A DNA stretch of 64,000 bases from Arsukibacterium sp. UBA3155 (GTDB lineage: Bacteria > Pseudomonadota > Gammaproteobacteria > Enterobacterales > Alteromonadaceae): the NCBI GenBank assembly GCA_002364615.1, contig DEYP01000002.1, forward strand, positions 113,038 through 177,037, written 5' to 3'. Positions 1 to 64,000 of this stretch are shown here, piece after piece. The notes below the pieces were generated by a model. The model searched no databases and was not told the origin of the DNA. It saw only the letters and a list, made by a program, of their open reading frames with translations. Numbering within the stretch: the stretch's first letter is position 1; the number at the start of each line of letters is the position of its first letter. The translations under genes and the position numbers were made by a program.

Positions 1-20
1 AAGTCCGGCCCCGGGCACCA
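1..20 (+). tRNA. 3' end of a tRNA gene, probably tRNA-Leu (partial)
   Basis: The window opens in the T-arm of a tRNA: end of the T-loop and T-stem, then an acceptor 3' strand CCCGGGC, discriminator A and encoded CCA. An acceptor starting GCCCGGG and the neighbouring tRNA-Gly recall the Gly-Cys-Leu tRNA clusters of gammaproteobacteria, so Leu is the best guess. The anticodon lies outside the window, so identity is inference. Confidence 0.6.
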
Positions 21-59
21 TTTGCTGCTGGTAGTAAACCACAGTAAAACCAGATTCTC

Positions 60-135
60 GCGAGTATAGCTCAGCTGGTAGAGCGCGACCTTGCCAAGGT
101 CGAGGTCACGAGTTCGAACCTCGTTACTCGCTCCA
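60..135 (+). tRNA. tRNA-Gly (anticodon GCC)
   Basis: This is a complete 76-nt cloverleaf. Acceptor arms GCGAGTA (60-66) and TACTCGC (125-131) pair fully, and the discriminator T is followed by encoded CCA (133-135). The anticodon stem CGACC/GGTCG (86-90/98-102) encloses the loop TTGCCAA with anticodon GCC at 93-95. The T-loop carries the standard GTTCGAA. It reads GGC/GGT glycine codons and is probably co-transcribed with the partial tRNA 39 bp upstream. Confidence 0.97.
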
Positions 136-140
136 AGTTT

Positions 141-168
141 AAAAAAGCAGCCTTATGGCTGCTTTTTT
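141..168 (+). terminator. Rho-independent terminator of the tRNA operon
   Basis: A 12-bp perfect stem (AAAAAAGCAGCC / GGCTGCTTTTTT) with a 4-nt loop ends in a T tract, 6 nt after the tRNA-Gly CCA. Confidence 0.93.
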
Positions 169-383
169 GCTTTATGGTTTCGCCCGATTTACAGTGCTCT
201 ATCAAATTGATAATTAGCAAAGGTTTTGCAATATTTTCATACTTTTTGGCTGCGGCCTCTATCTGAAAAAATATTAACTATTAATTGTTATACAAAACAT
301 AACCTTGTAAGTGTTGTTGTTGACTTAATTTTTGGCGTTGGCTTTGCATGTCTAAGTGTTTAAGGCAATTAAGAGAAAACGAA

Positions 384-1769
384 ATGGCAGACAATACCAC
401 AACAACAATTAATCCGTTTACTGAGCAGCCTATTAAGTCGTATACGCTATTAAGTAAAGAAGCAGCTAAGCAAGCCATTGATAAAGCTGATAAGTGCTTT
501 GCCAACTGGAAACTGACACCCTTAGCAAAACGTGCTGAACTGGCCGAAAAACTGGCACAAGTAATTGAGGATCGGCAAGAGCATCTTACTAAGCTGATGA
601 CAGATGAGATGGGCAAAGTGCGCGAGCAGGGGGTTGAAGAAGTTAAATTGTGTGCTGAGATATGTCGTTATACTGCCAAGCAGGCAAAGTCTGAGCTTGC
701 AGACGAAGAGCGCGAATTTGCACAAGGCAGAGCCATTGTAACTTATCAACCGCTGGGAGTTATATTAGGGATCCAGCCCTGGAACTTCCCGCTGTATCAG
801 GTTATTCGCTACAGTATCACGAATGTGGTCGCTGGCAATACTACCGTATTAAAACATGCGGCCAATGTATTTGGCATGGCCGAGGAAATAGAGGCCATGT
901 ACCTTGCAGCAGGTTTTCCACCACATTGTTACCAATCATTACTGGTTGATGGAAGCACAGCGTCAGAACTTATCAGTCACCCAAAGGTAAAAGGGGTCAC
1001 CTTTACTGGCAGTGATGAAGTAGGAAAATCGGTGGCTGAGACTGCGGCTAAATTAGCAAAAAAAACGGTGTTAGAGCTAGGCAGTAATGATGCTTATCTG
1101 GTACTGGATGATGCTGATATTCAATTGGCCGTTGAAACTTGTGTAAAGGGCCGGATAGTTAACAATGGAGAGACTTGCGTAGCGGCAAAACGTTTTATTA
1201 TTACAGAGAAAAATTATAATGCGTTCAAAGACGCGTTTTCAGACGCGATGACTAAGCTGAAAATGGGTGATCCGAATGATGATGATACCGATTTAGGGCC
1301 GATGGCACGCAGTGACTTACGAGATAAAATTCATAAACAAGTCACCGAGTCGGTTAAGGCTGGTGCGACCATTGTTTGCGGTTGTAAGATCCCTGATCGA
1401 ACCGGCTATTTCTACCCGCCTTCAATTCTGGAAAATGTGAGCCCGGGAATGCCAGCTTATGATGATGAGTTATTTGGTCCGGTCGCCGTATTAATTAAAG
1501 TAAAAGACGATTCGCAAGCCATAACAGTGGCGAACGATTCACGCTATGGACTTGGAGGAGGTATCTTTTCAAAAGATGTTGAGCATGCCATTGAGCTGGC
1601 TAAGCTGCACTTTAATACGGGTATGATTAATATTAATGGCTACTCTTTAGCAGTACCTAACTTACCCTTTGGTGGGGTTAAAGACAGTGGCTATGGCAGA
1701 GAGCATGGCGGTTTTGGTGTGCGAGAGTTTGTAAATGTTAAATCGATAATGGTAACGATACCTGGCTGA
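384..1769 (+). CDS. NAD(P)-dependent aldehyde dehydrogenase, YneI/Sad (succinate-semialdehyde dehydrogenase) type
   Basis: This 461-residue cytosolic enzyme of the ALDH superfamily oxidises an aldehyde to the acid using NAD(P)+. Visible catalytic residues are Asn134 (PWNFP), Glu231 (LELGSND) and the nucleophile Cys265 (NGETCVAAKR). The sequence resembles E. coli YneI/Sad over its full length, including QPWNFPLYQV and LGPMAR, so succinate semialdehyde is the likely substrate; other semialdehydes are possible. ELGSND replaces the usual ELGG. The ATG at 384 is preferred over the in-frame ATG at 348 because AAGAG lies at a proper distance before 384 and nothing suitable precedes 348. It stands alone between the tRNA terminator and a convergent operon. 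Confidence 0.88.
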   Translation: MADNTTTTINPFTEQPIKSYTLLSKEAAKQAIDKADKCFANWKLTPLAKRAELAEKLAQVIEDRQEHLTKLMTDEMGKVREQGVEEVKLCAEICRYTAKQAKSELADEEREFAQGRAIVTYQPLGVILGIQPWNFPLYQVIRYSITNVVAGNTTVLKHAANVFGMAEEIEAMYLAAGFPPHCYQSLLVDGSTASELISHPKVKGVTFTGSDEVGKSVAETAAKLAKKTVLELGSNDAYLVLDDADIQLAVETCVKGRIVNNGETCVAAKRFIITEKNYNAFKDAFSDAMTKLKMGDPNDDDTDLGPMARSDLRDKIHKQVTESVKAGATIVCGCKIPDRTGYFYPPSILENVSPGMPAYDDELFGPVAVLIKVKDDSQAITVANDSRYGLGGGIFSKDVEHAIELAKLHFNTGMININGYSLAVPNLPFGGVKDSGYGREHGGFGVREFVNVKSIMVTIPG

Positions 1770-1782
1770 TATGCTGCTGGAA

Positions 1783-1813
1783 CCTGACATTCTGCCCAAA
1801 GCAGAATGTCAGG
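1783..1813. repeat. 13-bp perfect inverted repeat between convergent genes
   Basis: CCTGACATTCTGC and its exact complement flank a 5-nt loop. It lies 13 bp after the aldehyde dehydrogenase stop and 30 bp before the 3' end of the opposing transporter gene. Neither side has a T tract, so it is not a textbook intrinsic terminator. A shared transcript 3'-end stabiliser or weak bidirectional terminator is the likely role. Confidence 0.6.
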
Positions 1814-1843
1814 TGGTGAAGTTGCTAATATCGGCGAAAAACA

Positions 1844-3280
1844 CTAAAAGCTAAAGAGTTTTGGACTGATAAACCATACGGCAGTGGTTATCACCGCTAT
1901 CGCCAGCAGGTTTAACACTAGACCTGCTTTTACCATATCGGCAATTTTTAATTTACCTGAGCCAAATACAATAGCGTTTGGCGGTGTGGCTACGGGCATC
2001 ATAAAAGCACAGCTGGCAGCAATGGCGGCGGGGATCACCAGCATAGAGGCACTGGTATTAAGCGAGATTGCCACGGGGCCCAGCAGCGGCAGAAAAGCGG
2101 CTGCTGTTGCCGTATTGCTGGTGACTTCAGTCAGGAAAATAATAATGGTTGTCACCAAAATAATCAGCAGAAGAAGATTTATTGCCCCAAGACCACCGAC
2201 CTGACTGGCAATAAAAGCTGCCAGGCCCGATTGCTGTATTTGTGAGGCCAGGGTTAAGCCACCTCCGAACAATATCAGAATACCCCAGGGAAGTTTGTTG
2301 CAATCTTCCCAAGTCAATACTCTCTGGCCGGTCTTAAAACTTACCGGTATGATAAATAGCAAACTGGCACAAAGAATTGCGGTTAACGTATCGTTTAATG
2401 GTAAGCCGGTAATGCTGATAAACCACTTTTTAAAGATCCAGAGGCTGGCTGCCAATAAAAAGACTGCCAGCACAATTTTCTCTGCGCGTTGCATTTTGCC
2501 AAGTGCCACCAGTTTCTCAAGGTAGATATGACGGCTTATTTGCACTTCGTCGCGGCCAAAACGAAAGTGAATTTGAGTAAGCCAGTACCAGGCAGCAAGC
2601 AGCAATACCACAGCAACAGGTACACCCAGTATCATCCACTGGGCAAAGCCAACCTCCAGTTGATACTGATTACGCAAATAACCGGCCAACAGGGCGTTGG
2701 GGGGTGTACCAATTAACGTCGCGACACCGCCAATGCTGGCAGCATAGGCCACAGATAACAGCATAGCTTTAGCAAATTTATCGCTGATATTGGTTTGCAT
2801 GCCAATAATAGACAGGGCAATGGGTAGCATCATAACTGCAGTAGCAGTATTTGACATCCACATTGACAGAAAGGCAGTGACCAGCATCATGCCAGCAATT
2901 TGCTGGCTGGGTTTACTGCCTACCATCAACATGGTTAACAGGGCAATCCGTTTATGTAAGTTCCAGCGTTCCATGGCAATAGATAACATAAAGCCACCCA
3001 GGAATAGAAAAATCAGCGGGTCAGCGTAGGGGGCTGTCACGTTAGCAACTGAGTCGAGGTTAAGTAGTGGCACGACAATAATGGGTAATAATGAAGTTGC
3101 CGGAATTGGCACGCTCTCGCTAATCCACCATATGGCCATCCATGCAGTCAGCCCAGTAAGCAGCCAGGCTGACTCAGACATCCCGTTAAACGCTGGCTCA
3201 GTGCACAACACCAGCAAAAAAACCAGCGGGCCAGTGAGCAAGGGGAGCAGATAACCAAGTTCAAGCCTGTTGCTGGCCAC
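1844..3280 (-). CDS. DASS/SLC13-family sodium:dicarboxylate (or sulfate) symporter
   Basis: This 478-residue inner-membrane protein has about 11-12 hydrophobic segments. It carries the two diagnostic SNT motifs of the divalent anion:Na+ symporters (SNTATAVMMLP in the first half, SNTATAAAFLP in the second) and the paired proline motifs IGTPPNALL and ATPPNAIVFG near the substrate and sodium sites. The family imports succinate, malate, fumarate, citrate or sulfate; the substrate cannot be read from the sequence. It starts with GTG only 2 bp after the rluF stop, which indicates translational coupling. No co-functional partner explains the pairing with rluF. Confidence 0.87.
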   Translation of the reverse strand: MASNRLELGYLLPLLTGPLVFLLVLCTEPAFNGMSESAWLLTGLTAWMAIWWISESVPIPATSLLPIIVVPLLNLDSVANVTAPYADPLIFLFLGGFMLSIAMERWNLHKRIALLTMLMVGSKPSQQIAGMMLVTAFLSMWMSNTATAVMMLPIALSIIGMQTNISDKFAKAMLLSVAYAASIGGVATLIGTPPNALLAGYLRNQYQLEVGFAQWMILGVPVAVVLLLAAWYWLTQIHFRFGRDEVQISRHIYLEKLVALGKMQRAEKIVLAVFLLAASLWIFKKWFISITGLPLNDTLTAILCASLLFIIPVSFKTGQRVLTWEDCNKLPWGILILFGGGLTLASQIQQSGLAAFIASQVGGLGAINLLLLIILVTTIIIFLTEVTSNTATAAAFLPLLGPVAISLNTSASMLVIPAAIAASCAFMMPVATPPNAIVFGSGKLKIADMVKAGLVLNLLAIAVITTAVWFISPKLFSF

Positions 3281-3282
3281 CG

Positions 3283-4044
3283 TTATTCCTCATCGTCGTG
3301 TTCATTGGCATTACAGTCATTGGCCGTTTTACTGGAATGTTGCAGCAATTGGTCCATTTGCGATAATTCGAACTTATCTAATAAACGCCACTGGCCGGGG
3401 CGCAATTCAGCAAGGCGTATATGCATAATCCGGGTTCGTTTTAATTTTATAACTTCATATCCTAAATACTCAGCCATTCTGCGTATTTGCCGGTTCAGCC
3501 CTTGGGTGAGAATAATTTTAAAGGTGTTTTTTGATACCTGAGTAACGGTGCAGGGTTGGGTGGTGGTGCCAAGAATAGGTACGCCGCTGGCCATCTTGCT
3601 AATGAAATTAGCAGTAATGGGTTTATTCACCGTGACCGAATATTCTTTCTCATGGGCATTACCGGCGCGCAATACCTTGTTAACGATGTCCCCATCGTTG
3701 GTTAAAAAGATCAGGCCTTCGGAAGGTTTATCCAGCCTGCCAATCGGAAATATCCGTTGCGGATAGCCTATGGCATCAATAATGTTGCCTTTGATATGAC
3801 GCTCGGTGGTGCAGGTAATGCCCACCGGCTTATGATAGGCCAGATAGATACGATCAGGTTTTTGCTGCAGTGCTTTTCCGGCAATTTTTACATCATCACC
3901 GTCAACTACCTTTAACCCGACCGGCGCAACTTCGCCGTTTACGGTTACAACACCCTGCTCGATATATTTATCGGCCTGACGACGCGAACAGAAACCGGTG
4001 TCACTAATGTATTTGTTTAAACGATATTGGGTGGGGTCTGTCAT
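3283..4044 (-). CDS. rluF: 23S rRNA pseudouridine(2604) synthase RluF
   Basis: This 253-residue RsuA/RluB/E/F-family enzyme isomerises a uridine in the peptidyl-transferase region of 23S rRNA. An N-terminal S4 RNA-binding domain (RLNKYISDTGFCSRR onward) is followed by the synthase domain with catalytic Asp105 in GRLDKPSEG. NRQIRRMAEYLGYEV is the conserved C-terminal motif. Similarity to E. coli RluF is strong through HEKEY.VTV.KPIT and GVPILGT. The last 20 residues are an acidic tail beyond the core domain. It is the first gene of a two-gene unit with the DASS transporter. Confidence 0.92.
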   Translation of the reverse strand: MTDPTQYRLNKYISDTGFCSRRQADKYIEQGVVTVNGEVAPVGLKVVDGDDVKIAGKALQQKPDRIYLAYHKPVGITCTTERHIKGNIIDAIGYPQRIFPIGRLDKPSEGLIFLTNDGDIVNKVLRAGNAHEKEYSVTVNKPITANFISKMASGVPILGTTTQPCTVTQVSKNTFKIILTQGLNRQIRRMAEYLGYEVIKLKRTRIMHIRLAELRPGQWRLLDKFELSQMDQLLQHSSKTANDCNANEHDDEE

Positions 4045-4054
4045 GGCATTCTTG

Positions 4055-4089
4055 AGTTAAAATAAAACAGCCCCTAGTTTAGGGGCTGT
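4055..4089 (-). terminator. Rho-independent terminator of etfD
   Basis: Read on the minus strand, a 10-bp stem ACAGCCCCTA/TAGGGGCTGT with a 3-nt loop is followed by TTTTATTTTAA. It begins about 24 bp after the etfD stop and lies before the rluF start. Confidence 0.92.
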
Positions 4090-4112
4090 AACGTCTTGCA
4101 GCAAGCCTTAGC

Positions 4113-5750
4113 CTACATATTGGGGTAGTTAGGACCGCCACCGCCTTCCGGGGTAACCCAGGTAATATTCTGGCTTGGATCTTTAATGTCACACGTTTTA
4201 CAGTGGATACAGTTCTGGGCGTTAATCTGAAAACGCGGCTGCTGCCCCTCTTCACTGATAACTTCATAAACGCCAGCCGGACAGTAGCGCTGCGCGGGTT
4301 CATCATATTTTGGCAAGTTTACTTCAATAGGTATATCGGCGTTTGCCAGGGTAAGATGGCAAGGCTGTTCTTCTTCATGGTTGGTGTTAGACAGATAAAC
4401 TGAGGTTAGCCGGTCAAAACTCAGGGTATTATCTGGTTTTGGATAAGCAATTTTTGTTGCTTCACTCGCCAGTGTTAACTGGGCATAATCAAAATTATTA
4501 TCTTTAAGGGTAAAGGGCAGTTTGCCGCCAAACCAGTTTTGTTCAATAGTATTAAAAACACCGCCCCAGAAGGTACCAAACTTATGCATAGCCGGGCCAA
4601 AATTACGTGAGCTGTGCAATTCTTCATAAAGCCAACTTTGCTTTACGTTCTGGCCATACTCAGTTAAATCTCTGCCGCCGCCGCCATCGTCAGTCTGCAG
4701 TGCAGCAAATACGGTCTCAGCAGCCAGCATGCCAGACTTCATCGCCGTGTGGTTACCCTTGATTTTGGCGAAGTTTAAGGTGCCGGCGTCGCAACCTAGC
4801 AGTAAGCCACCACTAAAGCTCATTTTCGGTAAGCTGTTCAGCCCGCCTTTAGCAATAGCCCGCGCGCCGTAACTTACCCGTTTACCACCTTCCAGATACT
4901 GCTTGATAACCGGATGGTGTTTGTAACGTTGAAATTCCGCAAAAGGATCCAGATGAGGATTGCTGTAATTGAGGTCAATAATTAAGCCGACGACGATTTG
5001 CTGACTTTCACTGTGATACAAATAACCACCACCCGATGCTTCGTTAGCGAGCGGCCAGCCCGCCGAGTGCACGACCAGCCCCTGATGATGATTATTGGCG
5101 GGAACATCCCAGATTTCTTTAAAGCCAATAGCGTAATGTTGTGGTGATACGTCTTTATCAAGCTGATAGTGTTGGATTAGTTGCTTACCTAAGTGGCCTC
5201 GACAACCTTCAGCAAATAGCGTGTATTTTGCCCGAAGCTCCATACCTGGTGTAAAACTGTCTTTAGGTTTGCCCTCACGGTCCAGGCCCATATCACCTAT
5301 GAGAATGCCTTTGACGACATCCTGTTCTATCAGCAACTCGCTGGCGGCGAAGCCAGGAAAAATTTCTACGCCAAGTGTTTCTGCCTGCTCTGCCAGCCAG
5401 CGGCACAGGTTAGCAACAGACACAATATAGTTACCACTATTGTGCATTGTTTTCGGTACAGCAAAGCCCGGTAATTTGCGACTGGATTGCTCGTCACTAA
5501 ACAGGTAAATATCGTCATGGGTAACGGGCGTGGTCAGTGGCGCTCCCATCTCTTGCCAGTCCGGTAGCAATTCATTTAGGGCCCTGGGTTCAAACACGGC
5601 ACCAGAGAGGATATGAGCACCTACTTCAGAGCCTTTTTCCACCACGCATACCGTGATGTCTTTGTCGGCGTTTTTTGCCTGTTGCATCAACCGGATCGCG
5701 GCCGACAAGCCCGCTGGCCCTGCGCCAACGATTACAACATCGTATTCCAT
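4113..5750 (-). CDS. etfD: Electron transfer flavoprotein-ubiquinone oxidoreductase (ETF-QO)
   Basis: This 545-residue membrane-associated flavoprotein passes electrons from reduced ETF to ubiquinone, linking acyl-CoA dehydrogenases to respiration. The N-terminal FAD motif is G9-A-G11-P-A-G14. The C-terminal ferredoxin-like domain provides Cys490, Cys514, Cys517 and Cys520 (CIHCKTC) for one [4Fe-4S] cluster, and ends at GGGGPNYPNM as in the family. The frame stays open further upstream, but the ATG at 5750 is preferred: GAAAGAG lies correctly before it and the FAD motif then falls at residue 9. It is divergent from etfBA across a 187-bp region holding two palindromic operators. Confidence 0.95.
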   Translation of the reverse strand: MEYDVVIVGAGPAGLSAAIRLMQQAKNADKDITVCVVEKGSEVGAHILSGAVFEPRALNELLPDWQEMGAPLTTPVTHDDIYLFSDEQSSRKLPGFAVPKTMHNSGNYIVSVANLCRWLAEQAETLGVEIFPGFAASELLIEQDVVKGILIGDMGLDREGKPKDSFTPGMELRAKYTLFAEGCRGHLGKQLIQHYQLDKDVSPQHYAIGFKEIWDVPANNHHQGLVVHSAGWPLANEASGGGYLYHSESQQIVVGLIIDLNYSNPHLDPFAEFQRYKHHPVIKQYLEGGKRVSYGARAIAKGGLNSLPKMSFSGGLLLGCDAGTLNFAKIKGNHTAMKSGMLAAETVFAALQTDDGGGGRDLTEYGQNVKQSWLYEELHSSRNFGPAMHKFGTFWGGVFNTIEQNWFGGKLPFTLKDNNFDYAQLTLASEATKIAYPKPDNTLSFDRLTSVYLSNTNHEEEQPCHLTLANADIPIEVNLPKYDEPAQRYCPAGVYEVISEEGQQPRFQINAQNCIHCKTCDIKDPSQNITWVTPEGGGGPNYPNM

Positions 5751-5835
5751 TGCTTCTCTTTCCACGATGGTTACCCCTTGGATGCTTATATTTACAGTAT
5801 TCACTGCGTTTATTGTGTTGATAAGGGTATTGCAG

Positions 5836-5853
5836 GTTGACGTTAACGTCAAC
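5836..5853. promoter_or_regulatory. 18-bp palindromic operator, LiuR-like (site A)
   Basis: GTTGACGTTAACGTCAAC is a perfect palindrome in the etfD/etfB divergent region. It overlaps the -35 of the candidate etfBA promoter. The core ACGTTAACGT resembles sites described for the MerR-family regulator LiuR of branched-chain amino acid catabolism in gammaproteobacteria. The regulator assignment is inference, and no liuR gene lies in the window. Confidence 0.65.
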
Positions 5854-5865
5854 AGTAAGTAGATT
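5837..5865 (+). promoter_or_regulatory. Candidate sigma-70 promoter of etfBA
   Basis: TTGACG (5837-5842) is separated by exactly 17 bp from TAGATT (5860-5865), which predicts a start near 5872 and a leader of about 65 nt. The -35 is buried in palindromic site A and site B lies just downstream of the start point. This layout suits repression. Confidence 0.5.
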
Positions 5866-5887
5866 GTGCAGCAATATACATTGTTAT

Positions 5888-5905
5888 GTTTACCTTAACG
5901 TAAAC
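5888..5905. promoter_or_regulatory. 18-bp palindromic operator, LiuR-like (site B)
   Basis: GTTTACCTTAACGTAAAC is a palindrome with one imperfect base pair, and a close relative of site A. The two centres are 52 bp apart, about five helical turns, so proteins bound at both would lie on the same DNA face. Confidence 0.6.
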
Positions 5906-5937
5906 CTGCTGCGTAGCACGCGATTTAAGAGGATTAT

Positions 5938-6687
5938 ATGAAAATATTAGTTCCGGTGAAACGGGTTATCGATTACAACGTAAAAGTTCGTGTTAAAGCA
6001 GACCAAACCGGCGTTGACCTGGCCAACGTGAAAATGGCACTTAATCCATTTTGTGAAATTGCAGTAGAAGAAGCAGTAAGGTTGAAAGAGGCCGGTGTGG
6101 CGACTGAAGTCGTGGTTGTGTCTATCGGTGCAAAGGCGGTGCAGGAACAACTGCGCACCTCACTGGCACTGGGCGCCGACCGTGCCATCCACCTGGAAAC
6201 CGAGCTGAATCTGGATTCATTACAGGTTGCCAAACTACTGGCAAAGCTGGTTGAAGAAGAGCAGCCACAATTGGTTATTCTGGGCAAACAGGCAATAGAT
6301 TCTGACAACAACCAAACCGCCCAGATGCTGGCAGCGTTAACCGGAATGGGCCAGGGCACCTTCGCTTCAAAAGTTGCGGTAAACGGTGACAAAGTGCAGG
6401 TAACCCGGGAAATTGACGGTGGTTTGCAAACGGTAGAGTTGACCTTGCCAGCCGTGGTATCGACCGATTTGCGTCTGAACGAGCCACGCTATGCGTCACT
6501 ACCTAATATTATGAAAGCCAAGAAAAAGCCGTTAGATGTTAAAGCGGCTGACAGTCTTGGCGTAAACCTGAGTTCAAACGTCAGCACGTTGAAAGTCACC
6601 GCGCCGCCTACCCGGCAAGGTGGGGTAATTGTTGAGTCGGTTGCAGAACTGGTTGAAAAATTAAAGCACGAAGCGAAGGTGATCTGA
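5938..6687 (+). CDS. etfB: Electron transfer flavoprotein subunit beta
   Basis: This 249-residue small ETF subunit pairs with EtfA to accept electrons from acyl-CoA and other dehydrogenases. Family hallmarks are the start [14 protein letters not shown], the [18 protein letters not shown] stretch, and the LGADRAIHL and [15 protein letters not shown] regions. Length is typical. AAGAGGA lies before the ATG. Its stop overlaps the etfA start by one base (TGATG), so the two subunits are translationally coupled. Confidence 0.97.
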
Positions 6688-7613
6688 TGACGATTTTAGT
6701 AATTGCAGAGCATAGCAATGATGCCCTTAAAGCCGACACACATAAAGTTGTGCAGGCCGCTACGGCTATTGGCGGAGATATTCACCTGTTAGTGGCGGGT
6801 GAGAACTGTGATAGCGCCGCCAAAGCAGCAGCAGGTATCGCAGGGGTTAGCAAAGTGCTGGTTGCTCAAGACAGCGCATATGGCCATCAACTGGCCGAAA
6901 ACGTGGCGGCGTTAGTGGCAGAAATTGGCAAAGATTATAGCCACATCCTGGCGGCAGCAACCACCACCGGGAAAAATATGCTGCCACGGGTTGCCGCGCT
7001 ATTAGATGTCGCACAACTTTCCGACGTTATTGCGATAGAGAGTGCGGATACCTTCGTGCGGCCGGTATATGCAGGTAATGCAATAGCGACAGTACAATCT
7101 GCAGATAGCATCAAGGTGTTGACGGTGCGCGGCTCTGCGTTCGCTGCAGCTGCAGAGGGTAACAATGCACCAATTGAGTCGTTAGATCTGGTGAAAGATT
7201 TACAGGTATCTAAGTTTATTGGTGAGGAGCTGACTAAATCAGCCCGGCCAGAGTTGACCGCTGCCAAGGTTATTATTTCAGGTGGTCGCGGTATGCAAAA
7301 TGGTGAGAACTTCGCCATGCTCAATGGCATAGCCGATAAACTGAATGCGGCAATTGGTGCCTCACGAGCTGCAGTGGATGCAGGCTTTGTGCCCAACGAT
7401 ATGCAGGTTGGTCAGACAGGTAAAATTGTTGCACCTGATCTGTATATCGCGGTAGGTATATCGGGTGCTATCCAGCATTTGGCAGGTATGAAAGACTCTA
7501 AAGTGATCGTAGCGATTAATAAAGACGCTGAAGCGCCAATTTTCCAGGTTGCTGACTATGGTTTAGTCGCTGATTTATTTACCGTGTTGCCAGAGCTCGA
7601 ACAGCAGCTCTGA
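6687..7613 (+). CDS. etfA: Electron transfer flavoprotein subunit alpha
   Basis: This 308-residue large ETF subunit carries the FAD. The C-terminal FAD-binding domain is clear: [11 protein letters not shown], then [37 protein letters not shown] and the end [20 protein letters not shown]. The N-terminal domain is the usual ETF alpha/beta fold. It is co-transcribed with etfB, and a terminator follows 20 bp after the stop. With etfD on the other strand, the full route from acyl-CoA dehydrogenase electrons to ubiquinone is encoded here. Confidence 0.97.
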
Positions 7614-7633
7614 TCAACATAAAATGCCGTATC

Positions 7634-7657
7634 AAAGCCAGCATTTGCTGGCTTTTT
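7634..7657 (+). terminator. Rho-independent terminator of etfBA
   Basis: The 10-bp stem AAAGCCAGCA/TGCTGGCTTT with a 2-nt apex is followed by further T residues. Confidence 0.9.
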
Positions 7658-7729
7658 GCGTTTTAGTGCTTGTTGCCAATGTTATTTCCGACTTAAGATA
7701 ATCTACCATTTGCCAAGGATGCCAAAAGA

Positions 7730-8227
7730 ATGTCTGTTTTAATTCGCCATGCTGAACCGATTGATATTGAATCAATTAAAACAATATATGATCAGCCAGC
7801 AGTTTATTCTAATACCTTACAGCTGCCTTATCAGCCCGTTGCCAGTTGGCAGAAGTTATATAACGCCGGTGCCGGGTTTTATAATTTAGTTGCAGAGGTT
7901 GAAGGACAAGTGGTAGGGCAACTAGGTTTACAGGTTTGTCAGAACCCCAGACGACGTCACGTTGCTGAGTTAGGAATGGGGGTATTACAGGAATATCAGG
8001 GTCAGGGCGTGGGATCGGCTCTGCTTCGTGCAGCGCTTGAGATGGCCGATAACTGGCTGAATATCAGACGGATGGAGCTAACTGTTTATAGCAGCAATGA
8101 CGTTGCTATTGCTCTGTACGAGCGTTTTGGTTTTGAAGTTGAGGCGGAGTTGGCAGATTTTGCGTTTCAATATGGTAAATATGTCACGGCGTTATGCATG
8201 GCCCGCATTAATACCGGTAATAGCTGA
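7730..8227 (+). CDS. GNAT acetyltransferase of the YhhY/AaaT type
   Basis: This 165-residue Gcn5-related N-acetyltransferase has its acetyl-CoA loop at YQGQGVGSALLR (Q/R-x-x-G-x-G/A), followed by the beta-bulge segment MELTVYSSNDVAIALYERFGFEVE. It aligns along its length with E. coli YhhY (IRHAE, VYSNTLQ.P, PRRRHVAELG, DNWL..RRMELTV), which acetylates certain free amino acids. That substrate is inferred by homology. It is a single-gene unit between two terminators. Confidence 0.85.
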   Translation: MSVLIRHAEPIDIESIKTIYDQPAVYSNTLQLPYQPVASWQKLYNAGAGFYNLVAEVEGQVVGQLGLQVCQNPRRRHVAELGMGVLQEYQGQGVGSALLRAALEMADNWLNIRRMELTVYSSNDVAIALYERFGFEVEAELADFAFQYGKYVTALCMARINTGNS

Positions 8228-8248
8228 ATAATCAGATTATAAAACAAC

Positions 8249-8274
8249 AAAGGCACTTTCAAGTGCCTTTTTTT
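8249..8274 (+). terminator. Rho-independent terminator after the YhhY-like gene
   Basis: The stem AAAGGCACTT/AAGTGCCTTT with a 2-nt apex is followed by TTTT. It lies between convergent genes, and the A-rich left arm could also serve the fur transcript. Confidence 0.9.
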
Positions 8275-8301
8275 CAATGCAGGTAGCTGTTGTGTTTTTA
8301 A

Positions 8302-8742
8302 TTAATGAGAATTCGCATTTTTCTGGCACTGTGCGGTGTCTGTGCACTCACCATACAAATACAAACTATGGTGGGTAAGTTTAATACCGTTTTTCTCTGC
8401 TATTTCCAGCTGCTTGGCTTCGATAATTTCATCTTCAAACTCGATAACTTTACCACACTTTAAACACACCAGATGATCATGATGGCTGTTGCCCGTCAGC
8501 TCAAAAACCGATTTACCACCCTCAAAATGATGACGGGTTAAAATTCCAGCATCATCAAATTGATTCAGTACCCGATATACCGTGGCCAGCCCAATATCTT
8601 CACCAAGCTCCAGCAGGATCTTATAGACGTCTTCAGCACTGATGTGTTGATGATTCGGGTCTTGTAAAATCTCAAGAATTTTCACCCGCGGCAAGGTAAC
8701 TTTAAGGCCGGCTCTGCGTAGCTCAGTATTATGATCTGACAT
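8302..8742 (-). CDS. fur: Ferric uptake regulator Fur
   Basis: This 146-residue Fe(II)-responsive repressor controls iron uptake and storage genes. The N-terminal winged helix includes GLKVTLPRVKILEIL and DIGLATVYRVLNQFD. The metal and dimerisation domain carries H87-H-D-H90, the structural zinc pair Cys93-x-x-Cys96 and the second pair Cys133/Cys139. Length matches canonical Fur of about 148 residues when the ATG at 8742 is used; the frame remains open 10 codons further upstream. fldA and ybfE nearby reproduce the enterobacterial fur neighbourhood. I found no obvious Fur box upstream. Confidence 0.96.
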   Translation of the reverse strand: MSDHNTELRRAGLKVTLPRVKILEILQDPNHQHISAEDVYKILLELGEDIGLATVYRVLNQFDDAGILTRHHFEGGKSVFELTGNSHHDHLVCLKCGKVIEFEDEIIEAKQLEIAEKNGIKLTHHSLYLYGECTDTAQCQKNANSH

Positions 8743-8774
8743 ATAAACTCTGTCTTGCTGGTGGATTTGCATCG

Positions 8775-8803
8775 ATTATAAAGACATTGGCGCCATATTG
8801 AAA
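8775..8803 (-). promoter_or_regulatory. Candidate fur promoter
   Basis: On the minus strand a perfect TATAAT -10 (complement of 8775-8780) lies 17 bp from a weak -35 TTTCAA (complement of 8798-8803). The predicted start near 8768 gives a leader of about 25 nt. Confidence 0.5.
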
Positions 8804-8895
8804 TGGCCGATTACTGCTGATTTATCGTCAATTCTGTTGTGCTTTCCTTTAAGCATTGTAAAATGGCCTGCAAACAGGTCATACCAGGTAAAGTG

Positions 8896-9360
8896 ATGCG
8901 TTGGGCGTTTAAACCACAGATCATGCGAAAATTATTGAATTTCTGGCCGCCATTTTTTTTCAGTGGCATCAGAGTTGCCATATTGGCTGATGATTACCGC
9001 TATGCCAGAGTAGAGCTGAAAAACCGCCCCTGGACCCGAAACATTAATAGTAGCCAGTTTGGTGGTTCAATGTTTGCCATGACAGATCCAGTATTTCCAT
9101 TACTGTTGATGGGCGCGTTGGGTAAAGAATATATCGTCTGGGATAAGCAAGCTGATATTGATTACCTTAAACCCGGAATAGGTAGATTGGTGGCGGAGTT
9201 TATCCTGACCGATGACACTGTTGCCGACATTATTAAGCACACGGCTGCCGGCGAGAAATATTTTCCGCAGTTTTTGGTACATATTAAAGATCAGGACAAC
9301 AACATAGTCTGCGAAGTAAATCGAACCGTTTACATTCGAAAGAAACCCAAATACCGCTGA
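8896..9360 (+). CDS. DUF4442 (YiiD/PaaI-like hotdog) protein
   Basis: This protein of about 154 residues belongs to the DUF4442 group of predicted hotdog-fold thioesterases. Family signatures are FWPPFFFSGIRV, the RN.NSSQFGGSMFAMTDP stretch, ALGKEYIVWDKQADIDYLKPG and a C-terminal EVNRTVYIRKK. The substrate is unknown; an acyl-CoA or acyl-ACP thioester is inferred from the fold. The open frame begins at a GTG (8839), but AGGT sits 7 nt before the ATG at 8896, so that start is preferred; ATG 8863 is another option. It is transcribed divergently from fur and converges on fldA. Confidence 0.75.
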   Translation: MRWAFKPQIMRKLLNFWPPFFFSGIRVAILADDYRYARVELKNRPWTRNINSSQFGGSMFAMTDPVFPLLLMGALGKEYIVWDKQADIDYLKPGIGRLVAEFILTDDTVADIIKHTAAGEKYFPQFLVHIKDQDNNIVCEVNRTVYIRKKPKYR

Positions 9361-9435
9361 ACACGCTGGCACAATATAAGTTTAGTGGTGAGTAGCGTGC
9401 CAATTTTCCGGATTATCCTGATAAATTGGCCTCAG

Positions 9436-9464
9436 AAAAAAAGAGGCATAATGCCTCTTTTATC
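9436..9464. terminator. Bidirectional rho-independent terminator between DUF4442 gene and fldA
   Basis: The 10-bp stem AAAAGAGGCA/TGCCTCTTTT with loop TAA has T-rich flanks on both strands, as expected between convergent genes. Confidence 0.88.
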
Positions 9465-9479
9465 TGTTTTGCAGCCGGG

Positions 9480-10010
9480 TTAAAGGTTAGCAAATTCCTG
9501 CAGGCTCATTTCTTCGTAAACCTGTTTGCACCACTGCTTTACCCGTTGTTCAGTCAACTCTGGCTGGCGGTCTTCATCAACACCCAGGCCAACAAAGTGG
9601 CTGGCATCGGCTAACGCTTTTGATGCCACAAAGTTGTAGCCTGCAGTTGGCCAGTTGCCAACGATAATCGCGCCCTTAGGTTCAATGATGTCGCGTAACG
9701 TGCCCATCGCGTCCAGGAAATATTCAGCGTAATCTTCCTGATCGCCACAGCCGAAAATTGCCACCAGTTTATTATTAAAGTCGATACCGTCCAGCTCAGG
9801 GAAAAAATCATCCCAGTCACACTGTGCTTCACCGTAATACCAGGTTGGAATACCCAGTAACAGTAAGTCGAAGCCGGCAATGTCTTCTTTGCTGCTTTTG
9901 GCGATATCACGGATCTCAATCAGATTTTTGCCCAGCTCTTTTTGGATCATCTTGGCGATATGCTCAGTGTTGCCGGTATCGCTACCGAAAAAAATTCCTA
10001 CAGTTGCCAT
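9480..10010 (-). CDS. fldA: Long-chain flavodoxin FldA
   Basis: This 176-residue FMN electron carrier replaces ferredoxin under iron limitation and reduces enzymes such as biotin synthase, MetH and class III RNR activase. The phosphate-binding loop is SDTGNTEH. The isoalloxazine loops are GIPTWYYGEAQCDWDDF and FGCGDQEDYAEYF. The segment that defines long-chain flavodoxins is present (WPTAGYNFVASKAL), and GLGVDEDRQPELTEQRVKQW matches the family C-terminus. It is the last gene of the ybfF-DUF2788-ybfE-fldA unit, 14 bp after ybfE. Confidence 0.96.
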   Translation of the reverse strand: MATVGIFFGSDTGNTEHIAKMIQKELGKNLIEIRDIAKSSKEDIAGFDLLLLGIPTWYYGEAQCDWDDFFPELDGIDFNNKLVAIFGCGDQEDYAEYFLDAMGTLRDIIEPKGAIIVGNWPTAGYNFVASKALADASHFVGLGVDEDRQPELTEQRVKQWCKQVYEEMSLQEFANL

Positions 10011-10024
10011 GGTTAATTGCCTTC

Positions 10025-10297
10025 TTACCTGGATAAAGCTTGCTCTAAAAGTTGTTCAATTAAGTTACTGCGTGTGGTGTTTGCCTGTTCGGCAGCCAGA
10101 CTCAGCGCATCATACAGCTGAGCTGACACCTTACATTCAATACGCTTTAAGCCGTTATTACGATCGCGCTTAATTTGATTGCGTTTATTCAGCTTTAGCT
10201 GTTCTTGCCTGGGCAACGGGTTGGTTTTAGGCCGTCCCGGCCGCTTGTCAGCCGCAAACAAATCAATAGTGGTGCGATCAGTGGCGATTTTAGCCAT
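10025..10297 (-). CDS. ybfE: YbfE-type ribbon-helix-helix protein ('LexA-regulated' family)
   Basis: This 90-residue basic protein matches E. coli YbfE in TDRTTIDLFA, RRPGRPKTNPL-type segment (KRPGRPKTNPL here), LNKRNQIKRDRN and GLKRIECKV, and ends in a ribbon-helix-helix-like segment. RHH folds bind DNA as dimers; no target is known. The family name reflects LexA control in E. coli, but I see no clear LexA box (CTG-N10-CAG type) here. The ATG at 10297, with AAGG upstream, is preferred over a TTG three codons earlier. It sits between the DUF2788 gene and fldA. Confidence 0.87.
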   Translation of the reverse strand: MAKIATDRTTIDLFAADKRPGRPKTNPLPRQEQLKLNKRNQIKRDRNNGLKRIECKVSAQLYDALSLAAEQANTTRSNLIEQLLEQALSR

Positions 10298-10311
10298 CAA
10301 TCTCAACCTTG

Positions 10312-10509
10312 TTATTCCAGAAAATACTGGACCACCGTTTTAATCACAAACACCAGTGGTGATAGAAACAACACCAGCCAGACAAAAAAACGACCAAACC
10401 GTGGCGCCTGACTCTTTTTCAGTACATCGTTAATTGCCAGCACTATAAAAATATAGAGTACCGACAACCCCAGCCATAATCCCATGGTTTCAAATTGTGC
10501 AATGGTCAT
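10312..10509 (-). CDS. DUF2788 small membrane protein
   Basis: This protein of about 65 residues has two predicted membrane helices (WLGLSVLYIFIVLAINDV and FFVWLVLFLSPLVFVIKTVV) joined by a basic loop, LKKSQAPRFGR. This fits the DUF2788 family of unknown function. An upstream in-frame GTG at 10542 exists, but the ATG at 10509 has an AGAG before it and matches the family length. It lies in the ybfF-fldA unit. Confidence 0.72.
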   Translation of the reverse strand: MTIAQFETMGLWLGLSVLYIFIVLAINDVLKKSQAPRFGRFFVWLVLFLSPLVFVIKTVVQYFLE

Positions 10510-10558
10510 CTGCTCTGGCCATACCTGAAAAATTGGCCGCACTATAGCACAAAAGTTG

Positions 10559-11335
10559 CTAAATTTTAGTGTGCTGGCTCAATAAAAAGTCTCTAACCAG
10601 CTTGGCAAAGGCAACCGGTTTTTCTGCGTGTAGCCAATGGCCTGTACCATTAATTATTTTTGCTTGCGCATCGGGGAATAATTGCATTATTTGAGGCCGG
10701 TGCTCCGGCAATATATAGTCAGACTGTGCGCCTTTAATAAAAAGTACCGGGCCGGTGTATGCATCGCTATAGTCAGGGAAAGTGAGCAAGTGGTCGTAAC
10801 ATTGCGCTAATGTCGCTAAGTTAAAGCGCCAATCAAAGCCCTGTTCAGTTTTGTGCAAACTTTTTAACAAAAACTGACGCACACCAGGCTCTGTTATATG
10901 CTTGGCCAGCTGCTTTTCAGCTTCACTACGATTGGTTAGCGCGCTGGTGTTGACCGCTGTTAATCCAGCAAAAACTGCCTGATGGCTTCTGGCATAGCTA
11001 ACCGGGGCGATATCAGCAATAATAAGCGCCGTAACCCGACCCGGGTGGGCTAACGCGAATGCCATTGCTAATTTGCCGCCGAGTGAGTGACCTAATACCG
11101 CACATTGATCGATATTCAGGCTTTCAGTTGTATCAACCAAATCCGCCACCATACTGGTGTAGTTCATGACGTTACTGTGGGGGGACTGACCATGATTAGG
11201 TAAATCGATACTGATCACCTGCCATTGGTCACTTAAGGTTCTGGCAATACCGGCTAAGTTGTCATAACTGCCGAACAATCCGTGTAGTATGATCAAAGGT
11301 TGCCCAGAACCGGTGCTGTTTGAATGTAGAATCAT
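10559..11335 (-). CDS. ybfF: YbfF-type alpha/beta-hydrolase (esterase)
   Basis: This 258-residue single-domain alpha/beta hydrolase has the nucleophile elbow GHSLGGK, the oxyanion strand HGLFGS, the acid in FIKGAQSDY and the catalytic His in GTGHWLHAEKP. E. coli YbfF hydrolyses short acyl and palmitoyl thioesters and esters in vitro; the physiological substrate is unknown. The ATG at 11335 fits the family start (MILHS...), and the frame continues upstream without a better start. It is divergent from seqA as in E. coli and heads the minus-strand unit ending in fldA. Confidence 0.9.
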   Translation of the reverse strand: MILHSNSTGSGQPLIILHGLFGSYDNLAGIARTLSDQWQVISIDLPNHGQSPHSNVMNYTSMVADLVDTTESLNIDQCAVLGHSLGGKLAMAFALAHPGRVTALIIADIAPVSYARSHQAVFAGLTAVNTSALTNRSEAEKQLAKHITEPGVRQFLLKSLHKTEQGFDWRFNLATLAQCYDHLLTFPDYSDAYTGPVLFIKGAQSDYILPEHRPQIMQLFPDAQAKIINGTGHWLHAEKPVAFAKLVRDFLLSQHTKI

Positions 11336-11442
11336 AGCTAACTCACTGAAAAGATTGAGCGGGTATTTTAACAAATTAAGCTGCTGGCGTCAGTCGCAAA
11401 GGCTTTATATAATGGGCCAACATACAGTTGACGGAAAAAAAT

Positions 11443-11982
11443 ATGAAAACCATTGAAATAGAAGACGATTTATATCACTACATTGCCACACAAACGCGCC
11501 AGATTGGCGAAAGTGCCTCTGATATTTTACGTCGTTTACTGCTCGGTGAGCAGGTGACAAGCCAGACTTCTGCGGCTGATGTTAAACCTGAGACTGTCGA
11601 CGTTGAGCCAGTAAAACCGGCGGTTACGCTTGAGACCAGTAACACAGGTACTGTTTTCGATTTGGTAAGCCGCCAGGATTTACAGGCGGAATCAAGTGTA
11701 GTGGGGCGTTTTTTATATTTATTGTCAGTACTGGCCAGGGTACATAAAAAGCAATTCAGTAAAGTGCTTGAGATTAAAGGCCGTAACCGCCTGTATTTTG
11801 CCACTACGGCCGAGGCGCTTTCTGAGGCCGGAAGCAGCACTAATCCCAAACAAATTCCTAATACCAGTTTCTGGGTTATTACTAATTCTAATACCACCAG
11901 AAAAAAAATGATGCTAACCGAAACGGCAGTTAAATTAGGTTATAGTGAAAACGACGCTGAGCGGATCCGCGATTTATTATAA
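11443..11982 (+). CDS. seqA: Replication initiation negative regulator SeqA
   Basis: This 179-residue protein sequesters newly replicated, hemimethylated GATC sites at oriC and blocks premature re-initiation. The N-terminal oligomerisation domain (MKTIEIEDDLYHYIA...SASDILRRLL) is followed by a variable linker and the C-terminal DNA-binding domain from about residue 65 (FLYLLSVLARVHKKQFSKVLEIKGR). NPKQIPNTSFWVITNSNT matches the hemimethylated-GATC contact region of E. coli SeqA. The ATG at 11443 has ACGGA upstream. A TATAAT lies at 11408-11413 with a weak -35. pgm follows 9 bp later. Confidence 0.95.
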   Translation: MKTIEIEDDLYHYIATQTRQIGESASDILRRLLLGEQVTSQTSAADVKPETVDVEPVKPAVTLETSNTGTVFDLVSRQDLQAESSVVGRFLYLLSVLARVHKKQFSKVLEIKGRNRLYFATTAEALSEAGSSTNPKQIPNTSFWVITNSNTTRKKMMLTETAVKLGYSENDAERIRDLL

Positions 11983-11991
11983 GGAATCAAT

Positions 11992-13641
11992 ATGTCTTTA
12001 CATCCCCTGGCCGGACAACAGGTGCCAAACGATCGTATTCCCAATATCAGTCGGTTAATGACGGCCTACTATGTGTTGGAACCTGATGTTCATCAGCATC
12101 CGGAGCACAAAGTCAGCTTTGGTACTTCTGGTCACCGGGGTAGTGCCCTTCATTGCTCATTTAATGAACCGCACGTTTTGGCGATATGTCAGGCAATTGC
12201 TGATTATCGTAAAGTACAAGGCATTAACGGCCCGTTGTTTTTAGGAAAAGACACGCATGGCTTGTCAGAGGCGGCTTTTGCCTCAGCGCTGGAAGTACTG
12301 ATAGCCAACAAAATTCAGGTATGTATTCAAAAAGATTTAGGCTATACCCCAACACCGGTGATATCACACGCTATTCTCACCCAAAACGAGGGGGCAGATA
12401 GCAAACTGGCAGACGGTATTGTTATCACGCCTTCGCATAACCCGCCTGAAGACGGGGGCATTAAGTATAATCCACCGCACGGCGGGCCGGCTGATGCCGA
12501 GGTGACTAACTGGATAGAACAACGGGCTAACCAGCTACTTGCCAAAGATCTTGATGGGGTGAAAATGATGCCCTACAGTCTGGCTATTCAGTCAGGCTAT
12601 TGTCAGCACATCGATTATATTCAGCATTATGTAGACGATCTGGCAAATGTCATCGATATGGCCGCAATTGCTAAAGCCGGCATCAGAATTGGCGTTGACC
12701 CGCTGGGCGGTTCTGGCATTGGTTACTGGCCACGGATTGCTGAAAAGTATGGTCTTGATATTACAGTCGTCAATGACAAAGTAGATCCGTCGTTCGCTTT
12801 TATGCCATTGGATAAAGACGGTCAAATCCGGATGGACTGCTCCTCTGCCTGTGCCATGGCCAATTTAATCCAGTTAAAAGACCAATTTGATATTGCTATC
12901 GGCAACGACCCTGATTTTGATCGCCATGGTATTGTTACCCGCAGTGGCGGTTTAATGAATCCAAATCATTATCTGGCAGTTGCCATTAACTATTTGCTGT
13001 CGAACAGGCCCGATTGGCCTGCCAGTCTGGCCATTGGCAAGACCCTGGTGTCCAGCGCATTGATTGACCGAGTGGTGGCGGCGAGAGGCCGTAATTTATG
13101 TGAAGTGCCGGTAGGTTTTAAGTGGTTTGTTGATGGTTTGTATAACGGTACCCTGGCATTTGGTGGTGAAGAGAGTGCTGGCGCCAGCTTCTTACGGCTA
13201 AATGGTAAAGTATGGTCTACGGATAAAGACGGTATTATTCTCGGTTTATTAGCAGCAGAAATGCTGGCGAAAACCGGAGTTGACCCCTATCAACAATATC
13301 AGGCATTGACCAAAGAGTTAGGGTCTCCGCTATATCGCAGATTAGATGCGCCGGCGAATGCCGCACAAAAGGCCGCGTTAAAATCACTGGATATCGCCAG
13401 TGTTAGCCAGACTGAATTGGCGGGTGATCCGATATTGGCGGTATTAACTAAAGCGCCTGGTAACCAGGCAGACATAGGCGGGGTAAAAGTGGTCACCCGT
13501 AATGGCTGGTTTGCCGCTCGTCCTTCTGGTACTGAGAACGCCTATAAAATTTATCTGGAGAGTTTTGCTGATCAACAACACTTACAGTTATTAGAACAGG
13601 ATGCGAAAGCCTTTGTAGATCAGGTCTTCCGTACTCTCTGA
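11992..13641 (+). CDS. pgm: Phosphoglucomutase (alpha-D-glucose-specific)
   Basis: This 549-residue enzyme interconverts glucose-1-phosphate and glucose-6-phosphate, linking glycolysis to glycogen and sugar-nucleotide synthesis. The phosphorylated Ser148 lies in [14 protein letters not shown]. The Mg2+ loop is [10 protein letters not shown]. The sugar loop GGEESAGAS and the phosphate-binding end [12 protein letters not shown] are all present. Strong AAGGA precedes the ATG. It forms an operon with seqA, as in Enterobacteriaceae. Glycogen phosphorylase just downstream makes its substrate, but a terminator separates them. Confidence 0.96.
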
Positions 13642-13651
13642 GCGCAATACC

Positions 13652-13697
13652 AGGCCGCCTCATATTGTAATTTAATTACATAAGCGGCCTTTATTTT
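13652..13697 (+). terminator. Probable terminator after pgm
   Basis: AGGCCGC/GCGGCCT arms (13652-13658 and 13684-13690) enclose an internal GTAAT/ATTAC helix and are followed by TTATTTTG. The stem is long and interrupted, so its strength is uncertain. Confidence 0.6.
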
Positions 13698-13817
13698 GCT
13701 AAATGAGCTAATTTAAGGTATCGTTTTCGTAATATTGCTACATGTAACGATAATATTGGCTGGCTCAGCTCAGTAAATTGGTTTAATTAACAAGCTCAGT
13801 AAATTTCAGGATTGGCA

Positions 13818-16298
13818 ATGAAGAAAGCAACCTCACCAAAGGCCGCTGCCAGCGGCGCGACAACTGAACAACTTAAACAGAATATTATTAAACACCTGCA
13901 TTCAAGTCTGGGTACCGACGTTAATAAAGCCAGCAGTCAGGCCTGGTGGCGTGCCACCTGTGCCGCGGTTAACGAACAGGTTTTCGACGGCTTACGAAAT
14001 ACTCAGCGTACGCATTATCAGCAAGATACCCGCGCTTTACATTATTTTAGCCTTGAATATCTGATGGGCCGTTTATTTAGTAATAATCTGCATAACTTAG
14101 GCTTGCATGAGCAAGCTAAGCAAGCACTGTCAGAGCTTGGAATGAATATTGCGGATCTGGAAGATCAGGAAGAAGATATGGCGCTTGGCAACGGCGGTCT
14201 TGGCCGCTTAGCTGCCTGTTTTATTGACTCTCTGGCTACTCTTAATTATCCGGCCATTGGTTATGGTATTCATTATGAACATGGTCTGTTTAAACAGAGC
14301 TTTCAGGATGGTCGGCAAATAGAGCGCCCCGATAGCTGGCGCGAGTATGGCAATCCGTGGGAGATATGCCGGCCAGAATCAGTGCAGGAAGTTTCAGTTT
14401 ATGGCTATGTCGAAACGGTATATGACCTGCAAGGCACCATGAAAAAAGTCTGGCATCCTGGGCGCATTATAAAAGGTGTGCCATGGGACATTCCGGTTGT
14501 AGGCTACAATGGCAGTTCGGTGAATGTATTGCGGCTGTGGGAAAGTCGGGCCAGTGACTTTTTTAACTGGGATGTATTTAACTCTGGTGGTTATATTGAT
14601 GCTGCCAGAGAGAATATTGAAGCTGAAACGATTTCAAAAGTGCTCTATCCGAATGACGAAACTGATGCAGGTAAAGAGCTGCGGCTGATCCAGCAATACT
14701 TTTTTTGTTCATGTTCATTAAAAGATATTATTCGTCGCTACAAAAGAGCCCATGGCGATGACTGGAGCAAATTCCCGCAGCAGGTCGTTATTCAATTAAA
14801 TGATACCCATCCGGCGGTTGCTATCCCGGAGCTGATGCGAATTCTGATTGACCGGGCTGACATGAGTTGGGACGACGCCTGGGCGCTATGCCAACAGGTT
14901 TTTGCCTACACCAACCATACTTTGCTGCCAGAGGCGTTAGAAAGATGGCCGGTGCGGTTATTTGAAAAAGTATTACCACGGCACATTGAAATTATCTATG
15001 AGATTAACCGACGTTTTCTAGTCGAACAGGTCGACGTATTATGGCCTGGTGATAATGCTAAAAAACGCAAGCTTTCTATAATTGAAGAGGGCGACGAACC
15101 GATGGTGCGGATGGGTCACCTTTCAGTGGTTGGTTCATTCAAAGTGAATGGTGTGGCAGAGATCCATTCAAAGCTGGTGCAGTCTGATTTATTCCCGGAG
15201 ATGGTGGCATTGTGGCCGGATAAATTTACCAATGTGACTAATGGGGTTACCCCTCGGCGCTGGTTAAAAGCCTGTAACCCAAGATTGTCCAAATTGCTGG
15301 ATGAAAAAGTAGGCGACGGATGGCCGGTTAATCTTAAATTACTGAGCAAGCTGGCAGATTTTGCGGATGATCCGCAACTCCAGGACAGCTTTATGGCAAT
15401 CAAGCAGCAAAACAAAGCCGACTTTGCCAAAGAAGTAAAAAAACTGACCCGCATTGATATTGATCCGGCGGCCATTTTTGATATTCAGATTAAACGGCTG
15501 CATGAATATAAACGCCAGCATCTTAATTTATTGCATATACTGGCGCTGTACCGTCGTATTCTGCAAAACCCAGATTATGATATGGTACCCCGAGTGTTTA
15601 TTTTTGGCGCCAAAGCAGCACCTGGCTATAAGCTGGCTAAAGAAATTATTTATGCCATTAATAAAATTGCCGACAAAATCAATAATGATAAACGGGTTAA
15701 AAACCGGCTGAAAGTAGTATTTATGCCAAATTACCGGGTAACCCTGGCCGAGAAAATGATCCCGGCTGCTGACGTGTCTGAACAGATTTCAACTGCAGGT
15801 AAAGAGGCGTCTGGTACAGGCAATATGAAACTGGCCCTAAACGGTGCAGTAACCGTAGGCACTCTGGATGGCGCCAATATTGAAATTGCCGAAGAAGTCG
15901 GTAGCGACAATATTGCGATTTTCGGACTTACCGTCGATGAAGTAAAAGCACTTCATTCTAAGGGTTATCATAGTTACGAGTACTATCATAATAATCCAGA
16001 AATTAAAGCTATTTTAGACTGGCTGGAAACAGATTACTTTACTCCTGGCAAGCCTGGTGAATTGGCAGCGATTAAGCATAGCTTACTGGAGGGAGGCGAC
16101 CCTTATCTGGTTCTGGCTGACTTTGAATCATACGCAAAAGCACAGCAGCAAATAGATAGCTGGTATCGCGACAAAGCCGGTTGGGCGAAAAAAGCGATTC
16201 TTAATACCGCGTTGGTTGGCAAATTTACTTCCGACCGTTCAATTGAAGATTACGTCAGCAAGGTGTGGCGTTTAACGCGGTGTAAAATAGCTGATTAA
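13818..16298 (+). CDS. glgP: Glycogen/maltodextrin phosphorylase
   Basis: This 826-residue GT35 enzyme releases glucose-1-phosphate from alpha-1,4-glucans with a PLP cofactor. The PLP lysine is Lys671 in the signature [14 protein letters not shown], followed by GTLDGANIE. The N-terminal part shows [14 protein letters not shown] and [14 protein letters not shown], and the mid-part has NDTHP and [10 protein letters not shown]. An in-frame TTG lies two codons before; the ATG at 13818 with CAGGA upstream is chosen. Other glg genes are absent from the window. Confidence 0.95.
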
Positions 16299-16336
16299 GG
16301 GTTAATCAGGCCGGATGCAACGCTATCCATTGACAG

Positions 16337-16362
16337 AAACCCATCTTCAGATGGGTTTTTTA
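16337..16362 (+). terminator. Rho-independent terminator of glgP
   Basis: The 10-bp stem AAACCCATCT/AGATGGGTTT with a TC apex is followed by a T tract. It separates glgP from the borosin operon. Confidence 0.92.
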
Positions 16363-16380
16363 TTGACAAAAATTTGGCAA
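16363..16380. promoter_or_regulatory. Near-palindromic operator candidate before the borosin operon
   Basis: TTGACAAAAATTTGGCAA is an 18-bp inverted repeat (TTGxCAAA / TTTGxCAA) with one mismatched pair, directly after the glgP terminator. It contains a consensus -35 (TTGACA, 16363-16368) without a good -10 at 17 bp. A second pairing, TTGGCA (16374-16379) with TAAAGT (16398-16403) at 18 bp, is possible. The regulator is unknown. Confidence 0.4.
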
Positions 16381-16424
16381 TTGCTACCGGCTATGCGTAA
16401 AGTTAAGCAGGTTTAGCAGATTAG

Positions 16425-17414
16425 GTGAGGTCAGGGCAGGTGTTACTATTGTTCAGAAAGGTAGTTGGCCAGCTAATGTATATTTTACTACTTGGTTATG
16501 GGTTAACAGTGGCCGTAACGGTGCATGCGGCCAATACGACAAGCCATACATTGCAAATAACTAATGAAATGCAGGCGAGGCCAGAAGTCACTGACGATAC
16601 CGAAGAGAAAGACAGGTTAAACTGGGCCATTACTGACGCTCCGCCGTTTCATGTGATCCATGGCGAATATCAGCGTCAGGGGGTATGTGATGTGTTAATT
16701 AAAGTGGTGCATCGTTACATGTCAGATACCCGGCCAAGGTATCTGGTGATGCCCCAGCCCAGAATTGCTCAGGCATTAGACAACAAAGAACCGGTGTGTT
16801 TTCCCTGCATGATCTTTAAACCAGAAGGAGAGGACAGAGCAGTTTACAGTATGCCAACGCACCTTTATTACCCGCATCATGTCATTACTGATGAAAATAC
16901 GGCGAAAACGTTAAAGGCACTCTATGGTGAGCCGATTTCCTTAGCCACATTACTGGCTGACACTCGCTTCCGGCTGGGCTATCCTTCGGGTCGGCGTTAT
17001 GGTGTGTTGCAACCCTTAATAAATGAACATGACCCTTATCTGGCCCGCTCAGGCCCGGGCGGCTCTGTGGCCATTTTGAATATGATCAGCTCGGGCAGGC
17101 TTGATTACACCATTGATTACCCGATGATTGCTAACTATTTTCAGCAGCTATACAACCGTAATATGGTAACCATCGCTATTTCAGAAAATGATCAACAGCC
17201 GGTGGCTGGTGCCATAGGTTGCGCAAATAATGCCTGGGGTAAGGAACAAATATCACGAATAAATCGCGTGATGCCGCAAATAAGACAAGACCCGGAGTTT
17301 CTGGAAGTATTAAGAATGTGGCACAGCGACGTTAGCAGTATTGACTTTAACATGTTCAATGAGCAAGGTTTACGCGCCTTTGATGAGGCTGCAGGGTCAA
17401 CTGAACAAAATTAA
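16425..17414 (+). CDS. Periplasmic solute-binding-like protein (TIGR02285-like)
   Basis: This protein of up to 329 residues has an N-terminal hydrophobic export segment (MYILLLGYGLTVAVTVHAA) and a fold resembling family-3 solute-binding proteins. Cues are WAITDAPPFHVIHGEYQRQGVCDVLI and YLVMPQPRIAQAL near the start, and ILNMISSGRLDYTIDYP in lobe 2. It resembles the TIGR02285 group, whose function is unknown. No permease or ATPase gene is nearby, so it may be a sensor or scavenger rather than a transporter subunit. The start is uncertain: GTG 16425, GTG 16440, or ATG 16476, which gives the most normal signal peptide. It ends 32 bp before the methyltransferase and is probably the first gene of that operon. 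Confidence 0.7.
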   Translation: MRSGQVLLLFRKVVGQLMYILLLGYGLTVAVTVHAANTTSHTLQITNEMQARPEVTDDTEEKDRLNWAITDAPPFHVIHGEYQRQGVCDVLIKVVHRYMSDTRPRYLVMPQPRIAQALDNKEPVCFPCMIFKPEGEDRAVYSMPTHLYYPHHVITDENTAKTLKALYGEPISLATLLADTRFRLGYPSGRRYGVLQPLINEHDPYLARSGPGGSVAILNMISSGRLDYTIDYPMIANYFQQLYNRNMVTIAISENDQQPVAGAIGCANNAWGKEQISRINRVMPQIRQDPEFLEVLRMWHSDVSSIDFNMFNEQGLRAFDEAAGSTEQN

Positions 17415-17446
17415 AAATTATAGTGATAGTGATAGTGGAGCAACAC

Positions 17447-18247
17447 GTGAAGCAAACAGGCAGTTTAGTTTGTGTCGGTACCGGTATGACCCTGGGCTCG
17501 CATATTAGTCCGTTAAGTCGCAGCTATATTGAACAAGCCGATGTAGTATTTTTATTAGTCGCAGATGGTATTACTGAACAATGGGTGGGCGAGATGAATG
17601 CCGATGTTCGCTCGTTACAGCCCTATTATCAGACGGGTGTATCGCGGATGCTTAGCTATCAGCAAATGGTTGCAGCTATGCTGAGCGAGGTACGGCTAAA
17701 TAAAAAAGTGGTGGGGGCGTTTTACGGTCACCCCGGGGTGTTTGCCTGGGTACCGCATAAGGCCATCGCCGAGGCGAAAGCTGCGGGTTTTGCCGCCCAT
17801 ATGGAGCCCGGTATTTCAGCAGAGGATTGCCTGATAGCGGATTTGGCTATCGACCCTGGTGCTTATGGTTGTCAGCATTTTGAAACCAGCCAGTTTATGT
17901 ATTATAAACGCACTATTGATACCGCAGCATATCTTATTTTGTGGCAGGTTGGGGTGGCGGGAGATCTCAGCCTGGCCAAACGCAGTACTGACGCCCGTTA
18001 CCGGCAGTTACTTATTGAGTTGTTAGCTGCACATTATCCGTTAAGCCATCAGGTAATATTATATGAAGCAGTAACCCTGCCCATTCAGCAGCCGCGGATT
18101 ACTTATTTGTCGCTTGCCGATTTGCTAAGTGCTCCGATGGATCCGAAAACTACTCTGGTGATCCCGCCGGCGACCAAGATGGTCGCTAACCAGCCCATGC
18201 TGGATAAACTGGCCGCACTACAGGCAGATAACAACGTTGCTCAATAA
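17447..18247 (+). CDS. Split-borosin peptide backbone alpha-N-methyltransferase (SonM/OphMA-like)
   Basis: This 266-residue SAM-dependent enzyme has the tetrapyrrole-methylase fold and closely resembles Shewanella SonM and the methyltransferase domain of fungal OphMA, which iteratively methylate backbone amides of a precursor peptide. Diagnostic stretches are GSLVCVGTG (5-13), SRSYIEQAD, FYGHPGVF (92-99), EPGISAEDCLIADL and ILWQVGVAGD. Tyr61, Arg67 and Tyr71 align with the OphMA catalytic Tyr66/Arg72/Tyr76. Unlike OphMA, the substrate is a separate gene (18797-19084). Of several in-frame GTGs (17423, 17429, 17435, 17447) the last is chosen: GGAG sits 6 nt before it and the protein then begins just before the conserved GSLVCVG. 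Its 3' end overlaps the GNAT gene by 11 bp. Confidence 0.9.
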   Translation: MKQTGSLVCVGTGMTLGSHISPLSRSYIEQADVVFLLVADGITEQWVGEMNADVRSLQPYYQTGVSRMLSYQQMVAAMLSEVRLNKKVVGAFYGHPGVFAWVPHKAIAEAKAAGFAAHMEPGISAEDCLIADLAIDPGAYGCQHFETSQFMYYKRTIDTAAYLILWQVGVAGDLSLAKRSTDARYRQLLIELLAAHYPLSHQVILYEAVTLPIQQPRITYLSLADLLSAPMDPKTTLVIPPATKMVANQPMLDKLAALQADNNVAQ

Positions 18248-18800
18248 CCCTAGTGCCCCTGTTGTTTGTTTTGACGCTGGCTTTTTAAGTGTCAGGCTGT
18301 TGCTTGCGACAGATCAAAAGCTCTACCGGCAGCTTTTTACCAGCAAAGCGGTAATGCAATGGATTGGCGAGCCGTTAACTGACAGCCAGTTGACCTGCAG
18401 CTTTGCTGCGGCGCTTCAGCAAAACTTAGCGGCATCGACTGAACTTAAGCCAAATAGCCGGTTATTTCTGACTATTACTGACCCGGCAGCGAACACCACT
18501 CCCGGGTTAATGGCCGTAACCTTTAATACCTCAGTACATGCCAATCGTTTTAACGCGGAGATTGGTATTATGCTGCTACCGTTCGCCCAGGGTAAAGGTC
18601 TTGCTGTTACTGCGCTTATCAGTTTATGTCAGAGGTTGCTGCAACTGCCCCAGGTCATACACATAATATGCAGGATTACCGACGGCAATCTGGCTGCAAT
18701 AAAGCTGGTTAGCGAGCTGGGCTTTGTGTATTGTAAGCAAGGTAATTACTATAAATTACATAATAATAATAAAATTACAGATACAGGACGCTTCGCATGA
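18237..18800 (+). CDS. GNAT-family acetyltransferase embedded in the borosin operon
   Basis: This protein of about 187 residues resembles RimJ/RimL-type N-acetyltransferases. SVRLLLATDQKLYRQLF is the usual first strand and helix, and the segment IGIMLLPFAQGKGLAVTAL holds the acetyl-CoA loop AQGKGLA; NLAAIKLVSELGFVY is the typical C-terminal motif. Start is taken as TTG 18237, 11 bp inside the methyltransferase gene; TTG 18300 or ATG 18354 would be shorter. Its stop overlaps the precursor start (ATGA). The tight packing suggests it acts with the borosin system, for example acetylating the matured peptide, but this is inference. Confidence 0.75.
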   Translation: MLNNPSAPVVCFDAGFLSVRLLLATDQKLYRQLFTSKAVMQWIGEPLTDSQLTCSFAAALQQNLAASTELKPNSRLFLTITDPAANTTPGLMAVTFNTSVHANRFNAEIGIMLLPFAQGKGLAVTALISLCQRLLQLPQVIHIICRITDGNLAAIKLVSELGFVYCKQGNYYKLHNNNKITDTGRFA

Positions 18801-19084
18801 ATAATGTATTGCAGTTATTACAACGGTTAGGAGAGGATGCTACGCTGCGTCATCTTGCTGATACTCAGCTTGAGCAGGTTGTTAACCCGTTAAATCTGGA
18901 CCCGGCAATCCAGCAGGCAATATGTCAGCATGACGATATTAAATTGGCACAATTGCTTCATGCCAATAATAAAATTGTCTGTATGATCCTGCCGGCAGAA
19001 GAGCCGACGCCTGACGATGAGCCCAAAAAGCAGCCGGAGGATGCACCCGAGCCTGCAGATCCTGAAATTAAGCGGGCGGTTTAA
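18797..19084 (+). CDS. Split-borosin precursor peptide (SonA-like)
   Basis: This 95-residue protein has three parts. Residues 1-56 form a predicted helical domain (LQRLGEDATLRHLAD..., LNLDPAIQQAI, DDIKLAQLL) resembling the borosin-binding domain of SonA and the matching C-terminal part of OphMA. Residues about 57-69, NNKIVCMILPAEE, are a short hydrophobic stretch that is the candidate methylated core. Residues 70-95 are a Pro/Asp/Glu/Lys-rich tail that ends in IKRAV. The ATG overlaps the GNAT stop by 4 bp, and the methyltransferase lies in the same unit. There is no signal peptide. Assignment rests on helical-domain resemblance plus genomic context; the exact methylation sites cannot be seen. 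Confidence 0.82.
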   Translation: MNNVLQLLQRLGEDATLRHLADTQLEQVVNPLNLDPAIQQAICQHDDIKLAQLLHANNKIVCMILPAEEPTPDDEPKKQPEDAPEPADPEIKRAV

Positions 19085-19119
19085 ATTAATGAGTAGAAAA
19101 AAACAGCAGCACTGACCTT

Positions 19120-20910
19120 ATGAATGTTCTAATTAAAGTCATTACGGGTAGCGCTGCGCTGTTGCTAACGCTGCTTATTCTGATACCTGCAGGCTTTGCA
19201 AATGAACCTGCTAAATTGTCTGAGGAACCCACTGCTGAGCAAGCTCTGACCATTCAACAACAGTTAACCTACCTGGACAATATAAGACTGGAAGATCAAT
19301 CTCAATTTAGAGCCGGATTGGCCAGATTAAGGCAATTACAATTGTCTGAGACGGCTGATATTGAGTATTTAATGTTGCTGAATGCCTATGAACAAGCCCT
19401 GCTAGGGCAATATGATAGGGTATTGCCTGTACTGACCCAATTACTGGACGCTTCTTCAGATCCAACCATGATTATTAAAGCCCGTATGCTGGCCGTGAAT
19501 GTCCTTTTGTTGTCAAATCGCCATGAACTGGCTTTTTCCTATTTTGAACAGTTAACCAATAACATATCTGCTATTACTGATCCTGAATTGATGGCGCAGG
19601 TTATTGTCTTAGTGATGTTTACTTATAACCAACTCGAACGCTATGATTTATCTTTATTATATTTGCGATATATCGATTTTAATTCAATACCCCAAAAATT
19701 AGCGTGTCGGATAAATGTCATTGGCGTTGAAGCAAAATTTAAAAAAGTTGACAGTGTCGCTACTGAAAATGAAACAAATATTGTGATAGATGAATGTGTA
19801 GCGGCCAGAGAATTCATTCCTGCAAATATAGCCAGACACCATTTAATGCGGCATTTTTTAAAGAATAACGAACCTGAGAAAGTGCTGGCAATTTATCAGC
19901 AGTATATTGAAGAGATAGAAAACACGCATTATCCGATGTTGATATCGCAAGTCCAAGTTCTCGCCGCTCAGGCTCAGCTGCAGCTAAATAATATTCAGCA
20001 GGCTGCAACGCTAGCGAATCAGGCGTTGCTTAGCGCAAAGAGCAGCCCTAATAACGTTGCGCTGGTAGAGGCCTACGCCACCTTATATCAGATTGCTAAA
20101 CAGCAAAAAAACTACGCACTGGCTTTGCAGTATCTGGAGCAACAGTATCAGGTCGAGGAAGAGTTTAATGCCAGTAAAGCTAAACAACAGGCGGCTTATC
20201 ATACCGTTAAGTCGGAGATTGAATTAAAAAACCAACGGATTAATTTACTGGACAGAGACAACGAACTGTTGTTTTTACAACAAAGCATTTATCAGGAAGA
20301 AGTGAAAAACAGTCGTTTGCTGTTGCTGTTAGCGGCCCTGATTGGCTGTATTGCTCTGGTGCTGGCTTACCAGGGATTAACCGGGCGAAAACGTTTTAAA
20401 ATAATGGCAGAGTACGATCAACTGACCGGTATCAGTAACCGCTACCATTTTAATAACCAGGCCAAACAGACATTAAAGTATTGCCAGGCTAAACACTTGC
20501 CGGTGGCGATAATCTTGTTCGACCTGGATCACTTTAAAACCATTAATGATCGGTTTGGTCATGCCACCGGAGACTGGGCACTGCAGCAGATCGTGCAGGC
20601 ATGTAAGCAGTTTATGCGATCAAACGATATATTTGGCCGGATTGGCGGCGAAGAGTTTGTTATTATGATGCCCGGTTGTGAATTAGATAAAGCAACCTTA
20701 CTTGCCGAGATATGCCGGGATGCCATCGCCAGTATTGATTGCAGCAGTAGTGAGCATCAATTCAGCCTCAGCGCCAGCTTTGGCGTCAGCGGCAGTGTTG
20801 TCAGTGGATACGATAACAAACAGTTGTTGGCAGATGCTGACAAGGCCATGTACGAAGCAAAAGCCATGGGCCGCAATCAGGTGGTCGAATATCAGAAAAC
20901 TGATCAATAA
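19120..20910 (+). CDS. TPR-containing membrane diguanylate cyclase (GGDEF)
   Basis: This 596-residue protein begins with a signal sequence (to GFANEPAK). A large periplasmic helical region with TPR-like repeats follows (for example NNIQQAATLANQALLSAK and NYALALQYLEQQYQ), then a coiled coil, a transmembrane helix near residues 398-418 and a C-terminal GGDEF domain. The active site is GGEEF at 509-513. The inhibitory I-site RxxD is intact (RSND, 500-503). It should make c-di-GMP in response to a periplasmic signal. It starts 35 bp after the precursor gene, so it may belong to the borosin operon. Confidence 0.88.
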   Translation: MNVLIKVITGSAALLLTLLILIPAGFANEPAKLSEEPTAEQALTIQQQLTYLDNIRLEDQSQFRAGLARLRQLQLSETADIEYLMLLNAYEQALLGQYDRVLPVLTQLLDASSDPTMIIKARMLAVNVLLLSNRHELAFSYFEQLTNNISAITDPELMAQVIVLVMFTYNQLERYDLSLLYLRYIDFNSIPQKLACRINVIGVEAKFKKVDSVATENETNIVIDECVAAREFIPANIARHHLMRHFLKNNEPEKVLAIYQQYIEEIENTHYPMLISQVQVLAAQAQLQLNNIQQAATLANQALLSAKSSPNNVALVEAYATLYQIAKQQKNYALALQYLEQQYQVEEEFNASKAKQQAAYHTVKSEIELKNQRINLLDRDNELLFLQQSIYQEEVKNSRLLLLLAALIGCIALVLAYQGLTGRKRFKIMAEYDQLTGISNRYHFNNQAKQTLKYCQAKHLPVAIILFDLDHFKTINDRFGHATGDWALQQIVQACKQFMRSNDIFGRIGGEEFVIMMPGCELDKATLLAEICRDAIASIDCSSSEHQFSLSASFGVSGSVVSGYDNKQLLADADKAMYEAKAMGRNQVVEYQKTDQ

Positions 20911-20962
20911 GCGCAATAATAAAGCATACGCTACAGCTGCCAAGTGGAAGGAGTGACGATGT

Positions 20963-22009
20963 ATGGCACAGCAACTAATACCTGCTGATGATTTTCTTAA
21001 ACTTACCCTGAATAATCCTCTGGGTTTAGCCCCCTTCGGATTTACATTAGCTAATGGTATTGAAGTCAAGGTATGGGATAGTGGGGTAATAAGCTTTGAG
21101 CCCGCCGGGGAAACAACTGAAGATGTGGTGTTGTCATGTGGTGTACATGGCAACGAAACCGCACCCATTGAAATTTGTGCTGCTATAGTACAAGACATCC
21201 TGACCGGGCGTTTAGCGGTCAACGTCCGGTTATTGGTACTATTTGGAAACCCACCAGCGATTAATGCCGGTACTCGTGAAATTACTGAAAATCTTAACCG
21301 ACTGTTCTCTGGTCATCACAGTAAAGGGGCGGGCTTAATTAATCCGGAAAGGCAGCGTGCAAAAGCGCTGGAGCAGTATGTTACTCAGTTCTACCAAGGG
21401 TTACCCGTAACCAATAACGTTATGCGTAACCGCAGTTTGTATGACTTGCATACCGCTATTCGCGGTTCCCGTTTTGAAAAGTTTGCGGTGTATCCTTATC
21501 TGCATGGCAAGCCCTGGCGCCAGGCCGAGTTTACGTTTTTAGCCGCATGTGATGTGTATACCGTGTTGTTGATGCAAACGCCGGCCAGCACTTTTAGCTA
21601 TTATGCTTCAAATGAACATGGTGCAAATTCCTTTACCATTGAACTTGGCAAGGTTAAGCCGTTTGGTCAGAACGATATGGCGCGCTTTGCCAAGGCGGAT
21701 AGCAGTTTACGGGCGTTAATCTGCAATAAACCGGTAAAATCCGGCGCCTTTGATCATAGTCAGTTTAATATGTATCAGGTATATCGCTCTATTATTAAGC
21801 AAACGGAGGACTTCAAACTGCATTTTGCTGACGATATTGAAAACTTCACCAGTTATCCTTTAGGAAGTCTGTTAGCCACAGATGGAAATATTGAATACCG
21901 GGTTGAACAAGAAGGTGAAGCTTTGATTTTTCCCAATGCTAATGTAGCGATAGGCCAGCGGGCAATGTTAATGGTGGTGCCAAGCTCTGTAATAGATAAT
22001 CTGCAATAA
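20963..22009 (+). CDS. astE: Succinylglutamate desuccinylase AstE
   Basis: This 348-residue zinc hydrolase performs the last step of the arginine succinyltransferase pathway, splitting N-succinylglutamate into succinate and glutamate. Zinc ligands are His62 and Glu65 (GVHGNETAP) and His163 (DLHTAIRGS); the catalytic region NSFTIELGKVKPFG follows. GGAAGGAG precedes the ATG at 20963. It lies 52 bp after the diguanylate cyclase, with no other ast genes here, so the rest of the pathway must be elsewhere. Glutamate dehydrogenase (46589) could use the product. Confidence 0.93.
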   Translation: MAQQLIPADDFLKLTLNNPLGLAPFGFTLANGIEVKVWDSGVISFEPAGETTEDVVLSCGVHGNETAPIEICAAIVQDILTGRLAVNVRLLVLFGNPPAINAGTREITENLNRLFSGHHSKGAGLINPERQRAKALEQYVTQFYQGLPVTNNVMRNRSLYDLHTAIRGSRFEKFAVYPYLHGKPWRQAEFTFLAACDVYTVLLMQTPASTFSYYASNEHGANSFTIELGKVKPFGQNDMARFAKADSSLRALICNKPVKSGAFDHSQFNMYQVYRSIIKQTEDFKLHFADDIENFTSYPLGSLLATDGNIEYRVEQEGEALIFPNANVAIGQRAMLMVVPSSVIDNLQ

Positions 22010-22060
22010 AACCCTGCTGTAAGGCCAGTAATATAATATGGCTGGCAAACAGTAAATATA

Positions 22061-22093
22061 ACCTGACAGCTCAGCGGGCTGTCAGGTTTTTTT
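22061..22093 (+). terminator. Rho-independent terminator of astE
   Basis: The 9-bp stem CCTGACAGC/GCTGTCAGG with a 7-nt loop is followed by seven T residues. Confidence 0.93.
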
Positions 22094-22117
22094 GTGCCTG
22101 AGCACGGTTGCAATGCA

Positions 22118-22135
22118 GTTTACGTAAAGGTAAAG
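22118..22135. promoter_or_regulatory. LiuR-like operator upstream of bkd genes (site C)
   Basis: GTTTACGTAAAGGTAAAG shares the layout of sites A and B before the ETF genes (GTTkACsTwAAsGTmAAs) and lies 52 bp before bkdA1. The same element in front of branched-chain keto acid dehydrogenase and ETF genes supports shared control; LiuR is the best-known candidate. Confidence 0.55.
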
Positions 22136-22187
22136 TTCCCGGCAAATAACCATAATCGACAGCGTGTCCACAACCCAAGAGATAGCT

Positions 22188-23372
22188 ATGACGAACCCAA
22201 ATAATGCCACCATCACCACGGTGCATAATGCAGCTTTTACTGCTGGTGATGCGTTAAAAATTCCTACTCTGCGAATTCTTAAAGACGATGGCAACCTTTA
22301 TGACGGTGCCGATAAACCGAGCCTGGACAAAGAAACCGCCCTGAAAATGTATGACACTATGGTATTTACCCGGGTGTTGGATGAGCGGATGCTGGCCGCA
22401 CAACGCCAGGGCCGGATCAGTTTTTACATGCAGTGTCTGGGCGAAGAGGCGACTACAGTAGGTAGTGCTGCCGCTCTGGATGAGCAAGATATGATTATGG
22501 CGCAATACCGTGAACAAGGCGCATTGCGCTACCGCGGTTTTAGCCTTGAGCAGTTTATGAACCAGCTGTTCTCTAACGAGAAAGATCTGGGTAAAGGTCG
22601 TCAGATGCCAGTGCATTATGGCAGTAAAGACATTTATTACATGACAATATCGTCACCACTTGGCACGCAAATTCCGCAGGCAAGTGGTTACGCGTACGCT
22701 CAGAAGCTGCGTGGTTTGAAAAACACCACTATTTGTTACTTTGGTGAAGGTGCGGCATCGGAAGGGGATTTTCATGCGGGCCTAAATATGGCTGCCGTTC
22801 ACAAGGCACCAGTGCTATTTTTCTGTCGCAATAATGGCTATGCCATCTCTACTCCCGCTAATGAGCAGTTTGTTGGCGATGGTATAGCGTGTCGGGCCGT
22901 GGGTTATGGCATGAAAGCGCTGCGGGTAGATGGCGCTGATATTCTGGCGGTATATCAGGCTACTAAAATGGCCAGAGACTATGCACTTGAGCATAACGAG
23001 CCAGTATTAATTGAAGCCATGGCTTATCGATTAGGCGCACACTCTTCTTCGGATGACCCAAGTGGCTACCGTTCGAAAGAAGAAGAAGAGTTATGGCGAA
23101 AAACCGACCCGATATCACGTTTTCGCTTATGGTTGGTAAAGCAGGGTTGGCTGGACGAAGACGCGGATAAAGCAAAAATTGAAGCGCTGCGTGGTGAAAT
23201 TCTGGATGCACTGAAAGTTGCTGAAAAAGTAGCGAAACCTGGAATAGAACATTTAATTTCTGATGTGTATCAACAGCCGATCCCGGCGTTACAACAACAA
23301 TTAGATGAATTAAAACAACATATCAGAAAATACCCGGATGCGTATCCGGTGACGTCGGGGAGAATGGACTAA
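22188..23372 (+). CDS. bkdA1: Branched-chain 2-oxo acid dehydrogenase E1 alpha subunit
   Basis: This 394-residue thiamine diphosphate-dependent decarboxylase subunit acts on 2-oxo acids from Val, Leu and Ile. The ThDP motif runs from [11 protein letters not shown] to [19 protein letters not shown] and the phosphorylation-loop-like region [12 protein letters not shown] are typical of BCKDH E1 alpha. The frame is open from a GTG at 22164, but AGAG before the ATG at 22188 supports that start. Its stop overlaps the next start (TAATG). Confidence 0.94.
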
Positions 23373-24349
23373 TGGCCAAAATGAATATGCTGCAAGCGAT
23401 TAACAATGCGCTTGATTTAGCCATGGCAAAAGATGATGCCGTAGTATGCTTTGGGGAAGACGTTGGTCATTTTGGCGGTGTATTCCGGGCAACCAGCAAA
23501 CTACAGGAAAAGTACGGTAAAGCCCGCTGCTTTAATACCCCGTTAACCGAGCAAGGTATTGCCGGTTTCGCCAATGGTATGGCGGCACAAGGTATGAAGC
23601 CGGTAGCGGAAATTCAGTTTGCAGACTACATTTTTCCGGCGTTTGATCAAATCGTCAATGAAACCGCAAAGTTCCGCTATCGTTCAGGTAACGAGTTCGA
23701 TGTTGGCGGTTTAGTGTTTCGCAGTCCCTATGGTGGTGGCATTGCTGGCGGTCATTATCACAGCCAGTCACCTGAAGCCTATTTTGCTCATACTCCAGGC
23801 CTTAAAGTGGTGATACCGCGTGATCCGTATCAGGCAAAAGGTTTATTACTGGCCTCTATTGCCAGCCCGGATCCGGTAATATTTTTTGAACCGAAAAAAC
23901 TGTACCGGGCGTCAACGGGTGAAGTGCCTGAAGACTATTATGAAATCGAATTGGGCAAAGCAGAAGTTGTGCAGCAAGGTAAAGACATTACAGTTTTAGC
24001 CTGGGGCGCCCAAATGGAGATTGTTGATAAAGCGGTGGCAATGGCACAGGATCAAGGTGTTTCCTGTGAAGTTATCGATTTACGCAGTATTTTACCCTGG
24101 GATGCCGACACTGTTGCCGCTTCCGTTAAGAAAACCGGCCGGCTGGTTATAAATCATGAAGCGCCATTAACCGGCGGTTTTGCCGGTGAAATTGCCGCTA
24201 CCATTCAGCAGATGTGTTTCCTGCATCTGGAAAGCCCGATTGCCCGGGTTTGCGGTTTAGATACGCCGTATCCGCTTGCACTTGAAAAAGAATATGTGGC
24301 TGATCATCTTAAAACTTACGAAGCCATTATGCGCTCGGTCAATTTCTAA
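23372..24349 (+). CDS. bkdA2: Branched-chain 2-oxo acid dehydrogenase E1 beta subunit
   Basis: This 325-residue partner of E1 alpha forms the E1 heterotetramer that decarboxylates branched-chain 2-oxo acids and acylates the E2 lipoyl group. Family features are [35 protein letters not shown], the [15 protein letters not shown] segment, and the C-terminal [18 protein letters not shown] and [13 protein letters not shown]. It overlaps bkdA1 by one base and is followed 9 bp later by bkdB with AAGGAG in the gap. Confidence 0.95.
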
Positions 24350-24358
24350 GGAGATAGT

Positions 24359-25990
24359 ATGAAACAGGATTTTATACTGCCGGATATTGGTGAAGGTATT
24401 GTCGAGTGCGAGATTGTTGAGTGGCTGGTCAGCGAAGGTGACACCATAAAGGAAGACCAACCGGTTTGTGATGTCATGACGGACAAAGCCCTGGTGCAAA
24501 TTCCTGCTGTCCACAACGGTGTGGTTAGCAAGCTGTATTACGCCAAAGGCGAGATTGCTAAAGTGCATGCGCCGCTGTTTGCCATGGAAGTTAAAGATGA
24601 AACCGTAGCCGGCGCTGCTGCACCGACTGGCGAAAGTAAGTCATCAGATAGCGTAAAACCGGCGGCAACTAACACCACTGAAAACACAGAAGACTTTATA
24701 CTGCCGGATATTGGCGAGGGTATTGTAGAATGTGAAATTGTTGACTGGCTGGTAGCCGAAGGCGACAGTATTGTCGAAGATCAGCCGGTCTGTGACGTGA
24801 TGACCGATAAAGCCCTGGTGCAAATTCCGGCTAAATACTCAGGTGTGGTCACTAAATTGTATTATGCCAAAGGTGAGATTGCCAAAGTGCATTCGCCACT
24901 ATTTGCGATGCAAATAGCCGGACAGGCTGCACAGGCTTCAGCGCCCGCTAAGCAACAAACTGCGGCAGTAGCCGGTAACGACAACTCTGGTAATAGTTCT
25001 GGCAACGCTTCTGGCAGCACTTCTGGCAGCACCACTGATAACGCTTCTGGCAACAGCACTGTGGCGTCCAGCGGCAAGGCATTAGCCAGCCCTGCTGTAC
25101 GCCGGTTAGCCCGAGAGCTGAACATTGATTTGGCTAAAGTGCCTGGCTCAGGTGATAAAGGCCGGGTTTACAAAGAAGATGTTAAAGCGTTTGCTGATGG
25201 TGCGGGTTCGCAGGCAGGCAGTAATCGCCAGGCACAGGTTCAATCCGCATCAGGTTCGGCTCAAGTGAGCAGTGGCAATCAGACTGCTGACAAAGTGGAG
25301 CCTATCAAAGGCATTAAAGCGGCAATGGCCCGTCAGATGGCGGATTCTGTCGCCACAATTCCGCATTTTACTTACTGTGAAGAGATTGACTTGACTGAGT
25401 TGATTGCGCTGCGGTTAAGTCTGAAAGACAGCTATGCCAAACAAGGCGTTAAGCTGACGATGATGCCGTTCTTTATGAAAGCGTTATCGCTGGCAATTAA
25501 AGATTTCCCGGTAATGAATAGCCAGCCAAACAGCGAATGCACGGAGTTACGTTACTTTAGCGAGCATAACATTGGTGTGGCGGTTGATAGTAAAGTGGGT
25601 TTACTGGTACCCAATGTAAAAGGCTGTCAGGCGAAATCTATTGTTGATATTGCCCGCGAGCTTAGTCGCTTAACCGATTCGGCCCGCGAAGGGCGGGTTA
25701 GTCCGGCAGACTTAAAAGGCGGTACCATTACCATTTCTAATATTGGGGCAATTGGTGGCACGGTCGCTACGCCTATTATTAATAAACCGGAAGTGGCAAT
25801 AGTGGCGCTTGGTAAGGTGCAGACGTTGCCTCGCTTTAATGCCAAAGGCGAAGTGCAAGCAAGGCAACTGATGCAAATAAGCTGGTCCGGCGATCACCGG
25901 ATCATCGACGGAGGCACGATTGCCCGCTTTACCAATTTGTGGAAACAGTATCTGGAGCAACCGACCTCGATGCTCGTTAGCATGATTTAA
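24359..25990 (+). CDS. bkdB: Branched-chain 2-oxo acid dehydrogenase E2 with two lipoyl domains
   Basis: This 543-residue dihydrolipoyl acyltransferase has two nearly identical lipoyl domains (residues 4-78 and 112-186; about 64 of 75 positions match) with lipoyl lysines Lys43 and Lys151 in TDKALVQIP. A Ser/Gly/Asn-rich linker follows, then an E1/E3-binding domain near 242-278 (SPAVRRLARELNID) and the catalytic domain with His513 in SGDHRIIDGG. Many bacterial BCKDH E2 proteins have only one lipoyl domain. No dedicated E3 gene follows, so a shared lipoamide dehydrogenase elsewhere is likely. It is the last gene of the bkd operon. Confidence 0.95.
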   Translation: MKQDFILPDIGEGIVECEIVEWLVSEGDTIKEDQPVCDVMTDKALVQIPAVHNGVVSKLYYAKGEIAKVHAPLFAMEVKDETVAGAAAPTGESKSSDSVKPAATNTTENTEDFILPDIGEGIVECEIVDWLVAEGDSIVEDQPVCDVMTDKALVQIPAKYSGVVTKLYYAKGEIAKVHSPLFAMQIAGQAAQASAPAKQQTAAVAGNDNSGNSSGNASGSTSGSTTDNASGNSTVASSGKALASPAVRRLARELNIDLAKVPGSGDKGRVYKEDVKAFADGAGSQAGSNRQAQVQSASGSAQVSSGNQTADKVEPIKGIKAAMARQMADSVATIPHFTYCEEIDLTELIALRLSLKDSYAKQGVKLTMMPFFMKALSLAIKDFPVMNSQPNSECTELRYFSEHNIGVAVDSKVGLLVPNVKGCQAKSIVDIARELSRLTDSAREGRVSPADLKGGTITISNIGAIGGTVATPIINKPEVAIVALGKVQTLPRFNAKGEVQARQLMQISWSGDHRIIDGGTIARFTNLWKQYLEQPTSMLVSMI

Positions 25991-26020
25991 GCAGTTGGCA
26001 ACGCTGGCTGTTTCTGATAA

Positions 26021-26047
26021 AAACCCACTTTGATAGTGGGTTTTTTT
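26021..26047 (+). terminator. Rho-independent terminator of the bkd operon
   Basis: The 9-bp stem AAACCCACT/AGTGGGTTT with a 5-nt loop is followed by TTTT. Confidence 0.93.
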
Positions 26048-26081
26048 ATGGTGAATAATACCGTGGGTACAGGGAACGAAA

Positions 26082-27542
26082 ATGTACGAGTTTGAAGACT
26101 TAAGAGTGTTAGTGCAGGCTAAAAGCCCCCTTATTGTCATTGAAACCTATGAAGAGTTACGGGCACTGGCATTAATAAAGCGTTTGGCAATAAACCTGAT
26201 GCGACCGGTCTTTCAATGGACCATTACTGACGGGTTACAACGGACCGATCGGGAGAGCAGTCCGCAAGCTTTTAACATTGAACCTTCGCAGCTACTGGCA
26301 CAAATTAAGGGCACGCGGGTGCCCGGTATTTATGTATTATGTGACTTTCATCCGTTTTTAACGGAACCCCGTCACATCCGTTTTCTTAAAGAAATTGCTC
26401 AGGCGCACGAAAGCCTGGGTCACACCCTGATTTTATTAAGTTATGCCCTCGAAACCCCACCGGAACTGGCGCGGTTAAGTTACCGGTTTCAGTTGTCACT
26501 GCCAGGCGAGCAGCAGATCAGGCAAATGATTAATGAAGCTGCAGATAAATACAGCCGAGAGCATGGCCAGTTAGTGGCCATGGCTCCGGCAGATGTCAGC
26601 GCCTTGGTGCAAAACTTAGTCGGGTTAACCTTTGATGAAGCGAGACGCCTGGCGTACAAGGCGGTCGCGGATGATGGCGCAATAACGCAGGCTGATCTGC
26701 CACGAATTACCCGAGCGAGGTTTAGTATGCTACAAAGTGGCGGCACATTGAGTCAGATATTCGATACAAAAGGTATGGACGACGTCATCGGCCTGACCAA
26801 TTTTAAACGTTGGCTTGCACAACGTCAGCATGCATTTCGACATAATGGCGCGGATACGCCTAAAGGTATTTTATTGACCGGAGTACAGGGAAGTGGCAAA
26901 AGTCTGACTGCTAAGGCTATTGCTGGCGCCTGGGCGATCCCGCTATTACGTCTGGATATGGCTGCACTGTATAATAAATATATTGGCGAAACCGAAAAGA
27001 ACCTCAGTCAGGCGCTGGCTCAGGCTGATGCGATGGCACCTTGTGTGCTATGGATTGATGAAATAGAAAAAGGCCTGGCGGGCGGTGACAACGATAACGG
27101 CGTTACCCGGAGGATCCTCGGAACCTTGCTAACCTGGATGGCAGAGCGGACCAAACCGGTATTTCTGGTTGCCACGGCGAATAATATCGACGAACTGGCA
27201 CCGGAACTGCTACGAAAAGGCCGCTTTGATGAAATATTTTTTGTCGACTTACCTGACGATAAACAAATTAAAGCGCTGCTGGGATTGCACTTGCAGCGCC
27301 GGCAGTTAAGCTTAAGCGATACAGAGCTTGACCAATGTGTTGCGCTGGCGCAGGGGTTCTCAGGTGCTGAATTGGAGCAGGCCGTAGTGAGTGCCAGTTA
27401 TCGTATGCATACCGATGGTGGCCGTTTCAGCCTGCAGCATTTAATGGCCGAACTGAATGAAACTCAACCCTTGTCAATTGTAATGGCCGAACGGATCAAC
27501 AGCCTGCGCCGCTGGGCAGAGCAACGTTGTGTTATGGCATAG
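26082..27542 (+). CDS. AAA+ ATPase, Ycf46-like
   Basis: This 486-residue protein has an N-terminal degenerate ATPase-like region (about 1-215) and a C-terminal FtsH/Cdc48-type AAA+ module. Walker A is GVQGSGKS (267-274), Walker B WIDE (324-327), and the second region of homology TANNIDELAPELLRKGRFDE (365-384) supplies the arginine finger. The layout matches Ycf46-type AAA proteins, which are widespread in cyanobacteria and proteobacteria and poorly characterised. A kinase-like gene starts 33 bp downstream; co-transcription is likely. Confidence 0.85.
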   Translation: MYEFEDLRVLVQAKSPLIVIETYEELRALALIKRLAINLMRPVFQWTITDGLQRTDRESSPQAFNIEPSQLLAQIKGTRVPGIYVLCDFHPFLTEPRHIRFLKEIAQAHESLGHTLILLSYALETPPELARLSYRFQLSLPGEQQIRQMINEAADKYSREHGQLVAMAPADVSALVQNLVGLTFDEARRLAYKAVADDGAITQADLPRITRARFSMLQSGGTLSQIFDTKGMDDVIGLTNFKRWLAQRQHAFRHNGADTPKGILLTGVQGSGKSLTAKAIAGAWAIPLLRLDMAALYNKYIGETEKNLSQALAQADAMAPCVLWIDEIEKGLAGGDNDNGVTRRILGTLLTWMAERTKPVFLVATANNIDELAPELLRKGRFDEIFFVDLPDDKQIKALLGLHLQRRQLSLSDTELDQCVALAQGFSGAELEQAVVSASYRMHTDGGRFSLQHLMAELNETQPLSIVMAERINSLRRWAEQRCVMA

Positions 27543-27575
27543 CTATTACCAGTAAGCATCATTAACAGGAAAGCC

Positions 27576-29414
27576 ATGCCAGATAAAACCGACAAGATCC
27601 CGCTGCGAAACTTCTATATACCGGAAGAGCAATCGGTCTATCTACTCAATGCGAATGACGCTAAAAAGCTTAAGGACTGGGTGGCGCTTTGTATTGAAGA
27701 ACTGGAAAAACTGGGATACCGCCAGATAGAACTGATTGGCAAAGGCGCCTATGGTTTTGCTTTTGCCGGGTTTGGCCTGGATGGGGTGTCTTATGTGTTT
27801 AAGTTTTCGAGGATAAATTTAGCGCCGCATATTCAGGAGCGTTTGGCCGACGAAGCTTATATGCTGTCACTGGTAAAACATCCCGCGGTACCGGCTTACG
27901 TTACCTATCAGGTGATTAAAAAGCAGGGGATATTAATGATGGGTCGGGCCGCGGGCCTGGATTTAGAGCAATACAGCCTCAAAGTAGGGCGTTTATCGGT
28001 GCGCCTGGTGGTGGATATCGCCGCACAACTGGCTGAGTTACTGCTATTTTTGCGCCAGCAACAGATCCATGGTAATAGTGCGCCAATCGTGCATGGTGAT
28101 ATTAAGCCTTCTAATCTGGTGTTTGACGAGCAAACCGGCAAGATAAGTTTAATAGACTGGGGATCTTCCGTCCATGCTCAGCTAGATAGTCAGGGACAGT
28201 ATCTGGCAAATAATGTAATGCAGTTAATGTCTGCTGATTTACAGCATTCCAATGCCAGAATGGGTGATGTTTATTTTATTGGCCCGGAGCAACGTACCGG
28301 AGCACTTTCCAGTCCACGATTTGATGAGCAGGGCATTGCCAGTACGCTGTATGCTTTAGCATCGGCACAATCATGTCGTTTTGGCCGCCTGGCCATACCA
28401 GCACGCAGTTTAGGGTTACCGGTAGAGTTTGCCACTATGCTGGACAGCATGCTGGCTGATGACCCGAATTTGCGCCAGCAGGCCGGTGATTATTTTATCA
28501 GCAGAATGCCGCAATTAAGCCAACTGGTGTTGCCCGCGCTGCCATTACTTCCTGACGAGGCATTGTTACCGGTCTGGTGTAGCGCTCAAAAACAAGAGCT
28601 GGATACCGTTGTCTATTCTTCTAGAAAATCGTTTTTACGTGAGCATCAGGAAGAAGCCGACTTACATTATGTTGATGATGTGCAACTGGAGCGCTATTAC
28701 AAAAATTATCTGGAAGGAATGGGCGAGACCGAGAAAGCGTTTATCGCTGCAGTAGGGCGGCTGGCTCGCTACCCTGTTGTAGGTGGCCTGGCAATTCATT
28801 GGCAAGCTGGCGGTGTCTATATCGATTCCAGTTTAAATTTGTACGACCATAGTCTGAAAGTGGCGTTCAGCCATGCGGTAAATAATGTCGTTAATCTTGG
28901 CCGGGCTATTGGTAAACTCGGTGTGTTTAAAGCCTGTTTGTTTGATGCCCGTAATACTATCCATATTAGTCGTGAAACAGTTGAACAGCCGTTTATTGTG
29001 CCATCTAAAGCCCTGATACCTTATCAGAATGCGCCGGTTGCCAGCCAGGAAGAAGCTAGCAAGCAACATTCCTATTTTGAAGATGGTAAAGATCCGGACG
29101 AGCAGCTCGTTTTGCCAGAAGCGATTATGGATGATATTGCCAAACTTAATCTGATCCGGCATACCGGTTGTATTATTTTTGAAGTCACATCACTTTATAT
29201 GAAAGTGCATAGCTACTACCGGTTATTAGATAGCGCCGCCGAACCCGAGTTTTCATCATTACTGGCCAGTATTCTGCGCAAAGTTCCGCTGATCAGCGGT
29301 GAGGGCGTCGGTGGCTTTATGAAATTACCTTATAAAGATACCCGTTTTTTCGGACATCAGCCGCAGACCAGTGCCTGTTATTACCCGGCAAACCCAATGC
29401 GATTTGGCGGTTGA
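27576..29414 (+). CDS. Ser/Thr protein kinase-like protein with C-terminal extension
   Basis: This 612-residue protein has an N-terminal kinase domain (about 50-310): glycine loop IGKGAYGFAFAG, ATP lysine Lys76, helix-C Glu93, catalytic loop HGDIKPSN (His173-Asp175-Lys177-Asn180) and metal-binding DWG (194-196) in place of DFG. HGD replaces HRD, as in many bacterial and aminoglycoside-type kinases. All core catalytic residues are present, so activity is plausible. The C-terminal 300 residues match no domain I recognise. No transmembrane segment is seen. The substrate is unknown; the adjacent AAA+ ATPase is an obvious candidate partner. Confidence 0.8.
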   Translation: MPDKTDKIPLRNFYIPEEQSVYLLNANDAKKLKDWVALCIEELEKLGYRQIELIGKGAYGFAFAGFGLDGVSYVFKFSRINLAPHIQERLADEAYMLSLVKHPAVPAYVTYQVIKKQGILMMGRAAGLDLEQYSLKVGRLSVRLVVDIAAQLAELLLFLRQQQIHGNSAPIVHGDIKPSNLVFDEQTGKISLIDWGSSVHAQLDSQGQYLANNVMQLMSADLQHSNARMGDVYFIGPEQRTGALSSPRFDEQGIASTLYALASAQSCRFGRLAIPARSLGLPVEFATMLDSMLADDPNLRQQAGDYFISRMPQLSQLVLPALPLLPDEALLPVWCSAQKQELDTVVYSSRKSFLREHQEEADLHYVDDVQLERYYKNYLEGMGETEKAFIAAVGRLARYPVVGGLAIHWQAGGVYIDSSLNLYDHSLKVAFSHAVNNVVNLGRAIGKLGVFKACLFDARNTIHISRETVEQPFIVPSKALIPYQNAPVASQEEASKQHSYFEDGKDPDEQLVLPEAIMDDIAKLNLIRHTGCIIFEVTSLYMKVHSYYRLLDSAAEPEFSSLLASILRKVPLISGEGVGGFMKLPYKDTRFFGHQPQTSACYYPANPMRFGG

Positions 29415-29567
29415 TGGTACATTTTGTGCGATTTGTAACCAGTTTATGCTTGATGCTGCAGAATTCATACGGCTATGGGCAGTCTTTCACATTAAAAAGG
29501 TTTAAATTAACCTGCAAACCAAGTAATGTAATGCCTTTGATACTGGGTAAACAGAAACCGCAAACCG

Positions 29568-30041
29568 ATGTCTAGCGAAAAGAACAGTCAATACGACTTG
29601 CTGCTACAGCAAGCTCAGGCGATCATTGCCGATGAAACCGATGTTATTGCCAATATGGCCAATTTAAGTGCGTTGTTATACAACAGTCTGCCTGATTTAA
29701 ACTGGGCTGGTTTTTATATAATGCGTGGCGATGAACTCGTGCTTGGGCCTTTTCAGGGACAGGTCGCTTGTGTCCGGATCCCGGTAGGAAAAGGGGTTTG
29801 TGGCACGGCCGTAGCTACCGGCGAAGTACAGTTGGTTGAAGACGTCCACCAGTTTGCCGGCCATATCGCCTGTGACGCCGCCAGTAATTCAGAGATTGTG
29901 CTGCCTGTGCGGTTTCAACAGAATATTGTTGCGGTACTGGATATTGATAGTCCAACGCTGGCGCGTTTTGATAGTGATGATCAACAGCATTTGGTGTCGT
30001 TGGTCAAATTGCTTGAACAACGGTTAACTGAACCACTATGA
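29568..30041 (+). CDS. msrC: Free methionine-(R)-sulfoxide reductase (GAF domain)
   Basis: This 157-residue GAF-fold enzyme reduces free Met-R-sulfoxide. It has the family's conserved cysteines in QGQVACVRI, GKGVCGTA and GHIACDAASNSEIVLP, and the NWAGFYI motif. Length matches E. coli MsrC and yeast fRMsr. It is the first gene of a four-gene run with a small acidic protein, proQ and prc; the next gene overlaps by 4 bp (ATGA). Confidence 0.93.
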   Translation: MSSEKNSQYDLLLQQAQAIIADETDVIANMANLSALLYNSLPDLNWAGFYIMRGDELVLGPFQGQVACVRIPVGKGVCGTAVATGEVQLVEDVHQFAGHIACDAASNSEIVLPVRFQQNIVAVLDIDSPTLARFDSDDQQHLVSLVKLLEQRLTEPL

Positions 30042-30376
30042 AAGACGCACTGACAGTTCAGGACTATTTATTGAACGAGTCTGAAGTGGGTGACTGGGAC
30101 GGCGAAGAGGAACTGGTAACCGATAAGATTAACAGTATTATTCATGCTGTGTGGGACGCTTTACCCGATGATCTTGCCACTGAGCAAATAGAACAGATAA
30201 TGCCACAACTCTGGCAGCAATTAGGAACTGATACCCTATTGCTGGATGTTGATGAGCATGAACTGACCGGGTGGGCTTTAGTTTATATGCGACAACAAAT
30301 TGAATTGGGCATTGATGATGCTGACACTGCAAATGCAGAAGATGCTGACGTAAATGCAGATGATGATGAAGAGTAA
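30038..30376 (+). CDS. Small acidic protein of unknown function
   Basis: This 112-residue acidic protein has no cysteine, no signal peptide and no membrane segment. A helical N-terminal part (VQDYLLNESEVGDWDGEEELVTDKINSIIHAVWDALP) leads to an Asp/Glu-rich tail. Its start overlaps the msrC stop (ATGA) and proQ follows 6 bp later, so it is translated with both. I do not recognise the family. Its charge would suit a partner of the basic ProQ linker, but that is speculation. Confidence 0.7.
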   Translation: MKDALTVQDYLLNESEVGDWDGEEELVTDKINSIIHAVWDALPDDLATEQIEQIMPQLWQQLGTDTLLLDVDEHELTGWALVYMRQQIELGIDDADTANAEDADVNADDDEE

Positions 30377-30382
30377 ATTTTA

Positions 30383-31126
30383 ATGACAACCTCCACTGAA
30401 GCGTTAAATACAGACCAGAATACTGCGCCAGCGCAAGAAGCGTCAGCCAACGAGAACGAAGTCAGAAAACTGGCGAATGTAAAAGAAGTCCTGGCATATC
30501 TGGCCCAGCAATTTCCTTTATGCTTTAGTGTTAAGGGGCAGGTAAAGCCACTTAAAATCGGTATTTTTCAAGATCTTGCGGCTAAACTTGAGCAGGATAG
30601 CCTGGTAAGCAAAACGCAATTAAGGCAAGCGCTGCGGGTATATACGTCCAGCTGGCGCTATCTGGAAGCAATCCAGACTGGTGTTGCCCGCGTAGATTTG
30701 GAAGGTGAAGCAGGTGAGCTGATTGACCAGCAGCAAGCAGATCATGCCCTGAGTACGCTTACTGAGAGCAAAAATAAAGCGGCCGAATTACGTAAGGCGC
30801 GGCTTGCAGAGCAAAAAGCCAAGGCTAAACCCGCTAGTGATAAACCTGCTTACAAAAAAAAGCCGAACAAAACGACAAGTAATAGCTCTAACAGCACTAA
30901 GCTAAGCAGTAAAGCAGTGACTAAAGCTGCCAGTCCGGTAGTGAAAGAGGCTGTTTTAGAGTCTATAGCGGATGAGCAACTGAAAGTAGGTGCTGGTGTA
31001 TTGGTTAAGTTAGGCCAGTCTCCAATGCTGGCAACCGTGCTTGAAGTGCATAAAGATGATGTAACGGTGCAGCTTTCGTCTGGAATGGTGGTCAAAACCC
31101 GTCGGGACAGTTTGTATCAGGCCTGA
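30383..31126 (+). CDS. proQ: RNA chaperone ProQ
   Basis: This 247-residue FinO-domain RNA-binding protein acts on small RNAs and mRNA 3' ends. The FinO domain spans about 28-130 (LAQQFPLCF, PLKIGIFQDLAAKL, LRQALRVYTSSWRYLEA). A Lys/Ala/Ser-rich basic linker follows, then a C-terminal Tudor/SH3-like domain (VGAGVLVKLG...TVQLSSGMVVKTRRDSLYQA). prc follows 17 bp later, the same order as in E. coli. Confidence 0.95.
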   Translation: MTTSTEALNTDQNTAPAQEASANENEVRKLANVKEVLAYLAQQFPLCFSVKGQVKPLKIGIFQDLAAKLEQDSLVSKTQLRQALRVYTSSWRYLEAIQTGVARVDLEGEAGELIDQQQADHALSTLTESKNKAAELRKARLAEQKAKAKPASDKPAYKKKPNKTTSNSSNSTKLSSKAVTKAASPVVKEAVLESIADEQLKVGAGVLVKLGQSPMLATVLEVHKDDVTVQLSSGMVVKTRRDSLYQA

Positions 31127-31143
31127 TTAACGCAGAGTAGCTT

Positions 31144-33168
31144 ATGAAGAAATTATCCATTTTAGCGGCAAGTTTAATGATGGCTCTGGCTGTTCAAGCC
31201 GAGCCAGGAAAATCTGAAGACAATCAGGTTCTGCCAGTAATGGCCCAGGCGTCACATCACGCAACAGCCAGTAAAAGGATAACCGCGCTGTTCACCCGAG
31301 GCCATTATGTCCCTGTGCAACTTGATGATGAATTATCAGGTCGCATTTTCGATATGTATTTAAAAAATTTAGATTATTACCGCAATGTTCTGTTACAAGC
31401 GGATGTTGATTCGTTTGCACATTTTCGTGACGAATTTGACGATGGCTTGAACAAAGGGAATTTAAATTTTGCGTTTGATATGTTTAATCATACGATGCAG
31501 CGTAGAGCTGAGCGGTTTGATTTCGCTATTGATTTACTTGCTAAAGAGTTCGATTTTAGTAAAGACGATAGCTATAAGTACGATAGAGAAGACGCGCAGT
31601 GGCCTGCAAACCAAGCTGAGCTGAATGAGATATGGCGCCAGCGGGTCAAGTTTGACGCCCTTAATTTAAAGTTGACCGGTAAAGCCGATGACGAAATCAG
31701 GGAGATCCTGAATAAACGCTATCGTAACAGCCAGAAGCGGTTAAGCCAGACCAATAGCGAAGATGTGTTTCAGCTAGTGATGAATTCGTTTGGGCGGGCC
31801 ATTGAAGCGCATACATCCTACTTATCTCCACGCAATGCTGATCGATTCCAACAAGAGATGAATCTGTCGCTCGAAGGCATTGGTGCCGTGCTAAGAGCCG
31901 ATGAAGATTACACGGTCATCCAGAGTCTGGTACCAGGTGGACCAGCAGATCAGACTCAGAAACTTAAGCCCAAAGACAGAATTATTGGTGTTGCACAGGA
32001 CAGCAATGATTTTGTTGATGTTATAGGTTGGCGGCTGGATGATGTCGTTGATTTAATAAAAGGCCCGAAAGGAAGTACGGTAAGGTTGCAAGTGCTTGGT
32101 GGTAGCGATATCGCAGGCAATAAAGCCGACGTTATCACGATTGTCCGGGATAAAATCAGACTGGAAGATCGCGCTGCCAAAGCAGAGGTTTTAGATCCGA
32201 AGCTCAACGAGCTTGAGCAGAATATCGGTGTAATCAGCATCCCTGGCTTTTATAATAATCTGGCTGATGACGTTAAAAAATTATTGGTTGAATTAAAAGA
32301 AAAGCAAGTTGATGGCATTATCATCGATTTACGTGGCAATGGCGGTGGGTCGCTACAGGAAGCCACTTTGCTTACCGGTTTATTTATTGATAGCGGCCCG
32401 GTGGTTCAGATCCGCCAGGGCGACGGAAAAGTAACCGAGTCACCAGATACCGATGGCGTTAGTTATTATGATGGCCCGTTAACCGTTCTTGTCGACCGTT
32501 ACAGCGCATCGGCGTCAGAAATTTTTGCTGCAGCGATGCAGGATTACGGCCGGGCAATTATCGTCGGTGAACAAACCTTTGGTAAGGGTACTGTGCAGCA
32601 ACACCGTGGTTTAGGTCGTATTTACGACATGTTTGAAGAACCGTTGGGCAGTGTACAGTATACGATTGCCAAATTTTACCGGATTAATGGCGGCAGTACC
32701 CAACACCAGGGGGTAATACCAGATATTCATTTCCCTACCGCGATTGATCCCGCTGAATGGGGTGAGAGCAAAGAGCAGCATGCCTTGCCCTGGGATTCTA
32801 TTAACCCGGCCAAATATGCCAGCGTTAATGATATTCAGGCCGTAGTGCCCGTATTGCTTGAGAAGCATCAGCAACGGATTAGCAAGGAAACTGAGTTTGG
32901 TTACATGTTGCAGGATATAAAAGATTATCAGCAGCGTCAGAATGACAAAACGGTATCGTTGAAAGAATCTGAACGGATAAGCGAGCGTGATAAAGAAAAA
33001 GCGGAACAACTTGCCAGGGTTAACGAGCGATTAGTCAGGTTTGAACTTGAGAAAGTTCAGTCTGTAGATGATGCGCCTGAGTTAATCAGTGAATTGGATC
33101 CCTTTCTTGAGGAAGCGGCAAATATCACGGCGGATTTATTAAGAGTTAGCCGTATGGCGAAAAAATAA
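31144..33168 (+). CDS. prc: Tail-specific periplasmic protease Prc (Tsp)
   Basis: This 674-residue S41 protease degrades periplasmic substrates with nonpolar C-termini and trims FtsI. The signal peptide is MKKLSILAASLMMALAVQA. A PDZ domain (EGIGAVLRADEDYTVIQSLVPG) precedes the catalytic core with nucleophile Ser456 (YSASASEIFAAAMQDYG) and general base Lys481 (TFGKGTVQQ), spaced 25 residues apart as in E. coli. The C-terminal helical domain completes the family architecture. It is the last gene of the msrC-proQ run. Confidence 0.96.
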   Translation: MKKLSILAASLMMALAVQAEPGKSEDNQVLPVMAQASHHATASKRITALFTRGHYVPVQLDDELSGRIFDMYLKNLDYYRNVLLQADVDSFAHFRDEFDDGLNKGNLNFAFDMFNHTMQRRAERFDFAIDLLAKEFDFSKDDSYKYDREDAQWPANQAELNEIWRQRVKFDALNLKLTGKADDEIREILNKRYRNSQKRLSQTNSEDVFQLVMNSFGRAIEAHTSYLSPRNADRFQQEMNLSLEGIGAVLRADEDYTVIQSLVPGGPADQTQKLKPKDRIIGVAQDSNDFVDVIGWRLDDVVDLIKGPKGSTVRLQVLGGSDIAGNKADVITIVRDKIRLEDRAAKAEVLDPKLNELEQNIGVISIPGFYNNLADDVKKLLVELKEKQVDGIIIDLRGNGGGSLQEATLLTGLFIDSGPVVQIRQGDGKVTESPDTDGVSYYDGPLTVLVDRYSASASEIFAAAMQDYGRAIIVGEQTFGKGTVQQHRGLGRIYDMFEEPLGSVQYTIAKFYRINGGSTQHQGVIPDIHFPTAIDPAEWGESKEQHALPWDSINPAKYASVNDIQAVVPVLLEKHQQRISKETEFGYMLQDIKDYQQRQNDKTVSLKESERISERDKEKAEQLARVNERLVRFELEKVQSVDDAPELISELDPFLEEAANITADLLRVSRMAKK

Positions 33169-33193
33169 TAAAACAAGGCGAACATAACGATTT

Positions 33194-33219
33194 AAAAGCG
33201 GTATTTATTACCGCTTTTT
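33194..33219 (+). terminator. Rho-independent terminator of prc
   Basis: The stem AAAAGCGGTA/TACCGCTTTT with a 5-nt loop is followed by T. Confidence 0.9.
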
Positions 33220-33262
33220 GTTAGGCTCAGCCAAATATAAAAATAATTATAAAGGTTAATTT

Positions 33263-34594
33263 ATGGCAACTAGGGGTGTTTTTTCATCACGGCTGGGATT
33301 TATTCTGGCTGCGTCGGGATCTGCAGTGGGCTTGGGAAATGTCTGGGGCTTTCCTTCTCAGGTCGCCAGCAATGGGGGTGCCGCCTTTGTTCTGATGTAT
33401 TTAGTCCTGGCATTTGTGTTGGCGTATCCGGTATTAATGGCTGAGTTATTAATTGGCCGGGCAACCGAGTCCAATGTGGTGGATGCCCTCGGTTCTGTAT
33501 CGAAAGGTCGTTCCGGTCGCGTTGTCGGAATGTGGGGTATTGCTACCGTTTCATTGATCTTAGCATTTTACGGTATTGTTGGCGGCTGGATGCTGTCCTA
33601 CACACTGGAAGCATTAGCTAGCCTTGCGGGTTTAGAACAACTGGCACAGTGGCTGATCGCGTCTTCTTTGCCTCGAAATATTCTGTTCTGTGGCGTGTTT
33701 ATGCTGTTAACGGTTGGCATCGTTAGCGGTGGCGTGGTCAACGGCATTGAGCGTTGGTCTGTGAGGTTAATGCCAACATTATTTGTGTTGATGTTGTTGC
33801 TGTTTGGGTATGTGATGACTCAGGACGGCGCTATGGATGGCTTAAAAGTGTATCTTCTGCCTGATTTTACCGAAGCACTTAATCCGGAATTATTAATAAG
33901 TGCAATGGGTCAGGCGTTTTTCTCCATGTCATTAGGTGTCGGCACCATGCTGATATATGGCTCCTATGTCAGCCATAAAGAAAACCTGCCAAAATTAGGT
34001 GCATCAGTGGCATTGGTTGATATTGGTGTGGCGGTGCTGGCTGGTTTACTGATTATTCCGGCAATGTACGTTGCTTTACACAATGGTGTTGAAATATTTG
34101 GGGCAAATGGCGAGCTACTGGCTGAAGATACCCTTATATTTACCGTTTTGCCGTCCTTGTTTACCACAATGGGCTCTGTAGGGTTAGTTGTAGCCTCTGC
34201 TTTTTTTCTGTTGATGTCGATAGCCGCCCTGACTTCTTCTATTTCAATGTTAGAAGTACCGGTTTCTTATGTTGTGGAGAACCGGAAAGTCGCGCGTAAC
34301 AAAGCAGTCTGGCTTATTGCTGCCATTATTTTCTCGATTAGTGTACTTATTCTGGCGAACTTTGAATTGCTGTTTGGTTTTGTTATTGCATTGACGACCC
34401 AGTACAGCCAACCATTGCTTGGCTTAATGTTATGTATTTTTGCTGGCTGGATATGGAACAGAAATTCCATTTTAGCTGAGCTGAAGAAGGGCGATTCGCA
34501 GGCAGAACATAGCTGGTTCTGGCGGGTTTGGCCCTGGTACGTTAAATTCGTTTGTCCGGTAATCATAGTGCTGATGTTTTACCGGTCATTATAG
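33263..34594 (+). CDS. Neurotransmitter:sodium symporter (NSS) family transporter
   Basis: This 443-residue inner-membrane protein has about 11 predicted helices, as is usual for prokaryotic NSS proteins. TM1 carries the Na+/substrate motif SAVGLGNVWGFP (LeuT-type GLGNxWRFP with Gly for Arg), and the unwound TM6 region is AFFSMSLGVGTMLIYGSY. These symporters import amino acids or related amines with Na+; the substrate cannot be read from sequence. It is followed by nhaC, which could maintain the sodium gradient it uses. Confidence 0.9.
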   Translation: MATRGVFSSRLGFILAASGSAVGLGNVWGFPSQVASNGGAAFVLMYLVLAFVLAYPVLMAELLIGRATESNVVDALGSVSKGRSGRVVGMWGIATVSLILAFYGIVGGWMLSYTLEALASLAGLEQLAQWLIASSLPRNILFCGVFMLLTVGIVSGGVVNGIERWSVRLMPTLFVLMLLLFGYVMTQDGAMDGLKVYLLPDFTEALNPELLISAMGQAFFSMSLGVGTMLIYGSYVSHKENLPKLGASVALVDIGVAVLAGLLIIPAMYVALHNGVEIFGANGELLAEDTLIFTVLPSLFTTMGSVGLVVASAFFLLMSIAALTSSISMLEVPVSYVVENRKVARNKAVWLIAAIIFSISVLILANFELLFGFVIALTTQYSQPLLGLMLCIFAGWIWNRNSILAELKKGDSQAEHSWFWRVWPWYVKFVCPVIIVLMFYRSL

Positions 34595-34624
34595 GGCTTT
34601 GCCTCTTCCATCATAATAATATTG

Positions 34625-34645
34625 AAAGGCGCGGCAAGCGCCTTT
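34625..34645 (+). repeat. Short stem-loop between the NSS transporter and nhaC
   Basis: AAAGGCGC/GCGCCTTT with a 5-nt loop lies 30 bp after the symporter stop. No T tract follows, so it probably allows partial read-through into nhaC or protects the upstream mRNA 3' end. Confidence 0.5.
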
Positions 34646-34665
34646 ACTAAAGTGGAGCAACAATA

Positions 34666-36135
34666 ATGACTGAAAAACATCCTAGTTTTCTGGATGCAGC
34701 GCTGCCGGTTATCGTTCTGATTATATTACTTTCTGCGTCGGTGTATTTATTTGGCAACGATTCCTCGTATGGGCCAAACCAGATTGCACTATTTGTTGCC
34801 ACTGCAGTAGCGGTAATCATTGGTTTAAAAAATGGGTATAAATGGCATACCATGGAAAGTGCCATGGTGTCAGGGATTTCGTTGTCATTGGGAGCGGTCC
34901 TTATTCTTCTATCAGTCGGAGCGCTGATTGGCACCTGGATGTTATCCGGTACTGTACCAACGTTGATTTACTACGGCTTACAGTTACTTAGTCCGAGTTG
35001 GTTTTACGCCGCCAGTTGTTTACTGTGTGGTATTGTGGCAATGAGCATTGGCAGTTCCTGGACCACTGCAGCGACCATAGGTGTTGCGCTAATTGGTGTA
35101 GCTTCGGGGTTAGGGTTGTCACCGGCTATTACCGCCGGTGCTATTGTTTCAGGGGCTTATTTTGGTGATAAACTTTCACCGCTGAGTGAAACGACTAACC
35201 TTGCGCCAGCAGTCGCCGGGGCTGAGCTTTTTCAACATATTCAGCATATGCTCTGGACTACTGTGCCAAGCTTTGTGCTGGCATTGATACTTTTTACCAT
35301 TATTGGTTTTAGCAGTGACATCAGTGCCGATTTTGCCCGGATTGAACAAATTAGCGCGGTATTACAAGATCAGTTCGCTATTAGCCTGGTGTCTTTGGTA
35401 CCGCTGCTGGTACTGTTAGCCATGGCGATTAAAAAAGTACCTGCATTTCCAACCGTATTTATCGGTGCCTTACTTGGCGCGGTATGGGCCGTATTTTTTC
35501 AGCAGGAATTACTGGCTCGTCTGATTGATGGTAACTTGCCGGCCACTGTGGGAGTTTTTAAACTGGTATGGCATACTTTTTATGCTGGTTTTGCTGTCGA
35601 TACGGGTGATAGTAACCTGAACGAGTTACTCAGTGGCGGCGGCATGGCAAGCATGCTCAATACTATCTGGCTGGTATTTTGTGCGATGATGTTTGGTGCA
35701 ACTATTGAGAAAATTGGTTTGCTGCGTAAATTTGTGCAGTCCATTCTCTATTTTGCCAGCAGTACCGGTTCGCTGATTACCAGTACGATAGCGACGTGTT
35801 TCGTGACCAACTTACTTACCGCCGACCAGTATATGTCGATAGTAATGCCTGGACGCATGTTTAAAGAAGAGTATAAGCGTCGTGGCCTGGCTCCGGTAAA
35901 TTTATCACGTTCACTGGAAGACGGTGGCACCATAACCAGCCCGTTAATACCATGGAACACCTGTGGGGCCTATATGCATAGTGTGTTGGGTGTCAGCCCA
36001 CTGGATTATGCCTTCTATGCGTTCTTTAACTTAATTAATCCATTGCTGTCTATAGTATATGCTTATCTGGGCATAAAGGTGCTGCGATTGTCGCCACCAG
36101 CCTCAATGCAGCCGGCAGAAACGTTAAAAAACTAG
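34666..36135 (+). CDS. nhaC: NhaC-family Na+/H+ antiporter
   Basis: This 489-residue, polytopic inner-membrane protein has family signatures MSIGSSWTTAATIG and GAIVSGAYFGDKLSPLSETTNLAPAVAG around the presumed ion path, and later SLEDGGTITSPLIPWNTCGAYM. NhaC members exchange Na+ (or malate-Na+/lactate) for H+; the simple antiporter role is most likely here beside a sodium symporter. TGGAG precedes the ATG. A terminator follows 9 bp after the stop. Confidence 0.93.
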   Translation: MTEKHPSFLDAALPVIVLIILLSASVYLFGNDSSYGPNQIALFVATAVAVIIGLKNGYKWHTMESAMVSGISLSLGAVLILLSVGALIGTWMLSGTVPTLIYYGLQLLSPSWFYAASCLLCGIVAMSIGSSWTTAATIGVALIGVASGLGLSPAITAGAIVSGAYFGDKLSPLSETTNLAPAVAGAELFQHIQHMLWTTVPSFVLALILFTIIGFSSDISADFARIEQISAVLQDQFAISLVSLVPLLVLLAMAIKKVPAFPTVFIGALLGAVWAVFFQQELLARLIDGNLPATVGVFKLVWHTFYAGFAVDTGDSNLNELLSGGGMASMLNTIWLVFCAMMFGATIEKIGLLRKFVQSILYFASSTGSLITSTIATCFVTNLLTADQYMSIVMPGRMFKEEYKRRGLAPVNLSRSLEDGGTITSPLIPWNTCGAYMHSVLGVSPLDYAFYAFFNLINPLLSIVYAYLGIKVLRLSPPASMQPAETLKN

Positions 36136-36144
36136 CACAATCTG

Positions 36145-36170
36145 AAGCCTGAAAATATTCAGGCTTTTTT
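36145..36170 (+). terminator. Rho-independent terminator of nhaC
   Basis: The stem AAGCCTGAA/TTCAGGCTT with a 4-nt loop is followed by TTTT. Confidence 0.92.
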
Positions 36171-36211
36171 AACTCAGAACCAGAGTGTTTTAATGGTCTC
36201 AAGGAGAAAGT

Positions 36212-38794
36212 ATGAGTAGCAATTCAGACCGAAACAGCCGTCGTTTGGCCGATTATCGGCAACCCGATTTTCTGATCCCTGAAATTGAACTGACCTTTGA
36301 ACTGGTTCCTGAGGCGACGCGGGTAACGGCGCTGATGAAAATTACCCAGCAGCGCGCTGGTGCTCCCCTGGTATTAGATGGTCAGCAGCTAAGCCTGAAA
36401 TATATCGCGCTTGATAACGTTGAACTTGGTCCTGAGCGCTATCAGCTTACCGATGATCATCTGATTATCCCAAGTGTGCCAAAAACATTTACTCTGCAAC
36501 TGATTACTGAGATAGCTCCGGCAGAAAATACGGCTCTGGAAGGTTTATATCTTGCCAACAATGTATTTTGTACCCAGTGTGAAGCTGAAGGGTTTCGCAG
36601 GATCATGTTTTATCCTGATCGACCTGACGTATTATCGGTCTATACCACCCATATTATTGCTGACCATAAACAGTACCCCTATCTGCTTGCCAATGGCAAT
36701 AACATTGCGACTGAGCAACGTGCTGATGGCAGAACCCGTGTTAGCTGGCATGATCCCTTTGCCAAGCCCTGTTACTTATTTGCCTTAGTTGCCGGCAACT
36801 TCGATTGCCTGTCGGATCAATTTACGACAGCAAGCGGCCGTCAGGTAAGCCTGCAACTTTTTGTAGAACCAGGCCAGCAGGAAAAAGGTCATTTTGCGAT
36901 GGCAGCGCTTAAACGCGCAATGCGCTGGGACGAAACACGTTACAATCTGGAATACGATCTGGATGTGTATATGGTTGTTGCCGTTGATTTTTTTAATATG
37001 GGCGCAATGGAAAATAAAGGTCTCAATGTTTTTAACAGTAAGTATGTGTTAGCCGATGACAGTACTGCCACAGACAAAGACTACTTTAATATTGAATCAA
37101 TAATCGGTCATGAATATTTTCATAACTGGACGGGTAACAGGGTAACGTGTCGTGACTGGTTTCAGCTCAGCCTAAAAGAAGGGTTAACGGTATTCCGGGA
37201 TCAGGAGTTCAGCGCAGATATGGGCTCTGCGACAGTCAATCGGATTGATGCGGTTAAACTTATCCGTACTGCGCAGTTTGCTGAGGATGCCGGGCCGATG
37301 GCACACCCAATAAGACCTGAGCAAGTACTTGAAATGAATAACTTTTATACCGTCACGGTATATGATAAAGGTGCTGAAGTTATCCGGATGCTGCAGACTC
37401 TGCTTGGCAAGCCAGGCTTCAACAGGGGGCTGGCGCTTTATTTGCAGCGCCACGATGGCCAGGCGGTGACCTGCGATGATTTTGTTGCAGCGATGCAAGA
37501 CGCTAACAGTATAGATTTAACTCAGTTCAGGCTGTGGTACAGTCAGTCTGGCACGCCGGTAGTCACCCTGACTCAACAGTTTGATCCGCAAACGTCAACT
37601 TTGCATCTTGAAGTAAAACAGCAGCTTTCGGGAAATTCAGAACAAACAACCCAGCAAGCGTTGCTGATACCCTTGCAATTACAACTATTAAGCCGTGACG
37701 GCAGGGTGGATCAGCAACACCTTATTACACTGCGCCAGCAAACTGAACATTTCAGTTTTAACAATCTATCAGTCGAACCGGTTGTGGTATGGGAGAATTT
37801 TTCTGCGCCAGTGAAATTGCAACAAGACTATTCGTTGTCCCAGTTATTACTGATTGCTGAAAAGGCAAATAACGGGTTTGCCCGTTGGGATGCCATGCAG
37901 GTATTCTGGTCTGATTTTATCCGGCAACACTTAGCGCAACCCGCCACCCGGCTTGAATTGCCCGCTGAGTTGATAACACTACTCAGCCAGTGGTTACAGC
38001 ATCCATTGCCCGATCAGGCACTCACCGCAGAGCTGCTAACCTTACCTGATTTTGATACCCTGGCCGAGCAGTATCAGCATATACCGGTGTCGGGCATCAT
38101 CAGCAGCCTAAAGACGATTAAACTACAGCTGGCGAACCAGCTTGCCAAAGACTGGCGTCACTGTTATCAAGCCACTGAACATGCATCATATCGTTATACA
38201 GAGCAGGGAGCAGGTGGCAGGGCGCTGCGTAATTGTTGTTTAAGTTACCTTGCACTGCTTAGTGATGGCTCTGAACTGCTCAATCAGCACTATCAGAAAT
38301 CAGACAACATGACGGATACGCTGGCCGCACTTGTTGCGGCGCAATATGCAGCGCTAGCGGGATTTAACGATATGGCAGAGAATTTTGCGTTAAAGTGGCA
38401 AGACAACGTATTGATTATGGATAAATACTTTTCGTTGCTTGCCAGTAATCCCAGAGAAGAGGTGTTTGATAGTTTAGAAAAATTAAGTCGCCATCCGCTT
38501 TTCAGTTGGAAAAATCCTAACCGGGTCAGGGCTTTGTATGGTGCTTTTAGTATGCGCAATCCTGAACAATTTCATCGTACTGACGGGCAGGGGTATCGTT
38601 GTCTGGCCGCAGTCGTCGCCAGAATGGACTCGATAAACCCGCAGGTGGCTGCCCGCCTGGTTACTCCCTTACTCGCCTGGAAACGCTTTAACGATCAACG
38701 ACGTGACCATATGTTGGCCACACTTAAGCAATTAGCAACGCAGGAGAAATTAAGTAATGATCTCTATGAGAAAATTACTAAAAGCTTGTCATGA
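36212..38794 (+). CDS. pepN: Aminopeptidase N
   Basis: This 860-residue M1-family zinc aminopeptidase removes N-terminal residues from peptides in the cytoplasm. The exopeptidase motif GAMEN lies near residue 265. The zinc site is His300-Glu301-x-x-His304 (HEYFHNW) with Glu323 in LKEGLTVFRD. The Tyr of YDKGAEVIRML stabilises the transition state. The long C-terminal helical domain is complete. AAGGAGAAAG precedes the ATG. The DUF2835 gene overlaps its stop by 4 bp. Confidence 0.96.
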   Translation: MSSNSDRNSRRLADYRQPDFLIPEIELTFELVPEATRVTALMKITQQRAGAPLVLDGQQLSLKYIALDNVELGPERYQLTDDHLIIPSVPKTFTLQLITEIAPAENTALEGLYLANNVFCTQCEAEGFRRIMFYPDRPDVLSVYTTHIIADHKQYPYLLANGNNIATEQRADGRTRVSWHDPFAKPCYLFALVAGNFDCLSDQFTTASGRQVSLQLFVEPGQQEKGHFAMAALKRAMRWDETRYNLEYDLDVYMVVAVDFFNMGAMENKGLNVFNSKYVLADDSTATDKDYFNIESIIGHEYFHNWTGNRVTCRDWFQLSLKEGLTVFRDQEFSADMGSATVNRIDAVKLIRTAQFAEDAGPMAHPIRPEQVLEMNNFYTVTVYDKGAEVIRMLQTLLGKPGFNRGLALYLQRHDGQAVTCDDFVAAMQDANSIDLTQFRLWYSQSGTPVVTLTQQFDPQTSTLHLEVKQQLSGNSEQTTQQALLIPLQLQLLSRDGRVDQQHLITLRQQTEHFSFNNLSVEPVVVWENFSAPVKLQQDYSLSQLLLIAEKANNGFARWDAMQVFWSDFIRQHLAQPATRLELPAELITLLSQWLQHPLPDQALTAELLTLPDFDTLAEQYQHIPVSGIISSLKTIKLQLANQLAKDWRHCYQATEHASYRYTEQGAGGRALRNCCLSYLALLSDGSELLNQHYQKSDNMTDTLAALVAAQYAALAGFNDMAENFALKWQDNVLIMDKYFSLLASNPREEVFDSLEKLSRHPLFSWKNPNRVRALYGAFSMRNPEQFHRTDGQGYRCLAAVVARMDSINPQVAARLVTPLLAWKRFNDQRRDHMLATLKQLATQEKLSNDLYEKITKSLS

Positions 38795-39015
38795 AACGGC
38801 TATTTGTGTTTAGTGCTTTTCTGGGCAGGGAAAAATGCCTACTCTATTATCAGGGCACACTGCGCTATGTGGTTGTAACCGCAGACAGTGGAGAGCGCAT
38901 CCAGCTTGGTTTAAAGCATTTTCAGCCCTTTTTTTCAGAGTCGGGCCTGCGCGGTCGGTTCAGGTTGTCGTTGTCGCAAAGTGGCGCTTTTGAAAGGCTG
39001 GAAAAAATTAATTAG
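38791..39015 (+). CDS. DUF2835 protein
   Basis: This 74-residue protein matches the DUF2835 pattern: CLLYYQGTLRYVVVTADSGERIQL, then HFQPFFSESGLRGRFRLSL, and a closing FERLEKIN. Function is unknown. It starts within the pepN stop (ATGA), so it is translationally coupled; this pairing is common in marine gammaproteobacteria as far as I recall. Confidence 0.8.
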   Translation: MKRLFVFSAFLGREKCLLYYQGTLRYVVVTADSGERIQLGLKHFQPFFSESGLRGRFRLSLSQSGAFERLEKIN

Positions 39016-39067
39016 AGTTATTACTTTAAACGATAGATTAAAACGACGACTTGCAGTTTCATCTGGT

Positions 39068-39095
39068 TTGACCTTTAATTTCATTAGCTTATGAT
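39068..39095 (+). promoter_or_regulatory. Candidate promoter of the DUF1302 operon
   Basis: TTGACC (39068-39073), a 16-bp spacer and TATGAT (39090-39095) make a good sigma-70 match. The start would be near 39102, leaving a leader of about 230 nt before the DUF1302 gene. Confidence 0.45.
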
Positions 39096-39198
39096 GTGGT
39101 GTTAACGTGCTTAAGACAATGATTAAACTGAAAGTGCGATTATCAGATCAGGCAGATGCTGCAATAAGTAAAAATTGAATAAAAATCAACAGATATAC

Positions 39199-39279
39199 GC
39201 AAGGAGAAGCCTTGCTAACACCCTAAAATGATGTAATTATTTCCGTGATGCAAGCTGAGCTCCGAGCAGTTGGCTCAGC
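39199..39279 (+). other. Leader of the DUF1302 gene with two hairpins
   Basis: The 319-bp stretch 39016-39334 holds no gene I can support. It contains hairpin GCAAGG/CCTTGC (39199-39215, with AAGGAG inside) and hairpin GCTGAGC/GCTCAGC (39254-39279, 12-nt loop). No T tract follows either one. Neither matches a riboswitch class I know. Confidence 0.4.
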
Positions 39280-39334
39280 ATAATAATTAAAAAGACATAA
39301 AACATACCTGCAGGGACAGGGGGGAGATCACAAG

Positions 39335-41491
39335 ATGAATAGAAGGCCTGATACTTTTTATAAAAGTCCGTTAGCCTTGGGGGTTGCATCTGCATTACTG
39401 GCATTGTCCATTGTGCCTGCTCAAGCAGCAACCTTTAAAGTTGGCAATTTCGATGTCGTATTCGATTCAACGTTTTCATACGGTGGCAGTATTCGCACCG
39501 AAGAGCGGAATTGGGATACCATTTCTAAGGTAAATCACCCGCGCTTTGACTGGACAGGTTATGGCTATATTGTTGACGGTAGTGGCAACCCTAATTTTAA
39601 CAGTGTCTATGCCAACTCTCAGATATGGGAACAACCTGGTTCCTACTCCAGTAATGGCGATGGCGGCAATCTGAACTTTGACCGTGGCGATATGTACAGC
39701 AGCTTGTTTAAAGGCGTACATGAGTTAGCTATCAGCGGTGACAATATTGGTTTATTTACCCGGTTTATGTATTTTTATGATTTTGCTGTCGCAGATCAGG
39801 ATTTTGCTTATACCAACCCTTTAAGTGGTAATCGGGTCGATCCCTGTGCCGATAGTGGTTCCAGCGAATTGGCATGTAAAGATTTACGACTGTTAGATGC
39901 TTATGTATACGGTAATTTCAGTTTTAACGATGGCATGACCCCAGTGACAATTCGAGTGGGTAATCAGGTGTTAAGTTGGGGTGAAAGTACGCTTATCCAA
40001 CACGGCATTAATATTACACCGATAGATGTCGGTATTGCCCGAGCGCCAGGCGCTGAATTAAAAGAAGCTTATATCCCTGTCGGCATGATTACCTTGTCTG
40101 TTGGTTTAACAGAAAACCTGTCTACTGAACTTTTTTATCAGTACGATTGGGAACAAAGCTACTTGCCAGTTCCGGGTAGCTACTTCTCTACCAATGACTT
40201 TGCCGGTCGGGGTGGTTATGCCCAGAACGTGCAGTTAGGTTTTGCGGGTAACCCGGATATCGATATGGATTTTCTGGTTGACCAAATGAATACATTGTCG
40301 ATGTTTGCGCCGCAATTGTTGCAGGTTATTACTAACCCTGCCAGCACAGCTCAGCAGCGTGCTGACGCCGTAAACCTGGCAATTGCTTATCCGACAAAGG
40401 TAACACTGCGTCCGGAAGGCAGTGCTGGTGAAGTGAAACCTAAAAATGGTGGGCAATACGGTATTAAATTTGAGTATTATGCACCGGAGTTGAATGAAAC
40501 CGAGTTTGCGCTGTACTACATGAATTACCATAGCCGGGTTCCTGTTATTTCAGGTATCGCATCTGATTTCAGAGTAGGTGCGGATCCTGAAAGTGGAGAA
40601 TTCATAGGTGTACTTCAGTCGTTAAGTTTCCTGTCGCAAAATCAAGGTCAGATTACCAGTGAAAATATTGCCAGTATGGAAATGTTTTCGCAGGCGTTAT
40701 TAGAATATCCTGAAGATATTAAGCTATATGGTTTTAGTTTTAATACAACGGTAGGCGGAACGTCAATTGCAGGCGAAATAGCCTATCGGCAGGATGAGCC
40801 ATTGCAAATTGACGACGTTGAAATTTTATATGCGGGGATGCCTGAACAGCTAGCCAATGCCGGTTTGCGTACCGATTTGGCAGGTATATCTCAGATAGGC
40901 CGGGTGTTTGGCGAAAAAGTTGGCCCGGGTGATTTTGCCCAAGGGTACATCCTAAGTGATACCTTGCAGGCGCAAGCGACCTTTACGCATTTATTTGGCC
41001 CTATGCTGGGAGCTGATAACTTTAGTATGTTAGGTGAAATTGGTGGTATCACCATTAATGATATGCCAGCATATGATGAGTTACGTTTAAATGGTCCAGG
41101 CACGGATCGCAGCGGTGGTCCTCTGATTGGTGTAAATGGTCCATCTCAAGGCCTGCACACTGGTTTGTCTGATGGCCCTGAAACCAATCCATTTCCAACA
41201 AAATCTGCGTGGGGATATCGTATTCTGGCTAAAGCAGACTATAACAACGTCTTTGCTGGCGTTAATATGTCGCAACGGTTGGTGTTTTCACATGACGTGA
41301 ATGGTATTACCCCTGATCCGTTATTCATGTTTGTTGAAGATAGAAAATCAGCAGCTTACGCGGTTAGTTTTGATTACCTGAGTAAGTGGTCAGCTGAGGT
41401 TTCTTACAATTTGTTCTGGGGTGGTAAGGGTACTACTAACAACGTAGCCGACCGTGATTTTGTATCTTTTAATATTAAATATTCTATTTAA
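39335..41491 (+). CDS. DUF1302 outer-membrane-associated protein
   Basis: This 718-residue exported protein has a signal peptide (ending PAQAATF) and the DUF1302 layout: VFDSTFSYGGSIRTEER near the start, RVGNQVLSWGESTLIQHGIN, and a C-terminal part with alternating beta-strand character ending in aromatic-rich FVSFNIKYSI. That suggests an outer-membrane beta-barrel or a protein associated with one. No substrate is known. It is the first gene of a conserved DUF1302-DUF1329-YCF48-RND set. GGGAG lies before the ATG. Confidence 0.83.
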   Translation: MNRRPDTFYKSPLALGVASALLALSIVPAQAATFKVGNFDVVFDSTFSYGGSIRTEERNWDTISKVNHPRFDWTGYGYIVDGSGNPNFNSVYANSQIWEQPGSYSSNGDGGNLNFDRGDMYSSLFKGVHELAISGDNIGLFTRFMYFYDFAVADQDFAYTNPLSGNRVDPCADSGSSELACKDLRLLDAYVYGNFSFNDGMTPVTIRVGNQVLSWGESTLIQHGINITPIDVGIARAPGAELKEAYIPVGMITLSVGLTENLSTELFYQYDWEQSYLPVPGSYFSTNDFAGRGGYAQNVQLGFAGNPDIDMDFLVDQMNTLSMFAPQLLQVITNPASTAQQRADAVNLAIAYPTKVTLRPEGSAGEVKPKNGGQYGIKFEYYAPELNETEFALYYMNYHSRVPVISGIASDFRVGADPESGEFIGVLQSLSFLSQNQGQITSENIASMEMFSQALLEYPEDIKLYGFSFNTTVGGTSIAGEIAYRQDEPLQIDDVEILYAGMPEQLANAGLRTDLAGISQIGRVFGEKVGPGDFAQGYILSDTLQAQATFTHLFGPMLGADNFSMLGEIGGITINDMPAYDELRLNGPGTDRSGGPLIGVNGPSQGLHTGLSDGPETNPFPTKSAWGYRILAKADYNNVFAGVNMSQRLVFSHDVNGITPDPLFMFVEDRKSAAYAVSFDYLSKWSAEVSYNLFWGGKGTTNNVADRDFVSFNIKYSI

Positions 41492-41507
41492 GGGACGAGA
41501 GCCGATT

Positions 41508-42869
41508 ATGAAAAAACTCACCCTATTATCTTCAGCGATTGCTCTGATTGTCAGCTGTAACGCCCTGGCAAAAATAACACCAGAACAAGCTGCCAGGTTG
41601 GGAAATGATTTAACGCCGCTGGGTGCTGAGAAAGCTGCAAATGCTGATGGCTCAATTCCAGCATGGACAGGTGGTATTAAAAGTGCGCCAGCAGGTTACA
41701 CAGCTGGTGATCATCATATTAATCCATTTGCTTCAGATGAAGTGGTATTAACCATTGATAAATCTAATGTTGCAGACCATCGGCAGTTTTTAAGCCCGGG
41801 TATGATACAGCTGTTTGATATTTATCCTGATACCTTTAAGATGAATGTCTATCCAACTCGTCGTAGTGCATCATTTCCTCAATATTTTTATGATGCTACC
41901 CAAAAAATTGCTACTGAAGCTGAGTTAGTTCAAGGTGGTAATGGTTTGATTAACGCGGCAATAGGCATTCCATTTCCAATACCGCAAAATGGTTTGGAAG
42001 CGGTCTGGAACCATATTGTTCGTTATCGTGGTGTTGCTGCAAGCCGTAATGGTGGCCAGGCTGCGCCTACCTCTAACGGTGCCTATACGGTTATTGGCTT
42101 CGATGAACAAATCATGTTTAAGTATTCTCATCCGGACGCCACTGCAGACGCATTAGAAGCTGAAAACATCTTGTTCAGATTTAAGCAAAGCGTTACCTCG
42201 CCAGCGCGACTGGCAGGCACAGCGTTATTAGTGCATGAAACGATGGATCAGGTGGCAACACCTCGTCAGGCCTGGACTTATAATACCGGCCAACGTCGGG
42301 TTCGTCGTGCGCCAAACGTCGCCTACGATGCACCAGGTACTGCGTCAGATGGTTTACGGACCACTGATGACTTTGACATGTTCAACGGTTCACCTGACCG
42401 TTATAACTGGGAGCTGAAAGGCAAACAGGAAATGTATATTGCGTACAATGATTATAAGTTGCACAGCAAAGAAGCAAAATATGCTGACATTCTGATGGCC
42501 GGTCATATTAATCCTGATTATGTTCGTTGGGAAAAACACCGGGTTTGGGTGGTCGAAGCAACCCTGAAAGAGGGTACCCGGCATGTATATGGTAAGCGGG
42601 TATTTTATATCGATGAAGACAGCTGGCAAATTCATGTTGCGGACCTGTACGATAACCGTGGTGACATGTATCGGGTAGCGGTTGCGCATGGCTTGAACTA
42701 TTATGAAGTACCAACCCATTGGAGTACGCTGGAAGTTTATCATGATCTTAACTCCCGTCGTTATATCGCCATTGGTCTGGACAACGAAGACAGAATGTAT
42801 GACTTTTCAGTTCAACTTTCTGACAATGACTTCACGCCTGCAGCATTGCGCCGTGAGGGTACTCGTTAA
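41508..42869 (+). CDS. DUF1329 periplasmic/outer-membrane lipid-handling-like protein
   Basis: This 453-residue exported protein has a signal peptide of MKKLTLLSSAIALIVSCNALA type, in which the Cys does not form a good lipobox. DUF1329 features include LTPLGAEKAANADGSIPAWTGG and the later WQIHVADLYDNRGDMYRVA. The family resembles the LolA/LolB-like superfamily in fold predictions, so lipid or hydrophobe binding is plausible but inferred. The start at 41508 gives the signal peptide; the upstream frame overlaps the DUF1302 gene. A terminator follows. Confidence 0.83.
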   Translation: MKKLTLLSSAIALIVSCNALAKITPEQAARLGNDLTPLGAEKAANADGSIPAWTGGIKSAPAGYTAGDHHINPFASDEVVLTIDKSNVADHRQFLSPGMIQLFDIYPDTFKMNVYPTRRSASFPQYFYDATQKIATEAELVQGGNGLINAAIGIPFPIPQNGLEAVWNHIVRYRGVAASRNGGQAAPTSNGAYTVIGFDEQIMFKYSHPDATADALEAENILFRFKQSVTSPARLAGTALLVHETMDQVATPRQAWTYNTGQRRVRRAPNVAYDAPGTASDGLRTTDDFDMFNGSPDRYNWELKGKQEMYIAYNDYKLHSKEAKYADILMAGHINPDYVRWEKHRVWVVEATLKEGTRHVYGKRVFYIDEDSWQIHVADLYDNRGDMYRVAVAHGLNYYEVPTHWSTLEVYHDLNSRRYIAIGLDNEDRMYDFSVQLSDNDFTPAALRREGTR

Positions 42870-42884
42870 CTCACGATAGTAGTT

Positions 42885-42915
42885 AAACGGCTGGCATTAG
42901 CTGGCCGTTTTTTTT
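42885..42915 (+). terminator. Terminator after the DUF1329 gene
   Basis: An 11-bp stem AAACGGCTGGC/GCTGGCCGTTT (two G-U pairs) with loop ATTA is followed by a T run. It splits the locus into two transcriptional halves, or attenuates the second. Confidence 0.87.
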
Positions 42916-42993
42916 AGCTTTAATTTCTGTCGCAACAGTGGTGTTGGCAGTAATTAATTTATTTATGCATTGTAAAGAGTAAGTACGCTGCCT

Positions 42994-44034
42994 ATGTTTA
43001 AGAAACTTTTTTTGGCTTGCAGTTGTGTTTTGTTAAGCAATACAGCGTTGCAGACGCGGGCCGATGTCAACTCTGTAGATGAAGCTAAGGCAGCATATAT
43101 AATGCCGCTCGCCGCACAGTCATTATTGACCGATGTGCAAAAGGTTAGTGATAATTTTTATGTGGCAGTGGGTGAGCGTGGTCATATTTTATTGAGTAAC
43201 GATGGCGCTCAGTGGCAACAGGTGCCGGTACCTACACAAAGCCTGCTGACTGCAGTTTTCTTTGTTGATGAGCAACACGGTTGGGCTGTGGGGCATGACG
43301 CCTTAATACTGGCGACCAGCGATGGCGGTGCCAGTTGGCAGCTACAGCAGTTTTTGCCTGATGATGATAAGCCTCTGCTGGACGTTTACTTCCGCGATGC
43401 CCAACATGGTATGGCGATAGGCGCTTATGGCTTATTTTTTGTTACCACCGACGGTGGTAAAAACTGGCAGCAGGAATTATTTGTCGAACTCGCAGCTGAG
43501 GAAGATAAAGAATACTTACTGGATTTACAGCAAACTGATCCCGAGATTTACCGTCAGGAACTGAGTTCAATTTTGCCCCATTTTAATCGACTATTTATCG
43601 ATGGTAATACGTTATACATGGTTGGTGAATCAGGTTTTATCGCAAAAAGTTTAGATTTCGGATCCAGTTGGCAGCGAATGGAAGAGTTTTATAACGGTTC
43701 CTTATTTGATTTGCATCGGACGCCACAAATGGGGTTGCTAGCCGTTGGTTTACGCGGTCACGTTTTTCGAAGCGAAGACAACGGTCAGAATTGGCAACAA
43801 ATTGAGATTAGTGAAGCGGCTACGTTGAATAGCGTGTTCAGTGATGCAAACGGCAATGTTTATCTGACAGGTAATGCAGGCACTTTATTACAAAGTGAAG
43901 ATGACGGTGTCAGCTTTGCGGAACGCTCGCAAGACGATGGTAAAGCAATTTTAAATGGGGTGGCTCTGGATAACAGGATGTTATTGGTTACTGAGGTTGG
44001 CATTAAAGTATTAAATCTGGATAAGTCTGAATAA
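42994..44034 (+). CDS. YCF48/BNR-repeat exported protein
   Basis: This 346-residue protein has a signal peptide and repeated beta-propeller-like units: VGERGHILLSNDGAQWQ, VGHDALILATSDGGASWQ, IGAYGLFFVTTDGGKNWQ, VGESGFIAKSLDFGSSWQ, VGLRGHVFRSEDNGQNWQ and LTGNAGTLLQSEDDGVSF. The YCF48 fold in plants and cyanobacteria aids photosystem II assembly; that role does not apply here. It sits one base before the RND gene and probably acts with that transporter. Confidence 0.87.
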   Translation: MFKKLFLACSCVLLSNTALQTRADVNSVDEAKAAYIMPLAAQSLLTDVQKVSDNFYVAVGERGHILLSNDGAQWQQVPVPTQSLLTAVFFVDEQHGWAVGHDALILATSDGGASWQLQQFLPDDDKPLLDVYFRDAQHGMAIGAYGLFFVTTDGGKNWQQELFVELAAEEDKEYLLDLQQTDPEIYRQELSSILPHFNRLFIDGNTLYMVGESGFIAKSLDFGSSWQRMEEFYNGSLFDLHRTPQMGLLAVGLRGHVFRSEDNGQNWQQIEISEAATLNSVFSDANGNVYLTGNAGTLLQSEDDGVSFAERSQDDGKAILNGVALDNRMLLVTEVGIKVLNLDKSE

Positions 44035-44035
44035 T

Positions 44036-46354
44036 ATGAGTGTAAATTCACTGGTTAATAAATTTGAATATGCGTTATTCCGGCACCGGGCGTTGGTGCT
44101 TGTAGTTTTTCTTCTGGTCACTATCGGTTTACTGGTAAAAGCGACAGACATTAAGCTGGATGCAGCGTTTACCAAAAATATCCCGCTAAAGCACGAATAT
44201 ATGCAGACTTATCTGGAGCATGCTGAAGATTTCGGCGGTGCTAACAATATTCTTATTGCGGTGTGCGATGCCAGTGGCGACATTTTTAACCCAACCTTTT
44301 TTGAAACATTTCGCCAGGTTCATGATGACGTCTTGTATACGCCGGGCGTAAACCGGGTATTGGTCAAGTCGTTGTTCAGTCCCAGCACGCGTTTTATTGA
44401 AGTGGTTGAGGATGGTTTTGCCGGTGGACCAGTTATTCCTGCCGATTTTGTTGCCGACAAGCGTGGCCTTGCCAGGGTGAAATCTAACGTTGAAAAAGCA
44501 GGCATTGTCGGCCGTATGGTCGCGGATGATTACAGTTGTGCCATGATAACTGCCCAACTGCTTGAAATTGACTCTGACACCGGAGAGGCGGTCGATACCC
44601 TCGAGTTTGCCACAACCTTAGAACAAAACATCAGGGCAAAGCATCAAAGTGAACAAATTAGTGTCCATATTATCGGCTTCGCCAAGATGGTTGGTGATGT
44701 CGCCGAAGGCGCCAAGGGTGTGGTGTTGTTTTTCCTGGTGGCGTTAGCGGTAACTGCGCTGATGGTGTTTTTCTTCTCTAAATCTATCATGCTGACCGTG
44801 TTGCCGATTGCCTGCTCGCTGATCGCTGTGGTGTGGCAAATGGGGCTGCTGACCATGCTTGGTTTTGGCATTGACCCAATGTCTATTCTGGTACCGTTTT
44901 TGGTGTTTGCTATCGGTGTCAGTCACGGTGTGCAAATGATTAACTCTACCGGCAAACGTGTTGCTGCGGGTATGGATGCGAAAACGGCGGCAGAATCCAG
45001 TTTTAGAAAGTTACTGGTACCAGGGGGCGTGGCCTTGTTATCGGATACTGTGGGTTTTTTAACTTTATTAATCATAGAAATTGGCGTGATTCGTGAACTC
45101 GCTATTACCGCCAGCCTTGGTGTTGCTGTCATCATTCTGACCAACCTGATTTTGCTTCCGGTGTTAATGTCTTTTGTTAAATTCAGCGCAGCGTACAAGG
45201 CCAGAGTTGCTTCGCCTTCAGCCAAGGCAGATAAATTTTGGTATGCGTTATCAGCATTTGCCACCAAACGATTTGCTTATGCCATTATCGCGGTAACCGC
45301 CGTGTTGTTCGCCGTTGGATACTGGCAGAGTCAGCAGCTTAAGATTGGCGATTTGCATGAAGGGGCACCGTCACTACACGAAGACTCCCGTTATAACGTC
45401 GATACAAAACTTATAACGGATCGTTTTGCTATCTCTGTTGATTACATCAATATTATGGTTGAGACCATTCCTAGTGCCTGTACTGAGCACGATATTATGG
45501 ATCGGATAGATCAATTTCAATGGTTGATGGAGAACGTTCAGGGTGTGCAATCGGTAATATCGTTGGCATCGGTGTCTAAAAGCATTAATGCCGCGTATAA
45601 CGAAGGCAATCAGAAATGGCGGGTTTTACCGCGCAATCCTCAGTCGCTGGTGCAAGCGACCTCCCGGGTTGAAACCAGTACCGGGTTGCTTAATGCCGAT
45701 TGTTCCGTTATGCCAGTGATGGTGTTTCTGGAAGATCACAAAGCAGAAACGATTGAGCGAGTGGTGTTAGCCGCGAAAAAATACGGCGTGGAACTGGGTG
45801 ATGCTCAAACCCGGTTTATGCTGGCTTCAGGCCCAGCGGGGGTAATGGCTGCGACCAACGAAGCGGTGTCAGCGGCTCAGCAACCCATGATGTGGTACGT
45901 GTACGGCGCTGTGATCATGCTATGTTTACTCAGCTTCCGTTCACTGCGGGCCACTATTGCGGTTGTAGTGCCGCTATATGTGGTGTCAGTGCTGGCGACT
46001 GCACTAATGACCAAGTTGCAGATTGGATTAACGGTATCCACCTTACCGGTTATTGCGCTGGGTGTCGGTATAGGCGTTGATTATGGTATTTATATCTTAT
46101 CCAGCATGAGTCAGCTGTTGCGCGACGGCATGCCATTACGGCAGGCCTATTTTGAAGCCCTGAAAGAGCGGGGCAGTGCCGTGTTGTTTACGGGTATAAC
46201 GTTGGCCGTTGGGGTCAGTACCTGGGTATTTTCAGCGTTGAAGTTCCAGGTAGATATGGGGATCCTGCTTACCTTTATGTTTATTGTAAACATGTTAGGT
46301 GCCATTGTGGTATTGCCAGCCTTAGCTGCGGTATTCTGGCGAAATAATCGTTAA
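44036..46354 (+). CDS. RND/MMPL-family transporter
   Basis: This 772-residue inner-membrane protein has one helix near the N-terminus, a large periplasmic loop, a bundle of five to six helices with the GVSHGVQMINSTG motif, a second periplasmic loop and a second bundle with GVGIGVDYGIYILSSM. That is two half-modules, as in MmpL/HpnN-type exporters of lipids and other hydrophobic molecules. Length is short compared with drug-exporting RND pumps, and no membrane-fusion partner is nearby. With the DUF1302, DUF1329 and YCF48 proteins it may build a hydrophobe route across the envelope. Confidence 0.88.
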   Translation: MSVNSLVNKFEYALFRHRALVLVVFLLVTIGLLVKATDIKLDAAFTKNIPLKHEYMQTYLEHAEDFGGANNILIAVCDASGDIFNPTFFETFRQVHDDVLYTPGVNRVLVKSLFSPSTRFIEVVEDGFAGGPVIPADFVADKRGLARVKSNVEKAGIVGRMVADDYSCAMITAQLLEIDSDTGEAVDTLEFATTLEQNIRAKHQSEQISVHIIGFAKMVGDVAEGAKGVVLFFLVALAVTALMVFFFSKSIMLTVLPIACSLIAVVWQMGLLTMLGFGIDPMSILVPFLVFAIGVSHGVQMINSTGKRVAAGMDAKTAAESSFRKLLVPGGVALLSDTVGFLTLLIIEIGVIRELAITASLGVAVIILTNLILLPVLMSFVKFSAAYKARVASPSAKADKFWYALSAFATKRFAYAIIAVTAVLFAVGYWQSQQLKIGDLHEGAPSLHEDSRYNVDTKLITDRFAISVDYINIMVETIPSACTEHDIMDRIDQFQWLMENVQGVQSVISLASVSKSINAAYNEGNQKWRVLPRNPQSLVQATSRVETSTGLLNADCSVMPVMVFLEDHKAETIERVVLAAKKYGVELGDAQTRFMLASGPAGVMAATNEAVSAAQQPMMWYVYGAVIMLCLLSFRSLRATIAVVVPLYVVSVLATALMTKLQIGLTVSTLPVIALGVGIGVDYGIYILSSMSQLLRDGMPLRQAYFEALKERGSAVLFTGITLAVGVSTWVFSALKFQVDMGILLTFMFIVNMLGAIVVLPALAAVFWRNNR

Positions 46355-46386
46355 CGGCAAAAATTATTTTTTGCATGTTTAAACAA

Positions 46387-46415
46387 GAAAATGGCCGAAA
46401 GGCCATTTTCTATTT
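46387..46415 (+). terminator. Rho-independent terminator of the RND gene
   Basis: The stem GAAAATGGCC/GGCCATTTTC is capped by a GAAA tetraloop and followed by TATTT. Confidence 0.88.
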
Positions 46416-46588
46416 AAGTGAACTGAATAAGTTGTCAAAAGCCTTAAAAACCACTGGTTTAACCAGCATAAAAGCCGGAAATAGTGCTTCAAAAGCGCTA
46501 CAATAGTCACTACACTGCGCAGCAGACAAGACCTTGTATGTTAGGTAGAACCAGCTGGTAAAGCTGTGCTCTGAAAAAGGATACAATA

Positions 46589-49500
46589 ATGGCACTGATA
46601 GACGGTCATCCCTCTGTACTACTACAAAATGTAAGCAAACTGATAACTCAAAAAGTAAAAGATCAGCCTAAGCTGGTGGAGAAGTTTGCTTATACCCTCT
46701 ATGGCAACATGTCGAATGAAGATTTAGTGGGGCGCAATGACAGTGATCTGTATGGCGCGGCATTAAGTTTATGGCAAACTTTTAATCAGCATGCTGAAGC
46801 TGAAGCCCGGATCCGGGTGTACAATCCTGAGATATCCCGCCATGGCTGGGAGTCTAAGCACACTATCGTAGAAATTGTCGTACAGGATATGCCATTTCTA
46901 GTCGACTCAGTGCGTATGGCATTAAGCCGCCATAACATTGCAGCCCATTTATTATTGCATTATCCGTTACAAACACAACGCGATAAAGCCGGACATATTA
47001 CTGATTTTTTCAAGTTAGGCAGTAGCCATAGCTCCAGTACTCAGCAAACCGTATTTCATATTGAAATCGATCGGATATCAGATGATTCAACTATCCAGGC
47101 ATTAAAGAGTGAATTGCACTCGGTAATGGAAGATGTTTCTCTGGCAGTGCAGGACTGGCAGCCGACCCGGCAGAAGTTGCTGGACGTAATTAAAACCTTT
47201 GCAAAAAACAGTGGTAAAGCTGCTGCTGACGAAATTAAAGAAACAACGGATTTTCTTAACTGGCTGGTTAAAGATAACTTTACCTTACTTGGTTACCGCG
47301 AATATAAAATGACGCCGGTAAAAGGTGATTATAAAATTGCCGGCATCGATGCCAGCTCTTTGGGGTTGATGCGCCGCTCTGAATCCCGCGACCTTATGTT
47401 ATCTGAGTTGCCTGATGCCGGTCGCAAGCAAGCGTTAAGCCCGACAATTTTGGTGCTCACTAAAACCAATAACAAATCCCGGGTTCACCGACCGGCTTAT
47501 ATCGATTACGTTGGGGTTAAACAGTTCGATAAAGACGGCAAGGTGGTAGGCGAGCATCGTTTTATCGGCTTGTATTCATCATCGTTATATAACAACAGCG
47601 CTGCAGATATTCCATTGCTTAAAAGTAAGCTGGCCCGGGTAATGGCCATGTCTGAGTTTGCTACCGGTACCCATGCTTATAAAGCACTGCTGAATATTCT
47701 GGAAACCTATCCACGTGATGAGTTGATCCAGGCGAGCGCCGACGAATTGCTTTATGTCGCGATGGGTGTGTTACAGATGCAAGAACGTGACATGACCCGC
47801 TTGTTTATGCGCAAAGATGCATTTGGCCGTTTTGTTACTGCGATGGTTTATGTGCCGCGCGAGCGATATAACACGCAGCTGCGAAAAGAAACTCAGGCCA
47901 TTTTACAGCGGGCACTGGGCACCGACGAGCCGGTAGAATTTACTACCTATTTTTCAGAATCTGTTTTGGCCCGCACTCATTATCTGGTGCGGATCACGGA
48001 TAGCCATGTCGAGTATAAAGTGAAAGATATTGAACGTAATCTGGTCGAAGCGGCCCGTACCTGGGAAGACAAATTAGAAACGGCATTAACTGGTGTGTAT
48101 GGCGAGGCCCGTGGCAGGGAATTGGGACGTAAATATGTCAACAGTTTTCCAAGAGCCTATAAAGAAGAAATGCTACCAAGTGACGCACTGGTAGACATTG
48201 GCAAACTGGAAGCATTAAACGACGATAATAAGTTAGAAATGTTGTTTTACCGTCCGCAAGAAGAGAGTAAAGAAAGTAAAGCGGTACGGCTGAACCTGTT
48301 TCATAAAGATCACCCGATTCATTTGTCAGATGTGTTACCCATGCTGGAAAACTTCGGCTTGCGGGTTATTGGTGAGACACCTTATGCGGTCAAGTCTCCC
48401 GATGGTTCCGTTAGCTGGATTTTAAACTTTTCCATGCAGCTAAATGGTGAGGTTCCGCTGGACTTTGCCGACGCACAGCAAAGCTTTCAATTGTCTTTTG
48501 CTAAAGTATGGGCGGGGCAGCTGGAAGATGACGGTTTTAACCGCCTGATTTTAGGCGCAGGGTTAAGCGGGCGAGAGGCTTCTATCATCCGGGCTTTTGC
48601 TAAGTATAAGCGGCAGATTGGTGGTACTTTCAGTCAGAATTATGTTGAAAGTACCTTTACCCGTTATCCCGAATTGGCTGGCTTGTTGGTGCAGCTGTTT
48701 GATAAAAAGTTTTCACCCTCGTCTAAAGCGACGGCAAAGTCTATTGAAAAGTTAGAAGAGCAAATTAATACACAGTTGGAGGGGGTTGCCAACCTGGATG
48801 ACGACCGGATTATCCGCCGCTTTGTGTACATGATTAACGCGACTTTACGTACCAATTACTATCAGCCTGCCGCTGACGGTACTGATAAACCTTATATCTC
48901 TTTTAAAATTAAACCTGATTTAATTCCTGATATTCCGTTACCGTTGCCAATGTATGAAATTTTCGTTTATTCACCGCGGGTGGAAGGGGTGCATTTACGG
49001 TTTGGTAAAGTGGCCCGCGGCGGGTTACGTTGGTCTGATCGTCGGGAAGATTTCCGGACCGAAGTTCTCGGCCTGGTTAAAGCACAACAAGTTAAGAATA
49101 CGGTTATTGTTCCTTCTGGAGCTAAAGGTGGTTTTGTATGTAAAAAACTGCCTGAAACCGGTGGTCGAGATGCATTTATTGCAGAAGGTAAAGCGTGTTA
49201 CCGGATCTTTATCCGGGCATTACTGGATATTACCGATAATATTGTAAAAGGCACAATAGTGCCGCCTGCGCATGTTACCCGCCTAGACGAAGATGACCCT
49301 TATCTGGTGGTAGCGGCGGACAAGGGCACGGCAACCTTTTCCGATATATCAAATGGTATTTCAGAAGAATATGGTTTTTGGCTGGGGGATGCATTTGCCT
49401 CAGGCGGTTCTAATGGTTATGACCATAAAAAAATGGGAATTACCGCCCGTGGCGGCTGGGAAGCCGTCAAGCGGCATTTCCGGGAAATGGGAATTAATTG

Positions 49501-51415
49501 TCAGACGACAGATTTTAGCTGTGTCGGTATTGGCGATATGGCAGGCGACGTATTTGGTAACGGTATGCTGTTATCTAAACACATTCGTTTGCAGGTTGCG
49601 TTTAATCATATGCACATTTTTATTGACCCGACTCCGGATCCAGCCAGCAGCTACGTTGAGCGTGAGCGCTTGTTTAATCTGCCAACTTCTACCTGGGACG
49701 ATTACGACAAATCGCTGATTTCTGAGGGCGGTGGTGTATTTGCACGCAGCGCTAAATCTATAAAATTATCAGCGCAAATGAAAGAAATGCTGGGTACCAC
49801 TAAAGCCAGCATGACGCCAAATGAACTGATCCGCGAATGTCTGATGATGCCGGTAGACTTGATTTGGAACGGTGGTATTGGTACCTACATTAAAGCGACG
49901 TCAGAAAGTCATGCCGAAGTGGGTGACCGTGGCTCTGAACCGTTACGGATAAATGGTAGAGAATTAAAAGCCAAAATATTCGGCGAAGGCGGCAACCTAG
50001 GCGCTACTCAGCGCGGTCGTATCGAATTTGCCGCTAACGGTGGGCGCATTAACACTGACTTTGTTGATAACGTTGGTGGCGTAACCTGCTCAGATAATGA
50101 AGTTAATATTAAGATTTTATTAAACGCGCTGGTACAAAGTGGCGATTTAACCCTGAAGCAGCGCAATAAATTACTTAATGAAATGACGGACGATGTTGCG
50201 GCATTAGTCTTAAAAGAATGCTATCGCCAAAATCAGAGCATTACCTTGTCGTCGCTACTGGGTTCAGAACAGATTAAAGAATACACCCGCTTTATTCATG
50301 CGTTGGAAAAAGATGGCAAGCTAAACCGCGAGCTGGAGTTTTTGCCCAGCGATGATGAGCTGGCAGAGCGCATGGTAAAAGGCATTGGTCTTACCCGGCC
50401 AGAGCTTGCGATATTAACCGCTTACGGCAAGATGGTATTGAAAGAGCGCTTAGTATTACCGGAAATTTATGAGAATAATTACTTTAAACGGCAGTTGTTC
50501 ACGGCGTTTCCTGAGATATTACAAAAACAGTACGCTAAAGAGATGGAGAACCATCCGTTAAAAGCAGAAATTATCGCCACTAAATTAGCCAATATGCTGG
50601 TGAATGAAATGGGCCCTAATTTTGCTCAAAGAATGCTGGAAGAAACCGGTGCTACCATAGGTGAAGTTGCAATGTGCTACGCCATTGCCCGGGATCTATT
50701 CGACTTATCTAAATTCTGGAAGCAACTTGAGCTACTGGATAATGAAATTTCGGCAGCGTTACAAAACCAGTTGTTGTTCCAGCTGCGACGCACCATGCGC
50801 CGGGCGACCCGTTGGTTTATTCGGCATCGTAATAAAACGATGGATATTCAACAAACTGTTGATTTCTTTAAACCGGCTTATCAGGCGATATCAAACGAGC
50901 TGGCCAATTATCTGGCAGAAGCTGAACTTGCTCAGCTGCGTGCCAACGAGCAAGATTTGATAACGAAAGACATCCCGGCTGACATTGCGCGTTACTTAAC
51001 CCAATTAAGCACGGTGTTCTCGGTGATGGATATTGCTCAGGTTAGTGATAATCAGGGAACCTCACTGGCTCTGGTGTCGGAGATTTACTTCAAGCTCGGC
51101 GACAAGCTTGATTTACACTGGTTCCTGGAGCAAATTACTCAGCAACCGGTGGCAAATCACTGGCAAGCACTGGCACGAGCATCGTACCGCGAAGAACTGG
51201 ACTGGCAGCAGCGCTCATTAACGGCGGTAGTCGTTCGTAACTGCGGTAAATCATGTTCAGCAGATGATGTCATCGCCACGTGGTTGACGCAACATCACAT
51301 TTTGGTTGAGCGCTGGCGCCTAATGCTGGCGGAGTTTAAAACAACCAAGAGCCATGAGTTTGCCAAGTTCTCAGTAGCGATGCGAGAACTGATGTTGTTA
51401 AGCCAATCAGTTTGA
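46589..51415 (+). CDS. gdhB: NAD-specific glutamate dehydrogenase (large, 180-kDa class)
   Basis: This 1608-residue enzyme deaminates glutamate to 2-oxoglutarate and ammonia with NAD+. The length is typical of the bacterial L180 class. The N-terminal third holds ACT-like regulatory regions. The dehydrogenase core begins near residue 790, with the substrate-binding Lys near residue 845 (VPSGAKGGFVCKKLP). The dinucleotide-binding part includes KAKIFGEGGNLGATQRGRIEFA. A C-terminal helical region completes it. It is transcribed alone with AAGGA before the ATG and a terminator after. The 170-bp upstream region contains two short palindromes, CTGGTTTAACCAG (46454) and ACCAGCTGGT (46551). Confidence 0.95.
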   Translation: MALIDGHPSVLLQNVSKLITQKVKDQPKLVEKFAYTLYGNMSNEDLVGRNDSDLYGAALSLWQTFNQHAEAEARIRVYNPEISRHGWESKHTIVEIVVQDMPFLVDSVRMALSRHNIAAHLLLHYPLQTQRDKAGHITDFFKLGSSHSSSTQQTVFHIEIDRISDDSTIQALKSELHSVMEDVSLAVQDWQPTRQKLLDVIKTFAKNSGKAAADEIKETTDFLNWLVKDNFTLLGYREYKMTPVKGDYKIAGIDASSLGLMRRSESRDLMLSELPDAGRKQALSPTILVLTKTNNKSRVHRPAYIDYVGVKQFDKDGKVVGEHRFIGLYSSSLYNNSAADIPLLKSKLARVMAMSEFATGTHAYKALLNILETYPRDELIQASADELLYVAMGVLQMQERDMTRLFMRKDAFGRFVTAMVYVPRERYNTQLRKETQAILQRALGTDEPVEFTTYFSESVLARTHYLVRITDSHVEYKVKDIERNLVEAARTWEDKLETALTGVYGEARGRELGRKYVNSFPRAYKEEMLPSDALVDIGKLEALNDDNKLEMLFYRPQEESKESKAVRLNLFHKDHPIHLSDVLPMLENFGLRVIGETPYAVKSPDGSVSWILNFSMQLNGEVPLDFADAQQSFQLSFAKVWAGQLEDDGFNRLILGAGLSGREASIIRAFAKYKRQIGGTFSQNYVESTFTRYPELAGLLVQLFDKKFSPSSKATAKSIEKLEEQINTQLEGVANLDDDRIIRRFVYMINATLRTNYYQPAADGTDKPYISFKIKPDLIPDIPLPLPMYEIFVYSPRVEGVHLRFGKVARGGLRWSDRREDFRTEVLGLVKAQQVKNTVIVPSGAKGGFVCKKLPETGGRDAFIAEGKACYRIFIRALLDITDNIVKGTIVPPAHVTRLDEDDPYLVVAADKGTATFSDISNGISEEYGFWLGDAFASGGSNGYDHKKMGITARGGWEAVKRHFREMGINCQTTDFSCVGIGDMAGDVFGNGMLLSKHIRLQVAFNHMHIFIDPTPDPASSYVERERLFNLPTSTWDDYDKSLISEGGGVFARSAKSIKLSAQMKEMLGTTKASMTPNELIRECLMMPVDLIWNGGIGTYIKATSESHAEVGDRGSEPLRINGRELKAKIFGEGGNLGATQRGRIEFAANGGRINTDFVDNVGGVTCSDNEVNIKILLNALVQSGDLTLKQRNKLLNEMTDDVAALVLKECYRQNQSITLSSLLGSEQIKEYTRFIHALEKDGKLNRELEFLPSDDELAERMVKGIGLTRPELAILTAYGKMVLKERLVLPEIYENNYFKRQLFTAFPEILQKQYAKEMENHPLKAEIIATKLANMLVNEMGPNFAQRMLEETGATIGEVAMCYAIARDLFDLSKFWKQLELLDNEISAALQNQLLFQLRRTMRRATRWFIRHRNKTMDIQQTVDFFKPAYQAISNELANYLAEAELAQLRANEQDLITKDIPADIARYLTQLSTVFSVMDIAQVSDNQGTSLALVSEIYFKLGDKLDLHWFLEQITQQPVANHWQALARASYREELDWQQRSLTAVVVRNCGKSCSADDVIATWLTQHHILVERWRLMLAEFKTTKSHEFAKFSVAMRELMLLSQSV

Positions 51416-51443
51416 TGCTGAAATAAGCGGACACAATGGTTAC

Positions 51444-51474
51444 AATACCCCGGTAGTACCGGGGTATTTTTTTA
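51444..51474 (+). terminator. Rho-independent terminator of gdhB
   Basis: An 11-bp perfect stem AATACCCCGGT/ACCGGGGTATT with loop AGT is followed by seven or more T residues. Confidence 0.95.
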
Positions 51475-51489
51475 TTATTGAAGGCGCCT

Positions 51490-52500
51490 ATGTTTTACTC
51501 TATTGCAAAAAAAGTAATGTTCACCTGTGATGCGGAGCGTGCTCATGATCTGGCTCTGGGTAGCCTGAAACGATTAGCTCATACGCCCGCCTCTTTGCTA
51601 TGGCGACAACAGGTTGCGGCGAAACCGGTTACGGTAGCGGGTATTCGGTTTGAGAATCCAGTGGGATTAGCTGCAGGTTTGGATAAAAATGCCGACTGCA
51701 TTGATGCGTTTGGTCAGATGGGTTTTGGCTTTATTGAAGTCGGTACGGTAACACCCAGGCCACAAGCGGGTAATGATAAGCCCCGGATCTTCCGTTTACC
51801 TCAGGCAGAAGCAATTATTAACCGAATGGGATTTAACAATAAAGGCGTTGATTATCTGGTTAATAATGTTAAAAATGCCAGTTATAAAGGTGTCCTTGGC
51901 ATAAATATTGGTAAAAACAAAGACACCAGCAATGAGCGAGGTAAAGACGATTATGTCAGCTGTATGCGCAAGGTATATCCTCACGCCAGTTATATTACCA
52001 TTAATATTTCATCGCCAAATACGCCGGGCTTACGTGATTTGCAGTTTGGCGACGCACTACTTGATCTGTTACAAACCCTTAAAAATGAACAGCTTGACCT
52101 GCAAGCCCATTATGACAAGTATGTACCGTTGTTTGTTAAAATTGCCCCTGATATGGACAATCTGGCAGTGAGCCAGATTGCAGAAACGCTGCTAAAAAGC
52201 AAAATGGATGGCGCCATTGCCACCAATACAACCCTGGACAGAACTCTGGTTAAAGGAATGACTCATGCTGAGGAAACCGGCGGTCTGAGTGGGTTACCTG
52301 TACAGCAAAAAAGCACAGTTATTATCGGCCAGTTGCGCCAGGCGGTGGGGCCTAAGCTGCCAATTATTGGGGTAGGGGGTATTCATGACATCGAGTCTGC
52401 TCAGGCAAAGCTCACAGCGGGTGCCAACCTGCTGCAGGTATATACCGGCTTTATTTATCGTGGGCCACCGTTGATAAAAACGATCATCGATGGCTTATAA
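51490..52500 (+). CDS. pyrD: Dihydroorotate dehydrogenase, class 2 (quinone-dependent)
   Basis: This 336-residue FMN enzyme oxidises dihydroorotate to orotate with ubiquinone in pyrimidine synthesis. The N-terminal amphipathic helices ([11 protein letters not shown]...AHDLALGSL) mark the membrane-bound class 2. FMN and substrate motifs are [41 protein letters not shown] and GVGGI. The ATG at 51490 with GAAGG upstream gives the standard 336-residue length. zapC follows, as in E. coli. Confidence 0.96.
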
Positions 52501-52617
52501 AGATCAATCTGCGATCCGGTTTTAATATAAATAAATAATCTTTAACATACTGATCAGCATGCTATAGTGATGAAAAGCATAAGCTAATTCAATAACTTGA
52601 TTGCAAAGGACTTGACC

Positions 52618-53136
52618 ATGTTAACGCCGTCAGAGCGCTGGAGCTGGACATACTGCGAACAACGCGACCGCTTGTTACTCGATATCAGCGAGCAGGCACA
52701 GTTTTGCTCTAATTTGAGCTCGCAACAGTTAACAGTGAAACCGGTACAGCAGCGCTTTGCAGTAAATGAAGCAGAATTATTCTGGCATTATATAGAGAGT
52801 CTGGGATCGCTGGCATTAGGCCATGCGTCTGAATTGGAATTATGTTTACATGCGTTAAGTGCGCAATACTTACAATTGCAGGCGCACAAAAGCTGGTACT
52901 TTCCTGAACAAGTGACATCAACGGTACAGCATGGCGATGTCGTTAGTATTGTAGGCGCCGATGGCCGGATAGCCGCGCTGGTTATTGCTGAAGATCCAGA
53001 CTGTGTAACCTGTTTGATGTTGAATGATGTTCAAACACTGGCGGGCAAAATTATTAAGCGCACAACGGTGCTACGCTTGCTGCGAAACCGGGTCAGTCCG
53101 TTTAATCAACCCACAATGTTAGCGCGTAGTGCCTGA
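52618..53136 (+). CDS. zapC: Cell division protein ZapC
   Basis: This 172-residue cytosolic protein resembles E. coli ZapC, an FtsZ-ring stabiliser. Matching features are W.W.Y...RDRLLLDI near the start, VNEAELFWHY, KSWYFPE and the closing IKRTTVLRLLRNRVSPF. Synteny supports the call, since zapC lies next to pyrD in enterobacteria too. AAAGGA precedes the ATG at 52618. A TATAGT at 52563-52568 could be its own -10. Confidence 0.85.
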   Translation: MLTPSERWSWTYCEQRDRLLLDISEQAQFCSNLSSQQLTVKPVQQRFAVNEAELFWHYIESLGSLALGHASELELCLHALSAQYLQLQAHKSWYFPEQVTSTVQHGDVVSIVGADGRIAALVIAEDPDCVTCLMLNDVQTLAGKIIKRTTVLRLLRNRVSPFNQPTMLARSA

Positions 53137-53194
53137 AGCCTGCTGACAATGTTATCATTACCGTCTGTTATAGTTTTAAATTCAGGATCAGACG

Positions 53195-54427
53195 TTGACT
53201 GCCTCTTTGCCGACCTCATTTACCCCCTCTGAACCGAGCAGTAATACTGAGCTGCAACGTTTTTTTGCATTAACACAACAATTAATGGTTGAGCAGCAGC
53301 TGATCCGTCTGGTGTTGAGCAAGTATCAGGGATCCAGGTCAGAACTTCGACGGATTGAGATCAGTCCGGTAGAAATTAAATCCAAGATATTCTGGCGTTT
53401 TGTCTGGCAATACCAAACTAATCACCAAACTCAGAACTATGCTCTGGAAGACGCAGTGACGTTGCTACGTACGCTGCTGCCTGGTCAGTTTAAAGCAGCG
53501 CAATTACACGCGAGCGCCAGTGAAACCCAGTTGACGATAAGCAAAAAAGGTAAGGTATTGTTCAATAGTAGAAAAGTTAGCACGACGCCCGCTTTAGACA
53601 TCAGCCACAACAGAGAAAAACAGCGGTATGTTGAACAAAGCAGGCCATTCCTGAAGGCACTTGGTGTAACCGATGCTCAGGGCGGGATAATTCCTGCGAT
53701 GGCCAATAAGTGGAAGCAAATTAATAAATTTATCGAAATATTACACGCTGCAGTGAAAGAAAGTGGCCTTTTACACGCGAAACAGTTACATGTGGCCGAT
53801 TTTGGCTCGGGTAAAGCCTATCTCACTTTTGCGATGCACGACTACTTTTGCCATACGCTGGGCTTACCAGCAAAAATTACCGGTGTAGAGCTGCGCCAGA
53901 ATCTGGTTGACCTGTGTAATAGCACAGCGCAGAAACTTGAGCTGGCGGGTATCCATTTTGAGCAAGGTGACGTTAAACATTTTCAGGCCCGGGGGATCAA
54001 TGTGATGGTGGCGCTGCATGCATGTGATGTCGCTACAGATTACGCGATTAATATGGGGGTTCGCACTGGCGCTGATATCATTATGTGCTCACCATGCTGC
54101 CATAAAGAAATCCGGCCGCAAATACGTTTGCCTGAGGTTATGGCTCCGATGCTAAGCCATGGCATCCATTTGGGGCAGGAAGCAGAAATGGTCACGGACA
54201 GTCTGCGGGCGTTGTTGTTGGAGGCTCATGGTTACCAGACAAAAGTATTTGAATTTATCTCGCTGGAGCATACCAGTAAAAACAAAATGATCCTGGCGAC
54301 TAAGCGTAAAAAAGCACCGGATAACCGTGCCGTATTACAGCAAATTGCTGCAATAAAGCAATTTTACGGGATTGAGCAGCAGTGTCTTGAACAGCTGCTG
54401 CAAGGGGCGTCTCAGACCAAGAATTAA
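53195..54427 (+). CDS. SAM-dependent methyltransferase (Methyltransf_32-like)
   Basis: This 410-residue protein has a class I methyltransferase domain in its C-terminal half: SAM motif VADFGSGKAYLTFAM, GVELRQNLVDLC as motif II, and the unusual VALHACDVATDYAI and CSPCCHKEIRP. The CCHKE motif is typical of the Methyltransf_32 group, for which RNA or protein substrates have been suggested. The N-terminal half has no domain I recognise. The start is TTG at 53195 with AGGA 7 nt before it; no ATG offers a fitting N-terminus. It converges on the esterase gene with 8 bp between stops. Confidence 0.8.
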   Translation: MTASLPTSFTPSEPSSNTELQRFFALTQQLMVEQQLIRLVLSKYQGSRSELRRIEISPVEIKSKIFWRFVWQYQTNHQTQNYALEDAVTLLRTLLPGQFKAAQLHASASETQLTISKKGKVLFNSRKVSTTPALDISHNREKQRYVEQSRPFLKALGVTDAQGGIIPAMANKWKQINKFIEILHAAVKESGLLHAKQLHVADFGSGKAYLTFAMHDYFCHTLGLPAKITGVELRQNLVDLCNSTAQKLELAGIHFEQGDVKHFQARGINVMVALHACDVATDYAINMGVRTGADIIMCSPCCHKEIRPQIRLPEVMAPMLSHGIHLGQEAEMVTDSLRALLLEAHGYQTKVFEFISLEHTSKNKMILATKRKKAPDNRAVLQQIAAIKQFYGIEQQCLEQLLQGASQTKN

Positions 54428-54435
54428 CGTTAACG

Positions 54436-55434
54436 TTAATGCTTAGCCATAAGTTGCTCCACCAGTAACATCACTGCTTGCAGCTGCGGTGCTTGCTTAC
54501 TGATATAGTCATCACCAGTATAACCCCACCAATCCCAGCAGCCATGTGGATTAAAGGCACTGGCTGCAGCCTGAGGATAAAGTATCACCAGATCGTTGCT
54601 GTCGGCATACTCATTTAAGCCTGTCTGGGTTAAATAAGCATCGTCCACTGCCGCTACATGCTGCTTACAACCATGAAAGCTGATATGCAAACGGCAAGGT
54701 TCGCCTGCTTCGCAGCGCTTAGGAACGTAAGCAAAGCCTGTCTTTGCCAGTAAACTGCCAGCCTGTGACTGGGTAAGCTGCCGAATGTTGCCGGTACTGC
54801 TATCCACCTTCGGCGCTATCGGCCCAAGCAAATGTTGTAACAGTTCACCCGCGGCATCATAGTTACAGCTTGCAATAAAAGGCGGCTCAGAAACATCGCA
54901 AGCGGTGCCTGTGTTGTTATCTGTTGGAAAATGATGCGCGAAAGGCTTATCAGCCACAAACTTCAGGTTTGCAGGTTTTACCCATTGCTGGTATTGACTG
55001 ACCAGCGCTTTGCCTACTTCTGGTTTAACCGTTGTGTCAGCGTGGCCATGTAAGATCCAAACTTTATCGTCATGTAATTGGGCTAAATCTGGCAGTCGTT
55101 GTGCTTGAACCAGTTCATTTACATAAGTGTTGATGGAGTTCAGATCAGGGTTTGCATTTTCTTTACCCAGGCAATGAGTTAAAGCGGTAGCAAGACTATT
55201 TTGAGCACAATACAGCGGGCCACCGGCAATCAATGCCGCTCCTTTTACCTGAGTGGAAAACGCGACATGAAATTGTACTGCCATATATGCACCTGATGAC
55301 AGACCGGAAACCGTTATTTCATCAGCAAGTTGCAATTTACTGTCAGTAACTGCGGCATAAACAGGCGCAATAGCCAGTGCTAGCGCCAGCAGCTTTGAAT
55401 TTAGCTGTGTAGTTTTTAACAGGCAATGGCTCAT
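54436..55434 (-). CDS. Secreted PHB depolymerase-family esterase (Esterase_phd)
   Basis: This protein of about 332 residues has a signal peptide (KLLALALAIAPVYAA) and an alpha/beta hydrolase fold with nucleophile Ser in SGLSSGAYMA. LHGHADTTVKPEV carries the acid, and ISFHGCKQHV plus the terminal GCWDWWGY region match extracellular PHB depolymerase-like esterases. Several cysteines (for example GPLYCAQ, HCLGK, CDVSEPPFIASC) suggest disulfides. No substrate-binding domain is attached, so short-chain polyester or oligomer hydrolysis is more likely than granule attack. The ATG at 55434 has AAGGA 8 nt upstream; ATG 55443 has no spacing. Confidence 0.8.
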   Translation of the reverse strand: MSHCLLKTTQLNSKLLALALAIAPVYAAVTDSKLQLADEITVSGLSSGAYMAVQFHVAFSTQVKGAALIAGGPLYCAQNSLATALTHCLGKENANPDLNSINTYVNELVQAQRLPDLAQLHDDKVWILHGHADTTVKPEVGKALVSQYQQWVKPANLKFVADKPFAHHFPTDNNTGTACDVSEPPFIASCNYDAAGELLQHLLGPIAPKVDSSTGNIRQLTQSQAGSLLAKTGFAYVPKRCEAGEPCRLHISFHGCKQHVAAVDDAYLTQTGLNEYADSNDLVILYPQAAASAFNPHGCWDWWGYTGDDYISKQAPQLQAVMLLVEQLMAKH

Positions 55435-55508
55435 CTCAGACATCCTTAAAAATAGGTTATTAGTGCCACCTTGACACAGCGACCACACCATTACTATAAC
55501 GCTTTAGT

Positions 55509-55604
55509 ACTGAGCAAAGCACTTTAGAAGGTACTTTAGAAGGTACTTTAGAAGGTACTTTAGAAAGTACTGTGCAAAGTAAAGTGTAAGGTACTGTGCA
55601 ATAT
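55509..55604. repeat. 12-bp tandem repeat array (8 units)
   Basis: Eight contiguous 12-bp units follow the pattern ACTTTAGAAGGT. Units 2-4 are identical, unit 5 differs by one base, and units 1 and 6-8 are degenerate (ACTGTGCAAAGT type). The array fills the space between the phosphodiesterase stop and the esterase promoter region; a candidate esterase -10 TATAGT is the complement of 55493-55498. Each unit junction contains GTAC, so adjacent units can form small hairpins. Confidence 0.93.
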
Positions 55605-55605
55605 G

Positions 55606-56907
55606 CTAGGGTTTATTACCTGATTTCAACAGATTTTCAGCCCACTGTGGATTGCCATCGTTAGGTGCCGGGTCAATTCCCAATATACTGCACATTAAAT
55701 TATATAATTGAACATTCGCGAAGGCTGGGATGGTCTGGCTTTTGGCGAAGGCCGGACCATGCCCGATGAAAATGGCCTGCATTTGTGGAACGATATTGTC
55801 GTAACCATGACTGCCGGTGACGGCTTCCCTCAACGGATCGTTTTGCTCGCGCTGATAACGTTTGTGTTGAAGCAAACGCCAGCCTGGCTCTGGAATAATC
55901 AGTAACGGTGCTACCCGTTTGCTTTGCTGATAGTGCCAGCGATCGGGTAATTCTTGTTTGCGATATACTTTGGCGGTATCGGGCAGGTTAGTGCTTAGTT
56001 GCTGATAAATAGCTTCTAACTCACCCACGTTAGGAAAAATCGAAACAATTTCCGGTGTCCACAACGTTAGCATGGCTTTGCTGGTATCAAATAAACGATC
56101 AACAATAATAACCTGATCAGCGGGTACTTCTGCCATGCCATGATCTGACACCAATATTAAGTTTACCTTGCCGTACAAATTTTGTTGTTCCAACCCGGCA
56201 ATCAACTGGCCAATTGCTTCATCTACTTCAGTTACCGCGGCGCTGACTTCGGCAGAGTCAGGCCCATATTGATGCCCGGCATCATCAATGGTGCTCATAT
56301 AAAGTGTAATAAAACGCGGACGGTCTGCTGGTGGTAATGCTAACCATTGCAATACGGATTGTACGCGCTCTGTATTGCTAATTTTGCCATCATACACTTG
56401 CCAGTAACGTGGACGTACCCCTTTAATTTCGGCTTCTGAGCCCGGATAAAAGTAGGTACCGGTTTTTATCCCTTGGAGCTCTGCCGTCACCCAGATAGGT
56501 TCGCCCAGCCACCAGCGGGCGGCTGTCACTTCTTCGGCATTATTCATTCTGAAAATGCTATCAAAATCAGCATCATAAATATTATTTTCGATAATACCGT
56601 GATTGCCGGGATAAAGTCCGGTGACAATGCTGTAGTGGTTTGGAAAAGTCTTTGTTGGAAACGCTGGCTGCATTGATTCTGCTACAACACCCTCAGCAAT
56701 GAGCTGATCGATATTAGGCGCAGAGTATTTTCCAAGATATTGCTGGCTGTATCCATCCAGTGAAATAAGAATAATAGTCGGCTCACTGTCTTGCGTCAGT
56801 ACTTTTTTTTGAATCAGAGAACAGCCATGTTGGCTGATCACAATGAGGCCAAGCACCGCGCGGAATAGCGACTTTTGCAGAGTTTTTATCAGCTTTTGCA
56901 TGTCCAT
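55606..56907 (-). CDS. NPP-type (ectonucleotide pyrophosphatase/phosphodiesterase) enzyme
   Basis: This 433-residue exported member of the alkaline phosphatase superfamily has two-zinc site residues Asp51 (ISLDGY), nucleophile Thr87 (PTKTFPNHYS), then DDAGHQYGP, VSDHGM and GSHGYDN. They match nucleotide pyrophosphatase/phosphodiesterases, which cleave nucleotides or phosphodiester lipids. The N-terminal hydrophobic segment ends at SQHGC, a poor lipobox, so soluble periplasmic or anchored forms are both possible. It is transcribed toward the repeat array and esterase. Confidence 0.87.
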   Translation of the reverse strand: MDMQKLIKTLQKSLFRAVLGLIVISQHGCSLIQKKVLTQDSEPTIILISLDGYSQQYLGKYSAPNIDQLIAEGVVAESMQPAFPTKTFPNHYSIVTGLYPGNHGIIENNIYDADFDSIFRMNNAEEVTAARWWLGEPIWVTAELQGIKTGTYFYPGSEAEIKGVRPRYWQVYDGKISNTERVQSVLQWLALPPADRPRFITLYMSTIDDAGHQYGPDSAEVSAAVTEVDEAIGQLIAGLEQQNLYGKVNLILVSDHGMAEVPADQVIIVDRLFDTSKAMLTLWTPEIVSIFPNVGELEAIYQQLSTNLPDTAKVYRKQELPDRWHYQQSKRVAPLLIIPEPGWRLLQHKRYQREQNDPLREAVTGSHGYDNIVPQMQAIFIGHGPAFAKSQTIPAFANVQLYNLMCSILGIDPAPNDGNPQWAENLLKSGNKP

Positions 56908-56973
56908 ATTTATCTCACTACGTTGGTAATGCGCTACTGACAGAATAATGTGAGAGCGATGTACCCACTCATT

Positions 56974-57792
56974 TTAAAAACCCACGGGATACGCCAGATA
57001 GTCAATATAGCGGTTATGCTCGATGTTAAGCGGCAAAGCCCGCCATAACTTATCAGCAATCAAAGGATTTTGCTGATAAAACGGCTTACTTAACATCAGA
57101 TACCCCACTGAATAATATACTGGTGGTTGCAGCACCTTAAGCGGCAGGGTGTCGATTTCCTGCCTATTAGCAGCTATACCATTAATTTCACAGGTAACAG
57201 TGGTCGCATCAACCCGCCCGGAGACAACCAGTTCCAACGCATTCTCCAGTGAATGTGCGCTAACCTGCACGGCATGAGGTGGTAACGGCAGCGGCTGATA
57301 ACCCAGAGGCCTGGCAATGGTTAATACCGCATTTTCATTTTCCAGTTTGGCGGGCAAGGTGTTGTCAAACCGATATGTCAGACACAGCGCATTGCGGTTA
57401 ATGGCTTTACTGGGATCGGGTTGGCCAAACTCATCTTGAGGATAGATGGTAAAGTGAGCGCGATCAGCATTATATGCGGCCACTAATGCATCTACTTTCC
57501 CGTCTGCCAGTTGCTGTAAACACCGAAGCCACGGCATTCTGACAAGTTCCACGCGAATACCGACCGCTACGGCAGCACGTTGCAGATGTTCGATGGTCGC
57601 GCCCGGATGCTCAGGTACTGTTACTGAATTGCCCGCGTAATAGGGCAATAATTGTTTATCTTCGTAACAGAAACGTAATGTCAGTTCTGACTGAGCTGCC
57701 CCTAACGGCACCGTGGCGGCCCCCGCAACATGTAATATGGCTACATGTAATAGCAGGATAATGACAATAATGTTTGTTCTGTTAAAGGGCAA
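56974..57792 (-). CDS. Periplasmic solute-binding-like protein (SBP_bac_3 type)
   Basis: This 272-residue protein has a signal peptide (IIVIILLLHVAILHVAGAA). Family-3 binding-protein features are TLRFCYEDKQLLPYYAG, HLQRAAVAVGIRVELVRMPWLRCLQQLADGKVDALVAAY, ALELVVSGRVDATTV and YYSVGYLMLSKPF. No permease or ATPase is adjacent, so the role is unclear; stand-alone members are common in this lineage. The start is TTG at 57792, with AAGG 7 nt before it; no ATG lies near the signal peptide. Confidence 0.75.
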   Translation of the reverse strand: MPFNRTNIIVIILLLHVAILHVAGAATVPLGAAQSELTLRFCYEDKQLLPYYAGNSVTVPEHPGATIEHLQRAAVAVGIRVELVRMPWLRCLQQLADGKVDALVAAYNADRAHFTIYPQDEFGQPDPSKAINRNALCLTYRFDNTLPAKLENENAVLTIARPLGYQPLPLPPHAVQVSAHSLENALELVVSGRVDATTVTCEINGIAANRQEIDTLPLKVLQPPVYYSVGYLMLSKPFYQQNPLIADKLWRALPLNIEHNRYIDYLAYPVGF

Positions 57793-58007
57793 AATTAAAC
57801 CTTAGCAATATGCGCTGAATAACAGTGACTTTCAGGTCTGCAAAGTGAGACGTTTCACCGCAGTATAACGGCTATGAGGATAACGTGCAGCCTACTTCGG
57901 CATCGATACAGCTACGCGATGATAGACATTAATTAGAGATTACCGTTAAACTACGACGCACATTTGTGCACATGCGATAATATTAACAATAAATAAGTAG
58001 TGCCTTT

Positions 58008-59252
58008 ATGACCCTTAAAACACCGCTATTTACTCTGGGGCCGGCCACGTTAGTTACCGCTGCTTTTATTGGTCCCGGCACGGTAATCAGTGCATCTCTC
58101 GCCGGCGCCAACTATGGTTACGCGTTGCTTTGGGCGTTGCTGTTTTCGATTTTTGCAACTCTGGTTTTACAGGAAATGGCGGCGCGCCTTGGTATTGTTA
58201 CCGGCCAGGGGCTAGGTGAGAACTTACGGCTGATGTTTAACCGAACCTGGCTGAAATATCCAATGATATTGCTGATCCTTGCCGCGGTGGTTATAGGTAA
58301 CAGCGCATACCAGGGGGGAAACATCAGTGGTGCCAGTATGGGCGCGGATGCATTATGGCAACATAGCTGGCTAATTAGCACGTTGCGGGAACGAGGCTTA
58401 GCCAACCCCTGGGCGTTACTGATCGGCGCTATTGCTATTGCGGTATTGTGGCAGCGTAATTATCTGCTGATTGAACGCTGCCTGATTAGTTTGGTTTTAC
58501 TCATGAGCCTGGCATTCCTGGCAACGCTGTTATTGAGCAAACCCGATGTTCCTGCATTGCTACGCGGGTTATTTGTGCCAACTCTGCCAGCGGGGGCGGT
58601 ATTATCGGTCATTGCGCTGGTTGGAACTACGGTTGTACCGTATTCACTTTTTTTACACGCGGCAGCCAGTGCCCGAAAGTGGCAGGGCTCTTCTCTTGAT
58701 ACAAAACAACAGTTAGCTCTTTCCAACGCGGACATTCGTACAGCAATTCCCCTTGGCGGCTTAATTTCAATTGCTATTTTATCGACAGCCGCCGCGGCGT
58801 TCTTCGGTCGGTCCCATCAGATTAACAATGCGGTTGATCTGGCACAATCACTTGAGCCACTGGCGGGTAACGCTGCGGTATGGTTAATGGCAGGCGGGTT
58901 ACTTGCCGCGGGGATAAGCTCTGCTATTACAGCGCCGCTGGCTGCAGCCTATGCCTTAAATGGTTTAATTCCACTGAGTAAAAGCCAGTTTCGTGCTTGC
59001 TGGTTGCTTATTGTGTTAATTGGTGTTGGATTATCATCAATGGCAGTAAAGCCATTGGCGATAATCTGGTTTGCGCAGGTGGCAAACGGTATTTTATTAC
59101 CCTTAATCAGCCTGGCCTTGTTGCTGGCCGTTAATTCCCCAATAATGGGGCAGTACAAAAATACCTTAAAGCAAAATACTATCGCTGTTTTGGTATGTTT
59201 GCTGACCTTGCTGTTAAGTGGCCGAAGTTTGTATTTAGCAATAGTAGTGTGA
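58008..59252 (+). CDS. Divergent NRAMP-superfamily transporter
   Basis: This 414-residue inner-membrane protein has about 11 helices in the NRAMP/LeuT arrangement. TM1 reads FIGPGTVISASLAGANYGY, where canonical NRAMP has DPGN, and TM6 reads TTVVPYSLFLHA, where canonical has MPHNLYLH. The metal-coordinating Asp, Asn and Met are therefore replaced. It is unlikely to be a standard Mn2+/Fe2+ importer such as MntH; the substrate is unknown. It is divergent from the solute-binding-like gene across 215 bp in which I see no clear feature. Confidence 0.8.
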   Translation: MTLKTPLFTLGPATLVTAAFIGPGTVISASLAGANYGYALLWALLFSIFATLVLQEMAARLGIVTGQGLGENLRLMFNRTWLKYPMILLILAAVVIGNSAYQGGNISGASMGADALWQHSWLISTLRERGLANPWALLIGAIAIAVLWQRNYLLIERCLISLVLLMSLAFLATLLLSKPDVPALLRGLFVPTLPAGAVLSVIALVGTTVVPYSLFLHAAASARKWQGSSLDTKQQLALSNADIRTAIPLGGLISIAILSTAAAAFFGRSHQINNAVDLAQSLEPLAGNAAVWLMAGGLLAAGISSAITAPLAAAYALNGLIPLSKSQFRACWLLIVLIGVGLSSMAVKPLAIIWFAQVANGILLPLISLALLLAVNSPIMGQYKNTLKQNTIAVLVCLLTLLLSGRSLYLAIVV

Positions 59253-59352
59253 TGGTTTATGTTGTCAATATTCTGCTATTTTCAGACGGTGAGTAAATGT
59301 GGTTAAAACTAATGTTTCATTTGTTCTGGCAAGCCATGTTGCAGAGGGTTAA

Positions 59353-60408
59353 GTGCTAAAACACTTTATTACCAATAACCATCAATTTAAACCATCCGAT
59401 CCTGAATATCGGCGGGTTTATCTTATCAATGGCATGTTGCTCAGTATGGTGGTTATATTCACTTTTTTCTTTTTTGCTAATCTGGCTTTTTTCGCACTGT
59501 ATAGCGTTGCGTTACTGGATTTTGTCGGTGCCGCTCTGTCGTCTGTGATCTTGCGACGTTTTCAAATATTAAATAATGTTCGGCAGGCGGCATTTCAGAC
59601 AATATCGTTACTTGGCGTATTTTTACTCGTTTACCTGGGTTTCTCTGCTCCGGATTTCTATTCACTCTACTGGTTATGTATCTACCCACCATTAGTTTTT
59701 TTTCTGTTAGGGCGCAAAAAAGGCTTATTTGCGACCGTATTGTTTTTTGCCTTGCTGGCCTTGTTACTTAGTTGGCTTGAACCCTACTGGCCTGCAGAAA
59801 GCTTTCCGCTGGAAGCATTGCTAAATGTGGTATTTGCCACAGTATGTTTAGTGTTACTGGTGCATTATTACGAAGTTAGCCGGCACGAAGTGATGCAGGC
59901 CCTGGCTAATCAGCACCGGCAATTGCAACGGTTATCCGTTACCGACACGCTTACAGGGTTATACAACCGCGTAAAACTTGACGATATTTTGTCGCGTGAG
60001 ATTGCGCGTTCGGTCCGTCATCAGAGCCCGTTTAGTGTCATACTTGCTGACTTAGATTTTTTCAAAGCGGTTAATGATAACTTTGGCCATATGGCCGGCG
60101 ATCAGGCATTAATCTCATTCTCCGACATTTTGTTGCAACATTGCCGGGAACTTGATGTTGCAGGACGCTGGGGTGGTGAGGAGTTTTTAGTCATCTGTCC
60201 GCATACCGATATCACAGGTGCTAAATTACTGGCAGAGAGAATAAGATCCACAGTAGCAAAACATGATTTTGCGCATGGCAAACAATTAACGGTCAGTCTT
60301 GGTGTCGCCAGTTTCATGCGCGATGATGATGCTAATATTATTTTGAAACGAGCAGATGATGCGTTGTATCGCGCTAAAAGCAAAGGTAGAAACTGCGTTG
60401 AAATATAA
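59353..60408 (+). CDS. Membrane diguanylate cyclase (GGDEF)
   Basis: This 351-residue protein has about five N-terminal membrane helices (residues 25-180), a short linker helix and a GGDEF domain with active site GGEEF (274-278) and an intact product-inhibition site RELD (265-268). It should synthesise c-di-GMP. The membrane sensor resembles no ligand-binding module I can name. The start is GTG 59353 with AGAGGG upstream. It is the second diguanylate cyclase in the window (see 19120). Confidence 0.9.
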   Translation: MLKHFITNNHQFKPSDPEYRRVYLINGMLLSMVVIFTFFFFANLAFFALYSVALLDFVGAALSSVILRRFQILNNVRQAAFQTISLLGVFLLVYLGFSAPDFYSLYWLCIYPPLVFFLLGRKKGLFATVLFFALLALLLSWLEPYWPAESFPLEALLNVVFATVCLVLLVHYYEVSRHEVMQALANQHRQLQRLSVTDTLTGLYNRVKLDDILSREIARSVRHQSPFSVILADLDFFKAVNDNFGHMAGDQALISFSDILLQHCRELDVAGRWGGEEFLVICPHTDITGAKLLAERIRSTVAKHDFAHGKQLTVSLGVASFMRDDDANIILKRADDALYRAKSKGRNCVEI

Positions 60409-60467
60409 AAATTTAATTATCTGACGCAGTATCGCGTTACCGAAATATTTAGCAGGATTTTACGTTT

Positions 60468-61826
60468 ATGAATGTTCAGTTTACCCCGCATAACATAGCA
60501 ATAATGGTGCTGGTTGGCCTGATCGTGTTATTACTTATAGCTGTTTCCGGGATGCAACGTCACCGTCGTGAACTGCAACTAGGCCTGGCCAAGAGTGACA
60601 ACCATGGCGTACTGTGGCAGCAACAGTATCAGCAATTGCAGCAGCAGTATCATGAGTTACAACAACAATATCAGCAGCTGGCGATTGAACACGCCAGACT
60701 AGGCAGCACCTTGCAGCAGAAGCAACATCATTTTGATGAGCAATTACAACTGCTGCAGCAAAATAAGACCGTGTTAAAGCACGAGTTTGAATTGTTAGCG
60801 CAGAATATCCTGGAGAGAAAAAGCGAGATATTTAAAAACCAGAATCAGGAAAGTATGCGCCAGCTATTGACGCCGTTGCAGCAAGATATGCAAGGCTTTC
60901 GCGTAAAAGTTGAAATGTTGCATACTGAAGAAACCAAGCAACGTGCTGAACTGAAAACCGAATTAAAACAGTTGCAGGCGTTAAACCAGCAAATTACCAC
61001 TGAAGCCAGTCAGCTTAGCAAAGCATTGCAGGGCGAGCGTAAAATTCAGGGAAACTGGGGCGAGCTTATGCTGGAAAACGTGCTGGATAACAGTGGCTTA
61101 CGCGCAGGAACAGATTATCAGCGTGAAGCAAGCTTTAATACCGACAGTGGCCGGCAAAGACCTGATGTGGTTGTTTTCTTACCCCAGAATAAACATTTAA
61201 TTATTGATGCCAAGACGTCGCTCTCGGCTTATACCCGTTATGTTAACGCGGAAGACGAAACAACCCGGTTGCTGGCGTTAAAAGCGCATATTAGCGCTAT
61301 TAAAGATCGGATCAATGAATTGGCCGATAAAAATTATTACCAGATAGCAGGGTTAAACTCCCCTGAAGTGGTATTTATGTTTATTCCTATAGAATCGGCT
61401 TATGTGGCAGCGTTACAACATGATAGCCAATTGTTTCAACAGGCTTTAGATAGAAATATTCTGGTGACCACACCGACAACGCTTTTGACCAGTTTAAATA
61501 TTGTGCGACAGCTATGGCGCTTTGAAGATCAAAATAAACACACCGCTGAACTGGCGAACCGGGCTGAGAAGTTTTATCAGAAACTAAAAACGTTCTTAGA
61601 CAGTATGCAAGGTGTGGGTAAGCAGCTTGATAAAGCACGAGAGAGTTATGATAAAGCATTAGGGCAGCTGGTAACCGGTAAAGGTAACCTGATTAAACAG
61701 GCTGCAGAATTCAAAGAGTTAGGGGTAGCTGTTAAAACCGAGTTAGATCCTGAGCTGGTTGAGCGCGCAAAACTGGAGTTAGATAGCCGTATTGCATCAG
61801 ATAGTTCGCGATCCCTGCCAGATTGA
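60468..61826 (+). CDS. rmuC: DNA recombination protein RmuC
   Basis: This 452-residue protein has an N-terminal membrane anchor (IMVLVGLIVLLLIAVSG) and a long Gln-rich coiled coil with near-repeats of QQQYQQL/QQQYHEL. The RmuC nuclease-like domain contains LQGERKIQGNWGELMLENVL, RPDVVVFLPQNKHLIIDAKTS and VVFMFIPIESAY. RmuC limits inversions at short repeats. The last 30 bp overlap, tail to tail, the glycosyltransferase gene on the other strand. Confidence 0.94.
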   Translation: MNVQFTPHNIAIMVLVGLIVLLLIAVSGMQRHRRELQLGLAKSDNHGVLWQQQYQQLQQQYHELQQQYQQLAIEHARLGSTLQQKQHHFDEQLQLLQQNKTVLKHEFELLAQNILERKSEIFKNQNQESMRQLLTPLQQDMQGFRVKVEMLHTEETKQRAELKTELKQLQALNQQITTEASQLSKALQGERKIQGNWGELMLENVLDNSGLRAGTDYQREASFNTDSGRQRPDVVVFLPQNKHLIIDAKTSLSAYTRYVNAEDETTRLLALKAHISAIKDRINELADKNYYQIAGLNSPEVVFMFIPIESAYVAALQHDSQLFQQALDRNILVTTPTTLLTSLNIVRQLWRFEDQNKHTAELANRAEKFYQKLKTFLDSMQGVGKQLDKARESYDKALGQLVTGKGNLIKQAAEFKELGVAVKTELDPELVERAKLELDSRIASDSSRSLPD

Positions 61827-62843
61827 TGCAGCCAGCTCTGACACGGGCACGTTACAACCCTGTTTTAGCCAGCGGGCAATGGCCTTTGCAGGCTGTGGCA
61901 GTGGGTAAGCTGTTGCTGGGGGCCGGGACAGCCAGTCCTGCAGCACATCTGGATTAAACGTATCGAATTGTAACGCTTTAGCCATTTTTACCAGAGTGTA
62001 ACTATTGTATGCCTGTTCAGTCTGGCCCTGCAGTGGCTTAATCAACATTTTTTTTCCTGAGATTAACGCTTCACTGCATAAGCCAAAGCCGCTATTGCAG
62101 ATAACGCCGCTACAGTGCTGTAAATCACCTGGAAAAGTGCTGCGGCTTAATGGCAACAGGGTCACATTTTGTTCAGAGCGCAGCTCAGTGATATTGCTAT
62201 AAAGTTTGAAATGCCAGCTGGGGAAGTGTTTAAGCCAGTTCATGACAACAGAGGTGTCTTCAAACGGCAGGTAGACCAGAATAAACGGCCGTTGGCGTGT
62301 ATCAGCAGGATAATATTGAGGTTTTATGCTGGTTTCAGGTAATAGTGGCGGCAGTAAATCCGGAAAGTCTGGTTGCCAGTGTACGCCCAGCATATGCTGG
62401 GCTGGGGCAAAGCACTGTATCGCTGTGTTTAACCAAAGTGCCGACTGCTTTTCGGCCAGGGGATAACGAAGGGCATATTGCCTTGCCAGTCCCACCGACA
62501 ATACCCCCTGGCGTTTTGCTGCCCACGCGGTTACCGGCTCAAAATCGGTTAATACCAAATCATACCCCGATAAATCTAACTGCCTGACATCACGCCAAAA
62601 TGTTATTGGTTTTAAATGTTTAAGAGTTGCTAAACGTTGAACCTTGCCGCGGGCAGTAGTAAAGGTAAAACCGTTGGCCCAGCGATAGTGACCAAACATC
62701 TCCATATCAAAAAGCTGGGCCTGCGGGCGGCCGCTAAACATGAAGTCAACCTTAATACCTTGTTGCAGCAGTTCTGGCAGCAAAGCCCGTGCCCGGGTAA
62801 TATGGCCGTTGCCGGTCGCTTGCACACCATAAAGTATTTTCAT
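61797..62843 (-). CDS. MJ1255/VC2487-family glycosyltransferase
   Basis: This 348-residue GT-B-type glycosyltransferase has the MurG-like N-terminal motif GVQATGNGHITRARAL, a middle DLVLTDFEPVTAWAA and the C-terminal nucleotide-sugar region GVICNSGFGLCSEALISGKKMLIKPLQGQTEQ. Donor and acceptor are unknown. It lies 27 bp downstream of a PAP2 phosphatase gene and is probably co-transcribed with it, which suggests a lipid-linked glycan role. Its 3' end overlaps rmuC by 30 bp. Confidence 0.87.
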   Translation of the reverse strand: MKILYGVQATGNGHITRARALLPELLQQGIKVDFMFSGRPQAQLFDMEMFGHYRWANGFTFTTARGKVQRLATLKHLKPITFWRDVRQLDLSGYDLVLTDFEPVTAWAAKRQGVLSVGLARQYALRYPLAEKQSALWLNTAIQCFAPAQHMLGVHWQPDFPDLLPPLLPETSIKPQYYPADTRQRPFILVYLPFEDTSVVMNWLKHFPSWHFKLYSNITELRSEQNVTLLPLSRSTFPGDLQHCSGVICNSGFGLCSEALISGKKMLIKPLQGQTEQAYNSYTLVKMAKALQFDTFNPDVLQDWLSRPPATAYPLPQPAKAIARWLKQGCNVPVSELAASIWQGSRTI

Positions 62844-62870
62844 TCTGGTCCGGTTTAGCTGTTAAGTGAC

Positions 62871-63398
62871 TTAAACAACGCTTTGCAGCACCAGCAGGGC
62901 AATAACACTACCCAAAGCCGCCCCCGCCAGAATATCTGTAGGATAGTGAACACCCAATAGCACTCTGGATAACCCTATACCCGTGGCCAATGATAAATAA
63001 TAGAAGGTATAGTCTGGGTAATAGGCGGCCAGCAGCCAAGCGAACATAAATGCGGCGGCCGTGTGGCCTGATGGAAAGCTAAAACGGTCAGAAGGGCGGA
63101 TAGCGGGAGTCCAGCCATGTTGTACTGATCCTTTGGGACGCTCGCGCTGAATGGCGTTTTTCAACAGTAGGTACAAGGGCAGCTCAATAGCAAATGCAAA
63201 TATGGCATGCTGGATAAACTGCTGTCCCCGGAGCAAATCAAACTGCCATAACAACATGGCAACGATAAGATACAAGTGGCCATCACCACAACGTGATAAG
63301 CCCAGGCTGAGCTTTTTAACGGACGGTAACTGGCCAATTAAATTAACCTGAAAAAACAGCCTGGTATCAAGTAATGTCAGCTTTTGCAGTGTATTCAT
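62871..63398 (-). CDS. PAP2-superfamily membrane phosphatase
   Basis: This 175-residue integral membrane protein carries all three PAP2 motifs: KNAIQRERP (KxxxxxxRP), PSGHTAAA and SRVLLGVHYPTD (SRx5HxxxD). It should dephosphorylate a lipid phosphate or pyrophosphate such as undecaprenyl-PP or phosphatidate; the substrate cannot be resolved. The helix pattern fits a PgpB/BacA-unrelated small PAP2 protein. It is adjacent to the glycosyltransferase gene. Confidence 0.9.
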   Translation of the reverse strand: MNTLQKLTLLDTRLFFQVNLIGQLPSVKKLSLGLSRCGDGHLYLIVAMLLWQFDLLRGQQFIQHAIFAFAIELPLYLLLKNAIQRERPKGSVQHGWTPAIRPSDRFSFPSGHTAAAFMFAWLLAAYYPDYTFYYLSLATGIGLSRVLLGVHYPTDILAGAALGSVIALLVLQSVV

Positions 63399-63511
63399 CA
63401 GTATTATCTCTGGCGAAACCTGCGGCCATTAAATGCACTTAAGATGACATCTCCATGAAAACCAGATGAAACATTTATGACTAACCATAATCATTTCGCT
63501 GCCACGCCTGA

Positions 63512-64000
63512 TTACGTACCACAAAAAGTCCGTTGCACCCGCTCTTGTTCAGAGGCAGGCTGACTGAATGCCGCAAAAGCCGGATCAGCGTCAAAAGGCG
63601 CTAACCAAGCCTGTTTTAACTGATTAAATAAACTGAGATCGCCATCTCTGGTCACTTGCTCTATGGCTTGCTGGACTAAATGATTGCGCGGTATCAGCTC
63701 TGGGTTAACGCGCTGCATAGCAGTTGCACGGTGCTTGCCAGTCTGTTTTTGCGCGGTGACGCGAGCTTGCCAGTCTGAAAACCAGTTTAACCAACTATTC
63801 TGATCATTAAATAACTCACCAGCCTTTTCCGGAGTATTCGCGCTAAGCTGTCGGAAAAACACTGTAAAATCGACCTTATCCTGCTGCATTAATGCCAGCA
63901 CACTTTTAACCAGCTCTGCATCGTCGGGTGTGGCATGCTCAATACCGAGTTTTGCGGTCATTCGTTGTAAATAAGCCGCCTGATACTGTTGGCTGAACGC
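63512..64000 (-). CDS. selO: Protein adenylyltransferase SelO (YdiU), C-terminal part
   Basis: The gene runs off the right edge; about 162 C-terminal residues are visible. The frame continues through AFSQQYQAAYLQRM before MTAKLGI. MTAKLG, NPELIPRNHLVQQAIEQ and the ending RTFCGT match the SelO/YdiU C-terminus, including the Cys that aligns with the selenocysteine of eukaryotic SelO. SelO has a pseudokinase fold that transfers AMP to Ser/Thr/Tyr; the catalytic part lies outside the window. Confidence 0.9.
   Translation of the reverse strand, partial: AFSQQYQAAYLQRMTAKLGIEHATPDDAELVKSVLALMQQDKVDFTVFFRQLSANTPEKAGELFNDQNSWLNWFSDWQARVTAQKQTGKHRATAMQRVNPELIPRNHLVQQAIEQVTRDGDLSLFNQLKQAWLAPFDADPAFAAFSQPASEQERVQRTFCGT

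Follow-up and report, generated by a model that had tools for sequence, protein, structure and literature searches.

The window, 64,000 nucleotides of the marine bacterium Arsukibacterium sp. UBA3155, carries a methyltransferase gene and a separate small precursor gene which together are, as read from their sequences, a type IV split borosin. Directly behind the precursor lies the gene of a diguanylate cyclase with a TPR-type sensor domain. Biosynthesis very likely proceeds as in the SonM-SonA system. From the genomic pairing we propose that the methylated peptide may be the ligand of this dedicated TPR receptor and may control c-di-GMP through it, a reading to which we give about an even chance. 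Of this proposed system, a ribosomal peptide acting as signal for its own TPR receptor, the observed part comprises the genes, their homology, the catalytic residues, the conserved neighborhood and the pairing of precursor and TPR protein. The original prediction had ended the unit with the precursor, short of the TPR-cyclase, which is the most constant partner of the pair; the unit stretches to at least position 20910 (Table 1).

Table 1. Features of the split borosin operon and the adjoining upstream gene, in positions of the window.
Feature	Position	Strand	Basis
TIGR02285-like periplasmic binding-type protein, directly 5' of the enzyme	16425..17414	+	NCBIfam TIGR02285, E 2.7e-34
Split borosin alpha-N-methyltransferase, SonM homolog, 266 aa	17447..18247	+	phmmer and alignment to SonM
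Catalytic residues of the enzyme: Y61; R67; Y71	17627-17629; 17645-17647; 17657-17659	+	alignment with SonM
GNAT acetyltransferase (Acetyltransf_3), TTG start, 187 codons, overlaps both neighbors	18237..18800	+	PF13302, E 4.6e-12
Borosin precursor, 95 aa	18797..19084	+	profile match to SonA
Borosin-binding domain, precursor residues 1-54	18797-18958	+	profile match to SonA
Predicted core, precursor residues 60-66, IVCMILP	18974-18994	+	conserved in register
M63 to L65, predicted methylation sites	18983..18991	+	register with SonA L63 and I65
TPR-diguanylate cyclase, 596 aa	19120..20910	+	Pfam GGDEF (PF00990), E 2.6e-44
Sensor domain of the TPR-cyclase, about 360 residues	19213-20277	+	weak TPR matches
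Transmembrane segment, TPR-cyclase residues 400-418	20317-20373	+	hydropathy
GGDEF domain, TPR-cyclase residues 430-587	20407-20880	+	Pfam
RxxD, TPR-cyclase residues 500-503, five residues before GGEEF	20617-20628	+	motif
GGEEF, TPR-cyclase residues 509-513	20644-20658	+	active-site motif

The enzyme is a SonM homolog

The frames of enzyme and precursor, announced in the original prediction as a split borosin pair of 266 and 95 codons, were both present as described. The enzyme frame starts with GTG, and a GGAG was seen by eye at 17437-17440. The predicted motifs GSLVCVGTG, FYGHPGVF and EPGISAEDCL are all contained in its translation. In a phmmer search of the PDB the best matches were SonM chains (E 2.5e-78), with 135 of 252 aligned residues identical to SonM (54%), and OphMA-type chains followed at about 1e-46. 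The catalytic Tyr61/Arg67/Tyr71 had likewise been named correctly: these residues align with Y58, R67 and Y71 of SonM and are invariant in all 31 rows of the enzyme alignment.

At E<=1e-3 the enzyme matched 25 distinct solved sequences, which were SonM, OphMA/dbOphM and MroMA entries; the 7lt- and 9ch-series mutants and MroMA among them are presumably all borosin enzymes. None of the 25 was named as a cobalamin or porphyrin methylase, so that the test set in advance, whether the best structural relatives are such methylases, favors the borosin reading. Pfam places the enzyme in the TP_methylase superfamily, as expected for a borosin enzyme. This placement would also suit an ordinary tetrapyrrole or diphthine-type methylase with an unrelated small protein next to it, an explanation of negligible probability against which stand the borosin enzymes as PDB relatives, the retained Y/R/Y residues and the finding of SonA by a profile of the adjoining precursor. 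In the enzyme tree two types each form a clade, the SonM type and that of the host's second enzyme. The window type does not, since the long-branched sequence other_L166 falls inside it. A plasmid search gave 12 records, all with less than 60% identity.

The precursor profile leads to SonA

Searched as a single sequence, the 95-residue precursor gave two chance matches only in the PDB, no Pfam match above the cut-off and no NCBIfam match; SonA was reached by profile only. An earlier profile (best E 3.3e-8) held two SonA-like rows which could have drawn SonA in, and the search was therefore repeated without them. The final profile consisted of 33 sequences, the window's precursor and 32 relatives, with no SonA-like rows. 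All seven PDB matches up to E 1 were SonA chains, the best at 4.1e-5, and the match spans profile positions 1-53, the borosin-binding domain. The predicted borosin-binding domain is thereby corroborated at the level of a profile match. Chance is excluded for both the enzyme-SonM and the precursor profile-SonA matches. Because the enzyme matches SonM and the precursor profile retrieves SonA alone from the PDB, the pair was correctly read as a split borosin. The predicted features of a type IV split borosin were found together: a separate SonM/OphMA-like enzyme with Y/R/Y, and a short adjoining precursor with a putative binding domain and a hydrophobic core.

SonA aligns to the precursor profile without gaps over positions 1-54. 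SonA is methylated at L63 and I65 (PMC8429565), and the gapless register puts the expected methylation sites of the window precursor at M63 and L65. Column counts were taken from 64 representatives with less than 60% identity to each other. The C62 column holds Cys in 52 of 62 and the P66 column Pro in 46 of 63; Glu occupies the second place after P66 in 36 of 63 and is followed mostly by acidic residues. In the window's precursor the core is followed by A-E and then by an acidic, proline-rich tail, and acidic tails are retained in precursors of the window type. The host's second precursor reads V-T-F-I-F-P-A at positions 61-67. No signal-like N-terminus was seen by eye in the precursors.

The closest known system is SonM-SonA, a type IV split borosin of Shewanella oneidensis MR-1, for which methylation has been demonstrated (PMC8429565, PDB 7ltc and others). 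In the parts compared both systems have a separate enzyme and precursor, enzymes with 54% identity and the same catalytic residues, a borosin-binding domain in the precursor, a hydrophobic core at corresponding positions and, from the present analysis, a TPR-cyclase gene of like kind immediately after the precursor. They differ in the GNAT of the window operon, in precursor length (95 against 71 aa for SonA) and in Cys62, the P-A-E after the core and the long acidic, proline-rich tail of the window precursor. OphMA and the other fused fungal borosins share the homologous methyltransferase domain, whereas the window precursor is a separate protein.

A TPR-type diguanylate cyclase follows the precursor

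The TPR-cyclase carries a signal-like hydrophobic segment at residues 4-22 and, within a few residues after its transmembrane segment, the basic stretch GRKRFK. Judged by hydropathy and the usual topology of such proteins, the TPR domain probably lies in the periplasm. The window protein itself matches TPR models weakly; support comes from its relatives in loci L140 and L164 (TPR_12, 3e-6 to 1e-12). A GGDEF domain with the GG(D/E)EF active-site motif of diguanylate cyclases was recognized, and the TPR-cyclase is predicted to make c-di-GMP. Among the 56 GGDEF domains of the host, the TPR-sensor profile (E<=1e-5) matched only two genes, one per borosin locus. The second borosin locus contains, in order, a 68-residue SonA-like precursor, a TPR-cyclase and an enzyme.

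Two cysteines of the sensor domain, Cys196 and Cys226, are invariant in 40 rows. A disulfide exchange between them and Cys62 of the precursor was considered and rejected, because the TPR partners of the Cys-free precursors in L140 and L141 keep like cysteines (178/207 and 179/208).

With periplasmic-sensor diguanylate cyclases the protein shares the signal-like N-terminus, an outer domain, one further transmembrane segment, GGEEF and RxxD; its sensor, in contrast, is TPR-type and forms a family of its own. The RRNPP receptors of Gram-positives are cytoplasmic TPR proteins acting on DNA or phosphotransfer proteins. What the two have in common is the notion of a TPR receptor whose ribosomal peptide is encoded next to it, together with the occurrence of solo receptors; in the present system the TPR domain would be periplasmic and is joined to GGDEF, and the peptide would be backbone-methylated. 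The signal-like N-terminus, the transmembrane segment and the GGDEF output thus place the TPR-cyclase outside the RRNPP receptors as usually defined.

Precursor and TPR gene stay together in related loci

With the enzyme as query, 115 confirmed relatives were obtained from genome records and the best 80 were kept. They span Arsukibacterium, Rheinheimera, Alkalimonas, Shewanella, Thalassomonas, Bowmanella, Rhodanobacter, Dyella, Povalibacter and others; all are best matches to a single query and many are closely related to each other, so the counts cannot be taken as independent events. The precursor (by profile) and the TPR gene were each present in all 80 of these best loci of 115. The TPR frame is complete in 78; in the other two, on short contigs (L092, 5.8 kb, and L110, 4.5 kb), it starts just after the precursor and is cut off by the end of the contig. 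An unprompted count of gene families in the same 80 best loci, in which clustering loses some members, ranked TPR-GGDEF first (78), before enzyme (73), GNAT (62) and precursor (57), with the fifth family at 25. In this family count no exporter or protease family was conserved in the flanks of the 80 best loci of 115, and no resistance-type family either. The lack of a conserved exporter or protease there is a point against a ligand role of the peptide.

The 80 best loci of 115 contained 106 precursor frames, a count which omits frames with E above 1e-8, among them the one in L100, and includes two pieces, in L107, of apparently one broken frame. A TPR domain starts at most 450 nt 3' of 86 of them; most of the other 20 either share a TPR gene with another precursor or lie 5' of the enzyme. 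Seen from the other side, 85 of the 91 TPR genes in these loci have a precursor directly 5'. The remaining six lack one inside the cut-offs, with L100 and L134 having one just outside. Two TPR genes occur in 13 of the 80 best loci of 115, each time with a single enzyme, and at least two precursors are found in 10 of these 13.

GNAT was detected in 68 of the 80 best loci of 115: in 65 as a neighbor of the enzyme, in three as a fusion with it. It went undetected in 12, which is a point against the proposed signaling operon. The order methyltransferase-GNAT-precursor, which had been thought possibly new, is familiar in the family: methyltransferase-GNAT-precursor-TPR is the commonest arrangement, with 23 of the best 80 of 115. 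The protein encoded directly 5' of the enzyme scored 118.7 bits against TIGR02285, under the cut-off of 143.3, and its gene is an accessory one, present in nine of the best 80 of 115. Promoter and terminator scans were barely above shuffled sequence (13 against 10.1 and 6 against 4.5), so the operon structure rests on overlaps and spacing.

Among 31 congeneric genomes the enzyme was found in 29 and the precursor (E<=0.001) in 24. One of the 38 enzyme rows (G022:C8, E 7.7e-4), which contains stop codons, was excluded from the neighborhood count. A strong TPR match lies within 5 kb of all 37 other enzyme rows, one of these rows being a fragment. For 37 of the 38 precursors a TPR gene follows 3' on the same strand within 1 kb, at a median distance between profile ends of 105 nt. 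An enzyme adjoins 42 of the 45 strong TPR matches in these genomes and none of the seven weak ones. The three exceptions are the solo TPR-cyclases L150 and L151 and an enzyme-less precursor-TPR pair, L152. No precursor or enzyme was found in the 11-12 kb examined around L150 and L151; L151 sits at the place of the window operon, between phosphoglucomutase-like and AstE-like genes. These solo cyclases, like the six TPR genes without a precursor inside the cut-offs, count against the ligand-receptor reading.

The staying together of these genes in so many relatives suggests that the peptide is a signal. A mobile cassette whose genes are transferred jointly but have no common function is very improbable. 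The flanking families do differ between locus groups, none exceeding 25 of the best 80 of 115, as such a cassette would have it. However, the set is conserved over several families, its order changes with the members retained, enzyme and GNAT are fused in three of these 80 best loci of 115, and precursor-TPR pairs are duplicated together. Such conservation, fusions and joint duplications would be difficult to account for if there were no selection on a joint function.

The direction of control could also be reversed, the TPR-cyclase sensing another cue and governing, via c-di-GMP, production or use of a borosin that is an ordinary secreted bioactive peptide (an antagonist, a metal ligand or the like). 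Solo TPR-cyclases with no nearby precursor, the poor covariation of the core with the TPR domain described below, and the fact that peptide-TPR binding is so far deduced from genomic pairing would all agree with it. We nevertheless consider this rather unlikely: a general regulator needs no precursor directly 5' of its gene, the precursors too are multiplied in 10 of the 13 two-TPR loci around a single enzyme (best 80 of 115), and the flanks hold no conserved exporter or resistance-type family.

Distribution in Shewanella and across the class

A SonM relative (E<=1e-60, window type included) occurs in 111 of 129 Shewanella-group genomes. Genome G422, whose SonM is 100% identical, is evidently S. 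oneidensis MR-1. In this genome sonM and sonA are followed, from the base after the sonA stop, by a gene for a 596-residue TPR-GGDEF protein (Pfam GGDEF, 1.3e-38). The order precursor, then TPR gene was found in all 52 SonM-type Shewanella loci examined, taken from 52 genomes picked for spread (12 of 17 and 40 more). A GGDEF domain follows the TPR part in 40 of the 40 loci checked for it. Among these 40, TPR and GGDEF lie in separate open frames in four and the GGDEF motif is altered in three, which counts against the ligand reading.

Across the class, eight of 321 sampled genomes contain the enzyme. The statement that such systems are rare in bacteria therefore stands for the class as a whole, but not for the congeneric genomes (29/31) or the Shewanella group (111/129). 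The TPR domain (E<=1e-20) was found in two of the 321, both enzyme-positive and one of them the host. The other six of the eight enzyme-bearing genomes gave no such TPR match at this threshold, which counts against a ligand-receptor role for split borosins at large; in two of the six a transporter-like gene adjoins the enzyme (L165, MFS by Pfam; L168, by eye). The receptor is therefore not general to split borosins, and the TPR-linked systems are a subclass. In one distant genome (G318) the order is precursor, a 986-residue TPR protein, enzyme and TPR-GGDEF protein; the 986-residue protein ends in HisKA, HATPase and receiver domains and is thus a hybrid histidine kinase. In this locus (L164) the TPR domain is kept with the precursor while the output is a hybrid histidine kinase instead of GGDEF.

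Covariation of precursor and sensor

In adjacent precursor-TPR pairs, the distances between precursors and those between TPR domains covary beyond what the enzyme accounts for (partial r 0.47-0.57, a level reached by 0 of 499 shuffles), and still do so when both enzyme and GNAT are allowed for (r 0.46-0.51, 57 pairs). A control with GNAT and TPR, given the enzyme, reached 0.31-0.39, GNAT being about as divergent, so that part of the precursor-TPR covariation is generic. For the whole precursor and GGDEF, given the enzyme, the value was about 0. Tandem pairs were clearly congruent among L067, L068, L069 and L083 and between L115 and L116; other locus pairs were uninformative.

The signal was located in the leader domain of the precursor and is weak in the core, although the core should be the ligand. 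Partial r between core and TPR was 0.12-0.17 with enzyme and GNAT allowed for (57 pairs) and 0.03-0.11 in a first analysis, where 65 to 141 of 499 shuffles were as high in two non-redundant sets. The correlation of the core with GGDEF (0.13-0.17) and with the enzyme (0.24-0.33) was no lower than that with the TPR domain in this first analysis. Coevolution of core and TPR domain, tried as proof of ligand specificity, failed, being weak and not robust. The covariation indicates that precursor and sensor are inherited together; it does not demonstrate recognition of the core.

These values bear on another explanation, by which the methylated precursor stays whole and acts as a regulator inside the cell, in contact with the cyclase or some other cytoplasmic partner, and methylation only reshapes its C-terminal strand. 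The stronger covariation of the leader, the core tracking GGDEF at least as well as TPR, the precursors' want of a signal-like N-terminus (by eye), the missing linked protease family and the acidic tails retained in the window type can all be read in this way. We hold it to be improbable, as the TPR part is predicted to lie across the membrane from the GGDEF domain, whole-precursor distances do not track GGDEF once the enzyme is allowed for, and in L164 it is TPR, not GGDEF, that stays with the precursor.

Proposed function of the peptide

The ligand-receptor reading is preferred because of the constant pairing, the joint multiplication of precursors and TPR genes, the swapped output, the solo receptors and the absence of a linked exporter. 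In the proposed pathway the SonM-like enzyme would bind the 95-residue precursor by its helical N-terminal domain and methylate backbone amides in the hydrophobic core, predictably at M63 and L65. The acetyl group transferred by GNAT probably goes to the precursor or to the peptide after its release, and the core would be freed by an unlinked protease. Backbone methylation may render the peptide protease-resistant and allow it to cross the inner membrane with no dedicated exporter. Once in the periplasm, the peptide, coming from the same or a neighboring cell, could bind the TPR domain of the adjoining cyclase, and binding would change the c-di-GMP output.

In a wider form, which we advance tentatively and at slightly less than even chances, the type IV split borosins of this one gammaproteobacterial group, SonM-SonA among them, would be a form of Gram-negative peptide signaling: backbone-methylated membrane-crossing ribosomal peptides would act on dedicated periplasmic TPR receptors that feed into c-di-GMP or, in one lineage, a phosphorelay, with several pairs served by one methyltransferase and solo receptors listening in.

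Significance

The main text of PMC8429565 does not contain the words GGDEF, c-di-GMP or signal, and a full-text literature search gave no paper joining borosin with diguanylate or c-di-GMP. The adjacency may still have been noted already: the Figure 1 legend of PMC11395268, on borosin types, lists GGDEF among the domain names. A constant, dedicated sensor gene behind the precursor provides a concrete hypothesis of function which is testable in S. oneidensis MR-1, the model whose enzyme-precursor complex has already been solved. If it is true, inputs would have been found for a class of orphan diguanylate cyclases, and backbone-methylated ribosomal peptides would join the bacterial signals, which would fit the absence of a linked exporter.

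Variants of the split borosin locus and its TPR sensors

The window encodes two periplasmic binding-type proteins, and the gene of the first lies directly 5' of the borosin enzyme gene, an arrangement that recurs in 9 of 80 loci (the best 80 of 115 confirmed relatives of the enzyme). At positions 39335-46354 of the window, consecutive genes encode DUF1302, DUF1329, YCF48-like and MMPL transporter proteins, a row which we take to be a recurring set.

The host genome carries a second borosin locus (L140), with a precursor of 68 residues and an enzyme sharing 46% identity with SonM; no GNAT gene was detected at this locus. In loci L126, L137 and L138 from other genomes, the methyltransferase and GNAT are fused in a single frame. 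The more distant split-borosin-like enzymes of L165 and L168 are preceded by a frame of 70-77 aa (5') and followed by a transporter-like gene (3'), and no TPR gene was found beside them.

Features of the window and of the other loci
Feature	Position	Strand
Window, first periplasmic binding-type protein	16425-17414	
Window, second periplasmic binding-type protein	56974-57792	
L140, precursor, TPR-cyclase and second enzyme	5479-8236	minus
L164, hybrid histidine kinase with TPR sensor of the window TPR-cyclase's family	8474-11434	minus
L263, one enzyme and one precursor, then row of TPR genes	5535-11999	
L150, solo TPR-cyclase	4234-5967	minus
L151, solo TPR-cyclase	5924-7672	plus

The hybrid kinase gene of L164 lies directly 3' of a SonA-like precursor. 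In L263, the TPR genes of the row number at least three and probably four; for one of them, no GGDEF domain was detected. Neither precursor nor enzyme was found in the 11-12 kb around the solo TPR-cyclases of L150 and L151, one of which, by synteny, occupies the position that the borosin operon has in the window.
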